Positions 1 through 64,000 of a stretch of 64,000 nt of DNA are shown here, one piece after another. Within the stretch, counting starts at the first letter, position 1, and each line of letters begins with the position of its first letter. The position numbers and the translations under genes were made by a program. The notes under the pieces are model-generated. The model was not told the origin of the DNA, ran no database searches, and was given only the letters and a program-made list of their open reading frames with translations. This stretch comes from Amanita rubescens (Eukaryota > Basidiomycota > Agaricomycetes > Agaricales > Amanitaceae): the NCBI GenBank assembly GCA_015039365.1, contig WION01000084.1:62001-126000 (forward strand), read 5' to 3'.

Positions 1-700
1 ATAACTGGCATGTTAGACTTGCACATGTTGTGGAAGGGAGTGTTGCATTTACACATATGGACTTGTATCATGTCTCATCTAGGCACTTCCACAACTGGTA
101 TGTTAGGCTTGCACATGTTATGTATTAAAGTGTTTTATTTATACACATGTAACATCGCATAGTGGAAGATGGCCTACCCACTTGCTACCCTAGTTGTTCT
201 GGTTAGACTTGCACATGTTGTGCCAAGAAGTGTTGCATTATACATAAGTAGTGTTGCATTATACACATATACTTATGAAATGTCACATCTGAACATTTCC
301 ATAATTGGCATGTTAGGCTTGCACATGTTGTGGAAGGAAGTGTTGCATTTATACACATACACTTATGAAATGTCAAATCTGAACATTTCCATAACTGGCA
401 TGTTAGACTTGCACATGTTGTGGAAGGAAGTGTTGCATTTATACACATATACTTATGAAATGTCAAATCCGAACATTTCCATAACTGGCATGTTAGGCTT
501 GCACATGTTGTAGAAGGAAGTGTTGCATTTATACACATATACTTATGAAATGTCAAATCTGAACATTTCCATAACTGGCATGTTAGGCTTGCACATGTTG
601 TGGAAGGAAGTGTTGCATTTACACATATGGACTTGTAACATGTCTCATACAGGCACTTCCGCGACTGGTATGTTAGGCTTGCACATGTTATGCATTAAAA
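1..700. repeat. 90-bp minisatellite, about eight copies
   Basis: A unit of 90 bp is repeated head to tail. Its landmark gcacatgtt(g/a) starts at 21, 111, 211, 321, 411, 501, 591 and 681; the two longer steps (100 and 110 bp) come from small insertions, including a local duplication of gtgttgcattata near 230-262. The array is cut by the left window edge. Because 90 is divisible by three and the unit lacks stops in some frames, both strands show open frames with a 30-residue periodicity. I read these as a by-product of the repeat and not as genes. Confidence 0.93.
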
Positions 701-935
701 ATGAAGATGCGACTGCAGAAACAAGAAAAATCCACTCGCTTTGGCTTTGGAGCACTGGCTTTGCTACCCTAGTCGCTCGGCAACCAGAACGAGGTAGTAG
801 CGAAGCTCTGGCATCCTTTACCGAAGGAGGGATGTGGTGGGCTGGCAAGTAGGGAGAAAAGGAAAAGAAATACAAAAAGGAGCATCACTGCAGGTAAATG
901 CGGGAAAAGGGTAGCGACAGTGGGCAATGGATTGT

Positions 936-1142
936 GGGAGATGAAATAACAAGGCCTAAGCAACAGGAATCTCCCCAGTGTTAGCAGCCTTCACACGAAG
1001 GTCATTACTCGCTAAACACTCTAGATTGGCGAAGTGACACTGCGATGGGGAGATGAAATAACAAGGCCTAAGCAACAGGACTCTCCTCAGTGTTATCAGC
1101 CTTCTCGCGAGGGTCGTTACTCGCTAAGCACAGTTAGATCGA
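936..1142. repeat. 112-bp tandem duplication
   Basis: Two head-to-tail copies, 936-1047 and 1048-about 1142, each opening with gggagatgaaataacaagg and continuing through cactcgctaa-like sequence. They differ at roughly a dozen positions. The block sits between the 90-bp array and the next repeat family. No gene is seen here. Confidence 0.85.
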
Positions 1143-1149
1143 CAAAACA

Positions 1150-2600
1150 CTACTGAAAATGTCGCAACGAGTGCAAGGGTGTGTCATTAGTTGGGAAAAC
1201 AAGGGAAAACAAGGTATGGGCGGCATACCCTTCGATATTGAGGTGGTGGGAGTTGCTGCGCAGGCGCGGGATTAGTTGGGAAACAAACAGCCGCACCATG
1301 GGTGCGACATTGCAGTAGCAGAGAGGCATGGGAGCCACACACCAGATGTAGCGGTAGGGTCATCGTTAGTTAAACCAAAAGGAGCAACAAAGGGACAGGC
1401 GACGTACCTTGCCGTGCCTGACGATGGTTGCTGTGCAGGTGTGGGAGCCGCATAGTGGCTCAGCGAATGCAGGGGCAGGCAAAGAGAAAAAACAAAAGGA
1501 TGGGCAATAGTGCCCATCATTGAGGTGCGGAGGTTGCTGCGCGGGTGCAGGAGTCGCATGGCGACGCAGCGAATGCAAGGCAGGGTCGCGGGGCAGGGTC
1601 ATTAGTTGAAGGGAAAAACAAAGGGCGAGCGACATACCTTTTAATGCCAAAATTGTTGTGGATGTTGTCTTGCAGGCCTGGGAATCACAAAGTGTGCAGC
1701 AAATGTGGGGGCAGGGCCATTAGTTAAAGGAAAAGAAAAGAAAGTTCGGGCAACATACCAACTGACAAGTGACGAGAGCCGTCGCTGCATGCGATTGAAA
1801 GAGCAGAGGTGATGGTGGGGGTTGATGTGCAGATGCGAGAGTCGCAGAGGCATAGCGAATGCAGGAGCTGGGTTGAGGGTTGTTAGTTAGAAAGAAAGAA
1901 AAGAAAGCGAAGGTATGGGCATCATACCTTCGGTGCCGATGCGACCGCGGGGACAGTTGACATGGCATTGGCACGTGGAAGAAGTCGTGCAGGGGAGTAA
2001 TGAAGAAGGATCGCGTGGAGGCGCGGCGAGTCGGTGCGCCGAATGCAGGGTTGTGGGGCAGAGTCATTAGTTAGACAAAAGGAAAAATAAAGGGGCGGGC
2101 GACATACCTTTGGTGCCTGCCGTTGCGATGGTGGAGGTTACTGCGCGGGTGTGGAAGCGAGGGGCAGGATCGTTAGTTAGCCAAAAAGGAAAAATAAAGG
2201 GACAGGCGACGTACCTTGCGATGCCTGACGATGGTTGCTGCACAGGTGTGGGAGTGCGCAGGTGTGGGAGTCGCATGGCGACGTAGCGAATGGGTCGTTA
2301 GTTAAAGGGAAAAACAAAGGGACGAGCGACATACCTTTTAATTGTGGTGGAGGTTGTCGCACAGGTCTGGGAATCGCAAAGTGTGCAGCGAATGTGGGGG
2401 CAGGGCCATTAGTTAAAAGAAAAGAAAAGAAAGTTCGGGCAACATACCAATTTGCCACATAAATCCATCGACGACATCGGCGATTCCAACTGTCATTCGA
2501 CATTGAAGTGGCAGAGGTCGCTGCGTGGTAGCATGGAAATGAGAGTCGCGCGGTGCGACGAGTACAGGAGCTGGGTTGAGGGTCATTAGTTAGAAAAAAA
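1150..2600. repeat. degenerate repeat field
   Basis: Diverged units recur every 90-230 bp. Each has the order: gttagtt/cattagtt, purine-rich aaaggaaaaacaaaggg, gcgacatacctt, then a GC-rich stretch ending in a cgaatgcaggg-like motif. gttagtt/cattagtt cores lie near 1182, 1269, 1360, 1589, 1710, 1878, 2065, 2171, 2288, 2407 and 2582. Read on the minus strand, each acatacctt is AAGGTATGT, a perfect 5' splice-site consensus, so a spliced minus-strand transcript is conceivable. The open frames are low-complexity (His, Pro, Thr, Ser rich) and I do not call them genes. Confidence 0.75.
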
Positions 2601-2639
2601 GAAATGTATGGGCGACATACCTTGATGAGGTGGTGCGAG

Positions 2640-3420
2640 AAAGGGCTGGTGGCACAGCGCGCATCGGTGAGGGGTGGTGATGCAGTTGTGGTACATTCGG
2701 CGTAGGCATTCGTTGGATGACGTGGCATGGGCGGAAGTTGGGCAGCGTACGTTGGTGAGGTCGGGCAGGGTTGTTGGCATGGGCTTGTGTCCGTTGGCGG
2801 TGCAGGGGAGGGTTGGTGTCGCGGGGCATGTTGGCGAAGGGTGGTGGCGCGGTACGAGCTGCGAATGATGAGAAACCGATTGAAAAGAGAAAAGAAAAAC
2901 GTACCGCCGAGGTACACCCCTGCGGCCAATCCCTGGGGAAGTTTGATGACGTGGCATGGGGGGAAGTTGGGCGGCGTACGTTGGTGAGGTCGGGCAGGGT
3001 TGGTGGCATAGGCTTGTGTCCGTTGGTGGTGCAGGGAAGGGTTGATGTCGCAGGGCAAGTTGGTGAAGGGTGGTGTGGTACGAGCTGCGAACGATGAGAA
3101 AACGATGGAAAAGAAAAAAAGAGAAACGTACCGTTGAGGTACATTCCCACAGCCAGTGCTTGGGATGTTTGATGACGTGGCAAAGGGAGAACTTCAAGTT
3201 GGTGGTGAGGTATGTGTTGATGAGGTCGGGCAGGGTTGGTGGCATGGGCTCGCTGGTGAAGGGTGTTGGTATGGCATGAAACGATAATGATTAAAAAACG
3301 AAAGAAAAGACGAAAGGAAAACGTACCGTTGTGGTACATTTCAGTGGCTGGTGCCAAGAACACTCGATAACGTGGCATGGGGAAAGGTTGGTGATGCGGC
3401 GCGTGTTGGTGGTGCAGTGC
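2640..3420. repeat. ~229-bp tandem repeat, four copies
   Basis: The landmark gacgtggca(t/a)(g/a)gg occurs at about 2718, 2947, 3175 and 3370, giving steps of 229, 228 and 195 bp. Each unit also contains ggtgaggtcgggcagggttg, a tacgagctgcgaa segment, a purine-rich aagagaaaagaaaaacgtacc and aggtaca. The high GC and lack of stops produce several long overlapping frames on both strands, rejected as repeat artefacts. 3420-3662 holds no recognised feature beyond the likely promoter of the gene at 3663. Confidence 0.82.
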
Positions 3421-3662
3421 AGGTTGGAGGCGCGTGGTGTGGCACGAAGTGAGGAGGTGGGAGTTGTTCACAGGATGACGTCCACGGTGACGGTGACGAG
3501 TAGCGTGAACACCTTTGACCTTAGGGCAGAATTGTGCAGTAGCAGATATGTCTGAGTTATTTTTGGAGAAGAAACCGATATCGCCATCCATCTTGGCCAC
3601 AGATACGCGAGTCAGGCTGCCTCCACACTACTACTCCACTACTACTGTCATCCTCTAGCATC

Positions 3663-5312
3663 ATGTCGACCACTAGCAATAGTAAACCAACAAAGCAAGC
3701 CGACTATTGGGCCATGCTTGCATCGAACCTATCTACCGATCCCAGGCTTCTCTATCTCATTAGATCTGCTGTCCGAGATGACAACATTGCTGCTGCATCT
3801 GACTATCTCCGATTTCACCTAAAAAGTTTTGGTGCCCCTCCCGACATGACCAACAACCACAATCTTCTTGGAGCCTTTGGCTCCTTCTGTAATCGCAATC
3901 GCGATAAGATGCCTGTTCTCGAGGATGGAATAATGGCTGCATGGGAGCATCGTCGCAAGGAAAAGGATGACCTCGATATGGCCCACAAGCATCTTGTTGT
4001 TGAGCTTGGCCTCAACTGGAAGGCAGAAAAGCAACAATACACTCGGGATTTGCACCTTGAGGGCATCAAGGTTGTTGAACTCCCAAAACTCAAGATCCCT
4101 TATCCTCCAAAGAGTGAGTCGTAGTATTATTGCCTGCAATTAAATTGCAATTAAATGAAATAAAATTTATCAGACCATTGGGTTGTCGAATCTAAGGATA
4201 TTGGGGATCTCTGGTTCGATTACATCTACAACCGAGATCAGCCTGATCCTCGCTTGAAGCGACACCCCTTCCATCAGCTTGACCCTGCCAAGATCACCCT
4301 TTATGTTGACCCTGACACCAATATCATTGTTAAGGACAAGAAGACGAAGGAGATTGTTCTGGTTGTCATGCGCAATGCCTGCAGGGACAAAGGGGCTGTG
4401 CTGTGGGTTGATGCAACAGTAACTGATGCAACAAAGCTTAAGAAGTCGATCAGGGTGAGTAAGCTGATTAGCTTTAGGCTGTACCTTTTTTCTAACCAAA
4501 TTTAGTTAGAGGACCCTGGATCGCTGGTCCAGATCGGTTATTCTGCAGGGTCTCGGAGCAAGCCTTCATTCAACTGGGTCCGAAATGTTCGTTCCACTAA
4601 GACTGACGCGCGCGACCTTGACCAGAGGACATGTTCGGCCTTCGCTTTCTTCTGGAACCTTTGTCGTGGTTGGCTCCCTCCTCAAATCATTGTTGACATT
4701 GATCGGTGGATCACCAAAAGTGGGCTACCTGCCATGAATGCAACTCGCCAACTGGGTAGTCACAAGGGGTCATATAATCTTATAGTTAATGGCATTCCCT
4801 TTACATTCTCTGATGTCCACCTTGCCCCTCCAGCTGGTGTTATGGCTCGCAATTATGCAAGGTGAGTGGTAATTGCCCCCTAACCTTTTTTGAACAAATG
4901 ATGAAGACATGAAATTGACAGGGCTATACATCGCGAGTCGCAGCCCCATGATTATGCAATCTCATGGACTACCTCTCGGAACAAAGGTCAAGAGTATGGT
5001 GGTTGCTTCTACCTTGCTCAGTATGGTATCCAAGTTGCACCAGCTGCAAATACCATCATTGCCTGGAGAAATCGCGATGCCCATGGCACAGGTCTTCAGA
5101 AGGTTGACCCTAGCTTTGTCAACAATGATGATGACCCAAATTATTTCCACCAAGCTGGTCTAGCCTTTGTCACTCCTAACCGATTACAGAAGGCTTGGGA
5201 TGATTGTTTGAAGGGGATTACCGATGAGAGTAGGGTGTGGGAAGTTATTCAGGAAGGGGATGATGAAGCTGAAATTGAATACAACTGGGATGATGACGAG
5301 GATGAGGCTTGA
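3663..5312 (+). CDS. DSBH-like protein next to Crypton recombinase
   Basis: Four exons, 3663-4113, 4174-4454, 4506-4861 and 4922-5312, joined by short GT-AG introns (60, 51 and 60 bp, all with GTGAGT donors), give 492 aa. The start is the first ATG of the long frame. The N-terminal third is hydrophilic with no recognised domain. The C-terminal part resembles a double-stranded beta-helix: HRE at residues 366-368, a Gly-Gly strand with YGGCFYL near 388-394, and DAHGT with His417 after a hydrophobic TIIAW strand. An HxE...H triad of this spacing would fit a 2-oxoglutarate/Fe(II) dioxygenase of the fungal TET/JBP-like kind, but the usual downstream Arg is not obvious. The tail is very acidic (DDDEDEA). 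Gene model fairly sure; oxygenase role only suggested. Confidence 0.7.
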
Positions 5313-5628
5313 TAATTCGGATTACTACATTTTGCCATGTATATCGCTCTAGCCATAAACAGGTCTTATTAGCAGCTAGTAGTGTGTGGTTTCAAGTCCT
5401 GGGATGAATGTGATGCAGATCGATGGAAGTGTTTCTTTTTAACAAATGTCTGAATCACTCATGTCATGGCAAGTGTCTGGTTGTAACACATGCCTAAATT
5501 ACTTAAATTTAGCCTTAAATCTTGACTAACTATGTAACATAGCAACCCAGGAACTGACATAGTCAATCACATATTACATGTAGATTTAAGATAGGTTTGT
5601 GACATGTTCAAACAAGGAACTTTCTTGC

Positions 5629-5822
5629 ATGTGTGCATGAATGACATAAGGTGACATGTGTAAGGAAATTACACTTTCTCATCGAATGTGTGCATGGATG
5701 ACATAAGGTGACATGTGCAAGGAAATTACACTTTCTAATCGAATGTGTGCATGAATGACATAAGGTGACATGTGTAAGGAAATTACACTTTCCGGTGGAA
5801 TGTGTGCAAACAAGGCACTTTC
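5629..5822. repeat. 57-bp tandem repeat, three copies plus a part
   Basis: Units start with tgtgtgcat(g/a) at about 5629, 5686 and 5743 and a partial fourth at 5800. Each contains gacataaggtgacatgtg and aaggaaattacactttc. The array lies between the convergent 3' ends of the two Crypton-region genes. There are no spacers, so it is not a CRISPR array. The rest of 5313-5936 shows no gene. Confidence 0.9.
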
Positions 5823-5936
5823 CTAGCATATGTACAATAAGGACAAGTTGCGACATGTGCCAACACAAGACAAGTTCTGTTAACATGTTTAATAACAACA
5901 TGTTGTAACATACTAGTAATAAATGATTTAAGCTAA

Positions 5937-8170
5937 CTATTGTTTGTGACTCGTCCGATTCCGACTTTTGGCTTCCCCCCTCTCTTTTCTTGCCTCCCTG
6001 ACTGCCTTGAGTAATTTGGTGTACTGGTGTCGCATGCCTGGGAACTTGGCCTCAAACAGGTTAAAGTCACATTGGCACTCAATCGCAAACTCCTCCCAAA
6101 TGAATCGAATGTTACTCAATTTCACTGCCTCCGACTGATAGTCTGATGGGTCAAACAAATCAGCCCATTGCTTCAATGGTACCACCAGCCCCTTATCAGG
6201 AGCCCCATTTTCCCAGTATGCCAGCACATCGTCAAGAGATGTAGTTCGGGGTATGCGAGATGGCCGAGGCGAGTGTTCAACAGGTGCCGACAAGACTGTT
6301 GCGAGTACCTCGCCCTCATCATCCGACTGTCCAGGCACATGACAACTGGTTGATATCGCTGGTTAGGCTGTGTTGAGCTGGGTATAATGTGGTGGTAGAC
6401 GACTCAGAAACATACGAGTTGGAGGCTGTTGTGTTGCTATGACAGGAGTCACACCCAGGGGACTTGGCGAATGCCTTGGTAGTATCGGAGTACTGGCATA
6501 TACATGGAAGAGGCCCTCAAATTTCTGAATGATGCCCTCACCAAAGGTAAAGAGGTCTTTCTTTGTAGGTGTCGCTGAAGGGTCTGGTACACCCATGAAG
6601 GACTCATGTCGCTCAGAGGCTCTGTCGTCCATCATGATGTCACTAAAGCCTTCTTCATATGCAGTCAATTCTTCGAGGAGGTATCGCATGATGGTGTTTA
6701 CCTGTCGCATTATTGAGTACTAATCGATCAGGCAGAGGATGGCAAAGGTTTACATTATCGCCTGATGACCAACCCCCCCACCATTTGACAGCCTTCAAGC
6801 TCCATTTCTTTGGAGCATACATGAAGCGATACTGAGCCCCACCTCGCCGAAAACAATGAGTTGTGAATTTCCCATTTCTTCCCTGCATCACACCTGATTT
6901 CTTAACGATGTCATCCATGATGGTCTCAAAGCCTGATCGGCTTGTTGGTACACCAAACTTGATTTGCCCTGTTGAAGCGATGGCTGGGAAGACAAGATCA
7001 CCCACTCCCAAGGACCGAGCGATGAGGCCCTGCTGGTATGATACCCAATTGAGCAGATGGGTATAACAGTCGATTTCGGGCTCAGATGTACTTTGAGGGA
7101 TGAAATAGGTCTGGGCTGGCGAAGTTCCATCATGTGAGATTGGATATCACTTCGCACATGTCAAAGGCACTGGTACCTTTGTTTGGGTCCTTATTAGTTT
7201 TTCGAAAAACAAGCTGGAATTCATGGTAGAGTCTCCCAGTGGCCGATTGCTGGCATAGCTTAACATTACCGAATTGGAGGTTGATGAGTTCTTCATTCCT
7301 GGGTGTATATTAGGTCAATTAAGCTAGCGAAAACTCGAAGCAAGCTAACCTTGTCCAAAGTGCAAAAGCTGTTGTAGCGAAGGCCTTGAAGTATAGTCGC
7401 CGAGTGACTGAAACATTATCGCTACCATCTTTCCCATCCAGATAGTCCATAATGACCTTCAAATCTTTTGGGAACATTGGAAGGGCCTGAGTTACAGTCC
7501 CTGTCCTGTTATCCCGATTCTTCAGTGACTCATAATAAGTCTTGAAGTCGGACTGGAAGACTGGATTCCCTTCCCAGGCCTTTGTATGAGAATTATATCG
7601 CCAAACATCACCTTGACACCCAAGAACCCTGTCCAGCAGAGAAAACAATGTGGGGGATGGAAGCAAGTGAAAGGCTGAGGCTCACCTCTCAAAATAGTCC
7701 TTAAAGGCTGATCGCAAGCCCTCAGCTGTCGCAAAGGTGCAACCCTGGTGCTCACATTTATAGGCAGTGAGCAGCCTCAGAGCAACAGGGGTGTGATCAC
7801 TGATGGTATTGAAGGCTTGGGCAAGGTGTACCCTGGTACTTCCTTCTTCTGGGTCGTCGCCTGTTCGGTCCTCCGAAGTCACCAATTCGGAGTCGTCCGA
7901 ATCAGTTCGGTCCTCAATCGCCCAATCGCCCAGCCACTGTTTACCATGCTTCACATAGTTAGCATAACCATTCTTGGTCCTCTTGGACTTGTACCACTCA
8001 TCTGTGGTCTCTCGGCTCTGATCCAGAAGCTGTGCAACCGAGGGAGCAGGTATGGGCTCAACCTGAATAGAAGTCCCTTGTGACTTGCGACTACGACTCT
8101 TCTTTGGTGATGGTGAGGGAGTTGTGTAAGGAACAGTGGCAGTGGTGGACTTTTTCGGTGTGCGAGGCAT
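5937..8170 (-). CDS. Crypton tyrosine recombinase with GCR1_C-like domain
   Basis: Six exons on the minus strand (8170-7686, 7628-7350, 7298-7177, 7115-6754, 6701-6416, 6358-5937) give 651 aa; every join keeps frame. The basic N-terminus (PKKSRSRK) suits nuclear import. The catalytic domain shows the family residues in order: box I Arg255 in TRNEELINL, HxxR as His382-Cys-Phe-Arg385 in THCFRRGG, the WWGGW block around 407-411, and Tyr423 in MRYLLEE as the nucleophile. The last exon matches a GCR1_C-type DNA-binding module (LAYWENGAPDKG, then a basic C-terminus), the usual partner in fungal Cryptons. Such enzymes cut and rejoin a circular DNA intermediate without RNA. No stop or frameshift is seen, so it may be active. 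The last intron's acceptor (after 6359) sits very close to its branch-like CTAAC and is the least certain join. Confidence 0.88.
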
Positions 8171-8751
8171 TAGAACAACTTATACAATGAAGGGCGAGTC
8201 GCGACGAGCTCTCAGGCCAAGTGAGTCATACAATTTCCAAGTCAAATGACCAATTAAGACACTAGGTGGAAGTGTCGGTAACAAGCACATCATTCAACTT
8301 CGCACTGCGCCAGGGGCAGAGATCTGGGACAGTTCACAAGGCACATGTGGGGTTTGCACAGCTCAATCACAGTTTGTGGCGAAGCAAGTTATTTAGGCAA
8401 TTTAATCAAGTGCTTAAATTTCACACATCGGCTAGCTTAAATTTGACCAAACTATGGCCTACATATAGATGGTGGTGAAGGCGATAAACATGAACCCAAT
8501 ATTGTTTGGACAATGATCGGTTCACGGGCCGGTTCACCGACGCCGCCACATTTTGAGCCTTATGTTAAAGCTAATTAATTGTGGGGGTTGACGTAGCCTG
8601 CTAATGCAACTTGGGATTGAAAATGCCCATTAGATCCTAGCTATATGAGCACAACTCAGCAGCCCTGCTCCCCTTTATGATTATCCCCAAGCCTCTCTCC
8701 TGACGCCCACGCCGACAATGAGCACTACCAGTCTCGTCGATAGTATGTAGT
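8171..8751. other. intergenic, no gene seen
   Basis: AT-rich DNA between the Crypton recombinase start and the isochorismatase-GST stop. The likely recombinase promoter lies just after 8170. A short repeated motif, cttaaattt, occurs twice near 8413 and 8436. Nothing else is supported. Confidence 0.6.
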
Positions 8752-10110
8752 CTAGGAATACTGCTCAGTGGTATTTCTGCGACTTTGAATCTGTATAGCA
8801 CCGTGAAACAACGAGACCTTCCCTTTCCTTTGCCACCCTAATGGCTTCGCTTCGCTTTCACTCGCTTTTGCATTAATACGTTCCGCATATGCACGCAGTC
8901 CCACCCACTCATCTCCTTCGAGTGTCAAACCTCGATGCTCTAAATAGCCCAAGACCGGCCAGAGCGCACAATCCGCAACTGTAAACGCATCCCCTGCAAC
9001 ATATTTATGCTCCCGCGTGTAGGTCTCCCAAAACTTCAGCTCTCGCATGGTGCCCTCGAGGGACTCCACGATCTCCCGCTCATAAGCAGAGTGATCCTCC
9101 AAGAAGAGATACTCGAGCCCTTCACAGACGTTATGCAGGTTCTCGCTTTCCTGCACACGCTGAATGCACTTTGTATACTCCACCTTGTTTTTGGCACATG
9201 GCATGAAGGGGTTAGGGTAGTACGTCTCGAGGTACTGCAGGATGGCGATGGACTCGATGATGGTGGTCCCATCCGAATCGACGAATGTGGGCGTCTTGCA
9301 GCGCGGATTGATAGCGGCGAATGCGGGGAGGCGAGTCTCTTTCGGGTCGGTCATGACGCGGAGCCGACGAGGGTTGTACGCGATGCGTTTCTCGGCTAGG
9401 AGAAGCTGGACGCGCCATGACGGAATGGAGCCGTTGACATAGTACAATGTCGGTAGAGTAGAGTCGAAGAGAACTTCATCGAGGTCGCGATGGTGAGTGA
9501 GGGAGCCGTAGTGCGTTGAGATAGCGTCCAGCGCAGATGTGCCAGCGGTGGAGGAGGTGGGGGCGACCGCAGACTTGATTACGTTAATGGAGTATTCGTG
9601 AAAGAAGGCGTCTGTAACTGTAGCGCGAACACAGGTCGTGGCTGTTACACCCGCAAAGAATAAGGTATCGACGTTCAGAGCTTGGAGAGTTTCGTGCAGA
9701 GCTGTATCTGTGAAGCCCGAGTAGTAGGTCTTCGTTATGACCGTATCATTTGGGCGAATAAGCCGCTGGATATCTGGATGGAACTCTGCGCCTGGAGATC
9801 CAGGGTGACAGAACCGCTTCGGGCCATGATGCGAACCAGCTAGGTGGGCGCTATTTAGAGGCACATTGAGGTATTTATCACCATCTGGGCGCGTCAAATG
9901 CTTTGGAGGAAGAGGGTTATCCACAGCCTGGTATTCGGAACGAATCCAGACGATGGGAAGCTGTCGGCGCCTGAAAGAAATGACACTTGAGTGCAGATTA
10001 GGGAGAAGGTGTGGGTACGTAGTGGCAAAGTCTCCTCGAGTCTTTCCAAGGAGAAAGTCCGGATGAAGAAAGTCGTTCTGCAAATCTACGAGGATCAATG
10101 CAGGCCTCAT
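8752..10110 (-). CDS. isochorismatase-like hydrolase fused to glutathione S-transferase
   Basis: One uninterrupted frame of 452 aa. I take the start at 10110 because the isochorismatase fold begins at once with MRPALILVD; the frame is open 35 codons further upstream without similarity. Residues 1-210 are a cysteine hydrolase of the isochorismatase/nicotinamidase superfamily with the Asp9 (VDLQND), Lys127 (VITKTYYSGF) and Cys160 (GVTATTCV) triad. Residues about 221-300 are a thioredoxin-fold GST N-domain (cis-Pro loop CKTPTF, then TTIIES), and 310-410 an all-alpha GST C-domain with VAGDAFTVADCALWP. Substrates cannot be told from sequence. The fusion suggests a hydrolase coupled to glutathione conjugation or thiol transfer. 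Intron-free, unlike its neighbours. Confidence 0.9.
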   Translation of the reverse strand: MRPALILVDLQNDFLHPDFLLGKTRGDFATTYPHLLPNLHSSVISFRRRQLPIVWIRSEYQAVDNPLPPKHLTRPDGDKYLNVPLNSAHLAGSHHGPKRFCHPGSPGAEFHPDIQRLIRPNDTVITKTYYSGFTDTALHETLQALNVDTLFFAGVTATTCVRATVTDAFFHEYSINVIKSAVAPTSSTAGTSALDAISTHYGSLTHHRDLDEVLFDSTLPTLYYVNGSIPSWRVQLLLAEKRIAYNPRRLRVMTDPKETRLPAFAAINPRCKTPTFVDSDGTTIIESIAILQYLETYYPNPFMPCAKNKVEYTKCIQRVQESENLHNVCEGLEYLFLEDHSAYEREIVESLEGTMRELKFWETYTREHKYVAGDAFTVADCALWPVLGYLEHRGLTLEGDEWVGLRAYAERINAKASESEAKPLGWQRKGKVSLFHGAIQIQSRRNTTEQYS

Positions 10111-10326
10111 AATATCAAGAAATGGGAGCCTGGAGGAAGGGACGAGGTTACCGTAACGGTTGGTTGACTCGAGTGTTGATCCGTTGATTACAACAAACAG
10201 ATACAAACAAGGCAACTCCGGATCCGGGGAAGTGGCGTGCAGCAGGTTTAGAGTGGTTTTCTTGGATGCCCTGGTGTAACGTGGGGCCGTTCCATTATAT
10301 GACAGCTTTATAAATACAAAATAGAA

Positions 10327-12540
10327 TCATAATTGGGGGAGGTCACATATTTCTTTCAGTCCCTGCTCGGCATTCAAAACATGGCCGTCCATCATCCTCT
10401 CACCAAGGCCCTCGAGAGCCAGATCCCGAGTCGGTAGTCCCGCAGTAAATGCAGTAATTGCAGTAAATATAAGCCGCCCAACTGCCCATATATCCACTTC
10501 TGCACCATGATTATCTTCATATACCTTTGATGAATGTGAGTCACGGCTCAAGTATCGTACTGCTTTCGTTGGGGCAAACGAAGCATCTTCCCAGTCGATC
10601 AGAAACCACTTGGAAGAATCTTCGCGGCTTTGCATGATATTCGACCAATGGATATCGCGGTGAAATACTGGCGGATCAGCGTGAGCTACCTAACTGGAGC
10701 TTTAGTTAATGACGTAGAAGGAAATCGAGACTACCTTGAGAGCTTCGAGGATGCACACTACAGCATTTCGAACATCCAAGAATGTTTTAGGTTCTTCGCT
10801 AATGCCTACTGGCTCCAGATCGACGTATGTGCCACGCATACAGTGCTGAATTTCGGCTTTCCTAAGCCGGTCCACGTTAGGAACACCCTTAGAAACCAAT
10901 GACGCATAGATCGCCTGTAGGTGTTTGACGCGCTCTTTGCGATCGACCGCATCCCTATCTTCGACCCGAACCGCGAATCCATACGTCTTGCGCACATGTG
11001 ATAAAAAATATTCAATAGTCTTGCCACCCTTACTGAGCTTAGAGTCAATATACCAGATGGCAATAGAAGAAACATGCCCACAGGCTATTCACAAACATAT
11101 CTTCATCTTTGCCTTTTCCGATTGTCTGCTGAAGCGATCGAAGAATGCCGCACATCTTGATCATCCTTGTGGCATTCTTGATACGTTCACGTCGTGACGA
11201 AAGATCAGCAGTTATTAGATCCACAACCCGAAGGCTTCCACCTTGCGGCAATATAGCCACGATGGTGACACTGACCCCAATGGCGTAATAACCTAGACCA
11301 CGAAAGTGAATGACTAAGAACCTACTCAGGCACGAACGACTACCAACCGAGAATATAAGGGGCCGGATCATACACCCATCGGGTCTTGTCTTTGAGTTCA
11401 TCTTTAGGATGCTTCCCCGTGAAGGTCCTGCTACTTTCTTCGCCACGAAATACACAAACGTCGTCGAGTAGGAGACCAAAGCCAGGTCGGAACTGTCCAG
11501 GTTCTTTACCCTCGCTGTCACACTGAACATCCTCAGCAGACAAGCATGAAAGGAGGATTTTTTTTGGATGTTGTCATCCCAGAATCCACTTAGAGATTTA
11601 TCAGTACCGTCCGGTTCTAGTGGACCATTCATAATTGCCGTCTTCAAGTCATGCTGAATCTCATTAGCAGTTTCATCTTCGGATTGCGTAAACAGCAATT
11701 CGAGGTCTTGGTCGTAGCATGCATGGTCATGAACTCCTCTGAACAAGAGTTTCCTCCACTCGACGCGGGACAACGGTATCTTCCAGTCTGGATCGAGAGG
11801 CTCCTCGAGGTATCCTTTCAGGTGCTCGAGATCCTGCTTGACCGGTATCGCCCATATATAGAATAAATTGTCCGATATGTCAACTATGGCGTGATTAGTA
11901 CCTGGTTTAGGCTGCATCAGAAGAGGACTAACTAGGGTCATCGTGTTTTCTTTTCACTGCTGTCTGCTCAATAACGCTTGACCGTGGATATTTATCAACA
12001 GTGGCTGGAGCCTTTACAATTATGTGAACGTCGTCGCTAGGAGGCTGCATTGAAAAGATACTGAAGAGACTATCCGTGGGCTCTAATTTGTCCGCAAATT
12101 TCGAAAGTCTATTTCCCAGGGATCCGATACGTTTAGCCAGAGTGTCGGCTGGCGTTGCAGCGATAGGGTTGGAGTCCTTGGGCTGAGAAAACGAATGTCA
12201 ATTCATATCGTGGGTCATCAATGGCGCTCACCTTCCACAATTCTAGAGCGTGAGGACCAACATCCTTTAAGGTATCTGGTGCACGCTTGCTTTGTATAAC
12301 TTCCTTGAACTCGCCAACCACACAATCGTGCGTCAGGGTAAAAGACGATAGATTCGCCTTCGATAAGACAATTAAGCCGGCGAGAGCCGTGGACCAGTGG
12401 GGTACCAAGTATAGCCTGCAGAGATGAGGCCAGTCCTGATTGCACCGTATTGAAAAACATAACGGAGGCAAGGCGGAGCGTAATTAAGAGGAGGCATACC
12501 GATAGCAGCCTGGCCCCTTAATGCATAATGTCTTAGACAT
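10327..12540 (-). pseudogene. CRN-header / FunK1-like kinase gene with frame breaks
   Basis: Minus strand, multi-exon. Around 12400-12232 lies a ubiquitin-like Crinkler header (RLNCLIEGE, then GEFKEVIQSKRAP and ALELWK); after a 49-bp intron the next exon ends the header with DDVHIIVKAP. Downstream comes a fungal-type kinase: the N-lobe side includes GFGLLLDDVCVFRGEE and DKTRWVYDPAPYILG; the C-lobe has VFHRDIHWSNIM (HRD-type loop) and FLIDWEDA (DFG position), then KAVRYLS and EVDIWAVGRLI. The last exons join cleanly through introns near 10690-10735 and 11040-11100. Two breaks remain, both in homopolymers: T4 near 12350 inside the header and A8 near 11560 before the kinase. Either the gene is dead or the assembly has homopolymer errors. 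CRN headers are known on fungal effector-like proteins; the role here is unknown. Confidence 0.7.
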
Positions 12541-14355
12541 ATTGCGCTCTATTTGGCGCTGTGTTCTAGTAGCTACTTGGCCATGAGCGTGCAGCCTCCA
12601 ACAGTTCCAAGGCCATAACCATAACTTCGACGCGAAAGAGGTCAAAGCCGATATTGCCAGGCGGGAGCGGAGCGGCCAAAGCGTTGTTTGGTAACGGAGC
12701 GGAAATTGCCGAAAACCCGCCAGCTAGCGCCCTTTGTCGCTCAGTCTGCCCCAAGCCTCAATGTCCCTCCAGACACCCACCCGACAACTAGTCCACAACC
12801 GGCCTTATATGCACACGTTCTGAGCGCCGCGGGCTGGAAAGATTATTTAAACAAATCTTATCCGTCCAAATCTGACAATCTCAAGCGTAAATATGCAAGT
12901 GCGTTCATAACATTCCTCTTATCTCAGTTCACTGACCATACCCAGACGCGCGCAGTGACTGTCGCCCGTGTGCTCCGTCATGTCTGAGGGCATCGAATCT
13001 GTGGTGAAGGAACTTTGCGGTCCCCGTGAGTCCAACAACGTTTTCAATGTCACTTCCATTCTAAACTCTTCTAGTCACGAAATGCCGTCGTCGCTGATCA
13101 AACCCCGAAAAAAACGCCTGAAAGCAGCATTCGAAAAACCCTTATCACACCAAAGGTGCACTAAAAGCGCTACCGAACTATTCCAACTCATGCTAGCGGG
13201 CGGAAACAGGACGGAATAAGACCGTCGCGCGTTCAAAGCCCGCGAGCAATTTAAAGTGAAACGCCAGAAGCGAGCTTATGATAATGAAGAGGTCCATAGC
13301 TGCCAATCCATTTTATGCGTCATAATCTTGAATATATTAAGAGAGCTTGCTCTTTATTTCGTTTTTCATGAACAAGACTCGACGTTGCGCAGTTTATCTC
13401 TACGTTCCAAATTTGTGACCTGCTAACTCGCAGAACGCCGCAGATATCCGAGTCCTCACTAGCGCTCGACCTGCCAGAAGAGATGAAAAGCCACGAGGGT
13501 CGGTCCAAAAGCGCCTTGACGAAACCTGAAAGGATATAATGTTTGCTTCGATCTTGTCCCAGTTGGGAAAAACGAACATACATACCTCGAATTGCGGTTG
13601 CTCATTCTCTATGCGGGGAGCAAAAACGTGATTTTGAAAGCGATGGATAGTGACGTTGCGCTCACGCACTTCGAGCCCGGAAATAGAAAGTCGTTCATAA
13701 ACGTACAGCAGGGTCTGTCACCATGCTCGACAAGTTGGATGGTCACACGATGCCACAGTTTATCACGTCACTATCATTTCTCCTGTCATCCATCTTCTCC
13801 GATGAACATATCTATATATGATCTATATCATGAACGTTCTACGTCCGCATTTCTCGTATCCAACATCACGACCCTCGAAACTTAAAAGTTACACGTCAAA
13901 TTCACTCGGTACCAAGTGATGTTCGAGTTCAACGTTGGCTCTAATCGTTATCGATATATCGTTCATACGAATGCTCTTTCACAGGGAGTGCTATTCTCTT
14001 ACCAGTATATGAGAACGTCAATTCAACATATCATCGCCAACTGCAACGTTCCATTTCCGAGTCCCTGGCTAATCGACATGTGTTATAGAATGATATGGAT
14101 CTATTCCATACAAAGCTAGTCTCACTGGAAATAGGGTTAGGCGCGCGTGGAGTATGTCAATTGTCATGAATTAGGTGTGGTTCTAATATACCCTATGCCC
14201 CGTTCTTTTCTCACATCACGAGTATAGATATCATGGGGGACACGCTGCAGTATCGTAATCCGGCCTCAAAGTGGTGGTACACCTCCTTACTCTCTCCTTC
14301 CTCACGGACACTACCGTTCTAAGCAAACGCTCGCCAGTCCGGTGGACAGTCAACC
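12541..14355. other. gap with unassigned open frames
   Basis: No protein family is recognised. A plus-strand frame from 12688 contains AAGWKDYLNKSYPSKSDNLK and is followed by intron-like signals (gtgcgt at 12900 with ctgac and cccag; gtgagt at 13028 with ctag at 13075), but joining them leads quickly to stops. It may be a decayed gene or a short unrecognised one. On the minus strand two overlapping frames of under 90 codons lie at 13320-13669. 13900-14355 appears non-coding and should hold the promoter of the receptor at 14356. Confidence 0.35.
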
Positions 14356-15795
14356 ATGGGAGGCATGACAAGCGTTGGAATTGCCATAACCGCAGTGACC
14401 GCTGCTGCAAGCCTTTTATCCGTGATCGGTTCGGGGTTCATATTGCTCTGCTACGCCATCCTACCGCTCGACCACCATTTCCGTCATATATTGATTTTGA
14501 ACCTTGCAACATCCGGTACGTGACCACTGATTCATTCCTCATATCAACACAAGGCTAAGAAAACTATAGATTTCCTAAACTCCTTGAACAACACTGTGGG
14601 CGGATTGTACATTCTAGCTCACAAGAAAGGTATAGACCCTGGACGCGCATGCGTTTTCAACGGTTTTGTTGGACAGGTTACCGTGCAGGTGAGTTAGTTC
14701 ATGATGATCGATCGATTAAGTTGACCCGAGTTAATGCAAAGGCTACCGATTGTGCTATACTGGTTATTGCCATAACTACCGTGTACACGATCGCCGGGAG
14801 GCATATATCGGCAATCCCGGAAGGGCGATGGCAACACAAACGAGCGGTGCTTCTTACTTGCGCTATTTGGGCCTTTCCCCTTTTCACAGGTGCGGTATAC
14901 TGACCTCGATGCTCGTAGATAGACGTTGATGCTTTCTATCAGGGTTTCTAGCATTGGGAAAGGGATGGTATGCCCCGGCCAGCGGCGATTGGTAGGTACC
15001 TTCTAGTAGCCCGGCGGCCGCATGTTTGGTGACATTACGGTTATTGGACAGGTGCTGGTTAGAAGCCAAGCCAGTTTATATTCGTTACGTACTCACGCAT
15101 GGTTGGCGATTCCTGTTTATCATCATTGAGGTATGGTTTATTTTTAGCAGTCTGAATCGATACTAAAGCCGACTAGATCTCGCTTTACATCTATCTGGTA
15201 TGCAACCCTGATCGGTTGGATAGTCTTGATGGGCGTTGACCGTGATTCTAAGAATATCTACCTTCGACGACACTATCGAGCAGTGGCTCAGGTTATATCA
15301 CCACCGGGCGGCATAGGCTCGCGTTCTACACAAACCGGACCTCGCCAAGAGTCGAGTTCGAGCCCTTCTTATGGTCAAGTCTCAGCAACGACCATCGACG
15401 CGGGAGAAAAAGGCACCGCTACGGCATCGGTATACTCCCCAAATCTGAGCCAAAAGTCCACTACTGGGTTACTTCCACAAAACAAGCCGCGCAGCACATT
15501 CTGGTCGCGCCTTACTGGCCTTCGAGGGACGAGTCAGACGAAGGGCGCTTTCTCCGCCGATGCCCAATATCAAGCGATTCAACGAGCGTTACTGCTCAAT
15601 GCGTATCCTTTGGCATACATCATCCTCTGGATTCCTGGCATTGTTAATCGGTTGATAGAGGCTACTGGGCATCAGAGCACGGTGACGCAGTTTCTGCAGG
15701 CGACAACGCAACTTGTGGGGTTGGCGAATGCGCTGACGTATGGGTGGAATGAGAAAGTGGCGACACAATTAAGAAAACGATTTTTAAAACGGTAA
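14356..15795 (+). CDS. Git3-like 7TM G-protein-coupled receptor, copy 1
   Basis: Seven exons (14356-14515, 14570-14688, 14742-14889, 14943-14991, 15052-15130, 15177-15197, 15253-15795) give 372 aa. Exon 6 is only 21 bp and codes for seven residues of a membrane helix. Helices by hydrophobicity: TM1 5-36, TM2 with LILNLATSDFL, TM3 with ATDCAILVIAITTVYTI, TM4 AVLLTCAIWAFPLFTG, TM5 HGWRFLFIIIEISLYIYL, then a ~100-residue Ser/Thr-rich cytoplasmic loop, TM6 AYPLAYIILWIPGIVNRLIE and TM7 near LVGLANALTYGW. The W..CW...R.....GWRF block before TM5 and YPL.YI..W.P after the loop are typical of fungal Git3/GPR1-type nutrient receptors, which act through G-alpha and cAMP. Ligand unknown. Introns sit at the same places as in the copies at 22521 and 24808. 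Confidence 0.85.
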
Positions 15796-16051
15796 ATGGA
15801 TCATGGAATGGACGGACTTGCTATGCGACGTTTTCAATGAACGATTTTCACGGACAGTATGTTAGGGATTTGACGGTTGGCATGTGTAACTGATACGTGA
15901 GGCGCGGGGGTTACGGTATCTTTGTATATTTAGTTCGTATTCTGCTTATTTTATCCGAGGCCAGACTCTAACAATAATAGGCGTAGATGTATTTGGACAA
16001 TATATGGTATAACTCTGAAAGCGACCCGTCGCATATGGTATTTGGGTCAAA

Positions 16052-18532
16052 TCACCACGCTTCCATCTTCATGCACACGATGCCCTTCTGAGCGTCCGGT
16101 CTCCTCTTCCACAACGCCTCGAATTTATCTGCATCTTCCTGATGAACCTCAATCTTTAACCAATCCGGCAAGCTGCAAACCCAGCCTCTACAACGGGTTG
16201 TTGTGGGGAATGTGGTTTGTCCCGGTAACTTCCACGCCCATGTCGTGATTTGGTCGAATGCTTGGCCTGGGGGCACTGTGTTGTCCGAGATAGGGCCAAT
16301 ACGGTAGAGGGATAGACCATTTATCTTTCGACGCTTGGCTCGGAATTCACGATCCAATGTGGAAAGTAAATCTGTATCTTCATCGTCCGATTCGTCCCCG
16401 GATTCTGGGGCATCCAATAATGGTTTCACTTTGCTCAAGCCTACCAAATAAAGCTCCGCTTCCCCGTTAGTGCTATCCTTACTAGTTCCGACTACTATGT
16501 TTCGCTTCTTGACTTTGTCGTATTTATACCCCCTCTCGCCCACGTATTCTAAGGTCCGTTTAAGACCCGTTCTGCCGTAAGATAGTCAGTGCCACATCCT
16601 CTGTAGGCGAGCGTCCATTACTCACCGCTGAGTCGGTGAGGGTTTATCCGACAACCGATCTCCCACATATCTCTCCAGTATGACGGCGTACGGCATATCG
16701 GTGTTTGATAAATCGACGAAAAACCCATACAGGGAGGGAATTTTACACCTTTGGGGGTCATCCATCAGAGAACGGAATATGCATGACTCGCGCTGAAGCT
16801 CCTGTACATTATCTTGGCCTTGAGCAGTCTTCACAATGACGCAATCGGCAAAAGTCTTTCCCTTCCACTTCACGGTGCCAATAAAAATACTGCGGTCGTC
16901 GTTGATGATGGGCCTGATCTTGATTTCCAGGCCAAAAGAATCTTGCTCCTGCGGATAGCGCTTGTACAAGTTCATACTGTACTGTGACCCGCTGCCTTTT
17001 TTCGGGCCCAAGCAAAGCTCCTGACATTCAGATAACATCTGTTCCACGTCGACAGGTCCCATGTCCGGTTCGTCGTCCTCGATGCGGTAATGCTTTTCAG
17101 TATACGTTGTCCAAGACAAAGGTAAGTTGTTGTCATCTTCGCAGTCTTTCAATCGCGCGGCACGATCTATGGCATCCCGAATGGAGGCAATAAACAGGCC
17201 GACCAACGTCTGGATATAACCAGGCTTAGTAGTGAAAATGGGATCGCCCAGATATAGCACTTTCTCAGCACGATTCCGCGCAACTATCATATCGATATTG
17301 CCGCAGCTGAGCACCAGAAATGTCGCATCGTTCTTAACCATCTCGGACCATATCTATTTGAATTCAGCAAAGCCTGTATAAATGGTAACTAATTTTCACC
17401 TGTTGGAGAATGCGCTTGGCAGATGATCTATGATCATCTTCCAGGTCGACCGCTGGCTTCGTCCAATTGGCCGCTTTGAGCTGGACAATAGGATTTGCGG
17501 CATCAAAACCAGTCCTGCTGCCTGTCACCCGAAAATTAATCTTATCACGCTCGCAAGTCTGGCGGTCGCATTCTTCCCAGTGAACATCACCATCGCGAGT
17601 CATTTCAAGTATCGCGATCATGTGCTCGTAACTCCCGGCTAGAAGATTCTTGAACTCGTAAAGCGTGACGCAGGGGAAGTAGCGAAATACATCTTTCAGT
17701 TCATTCATTGACGGATCATCGCAGACGGGGCAGTTGAACATCGACATTTCACCCTGAACTGCAGTTTCCCCCAAGGGCGGTCTTCTGTTCCCCTGGTCTA
17801 CAGTAGAATAGGGACAGTCGTGGTGAATGCTCCCAGGTGGCGGGAAATCGAGATCTACGCGCAATGCAGCATCCGCGATGGCCTTATCCGTTGGCTGCAC
17901 TGTTGACCATTGCATGTACCGCGTCCACCAAGAAGGCGTCTCGAACGCAAGTGCGGAGACTATAGGCAAGGTGATGTGCGGTATGATCTGTGCATAATGC
18001 TGGAGGATGCCATTTTCGACCTTAACCGTAGGGGCTCCACATCGGTACAATGCAATTCGTACAGCGGCTGGATCAGTGCTGTTACATTTAGGCGGTGGTC
18101 CAAATTTATCGATATATTTTTGGTAGTACCTGTCGGCGATTTCTTCTATCTGCAGATTTAGGTCTGGACAGTATGCAACTTTGGCGGGTCTCAAAGGTTT
18201 GTCAAGATGTTTATCGTAATAACCTGGTTTCCGAGTTGAGCGGGATGGTGTATGATCTTTCGCAGCTTTGTACCCCGGTATACCGAGCTTGAATATCTTC
18301 CGTATATTGTCGGGGTCACCCGGTTTATACGCGCGCAAATAGGATGGAATGACATCATCATCAACTTGCATCGCAAACAAGTGTAAGCGAATTTTCGTAT
18401 TCCTCAAAAGAATGAATTACCCATTGAGACATCCGAAGCCTCGTCGTCGCTTCTGTCGGAGGTAACGGAGTCGTCTTTCTTGGTTGCAGAGCTAGCAAGC
18501 GGTTTTTTGGTGCGGCGCGACGGACGCGGCAT
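16052..18532 (-). CDS. kinase-like protein with degraded catalytic motifs (pseudokinase)
   Basis: Four exons (18532-18421, 18364-17400, 17353-16626, 16571-16052), all joins in frame, 774 aa. A basic, Ser-rich N-terminus (MPRPSRRTKKPLAS) precedes a ~320-residue region of unknown fold that contains FNCPVCDDPSMNE. A kinase-like fold follows: VIVK with Lys534, helix-C Glu near 544-548, hinge-like YAVILERYVG. The glycine loop is replaced by DDRSIFIGTV. The catalytic loop reads YDKVKKRNIVV (619-629), so by alignment to HxDxxxxN the catalytic Asp is Lys621 while Asn626 stays. The DFG position reads YLVGLSK, with no Asp. Length, domain order and the AT-rich gap match the paralogue at 19691-22163 (773 aa). 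I infer a catalytically dead scaffold or regulator of that partner. No stop or frameshift. Confidence 0.8.
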
Positions 18533-19081
18533 TTTCTTTCGATAAATTTATTTCGAGTTGTCGGCAGAAATACTTGTTTACTTGCAATAATCAGATCCTA
18601 CGAGTTATATCGACGAATGCGAAGGCGTACAAAGATGTTGGGTTAGGTGGCGACATACAATCGCCATGCGGTGTCTTATACATCTTTGGGTTGTGAACCG
18701 GGAACGGGGAACAATAACACTAACGCAGCTTGTTCCTTTTCCGAAGCTGAAGTGAAAAGCTGGCGAAACCATGGTTACTCTGTAGACGTATGATCCGAGA
18801 ACATCGTCATTGCTACAAGCAAAGAACAGTCAGAACGGCACATATCATATCTTCTCCCGTTTGGGAAAGTGAAAACGGTTTCAGAAGCGTGCCTAACCTT
18901 GTGGGGAGTCGTCAAGTGAATAACACTTAGCCATACTGGGACAAACAACTAGGACAACAAAAACACCCACGGACCCACAACTGAACATAGCTGCTGGCGC
19001 AGGTACTTATGGCTGATGACGAACCATAGATGACATCTGGGCAATACCTTCTGTACTAACTTGAATCAAGCTGGTAAGACT

Positions 19082-19161
19082 CAGACGACTGTGTTATAAT
19101 ACTCAAAAGAAACGGAATCAACCAGACGACTGTTATAATACTCAAAAGAAACGGAATCAAC
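19082..19161. repeat. ~40-bp tandem duplication
   Basis: Two copies, 19082-19122 and 19123-19161, of cagacgactg(tg)ttataatactc... The first has an extra tg. It lies in the 1.1-kb gap 18533-19690 between the two kinase-like genes, where no other feature is supported; that gap should hold the promoter of the gene ending at 16052 and the 3' region of the gene starting at 22163. Confidence 0.9.
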
Positions 19162-19690
19162 CACTGCTACATTCGGACCACAAGGGCAATTCACAGGGGA
19201 ATGATGCCTAATTCACGGCATCCAGTTAACAAAGACGTGCCAGCACCCTTGTCTGAACCATCCTCCAAATGGGAAAATTAGTCGAGGCAAGAGTTACGAG
19301 TGCCGAGACGGGACAATTGGAATGGATTCTCGGGGCTGTGCCAAGCTTATAGTCACTGTACGATTCGCCGCTGTCATAAATCAAATAATTGCGATGACGA
19401 TTCAACCGAGTCCACATGTCAAACATATACGTAGCGACGTTGGGAAAAGAGAGAGCCCTTCTAAACTTTTCTCCCAGCAGATAAATTATCGTGACATTTG
19501 GCATTTACATGTCGATTGCTGAAACCGTTGGAGAACATGATATAATGGAACTTCCCTGCAATAATAAGTGCCAAGAGGCCGGCGTTCCTTCGCATCAAAA
19601 GCTAAACCTAGTTGAGGGGTATACACTGGTTTATGTAGGGTATATGCGGTATACAATTGCAAAAGCTGCATTTATTTAAATCCTACCATC

Positions 19691-22163
19691 CTATGAATCA
19701 TCGTCCGCTGTGGGAGATGCTGCCGAGACGGAAGTTGGGGGACTTTCCCATTGGTTGGGCGGATGATATTTTCCATTGAGAAGGGAGCACAGATGGGCGA
19801 ATTCCCGCTGACGAGATCTTTTACCTGCCTTGACCTTCGCCATGTCGAAATCAATTATAGACGCATGTCCTTCGTCATCCATCATCAAATTCTCCGGACG
19901 AATATCATAGTGGCGGACACCAGCTTCGTGTATCTCTATCATTACTGCCTTGAAGGCTTTTCTGATAGGGGCGCTTTACCAAAAGTAACATAGGAATGAG
20001 CGTGAAACTTACTTCTGTTCATCGGTCAAGCTGACTTGTCCGTGCTGTCGATAATGCGGTTGTTTGACCAAGCTCGTCCCAGCGTGACTCATAATAAGAA
20101 TCAAAGCCTCGTTTATGGCATCTTCAAAAAGGCCGTATACTTTTGCGACACCATTTACCCCTTGGCGCATCAGGTATCGATAGATGGCATATTCATGCCG
20201 TAGTTTCTGTCGCTTTCCTTGTTCGAGAGCGATTTTGGCGATGGCAAGACAGCCATAAACACGACCGTCGCTTGTTTGAACTTCGACCTTGGCATTGTGG
20301 ACTCTACCTGTAGCCCCTTCCGCAATGATGTCGGACGTCAACGTTATGCAAAAGTAGTCGGCAGAGATGTACTTTCGCTTTCTCTTATTCCTGGAGGAAA
20401 GCAACTCTCCAGGTACGGCATCAATTATCGTCGCCGGGCCAACGCGGTAGAGAGCTGCTGGTGACGGCGAGTTAAATACTCCATATTCAAGTCTGAGCAA
20501 AGCTAAATCTCGAGGAGAGGTTTCACGGAGAAGGATCTGATATGGCGTCAGCGCGCTATCGAAGGGCCGAGAAACACACTCACAGATTGAGTATTTTCAG
20601 CCCACCTGCGCACTTTGGAGGTTGAAGACCCGGATCTAAGTTTCTTATATGTCAAATTCGAGTCATTATCTCCCGCACCATCTGATCGTTTCCTTTTAGC
20701 GGAGCCGTCTTTTACAAGCCGTACACGTTCAAGGGCATCTTGAAGAATGGTCATGTATAGGCCAATTTGAAGCTGGCCGTAATGAGGTTTGGAACCCGTG
20801 GAGACGTCTATCAAGTCAGAAAGAAAAAGAGTCTGGCTGCTGCGGTGTCGATATCCTATGCGCTCGCAACTGCCGCAGTGAAAAATTATCAGTGTAGCGT
20901 CAGCTTCCACAGCGCGAGTCCAAGCCTGATGCAAAATGTTCATTAGGTTTCAATTTGTATTTTTTTTTATCCACATACGTGTTGGACGAACACAGCGGAT
21001 CCGACTCTTGCTGCTGCTTTTTTCACAGTTACGGTGGGCCAGGGCTTGTCCGTAGCACTAATTTCCGACTGTTTTCTTCTCGGGGGCTGCTTCTTAGGGG
21101 GATTCAGACGAGCGCTTCGTCGTAGTTCCGGAGCCACAAGGCAGAGTTTCGCAACGGAAGGTATGGCTTTCAACATAAAAAAGGAATCGGGGGAGGGCGA
21201 TAATGGAACGTCATTTTGGGCGTCGTAACCGAAAACCGGAGATGCCAGCGAAGGTATCCCGTTCTTCCTCGCCACCGTACCCATGTTTTTGAACATGTCC
21301 TCTACTTCTGGCAAGGGAACGAGGAGCTGGAAGGCCGCTAGAGATCCCAACCGGTTGGATATTCTACGAATGTCGTCACGAAGCCCCTCATCTAGACAAG
21401 ACCAGATAGACTCGAACACCTCCACCTCTCCAGTCACATCATCACGGGGTACTTTCAGGGAACAGTCATCGATCATCAGCGGATACCGCTCGAGTTCACG
21501 TTCAGATCCGTAAAACGATAAGATAGAAAGCCACGTATCGGCATGTGGATGCAAAGCTATAGTCGACGCAACCGAGGCGCAATTCAAGTAAGACACTTGG
21601 TCGTAGAAACCAACAATGGACTTTGCATCCGTTATCGTCGTCCGGAAAGCTTCTTTTTGCCGACTTTCCTTGGTGCTGAAAAGACATCCGTCCGGGCTGT
21701 CGGACGTGTCCGGAGGAAGGGGTTGATTCTTGGCTTTCAGAACTTTAAGTTCGTCACGAACCAGCTTTGCAATGTCTCTCGGGAGGGATGAGGCGATTTC
21801 GACATGTTTCAGGCTGAGCCGTGGATCCAGGTGCCGGTCGTAGAACATGTTTGGGTAACAGAATGTTACTTGCGAATCTTGTGCAACGTGAACTGGAGGC
21901 GGGTTGTATTTCGTCAGCATGATAAGTTCTTCGTAAACTTCCCGGTGCGCCATGTTGCCACTAGGTTGAACCGCGTCGTAGGTATTGAACACTGTCGTAT
22001 GACCGTAAACAAACAGGTGACCATTATGGGATGTCACATTGTCACGCGTCTCTTGGACCTCTTTACCTCCGAACTTGTCGGATGCAACTGCATAATTCGT
22101 AGGCCAATTTTCTATTCTCTGACGCGTTTTAAACGATTTTTTAAAAATAGCTTTCAAATTCAT
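19691..22163 (-). CDS. fungal kinase-like protein with intact catalytic motifs
   Basis: Four exons (22163-20979, 20925-20584, 20536-20013, 19961-19691), joins in frame, 773 aa. Residues 1-395 are a region of unknown fold shared with the paralogue at 16052-18532 (FYDRHLD here, YYDKHLD there), ending in a basic stretch (PPKKQPPRRK) that could be a nuclear signal. After DATLIIFHCGSCERIG comes the kinase fold: glycine loop EGATGRV at 582-588, Lys610 in LAIAK, helix-C Glu624, catalytic loop RHYDIRPEN with Asp703 and Asn708, and DFD at 721-723. The fold is compact and ends soon after, as in Bud32-like and other fungal-type small kinases. Probably an active protein kinase; substrate unknown. It is transcribed divergently from the receptor at 22521. 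Confidence 0.82.
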
Positions 22164-22435
22164 CAGAGATCATGGGCGTTCCAGCTCCTCCCTGTTTTGC
22201 ACTCTTCCCCAGCTAGCTTTTTCGACTCCATAGTCGCAGCGATATGTTATGCAAATTTGTAGAATCGGACGTTAGGGTTTGCCTCCCTTGAACATGCCAT
22301 GATGCCGGTATGTGGTCCGAATCTGTCTCAATGCTACGTTACGACTAATGAAAATAGACATCAAATGCAGGAACAGTTCAAACTAAATTTATAATGATGT
22401 AGAGCCTCGAGGAGCGGTGCGTTTCCCTCCTGTCT

Positions 22436-22459
22436 GATCTCTCTCTCTCTCTCTCTCTC
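22436..22459 (+). repeat. CT microsatellite upstream of receptor copy 2
   Basis: A run of about twelve CT dinucleotides ends 60 bp before the ATG at 22521. Pyrimidine tracts just upstream of the start are common in fungal promoters, so it may be part of the core promoter in the 357-bp divergent region 22164-22520. Confidence 0.85.
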
Positions 22460-22520
22460 AAGTTTGCTTAATATATCTTCCAGCTAACCCAACGCCCGCC
22501 ATTCTGGACAACACTTAGCC

Positions 22521-23961
22521 ATGACACAGGCATCCAAGGTCGAGATTGCTATAGCAGCGGTGACGGCTTGTGCGAGCCTCATGTCTTTGGTCGGCTCGGC
22601 ACTCATTTTGGTCTGCTACGCCATTCTACCGTTCGACCGTCATTTTCGTCACGTCTTGATTCTGAATCTCGCAACATCTGGTAGGCGACCGTTAATGCAT
22701 TTCCATTACTGTGCCCGGCTGATAGACGAACAGACTTTCTTCATTCCCTAAACAACGTTGTCCCCGATCTGCACATCGTTTCGCACAAGAAAGATTTGGC
22801 TCGTAGCCCTGCCTGCGTTTTCAACGGTTTTGCTACTCAGGTTACCGTTCAGGTAATTCCATGCGTCATGACCCTATCAATGAAGTTGACATAATATAAA
22901 GGCGACGGATTGTGCTGTGTTGGCGATTACAATAACTACGGTATATGCGATTACTAAGAGGGCAACTATATCATCAATGTCAGGAGGGCGATGGGAATGG
23001 AGATGGATAGTGCTGCTCACCTGTAGTATTTGGATTTTACCTATCTTCACGGGTGCGGTCAAAGTTTCATACCAAAAGACGCTGAAACAAATTCTTACTC
23101 TAGGATTCCTGGGCCTGGCGATGGAATGGTACAGTCCAGTCTCGGGAAGTTGGTTAGTGCCATCTTGGTGGTTACATATTGTAGACCTGACAATTTTGCG
23201 ATGGTTCAATAGGTGCTGGTTGGAAGCCAAGCCAGTTTATCTTCGTTACGTGCTAATGCACGGTTGGCGATTCTTGTTTATTTTCATCGAGGCACGTTAC
23301 AGTTGGTCCTAGCCTAACTCCGACACTAACGCGAACTAGATTGGACTCTTCATCTATCTAGTTCGTATCTTCAACAATGAGAAAGCGTTGTTATCTTTGA
23401 CGAGTTGTTCTAAAGGATATCCACCTTCGACGGCACTATCGAATGGTGTCGGAGAGCATTTCATCACGAAACATGGCTTCTCGTATCGCCTTTGATGAAC
23501 CAAGGCGTGAGTCAGCCATGCGACCTCCCGTCGGCGGATTCTCAATGCACGTTCTCAATGCGGGTGAAAAGCTGGGCGGGGCACATGACAGATACGCCGC
23601 CAGTCCCAGTGAGGCGTCCAACGTAGGCCTAATTGAACAAAACAAGTCCCGCCGCGTGTTTCATTGGTTTTCCCGCATATCGGGGCTACGGGGAACAAGC
23701 CAAACAGCTAGCTCTTTCTCTTCAGATACCCAACACCAGGCAGTTCAACGGGCACTTCTACTTAATGCCTACCCTTTGGCGTACATCATACTCTGGATTC
23801 CTGCACTTGCCAATCGGTTAATCGAGGCAACTGGAAGTTCAAGCATCCCGATGCAATTTTTGCAGGTGACTGCACAGCTAATCGGGTTAGCAAATGCATT
23901 GACCTACGGCTGGAATGAAAAAGTTGCGGAACTGCTGAAGGAGAAATTTGCAAGCCGATAG
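22521..23961 (+). CDS. Git3-like 7TM G-protein-coupled receptor, copy 2
   Basis: Seven exons (22521-22680, 22734-22852, 22902-23052, 23104-23152, 23213-23291, 23340-23360, 23416-23961), 374 aa. Exons 1, 2, 4, 5 and 6 have the same lengths as in copies 1 and 3 (160, 119, 49, 79, 21 bp). The 7TM pattern matches copy 1, including LILNLATSDFL, ATDCAVLAITITTVYAI and AYPLAYIILWIPALANRLIE. The intron after exon 5 has a GC donor (GAG|GCACGT) where both sister genes have GAG|GTATG, so it is either a GC-AG intron or a mutated donor. The cytoplasmic loop is diverged. It shares a divergent promoter region with the kinase-like gene ending at 22163. Confidence 0.82.
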
Positions 23962-24807
23962 ATCCGCTTATCACGGACGATTACACGTCATGTCACGACA
24001 TTTTTATGTAATGTCGCCTCACATCTCTCCTTCAAACTCTAAACTTAAATGTAGAAAATATTAAAACGTGTATCAGAGCACCTCGCAAAATATACCCAGC
24101 CCTTTTTTCGGAGATGATGATACTTAGACTAATTATTCTGCTAATTTTATGTCCGACGTCATCATGTCTTGTTTCCGTTCTCCCAAGCGGTTATAAAGGA
24201 TTGCTGGTCTCCTGACGTATCAAGATCCGCTGGTCAGACGGAGAGAGAAACACTGGGCCATTTCATTGCATGCTTAATGGGCTTGGCATGTCGTCGTTCA
24301 CAGCAGCTGTTGCAAGTCCGGCGTTCCTACCCGGCGCTGTATCTGTTGACCGGTGTTTGTGCACGCTGATTTTGGCAACTCACCTTCAAGCGTGGGCATG
24401 TGGTTCAATTCTTCGGTGCGGTTAGCTCCTTGCCCTTAGGCCAACGTATCTAATCAATATTCTGTAGGGAGAAACTACGTGGATGGGCCCATGTCTATAT
24501 GCTACGGAAGACTACGTGACAGCATTTAGTCGATCTTGGGCTTCGCGATATTGTGCTGCATACAAAAGAAGCTCATTTTGCAGTGATTCTGGCCATTGTC
24601 AATGGTCGAGGCGCGCCTCAATGCGGGTATACGAGGTCTGAACGTGGTTGATGTCTGGGTCTGTCAACACTTGCCACAGTTGCTGCTGTATCGAAAACCC
24701 CGAAGATGACTGGGCTGCTGTGATTGGGTTTTCCTTTTTGCCCCTACGCTTTCTAACCAGTTTCTTTCTCAACGTTCCATTCATTTCATTGCTAACGGCA
24801 TTTATTC
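23962..24807. other. intergenic between receptor copies 2 and 3
   Basis: No coding region of interest. A pyrimidine-rich segment near 24725-24790 directly precedes the ATG at 24808 and probably belongs to its promoter. Confidence 0.5.
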
Positions 24808-26235
24808 ATGTCCCAAGCATCAACGGTCCAGATTGCGATGGCAGCAGTGACGGCCAGTACGAACATCTTATCCGTCAGCGGCTCTGCATTCATATTGGTG
24901 TGCTACACCATCTTACCATTCGACGGCCATTTTCGCCACATCTTGATTCTCAACCTAACAGTGACCGGTAGACGTCCTCTCATGCTTTGCTATATCACGA
25001 CTAGGCTGACAGAATTGTAGACTTTCTTCATGCCGTAAACAACATTGCTATCAGCTCATACGTCCTGGTACACAGGACAAATCTAGATCCAGGTTGTGCG
25101 TGCGTTTTCAATGGCTTTGTCGGCCAGGTTACCTCTCAGGTAATTCAATACATGAAAATTTGCCGGTCGAGCTGACATGACGAAAGGCTACCGATTGCTC
25201 TATCCTGGCGATTACAATAACTACAGTATATGCAATCACTAGGGGGACAGTTGAATCAACGTTCTCACCAAGAAGGCTATACGAGCGAATCGTGTTACTT
25301 AGTTGTTCTATATGGGCTTTACCCCTTTTCACAGGTACGACGCATTGTACGCACCGAAAAATACTGAAACTTATTCCTTATCACAGGGTTCCTGGCCTTA
25401 GGGATGGGATGGTATGGCCCGGTCACGGGAAGCCGGTAAATCTCTTTTGTTGTTTACGTGGTCCAGAACTGAGGGATCTGCGTGTATTGACAGGTGTTGG
25501 ATAAAAGAAAATCCAAAGTATCTTCGTTACGTGCTGACTCACGGCTGGCGTTTCTTGTTTATTATTATAGAGGTATGCCTCAGTTCACCGCTGACCTACT
25601 TCCATGCTAATACCAACTAGATTGGACTCTTCATCTATATGGTGCGAATTCCAATAGTTGTCTTGCGTCACAATCTTTAACGATTCAATTTGAAGGATGT
25701 CTATCTTCGGCGGCACTATCGAATGATGGCAAAGAGTATACCACCGTGGAATCCTGATCCTCCCCCCGCTCATTGCGAACCCTACGGAGGTTCGACTCTG
25801 GGTTCTTCTATATCAGAGGCATCAATTCAGGCTGTTGACGTGGGCGAACAGCAAGACAACAAGTCATCCACGTCCTCAGTTACCTTGGTCCGACAAAATA
25901 AGCCTTGTCGCGCGCTTCATTGGTTCTCGCGCATATCGGGCCTACGAGCAAGCCGATCGGGTAGCGATTTGTCCGCAGACACCCCATATTTGACAGTTCA
26001 CAAAGCGCTCCTCCTCAATGCGTACCCGTTGGCGTATATCATACTATGGCTTCCTGCCATTGCCAATCGGTTGATTGAGGCAACCGGGCATTCAAGCACT
26101 GTGATGCAGTTTCTGCAGTTGACTTCACAACTAGTAGGTCTAGCGAACGCGTTGACTTATGGTTGGAACGAAAGAGTGGAGAGGCAGCTAAAAGAAAAGT
26201 TTTCAAAGCGATCAATTGCCAATAACAAGGCATGA
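24808..26235 (+). CDS. Git3-like 7TM G-protein-coupled receptor, copy 3
   Basis: Seven exons (24808-24967, 25021-25139, 25187-25334, 25387-25435, 25494-25572, 25621-25641, 25696-26235), 371 aa, all joins in frame. Same helix order and landmark motifs as copies 1 and 2 (ATDCSILAITITTVYAI, RFLFIIIEIGLFIYM, AYPLAYIILWLPAIANRLIE, LTYGWNE). In the pre-TM5 block the Trp of copies 1 and 2 is an Arg (GSRCW). The Ngaro element begins 69 bp after the stop, so it probably sits in or near the 3' untranslated region or terminator. Confidence 0.84.
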
Positions 26236-26303
26236 AGATGACGTTACATATTCTAATGTCGTATCACCAGATCCTAGTGTTAGCGGTGTAGTTAAAAATT
26301 GCT

Positions 26304-26474
26304 CCACGATAACCCGCTAGGATTATCTAAGGATAAGTTCGGAGGGCGCTGATCGATTTCGGCATCTCCCCGATCGCGAGAAGACGCGCCTGGCCTGGAC
26401 GCGTCTTCTCATCCTTTCTCTCTCTCCTCCACCTCGTCGTCGCTAGTATTTACGTATTCTCGTCCTCCTTTTCA
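26304..26474 (+). repeat. Ngaro terminal repeat A1
   Basis: About 171 bp from ccacgataacccgctag to ctcctttttca-like sequence, repeated as A2 (31724-31870 + 55124-55152). It contains the inverted pair gacgcg...cgcgtc (gagaagacgcgcc / ggacgcgtcttctc), able to form a stable hairpin, and probably the promoter of the element, since the first gene starts 13 bp later. Confidence 0.9.
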
Positions 26475-26486
26475 AATCTTCACTAA

Positions 26487-27890
26487 ATGATGATTACCCC
26501 GGCCGAAACTCAGCCGCAAACCCAACAAACCCAACCATCTCCTTCCCAAAGGAGGAAAACTCACAGGGATGCAGAGTATACCGCACTCCTTCGTGACCTT
26601 CCCAGGGCTAAAAAGCTCGAGCGGAACCGTGAAATCAAAGCCCGGAACGAGCAGCGTGCGATTTCACGCGCATATAGGGACCAAAACCCCGATGAGGATA
26701 TCGAGGGCGGTCGATATTCCTCTGATGAGTCCCTCCTGACCCTTTCTGAGGGTGAAGATGACGCGCCCCCTTCCGCCTCGCAGCAGGCACGCAATTTTCT
26801 GTCTACCATGTCCCCCGGCACTGCTTCCTCTTGGTTTAAGAAGGTCCTTCCCAAGCGAGCCCGGAGCATCAATGACGCCCCGGAGGATGATTCCTCATCT
26901 AATATGGCCACGGCTTTACAGCGCGCTAAGCGCCGGCATGCGGCCCGCAGACCTGAGGCCAAAATTGAAGACGGAGAAGTCCCGAGCCCTGGATTCAGCA
27001 TTTACCACTTTGACCTATATGCGACCGAAACATACATCCCGTTGTCCTTGTTTACAAACGCCAACCTCAGGATCATCTCCCGAGAAGGTGGTTCACTGCC
27101 ATTCAAGAAGACCTTGTCCACAGATCGCTCCGGCAAATCGGTCAGAATTTTAGACACCTTCCAGTTTGAAAAACTACATGGCTCAGAGAAAGACCTATCC
27201 CATACGAAGTGGACACAGGCAGCCGGTAATTATATGCGCTTCTGCCAAGAGGTAGGCGGCCCATCTTGGCACCAGCGCTGGTTCGACCACTTTTCCTACC
27301 TCGATGGGCGCGAGGACTCGGAGGAGAACTTTGAGGCTATCAAATCTGTCGATATACAAATCCGTAAAGACTACTCCTCGGACCCTTTCGAATTCCAAAA
27401 AATCTACGCCTACATGCAAGTCGAAAAGGCAATTCGGGAAATTGAGATGAAGCAAATTAAACACTCCAACGACAGCTCTTACTATAAAGGACAATCTTCA
27501 TCCCAATCATCCAGATTTTCGCATTCCAAACCCTCTGCCGGCCAACCCTCTACTTCCCGGCCCTTTCAGAACCGCACCGGCGGTGATCCCTCATCCGCCG
27601 CGTGCGTTATATGCGCCAAGAAGGGACATGTTTTCAGCACCTGTCAGTCCTCCTCTTTTGACGACGGCAAAGCCCTCTCCTGTAGGGCAGAGGATGGAAA
27701 CCTTATCTCCATCCGAGGAAAATCTTCCGTTTGCAGAAGCTGGAATATCAGAGGCTCAAATTCCACAGCCTGCAATAACCATGGACAAGACAAGCGTGTC
27801 CACATCTGTTCCTTCTGTGGCGATAAGTCACACCATGCCTTCTCTTGGACTTGTCGCCGCGACCCTTCCAAGTCGTCTCCGCAGAACTGA
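26487..27890 (+). CDS. Ngaro element Gag-like protein
   Basis: Single exon, 467 aa, starting 13 bp after repeat A1. The N-terminus is Gln/Pro/Arg rich. The middle (about 170-320) is a helix-rich Gag-like core with TFQFEKLHG and WFDHFSYLDG. The C-terminus carries two zinc-knuckle-like motifs: CVICAKKGHVFSTC (CX2CX4HX4C, near 374-387) and CSFCGDKSHHAFSWTC (CX2CX4HX6C, near 439-454). These fit an RNA-binding structural protein. Its 3' end overlaps the RT gene in another frame, so the RT must be made by a frame change, re-initiation or a separate transcript. Confidence 0.82.
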   Translation: MMITPAETQPQTQQTQPSPSQRRKTHRDAEYTALLRDLPRAKKLERNREIKARNEQRAISRAYRDQNPDEDIEGGRYSSDESLLTLSEGEDDAPPSASQQARNFLSTMSPGTASSWFKKVLPKRARSINDAPEDDSSSNMATALQRAKRRHAARRPEAKIEDGEVPSPGFSIYHFDLYATETYIPLSLFTNANLRIISREGGSLPFKKTLSTDRSGKSVRILDTFQFEKLHGSEKDLSHTKWTQAAGNYMRFCQEVGGPSWHQRWFDHFSYLDGREDSEENFEAIKSVDIQIRKDYSSDPFEFQKIYAYMQVEKAIREIEMKQIKHSNDSSYYKGQSSSQSSRFSHSKPSAGQPSTSRPFQNRTGGDPSSAACVICAKKGHVFSTCQSSSFDDGKALSCRAEDGNLISIRGKSSVCRSWNIRGSNSTACNNHGQDKRVHICSFCGDKSHHAFSWTCRRDPSKSSPQN

Positions 27891-29856
27891 CAAGCCCTAT
27901 TTTGACTTCTTGCCCACGGTTTTCCACCGCCTGCCATTACCTTACAGCCTACCGTCGCACGACAGAATATTAAACAAAATCGTAACCCCGTATAATGCTG
28001 ATGCCTTCGAGTCTCTTCTTGCCAAACACAAGCTGTCCGACTTTTACCCCTTCTTGGTCCGGAATCTCCGGAATGGTCTTCCCCTCGGAGAATTCCCAGA
28101 TATAACAGAACACGTAATTTTCCCAATGCACCAAGCTTCACTGCAATACATGGATCACATCGACGCATACCTGGCAGATGAAGTTTCAGCTGGAAGGATG
28201 AGTGGTCCCTTCTCTCGTGAAGATGTCACCCTCATCCTCAGAGGCCCTTTCCAATGCTCACCTATTGTGGTTGACGTCCAACCTGATAAGTTGAGAATCT
28301 GTCGTCACCTGTCAAAAGGAGATAAAACGCGTTCTTCTACGAACTCCTTCATCGATACCGAAAAGTTTCCCACCAGATTCGGTTCAGCCGCCGAGATGGC
28401 CGAGATCGTGAGTCTTATCCCTCCCTTCCTACCATCCCCCCTACCCTACCACACTCCCTTCCTACCACCACATACTATGCGTACGTGCACCCCATCCCAT
28501 CCCGCACCCCATCCTACCCCTACCAAAGCGCTACCTACCCTGCCCTACTTCTTACCCTTATGCTCCTTACCCCATCAAAAACCTCAACTTACCATGACCA
28601 CGACCCCAGATTGCCAGCGCCCCGCCCGGCGCTGAAGCTATGACACTCGACATTGCCAAATTTCACCGCACCTGCCCCATCCTACCACAGCATAAGCCTT
28701 GGTTCGTAGTCCAAGGCTCTTCTGGCTTCTTCATTGATCACGCTTGCCCCTTCGGTTGCTCCTCCGCTAGTAGCAGCGCCGGCATGATCGCCAACGCAGC
28801 CATAGATATTTGGGAGGCAGAAGGGATTTTCCCAATCATCAAATACGAAGATGACCTTTGCATCTTTAGATTTCCCGTTATTCAGGGCCCCTTCCCGGGT
28901 ATCCCCAGTTCGTCACACCACTTTGCTTACGATCGATCCTCAGCCTTAGATTTGATCAAAGACCTAAACATACCCTGGCACCCCGAAAAAGGCCAGGACT
29001 TTGATACCACCTTTAAATATATAGGATTCCTATGGAATGTTGACTCCCGTATCGTCTCCTTACCAGAGGATAAGAGGTTAAAATTCCTGGAGAGAGTGAG
29101 AATATTCATCTCATCCTTCGAGGTGAACCGTTGTGTTGTCAAAGACGTCATGAAGATTCATGGCTCCCTTTGCCATATCTCATACGTCTACCCAGAAGGT
29201 CGTACTATCCCTAACCTACCTAACCCCCATGCTTACCCTTTCCCACAGGTCGCAACCGTCTGGCCTCTTTATCAAACTTCATAGCCTCATTCTCAAATGA
29301 ATTTGAGAGGCGATACCCCCCAAAGCCTCTCATCAATGACCTTCGATGGTGGAACACGACACTATCCGAACTCGGCAGATTCCGCCCCCTTGTCAACCTT
29401 GTAACCACAGACCCAAATGTCTACGTCGATGCCTCTACCTCTTGGGGTATCGGTATCTGGTTCGACAGAAAATGGGATGCCTGGAAGCTTGCTGATTCCT
29501 GGAAGGGCCCCTGCCGCGACATAGGCTGGCTCGAAGGCATTGCCCTTGAATTCCTTATTTACACCCTCGCCGTCCTTAAATTTTCTGACAAACGGATCAT
29601 TATCCACTCGGACAACAAAGGCGTTATTGGCGCCTTTGACAAAGGAAGATGTCGCAACTTCGAAATTAACCTATCCATTCGCCGTTCTGCGGCAATACTT
29701 GCCTCCAACAATTTACTGCCAGTCCTCGTCTACGTCGAATCTGAATCTAATCGGGCCGACCCAATCTCGCGTGGGATTCTCGGGTCTCCCGAACTTAGAC
29801 TCAAAACCAAATTCGATATGCCGGATGAACTCCGGAGGTTTTTTCTTCATGTTTAA
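27694..29856 (+). CDS. Ngaro reverse transcriptase-RNase H
   Basis: Three exons (27694-28407, 28610-29198, 29249-29856), 636 aa. The start is uncertain; I chose the ATG at 27694 inside the Gag overlap. The first intron is long (202 bp) and made of C/T-rich ccctacc-like repeats. RT signs: GPFQCSPIVV, TLDIAKFHRTCPI after the splice, and the catalytic YEDD in IIKYEDDLCIF. RNase H signs: VYVDASTSWGIG (Asp), WLEGIALEF (Glu), IIHSDNKGVIG (Asp) and ESNRADPISRG. The gene ends inside the start of the recombinase gene: its TAA at 29854 follows the recombinase ATG at 29849 by two bases. Confidence 0.85.
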
Positions 29857-31296
29857 GTTCCGACCACGACCTGAAGGGGGCAGCTCTGCCTCCCCGAGGG
29901 AAGAAGGGAACTCGATAAAGGAACGCACCAACAATTCTTCCTACAACATTCACTTTCCCGCCCCGCTTCCTCCTTCGATTCCACCGTGCACTTCTTCACC
30001 CCGAAAAACACTTTCTTGTTCTTGTTCTTCTTCTCTACCTACTCCCAAAATCGAAAAAGAAATCAAACCTAAACCCGAAATTCCCGCCTCTTCTCTCAGA
30101 CCAAAAGTTTCCGCTGCTGACCGCATTCGTTCTTGGAACACGCCATACTCCATCAAATTTAAAGACAAGCTTTCCGAATCCCTCCCACCCGAATTAATCA
30201 ATACCCTCCAATCGACCATCTTCAAAGCTTTAGCCCCCAGTACCCGAAATTCTTACGGTGCCAGTATCCTTCGCTTCATTGAATTCTGTGACAAGTTTAA
30301 TATTCCAGAGACTTCCCGTATGCCCGCTTCTAATGTCCTACTTGCTGCCTTCATCTCTGAACATGCCGGAACGTGTTCTGGCTCCTGTATTACAAATTGG
30401 ATGTCAGGACTTAAAGCCTGGCACGACTTCAACGGTGCCCCTTGGCATGGTGACTCCCGGCTCGTCCACTTAACTAGATCAACTGCTAATAAAGAAGGAA
30501 AAAAATTCTCTCGACCTCAACGTAACCCCATTACCCTCGAGCATCTCCGTGCATTACACTCACGCCTAACCTTATCGGACCCGTTACACGCGGCCACTTG
30601 GGCCATAGCCTGTTGCGCCTTCTGGGGTTGCCGTCGTCTCGGCGAACTAACTATCCTTTCCCGTTCCGCTTTCGACCCCAAATTTCATGTCACCAAAAAC
30701 ATAACTCTAAAAAACAAATTCGACGCCAATGTCCTTAAGTCAGTTTCCTTCCCAATTCCGTGGACCAAATCCGCGAAAGAACGTGGCGGCAGGATTGTCC
30801 TGACGGCTCGTTCTGACGACCTTTGCCCAATAGCTGCTTTGCTCAACCACTTACACGTTCGTCCCCCCCCTACCCCATGCTTCCTCATACTCACATAATC
30901 CTCCACATGCAGGTAAACCTTAATGTTCCCAACAATCTCCCACTCTTCTCCGCTTCCAAACCTGATGGCTCGTTCTCGCTTCCCATCAAAAAAGATTTCC
31001 TCAACCTATGCAAAAAACTCCTAACCTCACCTACACTCTCGTCCTTCGCCGGCCACAGCTTCAGAATAGGTGGAACCATTGAACTCCTCTTGTCAGGAGT
31101 CTCCCCCGAAGTGGTTGCTTCCCTCGGCGAATGGTCTTCCATGGCGTTTCTTCTCTACTGGCGTAAAATTGATGACATCATCCCACAGCATATCTTTAAA
31201 GCTTACGATCGTAATAAGCTTATTGCAGTTGCTACTGAATTAGAATCATTCCGCATTAGAAATAACATATCTTCTACCTTAGCAACGAACACATAA
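29849..31296 (+). CDS. Ngaro tyrosine recombinase
   Basis: Two exons (29849-30856, 30913-31296), 463 aa. After a Ser/Pro-rich leader, a core-binding region includes YGASILRFIEFCDKFNIPE. Catalytic residues: box I Arg in AFWGCRRLGELTI, HxxR in GHSFRIGG, the Trp in LGEWSS and the nucleophile Tyr in LLYWRKID. It integrates the element's circular DNA copy and replaces the integrase of LTR elements. The ATG overlaps the end of the RT gene (ATGTTTAA), an arrangement that allows coupled translation. No inactivating mutation seen. Confidence 0.87.
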
Positions 31297-31412
31297 CATG
31301 TACCACTACCTCACCCTCTTTGCAATCACACTCCTTTCCTGTGCTTTTAGCTTTGTTTGGGGGAACCTCGGGCGCGCAGCGTCCCGAGCTTGTTCTAGCT
31401 AAAGCCTTTTTT

Positions 31413-31723
31413 TGGGCAGCAAGCCCTTGCCGCTGCGCTTATCCTCCCGTTGGCACGGGTCCGGCCCGACTTCTGAGCCGTTTTGGGCCTTACCGCTTTC
31501 AGGCATTTCCCTCAACGCGATTCCCGCTTTCAGCATCCCCAAAAGGAAATGCCACGTGAAAGCCCACGGCCCCCGGCTCACCCCCCAAACCAAAGCAAAA
31601 TGAATAAACATTTAACTTTGGAAAAGGTTTAAAAACACACAACCGTTTGGCGATAGATTCATTTACATATAATCTTGAGCCTCCCTCACTGTTAATCGAC
31701 ATAAGCCCGACAAAGAACTTATT
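31413..31723 (+). repeat. Ngaro repeat B1
   Basis: A 311-bp copy of the sequence also at 55178-55488 (B2), from tgggcagcaagccc to caaagaacttatt. No difference was noticed between the copies. It contains a Gly/Pro-codon-like GC-rich half and an AT-rich half; open frames in it are not genes. Confidence 0.93.
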
Positions 31724-31870
31724 CCACGATAACCCGCTAGGATTATCTAAGGATAAGTTCGGAGGGCGCTGATCGATTTCGGCATCTCCCCGATCGCGAG
31801 AAGACGCGCCTGGCCTGGACGCGTCTTCTCATCCTTTCTCTCTCTCCTCCACCTCGTCGTCGCTAGTATT
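31724..31870 (+). repeat. Ngaro repeat A2, left part
   Basis: Identical by eye to 26304-26450. It is broken after gctagtatt by Copia element A; the remainder of A2 resumes at 55124. The last five bases (gtatt, 31866-31870) are the target duplication. Confidence 0.93.
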
Positions 31871-32277
31871 TGACGAAGAAGACAGGTCTACGCGAGAGCG
31901 TGTCCACAGCATGAGCAGGTGCAATAGCTTACCTATTGCGATATGATCTTAGCACTACCCTTCGGCGTAGTAGTGATAGTAAGAGGAAGAGAATGGATTG
32001 TCCTATTCTACGATATAGGACAGGTTTATATACTAAGAGAGAACAAATATGTATCTACATATGTGTAAGCGTATAGTATAGATGAGAAGATATGGCGTGC
32101 TAAGCACACCATAAGGTGCGATCATGAGTCTATCATGATGTCACCATGATATCATAATGAATTCATTATGATGTCATCTCTATGTCATACATAAAGGATG
32201 ACGCGAGCGATATGAGTAATACTGATTGTAGTCAATCAGTAGTTAATCATTCTATAAATATAATTCTATATTTAACA
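31871..32277 (-). repeat. 3' LTR of element A
   Basis: 407 bp, TG...CA termini (read on plus: tgacgaagaag...tttaaca). Directly after it (32278-32288) lies the polypurine tract of A, seen on plus as caccccttcgc. It differs from the LTRs of B at a handful of positions. Confidence 0.95.
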
Positions 32278-32880
32278 CACCCCTTCGCTTAGATATCCTT
32301 TATTTAAAGTCTATGATGTTTTCATCATAGAAGGGATCTATATCCGATTCTTGTTGATCAATAAGACCATCAAGAAGTTCCATCAACTTCTTGTGTGATA
32401 GACGATCAATTCCATCTAATTCAAGATTTTGCCAATCAAGAATTAGTTTCGTCAAATCACGGATTTCCTCTGTTTCTAATCGGTCTGGTCTTTTGATTAA
32501 TGCATTTGTAGAAGTCGGATATTCTTCTAAAGAAAGTCCCAATCGTTCTCTAAAGAATTTGACCTTTTCAAAGGATAAATTCTTAGTCATGAGATCCGCA
32601 TTCTGCTCGTTGGTTGGTATATATTCGAGGACTACCTTTTTAGTCTCGATCAACTCGCGAACGAAATGATAGCGAATATCAATATGTTTGGAACGATGTT
32701 CTTGTGCAGGATTTTGTGCCCAAAATATAGCGCCTTGGTTATCTACGCTAAGTAAGATGCTATTTATGGGTGCACCTATTTCGTAAAATAGATTTTCAAC
32801 CCATGCAATTTGTCTTGCAGCATCTGATAAAGATATGTATTCTGCTTCAGTCGAAGACAGAGCTACAGTCTTTTGTTTTC

Positions 32881-33287
32881 TGTTAAATATAGAATTATAT
32901 TTATAGAATGATTAACTACTGATTGACTATAATCAATGTTACTCATATCGCTCACGTCATCCTTTATGTATGACATAGAGATGACATCATAATGACTTCA
33001 TTATGATATCATGGTGACATCATGATAGACTCATGATCACATCTTATGGTGTGCTTAACACGCCATACTTTCTCATCTATACTATACGCTTACACATATG
33101 TAGACACATATTTGTTCTCTCTTAGTATATAAACCTGTCCTGTATCGTAGAATAGGACAATCCATTCTCTTCCTCTTACTATCACTACTACGCCGAAGGG
33201 TAGTGCTAAGATCATATCGCAATAGGTAAGCTATTGCACCTGCTCATGCTGTGGACACGCTCTCGCGTAGACCTGTCTTCTTCGTCA
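32881..33287 (+). repeat. 5' LTR of element B
   Basis: 407 bp, tgttaaatata...cttcttcgtca. Contains the TATA-like tatataaac at about 33125-33140, a likely promoter, and short near-palindromes (atcatgatagactcatgat; tcataatgacttcattatga) in the upstream part that could bind regulators. Confidence 0.95.
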
Positions 33288-33300
33288 GGTTATGGGCCCC
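33288..33300 (+). promoter_or_regulatory. primer-binding site of element B (half tRNA-iMet)
   Basis: GGTTATGGGCCCC follows the LTR directly. It complements GGGCCCAUAACC, the anticodon arm of eukaryotic initiator tRNA-Met, not the 3' CCA end. This is the half-tRNA priming known for Drosophila copia and yeast Ty5 (hemiviruses). The same site occurs at 37882, 59328 and, inverted, 54704-54716. Confidence 0.88.
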
Positions 33301-33439
33301 GCCGTCGATATTGCCAGGACCCACATCGCCGCTCGCTTGCTCGTCATCCGACATGATGTCCCACTGGTATAGTATCGCAGCGAGCCTGATATGGTCTTAT
33401 CATCTTAAATATAACTAATCCTTGATATGGCATATGCGC

Positions 33440-33760
33440 TAATGACATGCGCCCGGACCCTAGGGCTTTAGGGGGATCTCCTAGACACCCAGGGATAAGG
33501 GTACAACCTATGTTTCTCGACGCTGGCATGGCAACGTCGGCCCCCACAGAGTTTTACTTGCCCTCTGTGATGTGACTGGGGTATTCATGCACGATATAAC
33601 ATCATAAGCCCCTAGAGGCTTTATAATACAATATGGCTCGTATATAGAAACTTCTAGTATAAAGGACGTGCTGACACCTCATTGTGGGTGGTACACGCAG
33701 TCTATTAAGGATGCGCCCTTAGGGACTCCTTTAGTCGGAATGATCGATAGGATCATTCTA
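33440..33760 (+). ncRNA. conserved structured leader of element B
   Basis: About 300 bp strongly alike 38037-38330 of element C, although the flanks differ. Three hairpins show compensatory changes: CGACG/CGTCG at 33518-33522 and 33535-33539; CACAGAG/CTCTGTG at 33545-33551 and 33563-33569; AAGCC/GGCTT at 33607-33611 and 33618-33622. Likely a packaging or dimerisation signal of the genomic RNA; the role is inference. Element A holds the same leader inverted near 54240-54560. Confidence 0.75.
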
Positions 33761-34185
33761 AGTTTGGGCTCTATGGTGATCCCATAATCCCATTTAGAAG
33801 TTTCATATTGATTACCGGTCGTGCTTATATAATGGTCTGGGGGGTTTATGGACCAGACATTATTTCTATTTACAATCGCAACGGGTAAAACCGTGGTTCG
33901 CCCAAGAGCGCTAGAGCCAGCGATTGATTTTGCATGTCATTTACAGCATTCAGGGATAATCCGAGCTTTCAAGACCGAGTGGACCTGTGGACCTGAGCTT
34001 TATCTAAGCTCGGCTTGTGACTAAGTTACTCAGGGTCGGTTGGTTTAACCGAATATGGACTGTACTCGTAACCGAGGAACTCCATATAGTCTGACATTCT
34101 AGTCTATGGCACCCTGGTAACTTAATAAAGACGAATTAGACTTTTAGCTTTAATTAAGCTTTAAGCTCATTATATTCTCTTTTAG

Positions 34186-34737
34186 GAAAGAAAACTGGAT
34201 TCCGAAACTAGTACTCCGTTACCAGTTTACGAAGCCGAAGGAGAATCATTTCCGCCTGCCCGGAGATTACCTCCTTCTTACGACGCACCTATCCCACCGT
34301 TTCCCTTAACCTTAGGGAACCGGACTTTTATTGATACACCGGCACCAATTCCATCTTCGTCCTATTCTAGGACGGTAGTTCGTGTTGTCAACTCTGACAC
34401 CAGATTCGGTGTCACAACTCGTGGACCTGTCACAGTTCACGATCGAAGAGATCACTTCTTAGCCGCACGACTTAGAAACGGTCGTACCTTGCAAGACGAA
34501 ATAATACATCGTCGTCGACAAGCAGCTATCGAAGAAGGTGTTCCGCCCACCTTAGATCTTTGGATTCCACCCAGGGGCACTTCAGTAGCCCAACACATAG
34601 CAAATAGGCGTACACGCCGTAATCTCGAAAGAGATAATCAAGAGGTCGAAAACCTCGAAAATCAAAGAAACTTCCGTTTCTTTTGGCGCCTTCTAACCGC
34701 CTATATCATAATCTTCACCTCCGCCTTCCTCGTCTAA
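34186..34737 (+). CDS. extra ORF upstream of gag in element B, C-terminal TM segment
   Basis: An open stretch of 183 codons begins right after a strong splice acceptor (ctcttttag at 34177-34185) and has no ATG, so its first exon must lie upstream in the leader or it starts at a non-AUG codon; I could not place that exon. The product is Pro-rich at first (APIPPFPLTL), then charged (RRTRRNLERDNQEVENLEN), and ends in a probable membrane helix FFWRLLTAYIIIFTSAFLV. The stop TAA is followed after one base by the ATG of gag, which suggests coupled translation. An apparently intact copy lies in element A (53268-53819). Copia elements normally lack such a gene; I recognise no family. Confidence 0.6.
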   Translation, partial: ERKLDSETSTPLPVYEAEGESFPPARRLPPSYDAPIPPFPLTLGNRTFIDTPAPIPSSSYSRTVVRVVNSDTRFGVTTRGPVTVHDRRDHFLAARLRNGRTLQDEIIHRRRQAAIEEGVPPTLDLWIPPRGTSVAQHIANRRTRRNLERDNQEVENLENQRNFRFFWRLLTAYIIIFTSAFLV

Positions 34738-37404
34738 CATGTCTAACGACTTGACGATTCCTAGTTCCATTCCCGTTTTGAATGGAACTAATTATAAAGA
34801 ATGGGAACGCATGATGCGTTTCCTATTACAAACAAAGGGACTGTTTCAGTACCTTAAGGATGATTATGTTCATCCTCCGCGGATTACTCCGCTACAACAA
34901 TTCTTCATTGATACAGGTGTTTGTGCAGCCATAACTGCACAACCTGCGGTAGCAGCAGTTGCCGCACATGGTGCACATCCAGCAACACCTGCAATCCCAG
35001 CCGTTGAGGGTGAACCGGCTATCACCCAACAAATGGTTGATGATGCAAAGGCCGTAAAAAAGGCTTTTGAAGATTGGGTTGTCGAGGATGATCGCATCCT
35101 CGGATCCATAAATATGAAATGTTCTGCTACTATACAGCAGATCAATTCAGAAGTAAATGCCGCCAGAGTATTATGGCGGAATTTAGCAAATCAATACGGT
35201 GTAACAACGTCTGCCGGTATTTATAATGACTTCCAATTAGCCGTTACTTGGAAGTTTCAAGATAGAAAGGATCCCACACAATCCTTAAACGACCTCCTCG
35301 CCATCATAAACCGCTTATCATCTAGCGGAATCGTATTGCCTGAAAATGTGCAGGCAATGATTGTACTTTCAGCTGTCCCCCGTCATTGGGACAATTTTGC
35401 CGCTGTGGTTCTTGCCACAACAGAACCATCGGATCTGACGATCCAAGGGATACTTCCCTTAATCCAGAATGAGTGGCGCCGAAGGCACCCTGAATCTGCC
35501 GCGACAGCTAATACGTCGCAACAACAGCAGCAACCATGGCAACAAGTACGTGGCCGAGGACGAGGACGTGCTCGCGGACGTGGCCGCGGAGCAGGTCGTG
35601 GACGTGGGGGGAGGCCTTACTCTAGGCCTCCACAAGGCGCTCAAACACCGGCTCCTACAGCTCCTCCGGCAAATCAAAATTGGCCGGGTAAAGTTGAGGG
35701 CCAAACACGTGGTCCTAACTGGGAGAGGAACCGAGAACGCCGAAAGGCAGATGCAGCCGAGAAGAAGGCTGCCAAAGCCGCAGAACATACTATGAGTTCT
35801 GCGCATACCGTCGCCCGTATTGGGCCTTATGACATCACTGAGCCAGTTGCCGGCTCTAGCAAAGGCAAACAAAGAGAAAAGGATGAACTGGACTTTGAGT
35901 CCTATAAATCAAACCGAGGAATGGGGATATCGTCAGACGATATCGACTACAAAAATATGGATATAGATCAGGAAGCTGAACTATATTACGATGATTATTA
36001 CTATGAAGATAACGGCGAACAATGGTATGAAACCATTAAGAAGCTGGAAATGGCTAACTTTCTCTTTATAGAGGCAGCAATGAAAATGGTGTTCCCTAAA
36101 TTGGGACATCATCGTCGTACTATAAATTCCTTCTTTGAACAATCTGTACTATATGATAGTATAAATTATAAAGAAAATTTAGACGAAACCTGCCTCGTAA
36201 GAGATAAGTCGTGTGACACTGTCATTTATAATGCAAATATGATCGAACGATCATATAATATTGGTAACATGTTTAAGAAACCTTTTACATGTTTAGCGGT
36301 CAATAAAAGAAAATTTAAGGATAAAGTACATCCGACATGTCCCTGTCCGGAATGTGTTGAGAAACGTACTGGAGATACACTATGGATGTGTGACTCTGGT
36401 GCATCCGACCACTTTACCTTTAGTAGGAAAGACTTCTCTGAATACAGAGAATTTCCTGCAAATGAAAACCACAGTGTCAAAACCGCTAATGGTTTAGACC
36501 GTCTTGAGGGACTTGGCACAGTTATTCTTGAACACAAGTTATCCACAGGAGAAGTAACACTCGTAAAGCTCTTTCCTGTATTATACATGCCACGGGCAAC
36601 TGCACGCTTAATTTCAAACGGCAGATTGATCCGACAAGGATTAACTTGTAAACAAGATGAAAAGATGGTAGTCTTTTCCTTTACAGACTCGGGTAGAACG
36701 TGTATCGAAGGACATTATCTTATGCCCGATGATACATTAGTTTACGCTCGAGGTAGGATTATTATAATGAATCCTACACTGGTTTCTGGTCCTGGCTTAG
36801 CCAACAGGAATTCTAAATTAATTCTTGGAAGACCGACAAAGAAACCAAACGCAGAGTCTATAGAAAAACTATTAGACTACGAGACCTGGCATAAACGTTT
36901 TGGTCATCCATCCAACGAAGTCTTTTCGAAGATACCGTTAAATGTTAATGGATGGAAAGAAGTTACACTTCCAGAAGGAAAACTACGTTGTGAAGGTTGT
37001 CTAAAAGGCAAAATGAAGGCAAAACCTTATAAACTGTCTTCGAAGAGAGCTACTCGTCCCTTTGAGTTACTCCATATGGATCTTATGACCGTACCGGCCA
37101 TATCTTACCACAAATACAAATATATTGGTGTTATCGTTGATGATTTCACCTCATATACATGGATTGGTTTATTAAAAACCAAAGATCAAACTCTAGAATA
37201 TTTTACCGGATGGTATAATGAGTTTGTAGATCCAAAACAACCTATTTCTCACCTCCGTTCTGATCGAGGGGGGGAATTTGTAAATAAAGCCTTTGAAGAA
37301 TTCCTTAAATCCAAAGGAATTAAACATCAACAGACAGCTCCTTACACTCCACAACAAAATGGTCGCGTTGAACGCATGAATCAGACTTTGTCAGACAAAG
37401 CTGA

Positions 37405-37881
37405 TGTTAAAGTTATCTTATCTAATCATATAAGATAACGTATATCTTATCTTATCTCATATAAGATAACACATCATATCTTATCCTATAGATTAGGATA
37501 TACAGATTAGATGTACATACATGTATATTCATATATATACATGTACATATACATACATAGGATATTCGATATATCCTATAGTCGCTTGCGTCATCCCATT
37601 ACTGCGGTAGACGCGTCATAGCTGCGCTAGACGTCATATCATACGTCATGCACAGCTCTTCCTCTATTTACTATACATTGTACTTATTAGGATACTAGTA
37701 GTATATAAGACTACCTGTACGTAGGTACAAACAAGAACCTTCCTTCTCCTCTTACCACCACATCCTATATCCATAGGATAGTGAGTTATCGTTCGAGGTC
37801 GTCACCGCCACTCTACACTCCACTCTAAGTAAGTATCCACTTTAACACTTAGACGCTGCGCTGCTGGGCGTATCTTCGTCA
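37405..37881 (+). repeat. 5' LTR of element C
   Basis: 477 bp. The first 150 bp consist of inverted and direct runs of tatcttat / ataagata (atcttatctaatcatataagat) and tacatgtat, so the LTR begins with a strong hairpin. A TATA-like tatataaga lies at about 37702. Confidence 0.95.
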
Positions 37882-37894
37882 GGTTATGGGCCCC
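37882..37894 (+). promoter_or_regulatory. primer-binding site of element C
   Basis: GGTTATGGGCCCC directly after the LTR, identical to that of element B, complementary to the anticodon arm of initiator tRNA-Met. Confidence 0.88.
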
Positions 37895-38036
37895 GACATG
37901 GTATTGCTTGCATCACCATCGCCTCCAGGCATGTTACCATGCAAGATGTGTGAACAGGTATAGTATTGTGCGGGTCGGAGACCTGAGTGGCATCCGTCAA
38001 TTTAACTAAGTTCTTGTACCTGACATACGAGCTCAT

Positions 38037-38330
38037 GACATGCGCCCGGACCCTAGGGCTTTAGGGGGATCTCCTTGCACCCAGGGATAAGGGTACCACC
38101 TATGTTTCTCAAGGCTGGCATGGCAACCTTGACCCCCACGGAGTTATACTTGCCCTCCGTGATGTGACTGGGGTATTCATGCACGATATTCCATTATAAG
38201 GCCCTTAGTGCCTTTAGTTACCGTATGTAGATCATATGGCCCGTAGTAACTTTCACAAAGTATAAAGGTCGTGCTGGGGTCCCATTGTGGACCATACACG
38301 CAGACTATTAGGCGTCCACTCCTAGAGAGC
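38037..38330 (+). ncRNA. conserved structured leader of element C
   Basis: Homologous to 33440-33760. The same three hairpins are kept with different bases: CAAGG/CCTTG at 38110-38114 and 38127-38131, CACGGAG/CTCCGTG at 38137-38143 and 38155-38161, AAGGC/GCCTT at 38198-38202 and 38210-38214. Loops of the first two are conserved (ctggcatggcaa; tt(a/t)tacttgcc). Confidence 0.75.
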
Positions 38331-38908
38331 GCCTTAGATTAGCCGTTGGCTCTGCTCAAAAGGCATCCACGTATACTTTCATATTGTTACTGGGAGTGCT
38401 TATAAAGGTGGTCACGGACGGTTTATGGACCGGACACCTTTCATTTTCCAAAGACAACTGGTACCTCTTGGGACCAGGCAGTTGCCGCAGGCGCACTGCA
38501 GTCCGCGGACCTTATGCATGTCATACTCGTTTACAGGTCAGGCACACAAGTCTGGTACATGTTCCTCGGATCGATCCTGGTGCTAGGCATTATCATGCTT
38601 GGCTGTAGCTCATAACGCTGCACGCAAGGTTGTTGTCGTATTCGTTATGACACCCTCGCCTATGAAGTCGTTGTCGTTTATGTAATGACACCTTCATTAA
38701 TAAAATCCTTAAATAGATATAAATCATTGAATTTATAAATAATCCATCAAAACGATCAATTGATTTCACCTCAATCAATCGTTCCATCATCAAGAAGCAA
38801 GAAATAACATTTCTCGCTCACCCATCTCTATACAAGGCCATCAAACCTTGTTCACCGACATTTCCATAAGGTTTTATATAAATATAAACCTTTATCGACA
38901 TTCTTGTC

Positions 38909-40057
38909 ATGTCTTCTTTTACCAAAGAAGAAGACAGCGCTTTATGTTCCCTTGTCACCGAACTACAAGGAGACAATTATCGTGCCTGGGCACGACAAAT
39001 AACGGCATACTTTCAGATCTCAAATCTGATGGTATTCATGTGTCCCGTTATTCCAAATGCAATCCCTGCTCACCTTAAAGCAGTAATTGCGCCGATCACT
39101 GCCACCAATAAGGCAGCAATCATCATACAAGCTAATGAGCTTGTACAAAACGAGAAGGCGTTACACGCCATTAAGCTCAGATTGTCCTTTACAATCTTTG
39201 AGCTTTATCAACACGTTTACAACGCAAGACTCCTATGGATGTTCTTGCAAGAACGTTACAAAGATGATTCGCCAGCAATCCTTGACGGATCACTGGACAA
39301 AATAGATCATGATCGATCTATAAATAAAATCATCACTCGTTATAGACACATAGCAGCACAGGGACATCAATTCCCGGCTGCTCATCTAAATAAAGCACTT
39401 ACGACCATCAGGGCTGTTCCATCAAAATGGATCAACCAAACAGCGGCTACATCATCTGTTACCGCTATCAATACGAATTACTCTAGCCCTACGGCAGTAC
39501 GTTCAGGAAACACTGCCACACAAGTTGGACCAATCACAGTCCAGCAACTTGCTAGTGAAATTCGTTCGGCATGGTCGTCACGGCATAATGCTATAAAACA
39601 ATCACCTCCGTCAACGCAAGACTCTAACTTGCATACGGAACATTGTTTAGCTAATGCCTCCTTAACAAACAAGGGCAAAGGCCGCTGCAGATGCTCGCCG
39701 CATCCACAGCCTACACATTTGCGCTGGGAAGACTTTAAAAATAGTAGCAAGCCTGATTACATCAGGGGAGGATCTCCACTATTAGTCCAACAGTCTGAAT
39801 CTGATCAGGAATCAGATTCCACACATGATTCCTTTAAATCATGTAAATCAAATGTTTCCACGCCTTCACCTTTATCACACGAGTCTTTGACAGACTCGTT
39901 GGATACAAGAATAACAAATTCCCAGGAGGAATTTTATGATGCTCATGAAGATTTCGAGCGTCATTATGGAAATTTCATGGCTATGAATAGCTATGATCAA
40001 TGGGTAGAAGAACAATATAGCATAGACTTAGATCATTTCTGGAAGAAATATATGTAA
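38909..40057 (+). CDS. Gag-like protein of element C
   Basis: One exon, 382 aa. The N-terminal 180 residues follow the Copia Gag plan: LQGDNYRAWARQITAYF near 20-36, a helical region with ALHAIKLRLSFTIFELYQHV, LLWMFLQERYKDDS, and RYRHIAAQGHQFPAAHLNKA. The second half is Ser/Thr-rich with an acidic C-terminus. No CCHC knuckle is complete; CRCSPHPQPTH near 270 is only suggestive. It is intact while the element lacks all enzymes, so the element may have kept its own capsid protein for selection on packaging. Confidence 0.82.
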   Translation: MSSFTKEEDSALCSLVTELQGDNYRAWARQITAYFQISNLMVFMCPVIPNAIPAHLKAVIAPITATNKAAIIIQANELVQNEKALHAIKLRLSFTIFELYQHVYNARLLWMFLQERYKDDSPAILDGSLDKIDHDRSINKIITRYRHIAAQGHQFPAAHLNKALTTIRAVPSKWINQTAATSSVTAINTNYSSPTAVRSGNTATQVGPITVQQLASEIRSAWSSRHNAIKQSPPSTQDSNLHTEHCLANASLTNKGKGRCRCSPHPQPTHLRWEDFKNSSKPDYIRGGSPLLVQQSESDQESDSTHDSFKSCKSNVSTPSPLSHESLTDSLDTRITNSQEEFYDAHEDFERHYGNFMAMNSYDQWVEEQYSIDLDHFWKKYM

Positions 40058-42044
40058 TATATATAAATTGTTATCAATACAAGAGTATCGTGAAGGATCA
40101 CTCCTTATAAATCCGATTACTTGTCATACAATTTATATTCAAAATAAGGAAATCGTGAAGGCGTATGCCTTGCAATCCCGATTACTTATAAATAAAAATC
40201 TTTCTGGTGGTATTAAGCAAGGATCATTATCATTGCCAGAATATACCGCGTTCAAGGGAATTTCGATCACTTGAAGAAAGATCATCACGCTTGTCATCAT
40301 ATACAAGCACTAACACATATAATCTTCATCATTCAGAAATATCTATAAAGTCTACAATATAAAAACAATATCTTTAAAGCTCTCCACAAATGCAAACCGA
40401 TGTTTATAGCCTATAAACGGCTATAATCCATTTGCAGATAACAGTAATGTGTTACCTTTGAGAAAGGTTCCTTGCCGTTGAAACTTATACGGTTTTGAAA
40501 ACGTCTCATAATATGGTTTCCTACATTTGAGAAGGCTCCTTGCTGTTGAAATAGCACAGTCTTGAAAGTGTCTCATAACACTGTAGTCGCAATAGCAGTT
40601 TCAAGCTGCTGAACATTATCTGTTGGAGATAACAAATTTCTTGGTATAAATACCGTCATTCTTTAACGACGTTAGCAAGGATTTATCATCATTGCCAGAA
40701 TACTGTCGCATACAAGGGAATTTCGATCACTTGTATAAGAATAGACTTCTATGCTTATTTAAATAAGCATCTATAAACGTCCAGAGTATTTTTGTACTCA
40801 ACCTATAAATTGAATTGTACGGCGGCGCTATGCGCTCATCCCCTTTTCATATTAAAAATAGGTTTTCCAATAACAGGACAGACGTAATTAAAATACCTCG
40901 AAATAATTCTTATAGCTTTAAGAATTGTGGATTATAATTCTAAATGATTATCTATAGGAACCAGATCATCCTTGAGTGAAATACATGTACCATGACCATA
41001 TACGTTGACCAACGTCGTTATGTTGGATAATGTATTGTGTGAAACACAAGAACGGTTACATCTTTTTATAAAGATGATAAATTGACGAAATCATTGATTT
41101 CTTTAATACATGAAGATGATTTTTACAAATCATCACATGTTAAATAAGAATACTGTTCACATCACGTATATAATTAAAACGTGATAAATAGATCATGTCA
41201 AAAATATACATGATTCTATCAGGCTAAATAACGCAATAACAATCCCTGTCTTGATTGAGGGGGAATCATTGCAAATAAACAAGTACACAATATGACTTGT
41301 ATATGACCAATCAAAACAAGTATTTGATATAACTTGTATACACAAACAAGCATGGATGCGTATTAGATATAGGCCCATATTGTATATATATTATGGTTGC
41401 GTATTTAACATAGGCCCATAATAATGGTCATCAACTGTATTAGAGGAGGAAGCTCCCTCGATAATATACAGATGCCTGAACACGAACAAATATATGTATT
41501 GGAGTTTTATCCCCGTCTATTGTATAGAGAAGGCTCCTTGCCGTTGAAACTTATACGGTCTTGAAAGCGTCTCGTCTTTACAATATGACATTACACTCCT
41601 GACAAATATCCTAGTCAGGAACGTGTATTATTTGGAATGCCAGGTTAATGCATATCTCAAATAAGCCTGTCTTATGGCTTATCGCAAACAACCTCACATA
41701 TCCTCTCCATACATATAACAGTATTTCTTTATAAGAATCAATGGTAGCTTAAGAAACAAAGAAATAGATTATGATTAATCTTGCACCAGTTCCTTTCAAA
41801 ATACAGATTCCCAAATATCGTTCATACGATATTACGGTTGGATTATTGGAATACATTTAGTTCCTTGCACAGATCTTAGCCCTCAAAAGCGAAAGATAGG
41901 AACACCTTGCGTATAATCCAACACCCTCTTTAAATAACTCTAGTTCTTGGTCTCATCCGAACAATGGAGAATTTCCTTACACAAGTTTTGACGGTTTTCA
42001 GGTTGGTTAACAATATTCATATATTGTCGATCACTTGGGGATAC

Positions 42045-42062
42045 AGCAGACCCAATACTGCT
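42045..42062 (+). ncRNA. repeated mini-hairpin, copy 1
   Basis: Stem AGCAG/CTGCT with the 8-nt loop acccaata. Copies 42137-42154 (same stem, loop acactata) and 43013-43030 (GGCAG/CTGCC, loop acacaata) keep the pairing, the last by a compensatory A-T to G-C change. Confidence 0.55.
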
Positions 42063-42136
42063 ACGAATATAAACTTGTACAAGTCAACTTTTGAATGGGT
42101 AGCAATATTTATATATTGTGGGTCGTTCAAGGGCAC

Positions 42137-42154
42137 AGCAGACACTATACTGCT
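42137..42154 (+). ncRNA. repeated mini-hairpin, copy 2
   Basis: Stem AGCAG/CTGCT, loop acactata. The upstream context gtcgttcaaggg resembles that of copy 1 (tcgatcacttgggg). Confidence 0.5.
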
Positions 42155-43012
42155 ATGACTTCGAAATATCGTTATGATCTTCCTGGCGGTATTAGCAAGG
42201 ACATGTTGTCATTGCCAAAATATACCGTATATGAATGAGCTTCGGCCAACTCATAAGGAGGATCTTTATAAATAACGAATTTCGGTTTAACGTTGTCATT
42301 ATACGTTGAACATCAAAAAGGATATTCAAGATCATTCGACGAGACTTCCCCATTCGAGTTCTATACTCTTATTGCATCTGGATAATGCATAAAGATAAAA
42401 TAGAATCAGGGCAGAACAAGAATTAACAGAGTTAAGAGGACATTGCTTGCCAACGGACTACACGTAACAGAGGAATAATCCTTGTTTAAGGATTAATATA
42501 GGCTGTACTGAAAAGGAAACCTATATCGGATAACGTCGCAGTTATACCTTCCCAGTAGACGTGTTCATGTTGAATATATCGTCCAAAAAAGATAGTCATT
42601 GACACTCAAATGACTTAGAGGTCAAAATCTCGTTCATACGAGATATTATATAAGTGTTTGTTCCTCTATACAAACACTTATAATTATACTTGTTCCAATA
42701 CAAGTATATCCTCTTCGTCATAGAGAATCTATATTAAAAATAGATTCAATATGCTATAATGGGGTGGCGCCTGCCTTGCGCAAATCCCCAAATATACAAG
42801 TATGAGTGAATGCGGAATGTCGATCATTCTCGGATCCTCAACTAAACTTGTCATGACAACGGTCGTATCCCTGTGGGTGTAGACCTTTAAAGTCATATTC
42901 GTATCTTGTATCCATACACAAGGTACAATAAATATAGCATATACAAAACAAGATTAAACATCTTGAACACAGTGTCTAACAAAGGATTACATCATTAATG
43001 ATCGTCGGGTAC

Positions 43013-43030
43013 GGCAGACACAATACTGCC
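43013..43030 (+). ncRNA. repeated mini-hairpin, copy 3
   Basis: Stem GGCAG/CTGCC, loop acacaata. The outer base pair is changed on both sides compared with copies 1 and 2. Confidence 0.5.
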
Positions 43031-44759
43031 AGCAAATTATCTTTATATTAAGATAAAATGCGCCGGGCACTTATAGCAGTTATTACTGCTGATCATATAT
43101 GGTAAAACCCTTTTATAATGATTACCAAGATATATTGCAAATGTGGATGACCACCACATATAAGTCAAGTAGGGAATCATATCTGTATGAGCATCCAGTA
43201 AAATGTATCTGGATTCACTTACACGATTAAGATACCGAGTACACTTGTAAAACGCGAGATAACAGCTCGCATACAAGCTCGTATTTAATAATCGTCACAC
43301 AAGCTCAGGAATTGGATAATGATGAAGTTCATCTCATTATTATGAGATCAGGAGATTTGTCTCCCCGCTGGTGTTGTGCGTTCCTATCAAAATAGGGATA
43401 TATGGAATCACAACCAGAATACAATCCTTTACGAAAGTGATTACAAAGGATTTAATGATATGCAAATCATCATACCAGACGGATTATCATCATTTACAAA
43501 AGACAAGATATACACACATATCTATAGAAGGGAACATTCGTTGTTCTATAACAGACGGGTCAAATGCTTTGAAAGCATAAGTCCTTTAAAGGCCCAAGGA
43601 CTTCGCTCTGTTGAACAACATAGATATTCTTTAAGACACATGGTTGAACTCTTTATCGAAATTTAAAAAGGAGTTTTTGTCGATATAACAGAGATGTAAA
43701 CCATGATGTATAAGAATTATCTGGGCAACCGTCTATAAACATAATTCGCTTGTCGTCACACTTGTATTTACAAGGACGAGCAATTATATTAGACCATAAA
43801 CAATTGGTACACTTGTTGTTACAAGTAAAATTGTCACGCGTGCAACTTGCCGATCAAGTGAACACGCCACATCATATTCTCGTATTGCTGTGCAAAGAGA
43901 ATATATACTCCTTTACGATTAAAGGTGCTAGTCACCTTTACACCACATAAGGCATTGAACGCCTTTAGACATAATAGGAGAATATACGAGTTACATATAA
44001 TCAGAACTTGTAAAGAAACAAGGAATGATTATCACACTCGTCACACATACGAGCAGAGAGTATTTGCAAGGGAGGAAGCTCCCCTTGTAGAGATACTATA
44101 CTCGTTTAAATAGTGCATTTAGGAAGACACGTCAAGTTTTTACTTGACAATGCGACATATACACACTCGCATATCCATCAGAGGATTCTTTTCACACAAA
44201 GAATCATCGTCATATATCTTGCTATTTACATAGCTTGATATTTATGCAAGTTGTTAAACGTTATCGTTTACCTGCCAAAATATTCATTTAGCACTTAAGG
44301 ATATATTCTTATCCTTTATCAAACAAAGTAATAAATCATATCAGAGACAGTGAAGGCAGTAGAACAAGCCCCTTCTCGATAAATATGATTTCACACACTT
44401 TGTAAGGCTTGAAGCCTGGGGGTGCTTTTATAATGGATATTGTCAACATGACAGGAAACTCGATTTTTGATAAATCGATTCAAACAATATACACCATTGT
44501 ATTGGCTTTTCAATAAAGTCATATCCTATATCTTTAGGATCAAACAATGATAAATATTGTATAACGTATACAACAAGCATTATAGGAATATTAAAGAAAT
44601 ATATAAATACAAGGGATTAAGGTGAAAGCAGCATATAGTCTGGATCCCCATACTTGTACACGAAACGAGAGATCTTCCGTGAAGACTTTCAAGTCTTACA
44701 ATTCCGGTGACTCGTATAAAAATATTTCATATATTCCTGGATAACTTAGCGAGGGGGTG

Positions 44760-45236
44760 TGTTAAAGTTATCTTATCTAATCATATAAGATAACGTATAT
44801 CTTATCTTATCTCATATAAGATAACACATCATATCTTATCCTATAGATTAGGATATACAGATTAGATGTACATACATGTATATTCATATATATACATGTA
44901 CATATACATACATAGGATATTCGATATATCCTATAGTCGCTTGCGTCATCCCATTACTGCGGTAGACGCGTCATAGCTGCGCTAGACGTCATATCATACG
45001 TCATGCACAGCTCTTCCTCTATTTACTATACATTGTACTTATTAGGATACTAGTAGTATATAAGACTACCTGTACGTAGGTACAAACAAGAACCTTCCTT
45101 CTCCTCTTACCACCACATCCTATATCCATAGGATAGTGAGTTATCGTTCGAGGTCGTCACCGCCACTCTACACTCCACTCTAAGTAAGTATCCACTTTAA
45201 CACTTAGACGCTGCGCTGCTGGGCGTATCTTCGTCA
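44760..45236 (+). repeat. 3' LTR of element C
   Basis: 477 bp, same as 37405-37881 by eye, followed by the target duplication gctga and the continuation of the integrase gene of B. Confidence 0.95.
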
Positions 45237-48200
45237 GCTGAGGCTATGCGATTAGACGCAGGATGTCCGAAATCTTGGTGGGAGTTCTCATTCAGAACGG
45301 CTGTGCATGTGTACAACCGCACTCCCCTAAAACGGACTAAATGGAAGACCCCTCTGGAAAATCTTCTTAATAAAAAACCAGACGTATCATACTTTCGAGT
45401 ATTTGGATGTGAAGCCTGGGTATTTATCCCTGATCAACGGAGACCGGATAAGCTGTCCGAGAAATCCGTTTTATGTACTTTTGTAGGATATGAATCAGGA
45501 ACCAAAGGCTATAGGTTCATGACGTCGACAAACACACTGGTCATATCCTCCCAGGCCACATTCTTTGAAAACAGGTTTCCGCGGAAAGGAAAGACTGCAG
45601 ATATAATTACTGAAGATCTTGGTCCGATCTGGGAGGCGATTCCTCAAGAGGAACCTAACCGCCCTCCACAAAATTTGGATTTAGATGACTTACTCCCAGA
45701 GAACCGTAGACGTTCTCCGAGCAGAAGACGCTCACCTGGTTTGGATCGAAGGGGTGCATCTCCTGATAGACAGCAATCAGACCCTTCTGATGATTCAAAC
45801 GATGATGACGACGGTGATGAATTTGCCGATCGTCGAAGAGATTTTTTGGATGATAATATCCAAAGGCAAAGGGATGAAAGAGAACAAGAAAGACGTGACA
45901 ATTATCGTAGACAACGCGATGATTGGAAAAGGGGTCAAGGAATTGATAAACAATCTCGTCTACGAGATCAATTCAAACGTCAAATGAGTGATATGTTTAA
46001 GAAACGTAAAACTCCTGAACCCTTTAGACGCACTCCCTCTCCACAAATAAAAGAGGAGACTCCTGTTCCTTCTAGGCCTATAACTCCGATACCATATGTA
46101 TCTAGGCCACCTTCGCCTCGTAGTCCTATGGATGAAGATAATCCCTTCTCTTTGAATCAAAGAGATCGAGATGAAATAGAAAACCCATTTATGACGGATC
46201 GAGAATTTGATCAATTTGAACAACGTCAAAGAGATCGTTTTAGAGAATTTGCTCAGAGACCTAGACCTCCTCCACCGATCGTATCTGATCCTGGTCCACC
46301 CTCTGTACAAATAGGTCCTCGCCGTTCTGGTCGTTTTCCAATTCCAAGGGTACAAAGAGACAACGCGTATGGAGATAAAACTCCTGCACAGATAGAAGCG
46401 GAAATTCAGCAAAAGCGAGACGCTTTACGAGAGCAGTTAAAAGATAAAACTCCGAGTTCTTCAACTCAGGATCCACCGTCAGCAGACAGGAACCCTGATA
46501 GAATGAATGAATCTGCCTCTCTACTCAAAGAGATCTTTGCATTAAAGTCTGAATTAAAATCTGCGGAACATGATCATTTAACTCGAATGATTAATGAATC
46601 CGGAAATGAATTACTTCATTTCCTTCTCAAAGCGGCTGTCCCCCTTGTGGATAATATTCCATATGACTATAGAGATATATCTAAAATGCGCTCCAGTAAT
46701 CCTCAATTGTATAAACAATGGAAGATTGCAATGGATGACGAATTTAAATCTCTTCAATCTAGAGATATTTGGGAGTTAGTTGATCTTCCAAAAGGACGAA
46801 ACCTAATTAGATGTCGTTGGGTTTTCGACTTAAAAACCGATGGACGCAAAAAAGCTCGCGTCGTAGCTAAAGGTTTTAGTCAACGTCCCGGATTAGATTA
46901 CGACGAAACATTCTCGCCTGTAGCGAGATATGAAACAATCCGAATACTTCTGGCCACATCAGTGCTTGAAAACTGGGATATACAAGCCCTAGATGTAAAA
47001 ACTGCCTTCTTATATGGCGATCTTGATGAAGATATTTACATGGCCCAGCCAGAAGGTTTCGTTGTAAAAGGACAAGAATCTAAAGTATATAGGCTGAGGA
47101 AAGCCATATATGGATTGAAACAGGCATCATATGCCTAGAATAAACAAGCTGATAAATCGTTGAAATCGTTGCATTTCGAACGATGCTTGTCTGATTCTGG
47201 CGTTTACGTTCGTAAAGGCAAGAATACTATCACGATATGCATACTGTATGTCGATGATATACTCTTTATGGGAAATGACGATTCCACCATCGCATCCATT
47301 AAAAAGAAATTTATGGAGATGTGGGAATGTCGCGATCTTGGAAAGATCAAAGAGTATTTACGAATCCAAGTCAATTACAACCGTGATTTAGGATTTTTAG
47401 TCATAGATCAAGGTCCTTATGCCTTGAAGGTTGTTAAGCGATTTGGACTTGAAGATTGCAAGTCTGTCCGCACACCGTTACCTGCTGGGTATGCTCCTAT
47501 AAAAAATGAAGGAGAATGCACACCACAGGAACGTTCTTATTATCAACAGATAATAGGATCCCTTCTATATCTTGCCTTAGGAACTAGGCCTGATATAATC
47601 TATGCAGTAATTTTGATGTCCCAATTTTCATCAAACCCGTCCCAAGAACATATCCAGAAAGCCTTGTATATAGTCAAATACATTGCTCATACCTTAAACG
47701 TCAAAATCGTTTATAGCGCCAAAGGCAATAATAAATTTAGAGCCTATGCTGACGCTGACTGGGCCGCTGATCGTAATACACGACGATCTATAAACGGTTA
47801 TGTCTTAATGTTAGCTGGTGGTGCCGTAGCTTGGACGAGTAGAAAACAAAAGACTGTAGCTCTGTCTTCAACTGAAGCAGAATACATATCTTTATCGGAT
47901 GCTGCAAGACAAATTGCATGGGTTGAAAATCTATTTTACGAAATAGGTGCACCCATTAAAAGCATCTTACTTAGCGTAGATAACCAAGGCGCTATATTTT
48001 GGGCACAAAATCCTGCACAAGAACATCGTTCCAAACACATTGATATTCGCTATCATTTCGTTCGCGAGTTGATCGAGACTAAAAAGGTAGTCCTCGAATA
48101 CATACCAACCAACGAGCAGAATGCGGATCTCATGACTAAGAATTTATCCTTTGAAAAGGTCAAATTCTTTAGAGAACGATTGGGACTTTCCTTAGAAGAA

Positions 48201-48433
48201 TATCCGACTTCTACAAATGCATTAATCAAAAGACCAGATCGATTAGAGACTGAGGAAATCCGTGATCTGACGAAATTTATTCTTGATTGGCAAAATCTTG
48301 AATTAGATGATATTGATCGTCTATCACACAAGAAGTTGATGGAACTTCTTGATGGTCTTATTGATCAACAGGAATCGGATATAGATCCCTTCTATGATGA
48401 GAACATCATAGACTTTAAATAAAGGATATCTAA

Positions 48434-48444
48434 GCGAAGGGGTG
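48434..48444 (+). promoter_or_regulatory. polypurine tract of element B
   Basis: GCGAAGGGGTG directly before the 3' LTR at 48445; the expected primer site for plus-strand DNA synthesis. Element C has the similar GCGAGGGGGTG at 44749-44759. Confidence 0.8.
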
Positions 48445-48851
48445 TGTTAAATATAGAATTATATTTATAGAATGATTAACTACTGATTGACTATAATCAA
48501 TGTTACTCATATCGCTCACGTCATCCTTTATGTATGACATAGAGATGACATCATAATGACTTCATTATGATATCATGGTGACATCATGATAGACTCATGA
48601 TCACATCTTATGGTGTGCTTAACACGCCATACTTTCTCATCTATACTATACGCTTACACATATGTAGACACATATTTGTTCTCTCTTAGTATATAAACCT
48701 GTCCTGTATCGTAGAATAGGACAATCCATTCTCTTCCTCTTACTATCACTACTACGCCGAAGGGTAGTGCTAAGATCATATCGCAATAGGTAAGCTATTG
48801 CACCTGCTCATGCTGTGGACACGCTCTCGCGTAGACCTGTCTTCTTCGTCA
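48445..48851 (+). repeat. 3' LTR of element B
   Basis: 407 bp, same as 32881-33287 by eye. Followed by target duplication ttttc (48852-48856) and the interrupted RNase H frame of element A. Confidence 0.95.
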
Positions 48852-51800
48852 TTTTCTACTCGTCCAAGCTACGGCACCACCAGCTAACATTAAGACATAA
48901 CCGTTTATAGATCGTCGTGTATTACGATCAGCGGCCCAGTCAGCGTCAGCATAGGCTCTAAATTTATTATTGCCTTTGGCGCTATAAACGATTTTGACGT
49001 TTAAGGTATGAGCAATGTATTTGACTATATACAAGGCTTTCTGGATATGTTCTTGGGACGGGTTTGATGAAAATTGGGACATCAAAATTACTGCATAGAT
49101 TATATCAGGCCTAGTTCCTAAGGCGAGATATAGAAGGGATCCTATTATCTGTTGATAATAAGAACGTTCCTGTGGTGTGCATTCTCCTTCATTTTTTATA
49201 GGAGCATACCCAGCAGGTAACGGTGTGCGGACAGACTTGCAATCTTCAAGTCCAAATCGCTTAACAACCTTCAAGGCATAAGGACCTTGATCTATGACTA
49301 AAAATCCTAAATCACGGTTGTAATTGACTTGGATTCGTAAATACTCTTTGATCTTTCCAAGATCACGACATTCCCACATCTCCATAAATTTCTTTTTAAT
49401 GGACACGATGGTGGAATCGTCATTTCCCATAAAGAGTATATCATCGACATACAATATGCATATCGTGATTGTATTCTTGCCTTTACGAACGTAAACGCCA
49501 GAATCAGACAAGCATCGCTCGAAATGCAACGATTTCAACGATTTATCAGCTTGTTTATTCCAGGCATATGATGCCTGTTTCAATCCATATATGGCTTTCC
49601 TCAGCCTATATACTTTAGATTCTTGTCCTTTTACAACGAAACCTTCTGGCTGGGCCATGTAAATATCTTCATCAAGATCGCCATATAAGAAGGCAGTTTT
49701 TACATCTAGGGCTTGTATATCCCAGTTTTCAAGCACTGATGTGGCCAGAAGTATTCGGATTGTTTCATATCTCGCTACAGGCGAGAATGTTTCGTCGTAA
49801 TCTAATCCGGGACGTTGACTAAAACCTTTAGCTACGACGCGAGCTTTTTTGCGTCCATCGGTTTTTAAGTCGAAAACCCAACGACATCTAATTAGGTTTC
49901 GTCCTTTTGGAAGATCAACTAACTCCCAAATATCTCTAGATTGAAGAGATTTAAATTCGTCATCCATTGCAATCTTCCATTGTTTATACAATTGAGGATT
50001 ACTGGAGCGCATTTTAGATATATCTCTATAGTCATATGGAATATTATCCACAAGGGGGACAGCCGCTTTGAGAAGGAAATGAAGTAATTCATTTCCGGAT
50101 TCATTAATCATTCGAGTTAAATGATCATGTTCCGCAGATTTTAATTCAGACTTTAAAGCAAAGATCTCTTTGAGTAGAGAGGCAGATTCATTCATTCTAT
50201 CAGGGTTCCTGTCTGCTGACGGTGGATCCTGAGTTGAAGAACTCGGAGTTTTATCTTTTAACTGCTCTCGTAAAGCGTCTCGCTTTTGCTGAATTTCCGC
50301 TTCTATCTGTGCAGGAGTTTTATCTCCATACGCGTTGTCTCTTTGTACCCTTGGAATTGGAAAACGACCAGAACGGTGAGGACCTATTTGTACAGAGGGT
50401 GGACCAGGATCAGATACGATCGGTGGAGGAGGTCTAGGTCTCTGAGCAAATTCTCTAAAACGATCTCTTTGACGTTGTTCAAATTGATCAAATTCTCGAT
50501 CCGTCATAAATGGGTTTTCTATTTCATCTCGATCTCTTTGATTCAAAGAGAAGGGATTATCTTCATCCATAGGACTACGAGGCGAAGGTGGCCTAGATAC
50601 ATATGGTATCGGAGTTATAGGCCTAGAAGGAACAGGAGTCGACCATTTTGTTGTGGAGTGTAAGGAGCTGTCTGTTGATGTTTAATTCCTTTGGATTTAA
50701 GGAATTCTTCAAAGGCTTTATTTACAAATTCCCCCCCTCGATCAGAACGGAGGTGAGAAATAGGTTGTTTTGGATCTACAAACTCATTATACCATCCGGT
50801 AAAATATTCTAGAGTTTGATCTTTGGTTTTTAATAAACCAATCCATGTATATGAGGTGAAATCATCAACGATAACACCAATATATTTGTATTTGTGGTAA
50901 GATATGGCCGGTACGGTCATAAGATCCATATGGAGTAACTCAAAGGGACGAGTAGCTCTCTTCGAAGACAGTTTATAAGGTTTTGCCTTCATTTTGCCTT
51001 TTAGACAACCTTCACAACGTAGTTTTCCTTCTGGAAGTGTAACTTCTTTCCATCCATTAACATTTAACGGTATCTTCGAAAAGACTTCGTTGGATGGATG
51101 ACCAAAACGTTTATGCCAGGTCTCGTAGTCTAATAGTTTTTCTATAGACTCTGCGTTTGGTTTCTTTGTCGGTCTTCCAAGAATTAATTTAGAATTCCTG
51201 TTGGCTAAGCCAGGACCAGAAACCAGTGTAGGATTCATTATAATAATCCTACCTCGAGCGTAAACTAATGTATCATCGGGCATAAGATAATGTCCTTCGA
51301 TACACGTTCTACCCGAGTCTGTAAAGGAAAAGACTACCATCTTTTCATCTTGTTTACAAGTTAATCCTTGTCGGATCAATCTGCCGTTTGAAATTAAGCG
51401 TGCAGTTGCCCGTGGCATGTATAATACAGGAAAGAGCTTTACGAGTGTTACTTCTCCTGTGGATAACTTGTGTTCAAGAATAACTGTGCCAAGTCCCTCA
51501 AGACGGTCTAAACCATTAGCGGTTTTGACACTGTGGTTTTCATTTGCAGGAAATTCTCTGTATTCAGAGAAGTCTTTCCTACTAAAGGTAAAGTGGTCGG
51601 ATGCACCAGAGTCACACATCCATAGTGTATCTCCAGTACGTTTCTCAACACATTCCGGACAGGGACATGTCGGATGTACTTTATCCTTAAATTTTCTTTT
51701 ATTGACCGCTAAACATGTAAAAGGTTTCTTAAACATGTTACCAATATTGTATGATCGTTCGATCATATTTGCATTATAAATGACAGTGTCACACGACTTA

Positions 51801-53267
51801 TCTCTTACGAGGCAGTTTTCGTCTAAATTTTCTTTATAATTTATACTATCATATAGTACAGATTGTTCAAAGAAGGAATTTATAGTACGACGATGATGTC
51901 CCAATTTAGGGAACACCATTTTCATCGCTGCCTCTATAAAGAGAAAGTTAGCCATTTCCAATTTCTTAATGGTTTCATACCATTGTTCGCCGTTATCTTC
52001 ATAGTAATAATCGTCATAATATAGTTCAGCTTCCTGATCTATATCCATATTTTTATAATCGATATCGTCTGACGATATCCCCATTCCTCGGTTCGATTTA
52101 TAGGACTCAAAGTCCAGTTCATCCTTTTCTCTTTGTTTGCCTTTGCTAGAGCCGGCAACTGGCTCAGTGATGTCATAAGGCCCAATACGGGCGACGGTAT
52201 GTGCAGAACTCATAGTATGTTCTGCTGCTTTGGCAGCCTTCTTCTCGGCTGCATCTGCCTTTCGGCGTTCTCGGTTCCTCTCCCAGTTAGGACCACGTGT
52301 TTGGCCCTCAACTTTACCCGGCCAATTTTGATTTGCCGGAGGAGCAGTAGGAGCCGGTGTCTGAGCGCCTTGTGGAGGCCTAGAGTAAGGCCTCCCCCCA
52401 CGTCCACGACCTGCTCCGCGGCCACGTCCGCGAGCACGTCCTCGTCCTCGACCACGTACTTGTTGCCATGGTTGTTGCTGTTGTTGCGACGTATTTGCCG
52501 TCGCGGCAGATTCAGGGTGCCTTCGGCGCCACTCATTCTGGATTAAGGGAAGTATCCCTTGGATCGTAAGATCCGATGGTTCTGTTGTGGCAAGAACCAC
52601 AGCGGCAAAATTGTCCCAATGACGGGGGACAGCTGAAAGTACAATCATTGCCTGCACATTTTCAGGCAATACGATTCCGCTAGATGATAAGCAGTTTATG
52701 ATGGCGAGGAGGTCGTTTAAGGATTGTGTGGGATCCTTTCTATCTTGAAACTTCCAAGTAACGGCTAATTGGAAGTCATTATAAATACCGGCAGACGTTG
52801 TTACACCGTATTGATTTGCTAAATTCCGCCATAATACTCTGGCGGCATTTACTTCTGAATTGATCTGCTGTATAGTAGGAGAACATTTCATATTTATGGA
52901 TCCGAGGATGCGATCATCCTCGACAACCCAATCTTCAAAAGCCTTTTTTACGGCCTTTGCATCATCAACCATTTGTTGGGTGATAGCCGGTTCACCCTCA
53001 ACGGCTGGGATTGCAGGTGTTGCTGGATGTGCACCATGTGCGGCAACTGCTGCTACCGCAGGTTGTGCAGTTATGGCTGCACGAACACCTGTGTCAATGA
53101 AGAATTGTTGTAGCGGAGTAATCCGCGGAGGATGAACATAATCATCCTTAAGGTACTGAAACAGTCCCTTTGTTTGTAATAGGAAACGCATCATGCGTTC
53201 CCATTCTTTATAATTAGTTCCATTCAAAACGGGAATGGAACTAGGAATCGTCAAGTCGTTAGACATG

Positions 53268-53819
53268 TTAGACGAGGAAGGCGGAGGTGAAGATTATGAT
53301 ATAGGCGGTTAGAAGGCGCCAAAAGAAACGGAAGTTTCTTTGATTTTCGAGGTTTTCGACCTCTTGATTATCTCTTTCGAGATTACGGCGTGTACGCCTA
53401 TTTGCTATGTGTTGGGCTACTGAAGTGCCCCTGGGTGGAATCCAAAGATCTAAGGTGGGCGGAACACCTTCTTCGATAGCTGCTTGTCGACGACGATGTA
53501 TTATTTCGTCTTGCAAGGTACGACCGTTTCTAAGTCGTGCGGCTAAGAAGTGATCTCTTCGATCGTGAACTGTGACAGGTCCACGAGTTGTGACACCGAA
53601 TCTGGTGTCAGAGTTGACAACACGAACTACCGTCCTAGAATAGGACGAAGATGGAATTGGTGCCGGTGTATCAATAAAAGTCCGGTTCCCTAAGGTTAAG
53701 GGAAACGGTGGGATAGGTGCGTCGTAAGAAGGAGGTAATCTCCGGGCAGGCGGAAATGATTCTCCTTCGGCTTCGTAAACTGGTAACGGAGTACTAGTTT
53801 CGGAATCCAGTTTTCTTTC
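53268..53819 (-). CDS. extra ORF upstream of gag in element A
   Basis: Minus-strand counterpart of 34186-34737 in B: begins after a cttttag acceptor at 53820-53826, ends with the same Phe/Ile-rich membrane segment, and its TAA is separated by one base from the gag ATG (53266). Open for 183 codons without in-frame ATG. Conservation of frame in both copies supports a real product. Confidence 0.58.
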   Translation of the reverse strand, partial: ERKLDSETSTPLPVYEAEGESFPPARRLPPSYDAPIPPFPLTLGNRTFIDTPAPIPSSSYSRTVVRVVNSDTRFGVTTRGPVTVHDRRDHFLAARLRNGRTLQDEIIHRRRQAAIEEGVPPTLDLWIPPRGTSVAQHIANRRTRRNLERDNQEVENLENQRNFRFFWRLLTAYIIIFTSAFLV

Positions 53820-54703
53820 CTAAAAGAGAATATAATGAGCTTAAAGCTTAATTAAAGCTAAAAGTCTAATTCGTCTTTATTAAGTTACCAGGGTGCCATA
53901 GACTAGAATGTCAGACTATATGGAGTTCCTCGGTTACGAGTACAGTCCATATTCGGTTAAACCAACCGACCCTGAGTAACTTAGTCACAAGCCGAGCTTA
54001 GATAAAGCTCAGGTCCACAGGTCCACTCGGTCTTGAAAGCTCGGATAATCCCTGAATGCTGTAAATGACATGCAAAGTCAATCGCTGGCTCAAGCGCTCT
54101 TGGGCGAACCACGGTTTTACCCGTTGCGATTGTAAATAGAAATAATGTCTGGTCCATAAACCCCCCAGACCATTATATAAGCACGACCGGTAATCAATAT
54201 GAAACTTCTAAATGGGATTATGGGATCACCATAGAGCCCAAACTTAGAATGATCCTATTGATCATTCCGACTAAAGGAGTCCCTAAGGGCGCATCCTTAA
54301 TAGACTGCGTGTACCACCCACAATGAGGTGTCAGCACGTCCTTTATACTAGAAGTTTCTATATACGAGCCATATTGTATTATAAAGCCTCTAGGGGCTTA
54401 TGATGTTATATCGTGCATGAATACCCCAGTCACATCACAGAGGGCAAGTAAAACTCTGTGGGGGCCGACGTTGCCATGCCAGCGTCGAGAAACATAGGTT
54501 GTACCCTTATCCCTGGGTGTCTAGGAGATCCCCCTAAAGCCCTAGGGTCCGGGCGCATGTCATTAGCGCATATACCATATCAAGGATTAGTTATATTAAG
54601 ATGATAAGACCATATCAGGCTCGCTGCGATACTATACCAGTGGGACATCATGTCGGATGACGAGCAAGCGAGCGGCGATGTGGGTCCTGGCAATATCGAC
54701 GGC

Positions 54704-54716
54704 GGGGCCCATAACC
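54704..54716 (-). promoter_or_regulatory. primer-binding site of element A
   Basis: Plus strand ggggcccataacc, i.e. GGTTATGGGCCCC on the element strand, directly inside the 5' LTR at 54717-55123. Confidence 0.88.
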
Positions 54717-55123
54717 TGACGAAGAAGACAGGTCTACGCGAGAGCGTGTCCACAGCATGAGCAGGTGCAATAGCTTACCTATTGCGATATGATCTTAGCA
54801 CTACCCTTCGGCGTAGTAGTGATAGTAAGAGGAAGAGAATGGATTGTCCTATTCTACGATATAGGACAGGTTTATATACTAAGAGAGAACAAATATGTAT
54901 CTACATATGTGTAAGCGTATAGTATAGATGAGAAGATATGGCGTGCTAAGCACACCATAAGGTGCGATCATGAGTCTATCATGATGTCACCATGATATCA
55001 TAATGAATTCATTATGATGTCATCTCTATGTCATACATAAAGGATGACGCGAGCGATATGAGTAATACTGATTGTAGTCAATCAGTAGTTAATCATTCTA
55101 TAAATATAATTCTATATTTAACA
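54717..55123 (-). repeat. 5' LTR of element A
   Basis: 407 bp, identical by eye to 31871-32277. The target duplication gtatt follows at 55124-55128 and the Ngaro repeat A2 resumes. Confidence 0.95.
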
Positions 55124-55177
55124 GTATTTACGTATTCTCGTCCTCCTTTTCACCCACCCCCCTCTCCCTTTTAGGTC

Positions 55178-55488
55178 TGGGCAGCAAGCCCTTGCCGCTG
55201 CGCTTATCCTCCCGTTGGCACGGGTCCGGCCCGACTTCTGAGCCGTTTTGGGCCTTACCGCTTTCAGGCATTTCCCTCAACGCGATTCCCGCTTTCAGCA
55301 TCCCCAAAAGGAAATGCCACGTGAAAGCCCACGGCCCCCGGCTCACCCCCCAAACCAAAGCAAAATGAATAAACATTTAACTTTGGAAAAGGTTTAAAAA
55401 CACACAACCGTTTGGCGATAGATTCATTTACATATAATCTTGAGCCTCCCTCACTGTTAATCGACATAAGCCCGACAAAGAACTTATT
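55178..55488 (+). repeat. Ngaro repeat B2
   Basis: 311 bp equal to B1 (31413-31723); its last bases caaagaacttatt mark the right end of the Ngaro element. A2 ends at 55152 and 25 bp of C/T-rich DNA lie between A2 and B2. Confidence 0.92.
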
Positions 55489-55495
55489 AGCTGGC

Positions 55496-55509
55496 GTGAC
55501 ACGTGTCAC
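55496..55509. promoter_or_regulatory. perfect 14-bp palindrome at the Ngaro right flank
   Basis: GTGACACGTGTCAC, seven bases outside the element. Its core CACGTG is a bHLH-type site. It may be a host regulatory site or part of the target site; function not shown. Confidence 0.45.
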
Positions 55510-55899
55510 ATGATATATCCGCGATGTATCGACTTACGTTCTTTGACTGGCACATCGACCCACAAATATTCTTGAAACACAATCGATATCGCTCAGATTC
55601 TTAGTTGCGCAATAAAGGACGAGGACTCCCCGTGATTTGGCTACAAGGATTGCTGGCGTTATTTTATGAAGAATGACAGGAACTGGGGAACGGTACTGAG
55701 GAACACAGTGACATATGACACCATGCTTGGGATACTACGTCGGAGGACGATTTCCCTTGGGAAGGTTGTTCCGACCCCCAATACTGTGCTTACGAATCGG
55801 TTCAAGGCTAGGTCGCAAGCCAGTCACGGGAGACCCTCTAGGCGCCTGGTCTCAACTTCATCTTTCTGAATTGCCCGGGGACAGGGAGAATAGAGGACA

Positions 55900-57000
55900 A
55901 CTCAACGCGATTAAAGACAAGGCAAAGTCTAAAGCGCATGCACGGGACATGCTGCAGCGGGTCTGTTTATGCATCCTGTTATTCCACTTTGACTTATTAT
56001 TACATGCACGCCCGACAGATATGAGCATAAATGATTAAGTGCGACGCCACTTATTTCCGGGAACTATGAAGTTGTGTTCATCCGGAGCCGCCGAGACCAG
56101 ACGAAGCCTCACAGTATTGGGAAAGAGATACCCGGAAGAACAGGCTACTACCAGGTCTACATCGGACTATATATCAGCAATCCGGGATGTGATAATCCGC
56201 GCCCGGCAGCTGAAAGAGTTTGGAGGGGCTGAAGATATACTTCCTGAGACGTGGACGAGACCATACGATGGTAGTGGTAAATGGAAACCTGTAAGTTATT
56301 TTTCCTTAATATAATGTCTGTTGCCTTACGTGCTATGTAGGCTCCAACCCCAGAGCTTTCGCTTCCCGCCGTGATGTCTGTGATATATAGATATATAGAA
56401 CTCTGTTTAGCGCTCGCCAGGAATGAATCAAGAAGCTTCCACTACACCGAAGGAAGCATGCCGCCGCTCTCCTCACCACTGGTGCAAAAAAGAAATCCTC
56501 CTTTGAAACCAGTGGTCACACTACCCGAAACGAATTGACCGAAACTCTTATCATTAACGACGACGCATATCAATTGTATTCTGTGATCGTTAAGGTTGCT
56601 AGCACAAAGCGCGAAAGTGAAAGATTATACCAGGAGTATTCGAAACATATGCTTTTTCGAAAGAATGGATGCGAAAGCAGAATGTCATGATTCCGAAAAC
56701 CTACGGCCTAAAAGGACGGAAAATGGCAATCAGGCAATCAAGAATCTATCCTGCTCATTGAACATGTCGGAAAGCCAGTGGCGTGCATCAGCGATCTTAT
56801 ATCGTATCAAAAGTACGTTACTTTTAACTACTGCTCTTACCTTGGAAATAAATATCGTAAAGGACCGTCCTTCAGCAGACTTCAAGCTATCTACGATAAA
56901 GGCTCAGTTCACGGGGATCTCTCTCGTCGCAAGATTGTTATGAAGGAAGGTCGAAAGAGGAATGGAAGTAACCTGAAGGAAGGCGTGCGCAGTAGATGAT
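55900..57000 (+). pseudogene. decayed kinase-like gene of the 774-aa family
   Basis: Plus-strand fragments in shifting frames match the two kinase-like genes at 16052 and 19691: ISAIRDVIIRARQLKEFGGA (56169-56230; compare SIRDAIDRAARLKDC), a lysine strand VIVKVAS followed by ESERLYQEYS (about 56580-56645), a hinge-like LLIEHVGKPVA (about 56747-56785) and the catalytic loop VHGDLSRRKIVM (about 56910-56945). Several frame changes and the missing rest show a dead copy, inverted relative to the live ones. Its place on the far side of the transposon nest suggests that the cluster once continued across it. Confidence 0.72.
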
Positions 57001-57559
57001 TTATAGATTTTGACCGCGTAGTAAAATAAGCCTGCTCACATTCTAAAGATTCGCTTCCATCGCCTCCTTCGCCCTTACGTAGTTTTTCTTTACCGATGTC
57101 ATGTAGCATACGAAAGAGCAACAGCCAGCATCGTTCTCTCATCGGTTTCTAGATCCGTGACAGCTTCCCTTTCTGACTTCCAAGGCAGACGCCGGGCGAT
57201 GTTTGTGGGTCCATGGGTAATTTGTTAGTTGTTTGCCCAAGTATAAGTAGCCAAGTCATGGTATTGTTCTTGAAAGTTGAAACGTTGACGTTGACATTAT
57301 TGGGCCTTATTGAGTCGATGATGTTTTGATGCCCGTTGACGTTGATGCATTGATGCGCATCAATAACTAGAACACTGATGTGCTGTGACGTATCTGCCCA
57401 AGTTTAGGAGGCCGACTCGTTTTGAAGCGGTTGCGGGGAATGCAGCTCACTGACACACTGTAGAGGCAGTAGAGAACTTACAAAGACCACTGAATAATTT
57501 CACAATCTACAAATACATCATCGGCCTATTCAGTAGTCTAACAACAACACCGCGATCAA
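57001..57559. other. non-coding, contains one copy of a dispersed repeat
   Basis: 57262-57440 resembles 63134-63360 in the same orientation: gttgaaacgttgacgttgac, gttttgatgcccgttga, aggaggccgactc and t(t/g)g(a/g)agcggtt are shared in order. No gene seen. Confidence 0.55.
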
Positions 57560-58233
57560 CTACACGCGCGACCAGTGTGGCTTGTCCTTCGCATATCTAA
57601 TTATGGTCTCATCATCGGTCATTTCAAATACGTAAGGATCGGAGACAGTCTCGTCGATGATGGTGTCGGTTATCAAATGCTGGTGCCAGAAGATGGAGAA
57701 TTTCCTGATCGGGGTAAGCTCGCTCGTCATATCAGTCAGAATTTGGGGCGATAGGAAGAGAGAATTGTAAGTCTCGGTGATGGGGTCGAAGCTCCTGACC
57801 CCCACGCGGGCATCCTCCTTCCAATCATTTCGGACTGAGAGTGGCTTGCTCTGGTCCCCCTCACCAACGGCTTTGCCGGCACCATGAGTGTCAAACGTGA
57901 CCTTCTGGCCTAATTTAATGTCGACGAATTTGGTGCCAGACGAGACTTTGACGCCCGCCTACATAATAAATGCACATCTTAGCGAGGGAATCGATGACTG
58001 AATAGGTGCAGACTGACCTTGTACGACGTCGTTTCGAAGACTTGATACTTGTCCTCCCACTCGAGTGCCACCTCGGGCGCGAGACTCTTGGTAGGAACCA
58101 TAGAGAAGACGACATTTCCTTTGAGCACTTTTGTGCCAACCTTCACGTCCCTCGTGAGGCAGAGATTGAAATCACTGCCCATGAGTGTCGCTAACGCGTC
58201 TCCGTCAACGAGAACTTTGATCTTCGACGTCAT
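57560..58233 (-). CDS. unknown ~204-aa protein, paralogue of the gene at 62169
   Basis: Two exons (58233-58018, 57958-57560) with one 59-bp intron give 204 aa. The ATG at 58233 was chosen because similarity to the paralogue starts there. Predicted to be mostly beta strand, without signal peptide or membrane helix. Motifs shared with the paralogue: SDFNLC / SEFNLC, NVVF(S/A)MVP, LEWEDKYQVFETTSYK at the splice, VRNDWKE, VGVR(S/N)FDP, (N/H)SLFLSP(Q/E)ILTDMT and a C-terminal KPHW. The family is unknown to me. The neighbouring aegerolysin is a possible functional partner (inference). Confidence 0.78.
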
Positions 58234-59058
58234 CTGGATAACATAGAAAGGGTGGTGAGCGAATGGGCAGTATCGAAGACAAGCAGCTGGCATACAATGC
58301 TTAGAGTAGAGAGTGCAAACTGTTGGGTTGGTTGTTGGTTGGTTGGATCCCTTCGGATTGAAGCTGCTTTATAGCTTTTCATTCGAACATCCGGAAATTC
58401 AGACGCCGCACAACGTCCAATCCATAAAGCTTGATACATCAAGCGTGCCAGTGAGGGTTGCATGTTGTCCCAATACCACTGTGGCCAGGTGACATATCGG
58501 ACTCTCACTGTGGGATTTTTTCGCCGCTAAATGAACACTTTTCGATTGGCCCATTCGATTGAGAAGTTCCAGATAACGAGAAGGAGGAGGTACCCCAGAA
58601 TCCTAACACATATCCGACATACTCTGATGCTCACATATCTGAATGTATTGTTTCTCTACCGGAGCTCACGAATCTCATCAATCTAGGCAGTGCTAGTACT
58701 AGGCTACATCAGAACTTCATTAATGTCAGGCGGCCTGTCAGGACTCACATCCTCCAAATCGATATATAGAAATGCTTCTATAGTCGTGGGATTTCTCAGA
58801 GGCTGTTGCTTATACGATGATCTAGAAGATAAACACAGTCACTTCAAGTTTTACCCACCCCAAATTCGCGCATATGTGACAATAGGGTGAAGCTCGATGA
58901 CTAGCGTGAATCTGTGTAAGGGCAGCCCACTACTCCGAGTTCAGTCCAACGCACATATCTATAATCATCTCTGATGATATAGCAATAAGAAGGAGTATTT
59001 TGTCACTGTCTTTCTGCCTTGTGCGTTGGAATATGCTAGCAATCGATTAATCACGGAG
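58234..59058. other. intergenic, no gene seen
   Basis: Promoter side of the gene starting at 58233, then AT-rich DNA up to Copia element D. Short frames here have no recognisable similarity. Confidence 0.5.
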
Positions 59059-59379
59059 TGAGTTATTTAAGTCGGATTGATCCGACTTTCCATATCCGGT
59101 TGTGCTTCCTGGCGGAAATTAATTTTCCGTTGACATCTTGCTCGTATAGCCGGATACATCAGTCGTTTACCGTACACGACTGAAGCGAGTTACACTTATA
59201 TTATAGCTGTTTCCGTATGTTTACTTACTTGTACTAGCTCGTTACGCGTCACTACTTCTATAGGTAGCTAGTACACATTACAGTCGTTTGCTGCACGACT
59301 GAGCGCTGAGCCTTACTTAGTCTTACAGGTTATGGGCCCCGCGCCCATTGCGTGGAGAGATCAATACAGCAATTGAAAT

Positions 59380-59880
59380 ATGTCCCCTACAATCTCATTG
59401 GACAATCTTGTTACAGACGTCGAAAAGCTTGATGCGAATGGTAAAAACTGGGAGATGTTCTATGGTCGGTTCTACCCTGATGGAACCCAATGCGAAAGGG
59501 AGTACATATCGAAGACGCGGGAAATCCGAAAACGGGCGTGTGTTGGAATTGCGGGGGTCGAGGGCACAACAGTGGTGCCTGCCCCAGTCCAAATACGGTG
59601 CTAGCGATGAGGAAGGTTCTGTTGGAACCGAACAAGCGGGATCTGATGAGAGCGAAAGGGACGCACCTGGCGGTTCCCATTCAGGCTCTACTACTAGCTC
59701 CGAGTGGTTAAAGTCGAGATCGAGGGATCCGGACATGAGCGCTGGACCATTGGAAGAAGGTTCGAATGACGCTGGTGTGATGTCTGCATTAGCTATCGCA
59801 GCTATCACCGAATTATACACGTACAAGGCTATTGACGGGTCGATGGGCCTGATTTTGTGCAGGTCTTGACGGAAATTGGA
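59380..59880 (+). pseudogene. Gag remnant of element D
   Basis: Begins with an ATG at 59380 and reads VEKLDANGKNWEMFYGRF, the Copia Gag signature (compare LDGxNYxxWxxxM). After a frame change, CWNCGGRGHNSGAC (CX2CX4HX4C zinc knuckle) lies near 59540-59582. The central Gag region and all pol are missing. The zinc knuckle is a contrast to A and B, which have an RGG box. Confidence 0.7.
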
Positions 59881-60342
59881 ATGTGATGATCTGGACGTGG
59901 AAGACGTTGCTGGTGACGTAGTTTTCCCATCGAATTCATCTTTACCACCATACGTGCATTTGGATGTATTCAATGAAGAACGACCTAATTTGGAAGCGGT
60001 CGTTATCCCCGCTGAACCAGAAACTGAAGAGGTCGTCGTACCTGAAGAACCATGTGGCTTAATGACTCGAGCGCGAGTCATCATATGTTGATACCGGCGT
60101 TGAGAAGTCGTTGAAGCCATCTGAGGAGGTGAATGCCCTTGAGGGTTGGTTCAGTTTGGATGCCGACCGTTGGGATTCGCTTGATTATCAGTTGGGCTAA
60201 CGAAGCTAGAGCGGGCGGTGATGTGGTCCTACGCAATCGATGAAGAATTCTTGAAGGACGCTGCGTGGGAACTTTGGTTTATTTTCTTGATGAAAACATT
60301 TCGTGGCATTTTTCAAGTTGCCTTGGACACTCTCGTGATAGA

Positions 60343-60368
60343 GGGGGGGGGGGGGGGGGGGGGGGGGG
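60343..60368 (+). repeat. G26 homopolymer before the 3' LTR of D
   Basis: An unbroken run of 26 G follows gatagag and ends 15 bp before the LTR start. It occupies the polypurine-tract position, so an expanded polypurine tract is the likely origin. Length in the assembly may be inexact. Confidence 0.85.
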
Positions 60369-60916
60369 TTGGAATATACGGAGTGAGTTATTTGGTGTTC
60401 TGCGAGCATATGGCGCTTTAGCGCATGCGCGGGAAAGTTGGATTGATCTGACTTTCCGTATTCGGTTGTGCTGCCTGGTGGGGATTAATTAACTCAGTAG
60501 ATATAGTATATAGTTAATTTCCGGATGACATCGTGGCTCGCTCGTATACACCTCAGTCCTTTACCGTACACTTCTACATTGTGACCTTCCTCTCCCATCT
60601 GTTGTCCGAGCATGGGTCATGCACAGTGGGTTGTTTTCACCATCATCAACTTGGCGATGTGGGCCACCGCTTTGCGTGGCATGTCCGAGGCCATCTTTTT
60701 TTGGCTATAATAATACTGCAGGGTCTGGGGCATTATGGATCAGGGTGGGGCAAGATACCTGACCAGCTCTGGAAGGCTGGCTCAGGACACGGCGCGCGCT
60801 GACCGCTTTGTCAGCGTGCTCCAGCAGCGCACCCGAACTGTTAGCTCACAGCACAGTTGCAACCTGTGTGCAACTGGTTGAACAACTGCTCAGTATGTAA
60901 AATGCATTATATTGAT

Positions 60917-60940
60917 ACTACTACTACTACTACTACTACT
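60917..60940. repeat. CTA trinucleotide microsatellite
   Basis: About eight copies of cta in a non-coding stretch. 60572-61056 otherwise shows no gene. Confidence 0.9.
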
Positions 60941-61056
60941 GAGCGAGCTGTTTTTCGTTGTGGGTGTACCTTGACCGGCTCACGGCTGTGCTCTATTTGT
61001 CAGTGTTTGGCGTGACGCGGCTCGGCAATCGCCGCAACTTAACTGCGTAACATTGA

Positions 61057-61597
61057 CCATCGATTTACGACAAAACCGATACCTACGTTTCACTTCGGCC
61101 TCGGAACCGGAGCAACTTCGTCACCAGCACCTTGGTTATTAAAAACCTCCGTACGGAGTTTGGCAAGATCCATGAGAATGGTAACTGGAGCTATATAATT
61201 TTTTCGCATACATCACTAATGTATATACTCAGGTAATATGGACAAGGAGATTGGTGTAGGGGCGATTGAAGGAAAGGAAATTGGTGTTGAACAGGAGTTC
61301 ACATTCAGTTCCTCTGGTCGAGAGTATTCTGATACTGGCACGGAGGGCTCATTCGACATCTACCTAAAGGGCAAAGGAAAACTGTGTCATTGTTACTGGG
61401 ACTGTCCATACTGGCGGCCCACGAATACTTGGAAGATTAGCGGTGCGAACCTATGTATTTCGACTTTCTCCGCAAAATTGTCTCATTGACGTTATAATCT
61501 CTTAGAATATCACCCTGATTGGGTCATTCAAACTGACGGAGCGTCGACGACTGGTGCATTAGGTGATATCACCATCAAGGCTACTGAGGGGCGCTGA
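61057..61597 (+). pseudogene. aegerolysin gene without visible start codon
   Basis: Three exons (61057-61180, 61233-61442, 61506-61597) stay in frame through introns of 52 and 63 bp and could code for about 141 residues, the usual length of the family. Seen motifs: LVIKNLRTEFGKIHENG-like N-terminal strand pair, FSSSGREYSDTGTEGSFD in the middle, the hallmark YWDCP, and GALGDIT near the end. The frame is open from a TGA at 61054 but has no ATG, so the start is lost, lies in an unrecognised exon, or is non-AUG. Aegerolysins are small beta-sandwich proteins that bind ceramide phosphoethanolamine or cholesterol-sphingomyelin membranes and often form pores with a MACPF partner; no MACPF gene is in the window. 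Family call is firm, activity doubtful. Confidence 0.75.
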
Positions 61598-61744
61598 GTT
61601 GAGTCCGTATTTTAGAGTAGTACGTAGGCATTTTACAGTTCTGTTGTTGTCTCTGGTCTTACTTTTTCTACGCTATCTTGAAGAAATACGATTGCATGAC
61701 ATTCCATCACATTTGAATATTTGGATGGGTCGTGTGCATGAGTG

Positions 61745-61900
61745 ATGAATCGATGAGGTGCGGCCCGCCCGCGTACACCGTCGTTTCGAGGACTTGATAC
61801 TTGTCCTCCCACTCGAGTCCCACCGTGGACGGCGCGAGGTTCTTGGAAGAAAGTTGTGCCTTCTACGCGAAGATGCCATGGCGTCCCTGGTCATGGTCAT
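61745..61900 (-). pseudogene. fragment of the 57560/62169 gene family
   Basis: On the minus strand, a piece equal to the 3' part of exon 1 of the family: LEWEDKYQVLETTVY reads just before a degraded splice region. Nothing of exon 2 remains. It lies between the aegerolysin and the intact paralogue at 62169, orientated as the copy at 57560. Confidence 0.75.
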
Positions 61901-62168
61901 GGGGTACAAAATTTCAAAATTTCGATGTGGAACTCATCAGGATGCCGTCATAACTGACCGTGACAGCGATTAATGGGATAGCGCCCTGAGTCCTAGGTTG
62001 TATGAAATGGAAGCGAAGGCCAGATGACTGCGTGGAACTGAAGTTTGAATCGGGATCAGCAAACAATTCACAAGCTTATCAGATCTCTCGCCATGGGTGA
62101 TTATTTATTTCTTTGGAGAAGTCAATCCATCTGAAGCGTTCGTCCACAGACCCGATCCTGTGACCATT

Positions 62169-62849
62169 ATGTCGACCGTCGTCCAAGTCGTCATCCAAAA
62201 GGAGGCCTTGGAGACCCTCATCGGCAGTGAATTCAATCTCTGCATAGTTAGGATGGTGGAGGTTGGTGATGTGGAGTACAAAGGAAACGTTGTCTTTGCT
62301 ATGGTTCCCTTCAAGGACCTACGCCGTGGCGTGACCCTCCAATGGGAGGACAAGTACCAAGTCTTCGAAACGACGTCGTATAAGGTCAGTCTCCACCTAT
62401 TCGCTCACCGATCGATCCGGAAGGTGATCATTATGTAGGTGGGCTCGAAAGTCACGGCTGGCACCGAAACTGCCGACATTAAACTGGGCCAGCAGGCCAC
62501 ATTCGATGTTATAGGTGGAGCCGATGTCACTGGTGGAGAGGACGTAAAACAGCCACTCCACGTCAGGAATGACTGGAAGGAAGGCGCACGTGTGGGGGTC
62601 AGGAACTTCGACCCCACCGACGAATCCTACCATTCCCTTTTCCTATCCCCAGAAATTCTCACTGACATGACGGTCAAACTTACCCCGACTAACAAATTCG
62701 CCGTCTTCTGGCACCAGCAGTTGGTAACGGACACCATAACCGACTTGAACACTATCGCCGACCCTTTCGTTTTCGAAATCAACCATCGCAATATGGCTAA
62801 GCTCATATATGGCAAGGAGAAACCGCATTGGACGAAAGCTCCTCCCTAG
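62169..62849 (+). CDS. unknown ~208-aa protein, paralogue of the gene at 57560
   Basis: Two exons (62169-62384, 62439-62849), 208 aa; exon 1 has exactly the same length (216 bp) as in the minus-strand paralogue, and the intron is at the same place after ETTSYK. Beta-rich, soluble, no signal peptide. Contains GSEFNLCIVR, LQWEDKYQVFETTSYK, VRNDWKEGARVGVRNFDP and SLFLSPEILTDMT. Start chosen by alignment; an in-frame ATG also exists at 62097. Function unknown; possible partner of the aegerolysin by position only. Confidence 0.78.
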
Positions 62850-64000
62850 AGCTAATGATGTCCCCTGTTCACAGGATCGATTAGCGGGAAATGGCATAGT
62901 ACTTATATAATATTTTTTCCTTTGTGCAGTATACGTACTTTTACAACTGAAAGCGAAGTGACCGTGTACTCATCGATGATGTACGTACGAATCCTGTCTT
63001 CTTTGACGCCCCTGCACAACGTAGGGTCCAAGGAAGCACTGACAGTCGGCTTCATGGAGATGCGTGCGGCCAGCCTGAGAATAGGGACTTCCTGTCTTTT
63101 TGATCGCCGACCTGCGTTAGCCGACAGGCTGTTCTTGGAAGTAAAAGTTGAAACGTTGACGTTGACATTAATGAAATTTGAAATTGGGTTGGTGACGTTT
63201 TGATGCCCGTTGATGCATTGATGCATCATCATCAACTACAACACTGATAAATCGGGCACCTACGAGTTGGAGTAGTGGTAGCCGGAAAGTGCCACTGACG
63301 TGACGTATTTGAAATTCCCCAAGTTCAGGAGGCCGACTCATTTTGGAGCGGTTTCCTCGTTATTGTTTTTATGGCTATGCGTTCAAAAAGATAAATGTAC
63401 CTGATTGAGATGATAGATCGAATCGGAGGGAATGTTTGGTCGCACCAAACAAACGCGTTGCCTTTCCGAGTTGAAACAGAACATCTCAGTCGAACTTGTA
63501 CAAGTACGTACGTCTTTCCCCAACCATTTTATTGTACTAAAATATACGTGGCTGTGAATCTAGGAATACTCAGTTCCCACTCCTTCACCAAGTCTTGTTG
63601 CAAAACGGTAATCACACAATAGAGACCGTGCCGCGCGCTCTTGCGTTGAAATGGACGTTGATAGTATCAAGTTTAAACGTTTTTTTGCGTTGGGAAAGTC
63701 AAGGAACCTTCTGAGAAAGCCAGCGTTAGCGCACTCGATCCATGGATGGCGCTGGAGCAAGATTATTCGGTGGGCGTAGCGGCCAAACATGGATCAAGGC
63801 CAACTTTCGAAGACCACACCAGGCTCAGGCTTTCGAATCCCTGGATATGGTGTGGTACATTACTAACATATATTAATATATACATGCAACGTAGTTATAT
63901 ACGACATGGTATCTTGTGCCAGATAGAGCGGCAATAGAATACGAACTTGAATTAGTAAATCCGTCCATAAATGATGTCGTCATCCGCTGGTGGGAATCTA
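62850..64000. other. non-coding end of the window
   Basis: 63134-63360 is the second copy of the dispersed repeat also at 57262-57440. The remainder shows only short frames without similarity. The window ends inside this region. Confidence 0.5.

What the first reader, a model, noticed from the sequence alone, without database searches (positions are those of the whole stretch)
33440..38330. Retrotransposon leader RNA with three covarying hairpins shared by two different elements
Elements B and C have different LTR bodies and proteins but share a ~300-bp leader. Where they differ, changes are paired: stem CGACG/CGTCG becomes CAAGG/CCTTG (two compensatory pairs); CACAGAG/CTCTGTG becomes CACGGAG/CTCCGTG; AAGCC/GGCTT becomes AAGGC/GCCTT. 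Loops stay nearly the same. That is direct evidence for selection on RNA structure. A packaging or dimerisation role is inferred from the position after the primer site and from sharing between an enzyme-coding family and a Gag-only element.
Basis: partly seen in the sequence, partly recalled or inferred. Interest (0 to 1): 0.85.

Follow-up and report, generated by a model that had tools for sequence, protein, structure and literature searches.

The report
Shared folded packaging leader of retrotransposons
In the mushroom Amanita rubescens, three related families of jumping genes carry a leader RNA whose hairpins stay the same while their letters change in matched pairs, and this folded RNA is likely the tag that gets their RNA genomes packaged.

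Summary
The host genome matches Amanita rubescens. The leader motif has 167 exact copies there, a reversed control 0. In 74 distinct copies, 1683 of 1697 stem cells are standard pairs and 9 of 23 pairs change on both sides. On a tree there are 13 compensatory branches against a null mean of 0.34, maximum 2. G·U cells outnumber A·C cells 71 to 9, pointing to the sense RNA. A strict pairwise R-scape-like test is weaker: 4 of 23 proposed pairs pass, none when all column pairs are tested.

Families B and D (both with polymerase) and Gag-only C share it. It appears to sit in an intron: a donor in the LTR, 22 ATGs inside, an ATG-free stretch before gag. My reading: unspliced RNA alone keeps it, as packaging and perhaps dimerisation signal. 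Splicing and packaging are inferred. In passing: the coding sequence is itself packed with hairpins (codon-preserving z -3.5 to -10.3), and B has an ATG-less upstream frame with a hydrophobic tail.

The parts
32881..33287 (+). 5' LTR of element B (3' LTR from 48445); holds TATA-like box and predicted splice donor CAATAG|GTAAGC (donor GT at 33226)
   Evidence: repeats D5, I5; donor motif GTAAGC/GTAAGT in 84 of 84 loci with a primer site
33288..33299 (+). Primer binding site GGTTATGGGCCC of B (half initiator-tRNA type: recalled, not tested against the host tRNA)
   Evidence: same motif directly behind the LTR in B, C and D
33455..33466 (+). Conserved palindrome CCCTAGGG region in the 5' part of the leader; candidate dimer contact (inferred)
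   Evidence: exact in 51 of 53 distinct leaders
33484..33628 (+). Core of leader RNA, B: P1 33488-33492/33576-33580; P2 33517-33522/33535-33540; P3 33545-33551/33563-33569; P4 33606-33610/33617-33621
   Evidence: covariation in 74 distinct copies
33664..33703 (+). Hairpin P5, B: outer 33664-33667/33700-33703, inner 33675-33679/33686-33690, loop CATTGT
   Evidence: outer 322 of 324 cells paired, inner 409 of 410
33707..33731 (+). Hairpin P6, B: 33707-33711/33727-33731
   Evidence: 391 of 395 cells paired, 4 of 5 pairs changed on both sides
33739..33757 (+). Hairpin P7, B: 33739-33745/33751-33757 (not in C)
   Evidence: 343 of 343 cells paired, one pair changed on both sides in D
33829..33863 (+). 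Hairpin P8, B: 33829-33833 and 33835-33840 with 33853-33858 and 33859-33863; loop holds TTTATGGA
   Evidence: 387 of 396 cells paired in B/D type, 2 of 11 pairs changed on both sides
33226..34185 (+). Predicted intron of B: GTAAGC ... TTCTCTTTTAG; holds primer site and whole folded leader; 22 ATGs
   Evidence: sequence prediction only, no transcript
34186..34738 (+). Predicted second exon of B up to the gag ATG; no ATG in any frame
   Evidence: 0 ATG against 7.1 expected from base-shuffled sequence, P 0.001; 2.75 expected under a first-order Markov estimate
34195..34737 (+). Frame without ATG, from an in-frame CTG to TAA one base before the gag ATG; LPPSY and LPVY motifs and a hydrophobic C-terminus
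   Evidence: open in 20 of 26 distinct copies; variable sites by codon position 47/27/81
34739..37399 (+). gag and integrase part of B's polyprotein, up to the insertion of C
   Evidence: Pfam gag, gag_pre-integrs, rve
37405..37881 (+). 5' LTR of element C (3' LTR 44760-45236, identical; GCTGA duplication at 37400-37404 and 45237-45241); predicted donor CTCTAA|GTAAGT at 37829
38076..38219 (+). Core of leader RNA, C: P1 38080-38084/38168-38172; P2 38109-38114/38127-38132; P3 38137-38143/38155-38161; P4 38198-38202/38210-38214
   Evidence: model match 176.8 bits (this sequence was in the model)
38909..40057 (+). Gag-like frame of C, 382 aa, its only long frame
   Evidence: 27 genome matches span at least 381 of 382 residues, 2 of them with one stop; no Pfam hit
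54379..54521 (-). Core of leader RNA in the second, inverted B copy
   Evidence: inverted repeat I1

Best explanation
The leader is a folded sense-strand RNA kept by selection in three related copia-type retrotransposon families of Amanita rubescens, and it likely works as the packaging (and perhaps dimerisation) signal of their unspliced genomic RNA. Shown by sequence: the same multi-hairpin fold, with compensatory changes, at a fixed distance behind the primer site in B, C and D. Predicted: a splice donor in the LTR and an acceptor ahead of an ATG-free exon would remove the leader from the Gag messenger, so that translation uses spliced RNA and packaging unspliced RNA. Inferred: Gag of the autonomous families, or C's own Gag, would recognise the fold, which would let Gag-only C be copied by the enzymes of B or D. 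The conserved palindrome CCCTAGGG is the candidate dimer contact.
For: Fold: 1683 of 1697 cells paired, 9 of 23 pairs changed on both sides; 13 compensatory branches against null mean 0.34; G·U 71 against A·C 9 (sum over); further hairpins P5-P8. Place: 187-200 nt behind the primer site in every locus where that site was found (84 of 88 long loci). Intron: GTAAGC/T in the LTR in 84 of 84 such loci; B acceptor TTCTCTTTTAG; 22 ATGs inside and 0 in the 552 nt after it; D has 0 ATGs in the 567 nt before gag. Sharing: autonomous B and D and Gag-only C; leader 89% identical between B and D over 442 nt while the reverse transcriptase gene is 71% with 46% at third positions. C is recent: LTRs identical over 477 bp. 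Mosaic P3 module in L042 and L043, as co-packaging with template switching could give. Palindrome kept in 51 of 53 distinct leaders.
Against: No transcript, probing or binding data. The pairwise covariation test is weak and the leader is not unusually stable. No acceptor was pinned down for C or D, and C's ATG gap alone is not significant (P 0.11). In some retroviruses the packaging signal is on spliced and unspliced RNA alike (RSV, HIV-2; passages), so an intron position is not required for packaging, nor does it prove it. Gene conversion could also make mosaic leaders. B and D Gags are only 25% identical, so one signal read by both is not self-evident. In Ty1 and Ty3, RNAs are not split into translated and packaged pools (abstract).
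Confidence: 0.5

Rival explanations
1. The leader is a nuclear export or intron-retention element: a fold that lets unspliced RNA leave the nucleus or keeps it from being spliced, with packaging specified elsewhere.
For: It lies inside the predicted intron, so only unspliced RNA, which needs such help, would carry it.
Against: No comparison with known export elements succeeded: no Rfam hit. The place right behind the primer site is not required for export.
Confidence: 0.2
2. The leader is an internal ribosome entry or other translation-control element for Gag.
For: B's leader has 22 ATGs upstream of gag that scanning ribosomes would meet on unspliced RNA.
Against: The ATG-free stretch before gag in B and D and the ATG-free first exon suggest scanning on a spliced messenger; the fold ends hundreds of bases before the gag ATG.
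Confidence: 0.12
3. The fold serves the start of reverse transcription: it presents the primer site or holds the tRNA primer.
For: Fixed distance of 187-200 nt to the primer site in all three families.
Against: The region between primer site and core varies much more (about 0.7 identity between B subtype and C) than the core, and hairpins continue to about 570 nt behind the primer site.
Confidence: 0.12
4. There is no selected structure: the paired changes are chance or were spread by recent exchange of leader DNA between families.
For: Mosaic leaders exist; the one-set pairwise test found no significant proposed pair; folding energy is ordinary.
Against: Tree-based null: 0 of 300 reach the observed compensatory or pairing counts; slid helices give 23-48% pairing against 99%.
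Confidence: 0.02

Closest known systems
Retroviral psi packaging leader
   Same: Structured RNA behind the primer site in the 5' leader; Gag selects unspliced RNA (PMC5035971, abstract and passages). Palindromic dimer contact is part of that picture.
   Different: No homology; no packaging shown here; fungal copia-type host element. In RSV the splice donor lies behind psi, so both RNAs carry it; here the donor would lie before the leader, inside the LTR.
Yeast Ty1 5' cis-acting domain
   Same: Copia-type element; signals for packaging lie within 580 nt of the RNA 5' end, palindromes are proposed for dimer contact (PMC4974528, section 7).
   Different: Ty1 RNAs are not split into two pools (abstract); no covarying multi-family leader was found in the searches made.
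Barley BARE1 and its parasite BARE2
   Same: Copia superfamily; splicing separates a Gag messenger from the genome; an element with incomplete genes is packaged by another (PMC3735527, passages).
   Different: BARE1 removes a 104-nt intron at the end of gag; here the predicted intron runs from the LTR through the leader. BARE2 lacks Gag, C has only Gag.
TR-GAG type non-autonomous elements
   Same: LTR element with Gag and no polymerase (seen in a search listing; definition recalled).
   Different: C is fungal, has 4.7 kb of interior without long frames, and shares a covarying leader with two autonomous families.

Membership tests
Ty1/copia retrotransposon (element B) | Integrase ahead of reverse transcriptase in the polyprotein | tested here: met
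   rve in 34739-37438, RVT_2 in 45246-48422 of the same interrupted element
Ty1/copia retrotransposon (element B) | LTRs and primer site | tested here: met
   LTR repeats; GGTTATGGGCCC directly behind the LTR
TR-GAG type non-autonomous element (element C) | LTRs, target duplication, Gag frame, no polymerase | tested here: met
   477-bp identical LTRs, GCTGA duplication; only long frame is Gag-like; Gag call rests on similarity to D and B Gags, not on Pfam
Packaging (psi-like) signal | Conserved RNA structure behind the primer site | tested here: met
Packaging (psi-like) signal | Present on genomic RNA and absent from (or masked on) spliced RNA | tested here: inconclusive
   intron predicted from splice motifs and ATG pattern; no transcripts
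Packaging (psi-like) signal | Bound by Gag and needed for packaging | not testable with these tools
   needs binding and particle assays
Internal ribosome entry site | Drives internal initiation of the following frame | not testable with these tools
   ATG-free stretch before gag speaks against need for it
Known Rfam RNA family | Match to a curated covariance model | tested here: not met
   0 matches at gathering score in the window; 0 up to E 5 in 33280-34200
Genome-scale ordered RNA structure (coding part) | Folding stronger than codon-preserving shuffles along the RNA | tested here: met
   z -3.5 to -10.3 in five element pieces, -2.0 to 1.4 in five host frames; but the antisense strand is nearly as strong or stronger, so RNA is not proven to be the selected form

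The most novel reading that the evidence does not exclude
Fungal copia elements run a retrovirus-like RNA economy: an intron from LTR to gag holds a covarying packaging code shared by two autonomous families and a Gag-only rider, so that splicing sorts RNA into messenger or genome. On top of that, the whole RNA genome, coding parts included, is kept as a chain of short hairpins, and an ATG-less upstream frame makes a tail-anchored protein with PPxY-type motifs.
Probability: 0.3. Interest if true: 0.85.

Novelty: new variant of a known kind. Interest (0 to 1): 0.66.

Why it matters
Packaging signals of LTR retrotransposons are poorly defined; the Ty1/Ty3 review section read here says the sequences have not been precisely defined. 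A leader with natural compensatory changes in over a hundred genomic copies gives a defined target: stems, constant loops and a palindrome that can be tested one by one. It also offers a natural test of how a Gag-only element rides on autonomous ones, and of whether copia elements sort messenger and genome by splicing.

Tried and rejected
Pseudoknot between the P2 loop (GCATG) and downstream CATGC: rejected, because the downstream letters vary (ACTGC, ATTGC, ACAGC) while the loop stays.

Known RNA family: no Rfam hit. Leader motif in prokaryotes and viruses: the 16-mer occurs in 29 stretches of the genome collection and 1 of the viral collection, which is what chance gives in collections of that size; the covariance model gave at most 15 bits in those 30 loci against about 176 for true leaders.

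Thermodynamic stability as evidence for the leader: dropped. Pairwise R-scape-like test: run twice, weak, reported. Coding-hairpin covariation in C gag: mixed; 3 two-sided compensations and 53 one-sided preserving changes stand against 92 one-sided breaks.

Pattern counts for P5-P8 leave out stretches that did not match or were too short: 19 of 100 (P5 outer), 19 of 101 (P5 inner), 22 of 101 (P6), 52 of 101 (P7, absent from C); P8 matched 36 (B/D type) and 29 (C type) of 67. The patterns were written after seeing the sequences. One search stopped with a script error after P5 outer; a first P8 pattern was wrong (136 of 406 cells) and was replaced. In one search the 'P2 region' cut failed for L043 and L080 and is not used for them.

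I first took copies such as L062, L065 and L079 for a separate element E; one search shows they are a subtype of B with another P3.

Statements that something was not found in print rest on searches of one open-access library, seen as listings.
Full report
WHERE IT IS. The window is part of a 75.7-Mb assembly of 786 contigs. C's Gag is 96% identical to a hypothetical protein of Amanita rubescens. The contig lengths given for two such proteins (51695 and 169602) equal contigs C305 and C783 of this assembly, so the host is that mushroom. The block from about 31.9 to 55.1 kb is nested: C sits in one B copy, which sits in another, inverted B copy (my reading of the repeats).

WHAT B, C AND D ARE. 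B has Gag, integrase and then reverse transcriptase of copia type. C has 477-bp LTRs that are identical, with a GCTGA duplication. Its only long frame is a 382-aa Gag-like protein without a Pfam hit. A genome search with it lists 27 matches over at least 381 residues, 2 of them with a stop, in a list whose best candidates only are scored. It also lists, at about 36-43% identity, the N-terminus of frames of up to 2033 aa that lie behind leaders of a third type, which I call D. In a 281-residue reverse transcriptase piece D and B are 78% identical; in DNA they are 71%, with 46% at third codon positions. Their Gags are 25% identical over 135 residues and their leaders 89% over 442 nt. So the leader is kept far better than neutral sites, or has been exchanged.

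THE FOLD. One search found 167 exact copies of the motif CCCAGGGATAAGGGTA ... CTGGCATGGCAA (about 100 listed) and none of the reversed control. Because that search demands exact motifs, conservation of these two stretches in its hits is built in; the BLAST hits do not have this bias and show nearly the same, with a few changed loops. From 126 places in the loci held (overlapping loci counted more than once) I had 74 distinct cores. The fold has a closing helix P1 around hairpins P2 and P3, then P4. Of 1697 cells, 1683 pair; 9 of 23 pairs have standard pairs that differ on both sides; slid helices have 0 to 2 such pairs and 23-48% pairing. Events seen apart from the B-C contrast include G-C to A-U at the loop end of P2 in a B copy (L084) and in a D copy (L113), C-G to U-A in P2 (L096, L097), C-G to U-A in P4 (L119), and an insertion on both arms of P3 (L102), all. 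On a tree of all columns, 13 branches carry compensatory changes in 7 pairs against a null mean of 0.34 (maximum 2), and 11 break a pair against 28.4. With the tree built from unpaired columns only there are 23 compensatory branches against 0.55 (maximum 3). If substitutions may only move among paired columns, the null means are 0.96 and 1.88 (maxima 5 and 6). No null of 300 reaches the observed values in any of the four runs. G·U cells number 71 and A·C cells 9 (my sum over), which points to the sense strand; cells of related copies are not independent.

LIMITS OF THE STATISTICS. A pairwise test in the style of R-scape, which I wrote, is less generous. On 40 leaders of 299 columns, 7 column pairs reached E<=0.05 and one was a proposed pair; the others join columns in and behind P3 that differ as a block between copies. 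On the 74 cores, no pair of any kind passed when all 10,153 were tested, and 4 of 23 passed when only proposed pairs were tested; the two top-scoring pairs of all were proposed ones. The copies are close relatives, so power is low. Mosaic copies violate the single-tree assumption.

MORE HELICES. P5 outer pairs in 322 of 324 cells in the 81 of 100 stretches that my pattern matched. P5 inner (409 of 410 in 82 of 101), P6 (391 of 395 in 79 of 101) and P7 (343 of 343 in 49 of 101; C lacks it) are. P8 is: 387 of 396 cells in 36 of 67 stretches of B/D type, 203 of 203 in 29 of 67 of C type. In B these run to about 33863, so the folded region is longer than the 300 nt reported.

THE PREDICTED INTRON. 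Of 88 long loci, 84 hold a primer site, and all 84 have GTAAGC or GTAAGT within the 70 nt before it, inside the LTR (some loci overlap). B has a strong acceptor motif, TTCTCTTTTAG, ending at 34185. Between them lie 22 ATGs; the 552 nt after the acceptor have none up to the gag ATG, against 7.1 expected from base shuffles (P 0.001). D has none in 567 nt against 7.7 (0 of 2000 shuffles). C has 22 ATGs up to 38687 and none in its last 221 nt, against 2.1 expected (P 0.11). Under a first-order Markov estimate the B expectation is only 2.75. Among 26 distinct copies of the B stretch, 20 have no ATG and six have 1 to 6. The presumed first exon has none in B or C. D was read in one locus (L059); no acceptor was pinned down for C or D. 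The simplest reading is that Gag is made from spliced RNA while unspliced RNA keeps primer site and fold. The splicing is a prediction.

WHY PACKAGING. The fold is shared by two families with enzymes and one without, sits 187-200 nt behind the primer site, and carries a palindrome kept in 51 of 53 distinct leaders. C elements L042 and L043 are C-like in the rest of the leader (0.96-1.0 to L009) but their P3 module is 0.89 identical to the B subtype L065 and 0.73 to L009. Template switching between co-packaged RNAs would give this; gene conversion could too. Export, translation and priming roles remain possible.

AN UNEXPECTED LAYER. Local folding of the elements' sequence is far stronger than chance in the coding part and in the non-coding interior of C: mean z -2.54 in B gag-pol, -3.74 in C gag, -2.27 in C's interior, -0.27 in a host stretch. 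Across the window the transposon block stands out on both strands. Codon-preserving shuffles keep the protein and still give z of -8.5 (C gag), -10.3 (B gag-pol 5' part), -5.6 (B reverse transcriptase), -4.4 (a D piece) and -3.5 (upstream frame), against -2.0 to 1.4 in five host frames, not all of which are known to be genes. The antisense strand gives -8.9, -8.6, -7.4, -3.4 and -1.8 for the same pieces, so selection on RNA rather than DNA is not proven. In C gag, third codon positions vary in 27 of 128 cases inside predicted stems and 42 of 92 outside (Fisher P 0.00013), although one-sided breaks (92) outnumber one-sided preserving changes (53). The leaders themselves show no such excess (mean z -0.44 and -0.32). 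This resembles genome-scale ordered RNA structure of some RNA viruses (recalled). A search for that phrase with 'retrotransposon' listed 5 papers, none of which by title or visible abstract describes it in LTR retrotransposons (listing only).

COMPARISON. Ty1 packaging signals lie within 580 nt of the RNA 5' end (section 7 of PMC4974528), and Ty RNAs are not split into two pools (abstract). BARE1 splices a 104-nt intron at the end of gag, and its authors in 2013 called this the only demonstrated copia-superfamily case besides copia itself (passages of PMC3735527). An LTR-to-leader intron that holds the packaging region would be a new arrangement for copia elements as far as these searches show.

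VERDICT.

Noticed in passing
34739-37399, 38909-40057, 40060-44750, 48849-50570 (-): The elements' coding sequence and C's non-coding interior are packed with short local hairpins, far beyond dinucleotide and codon-preserving shuffles; third codon positions in stems of C gag vary less than outside. Antisense folding is nearly as strong.
   Followed up: partly
34195-34737 (+); D: L059 before gag: Frame without any ATG just ahead of gag in B, open in 20 of 26 distinct copies and third-position biased, with an in-frame CTG, LPVY and LPPSY motifs and a hydrophobic C-terminal tail. D has a like frame with TPLPVY and a hydrophobic tail. One protein match in a 5.8-billion set, source without a name.
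   Followed up: partly
L042, L043; L062, L065, L079: The P3 module occurs in two versions that cut across families: two C elements carry the version of a B subtype.
   Followed up: partly
L044, L046, L069, L087, L104: Leader copies without a primer site upstream, or cut within the leader; L069 and L104 break after a like sequence ending AACACTA.
   Followed up: no
40060-44750: 4.7 kb of C between gag and 3' LTR without long frames, with recurring motifs such as GAGAAGGCTCCTTGCCGTTGAAAC.
   Followed up: no
1-721: Tandem 90-bp repeat at the window start (repeat families D1 and D2).
   Followed up: no
14738-15207, 22898-23459, 25183-25739: Three diverged copies of one gene-like stretch, one with a weak match (E 0.0005, just under cut-off) to a fungal glucose-receptor domain.
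   Followed up: no
8752-10215 (-): Frame that joins an isochorismatase domain and a glutathione S-transferase domain in one protein.
   Followed up: no
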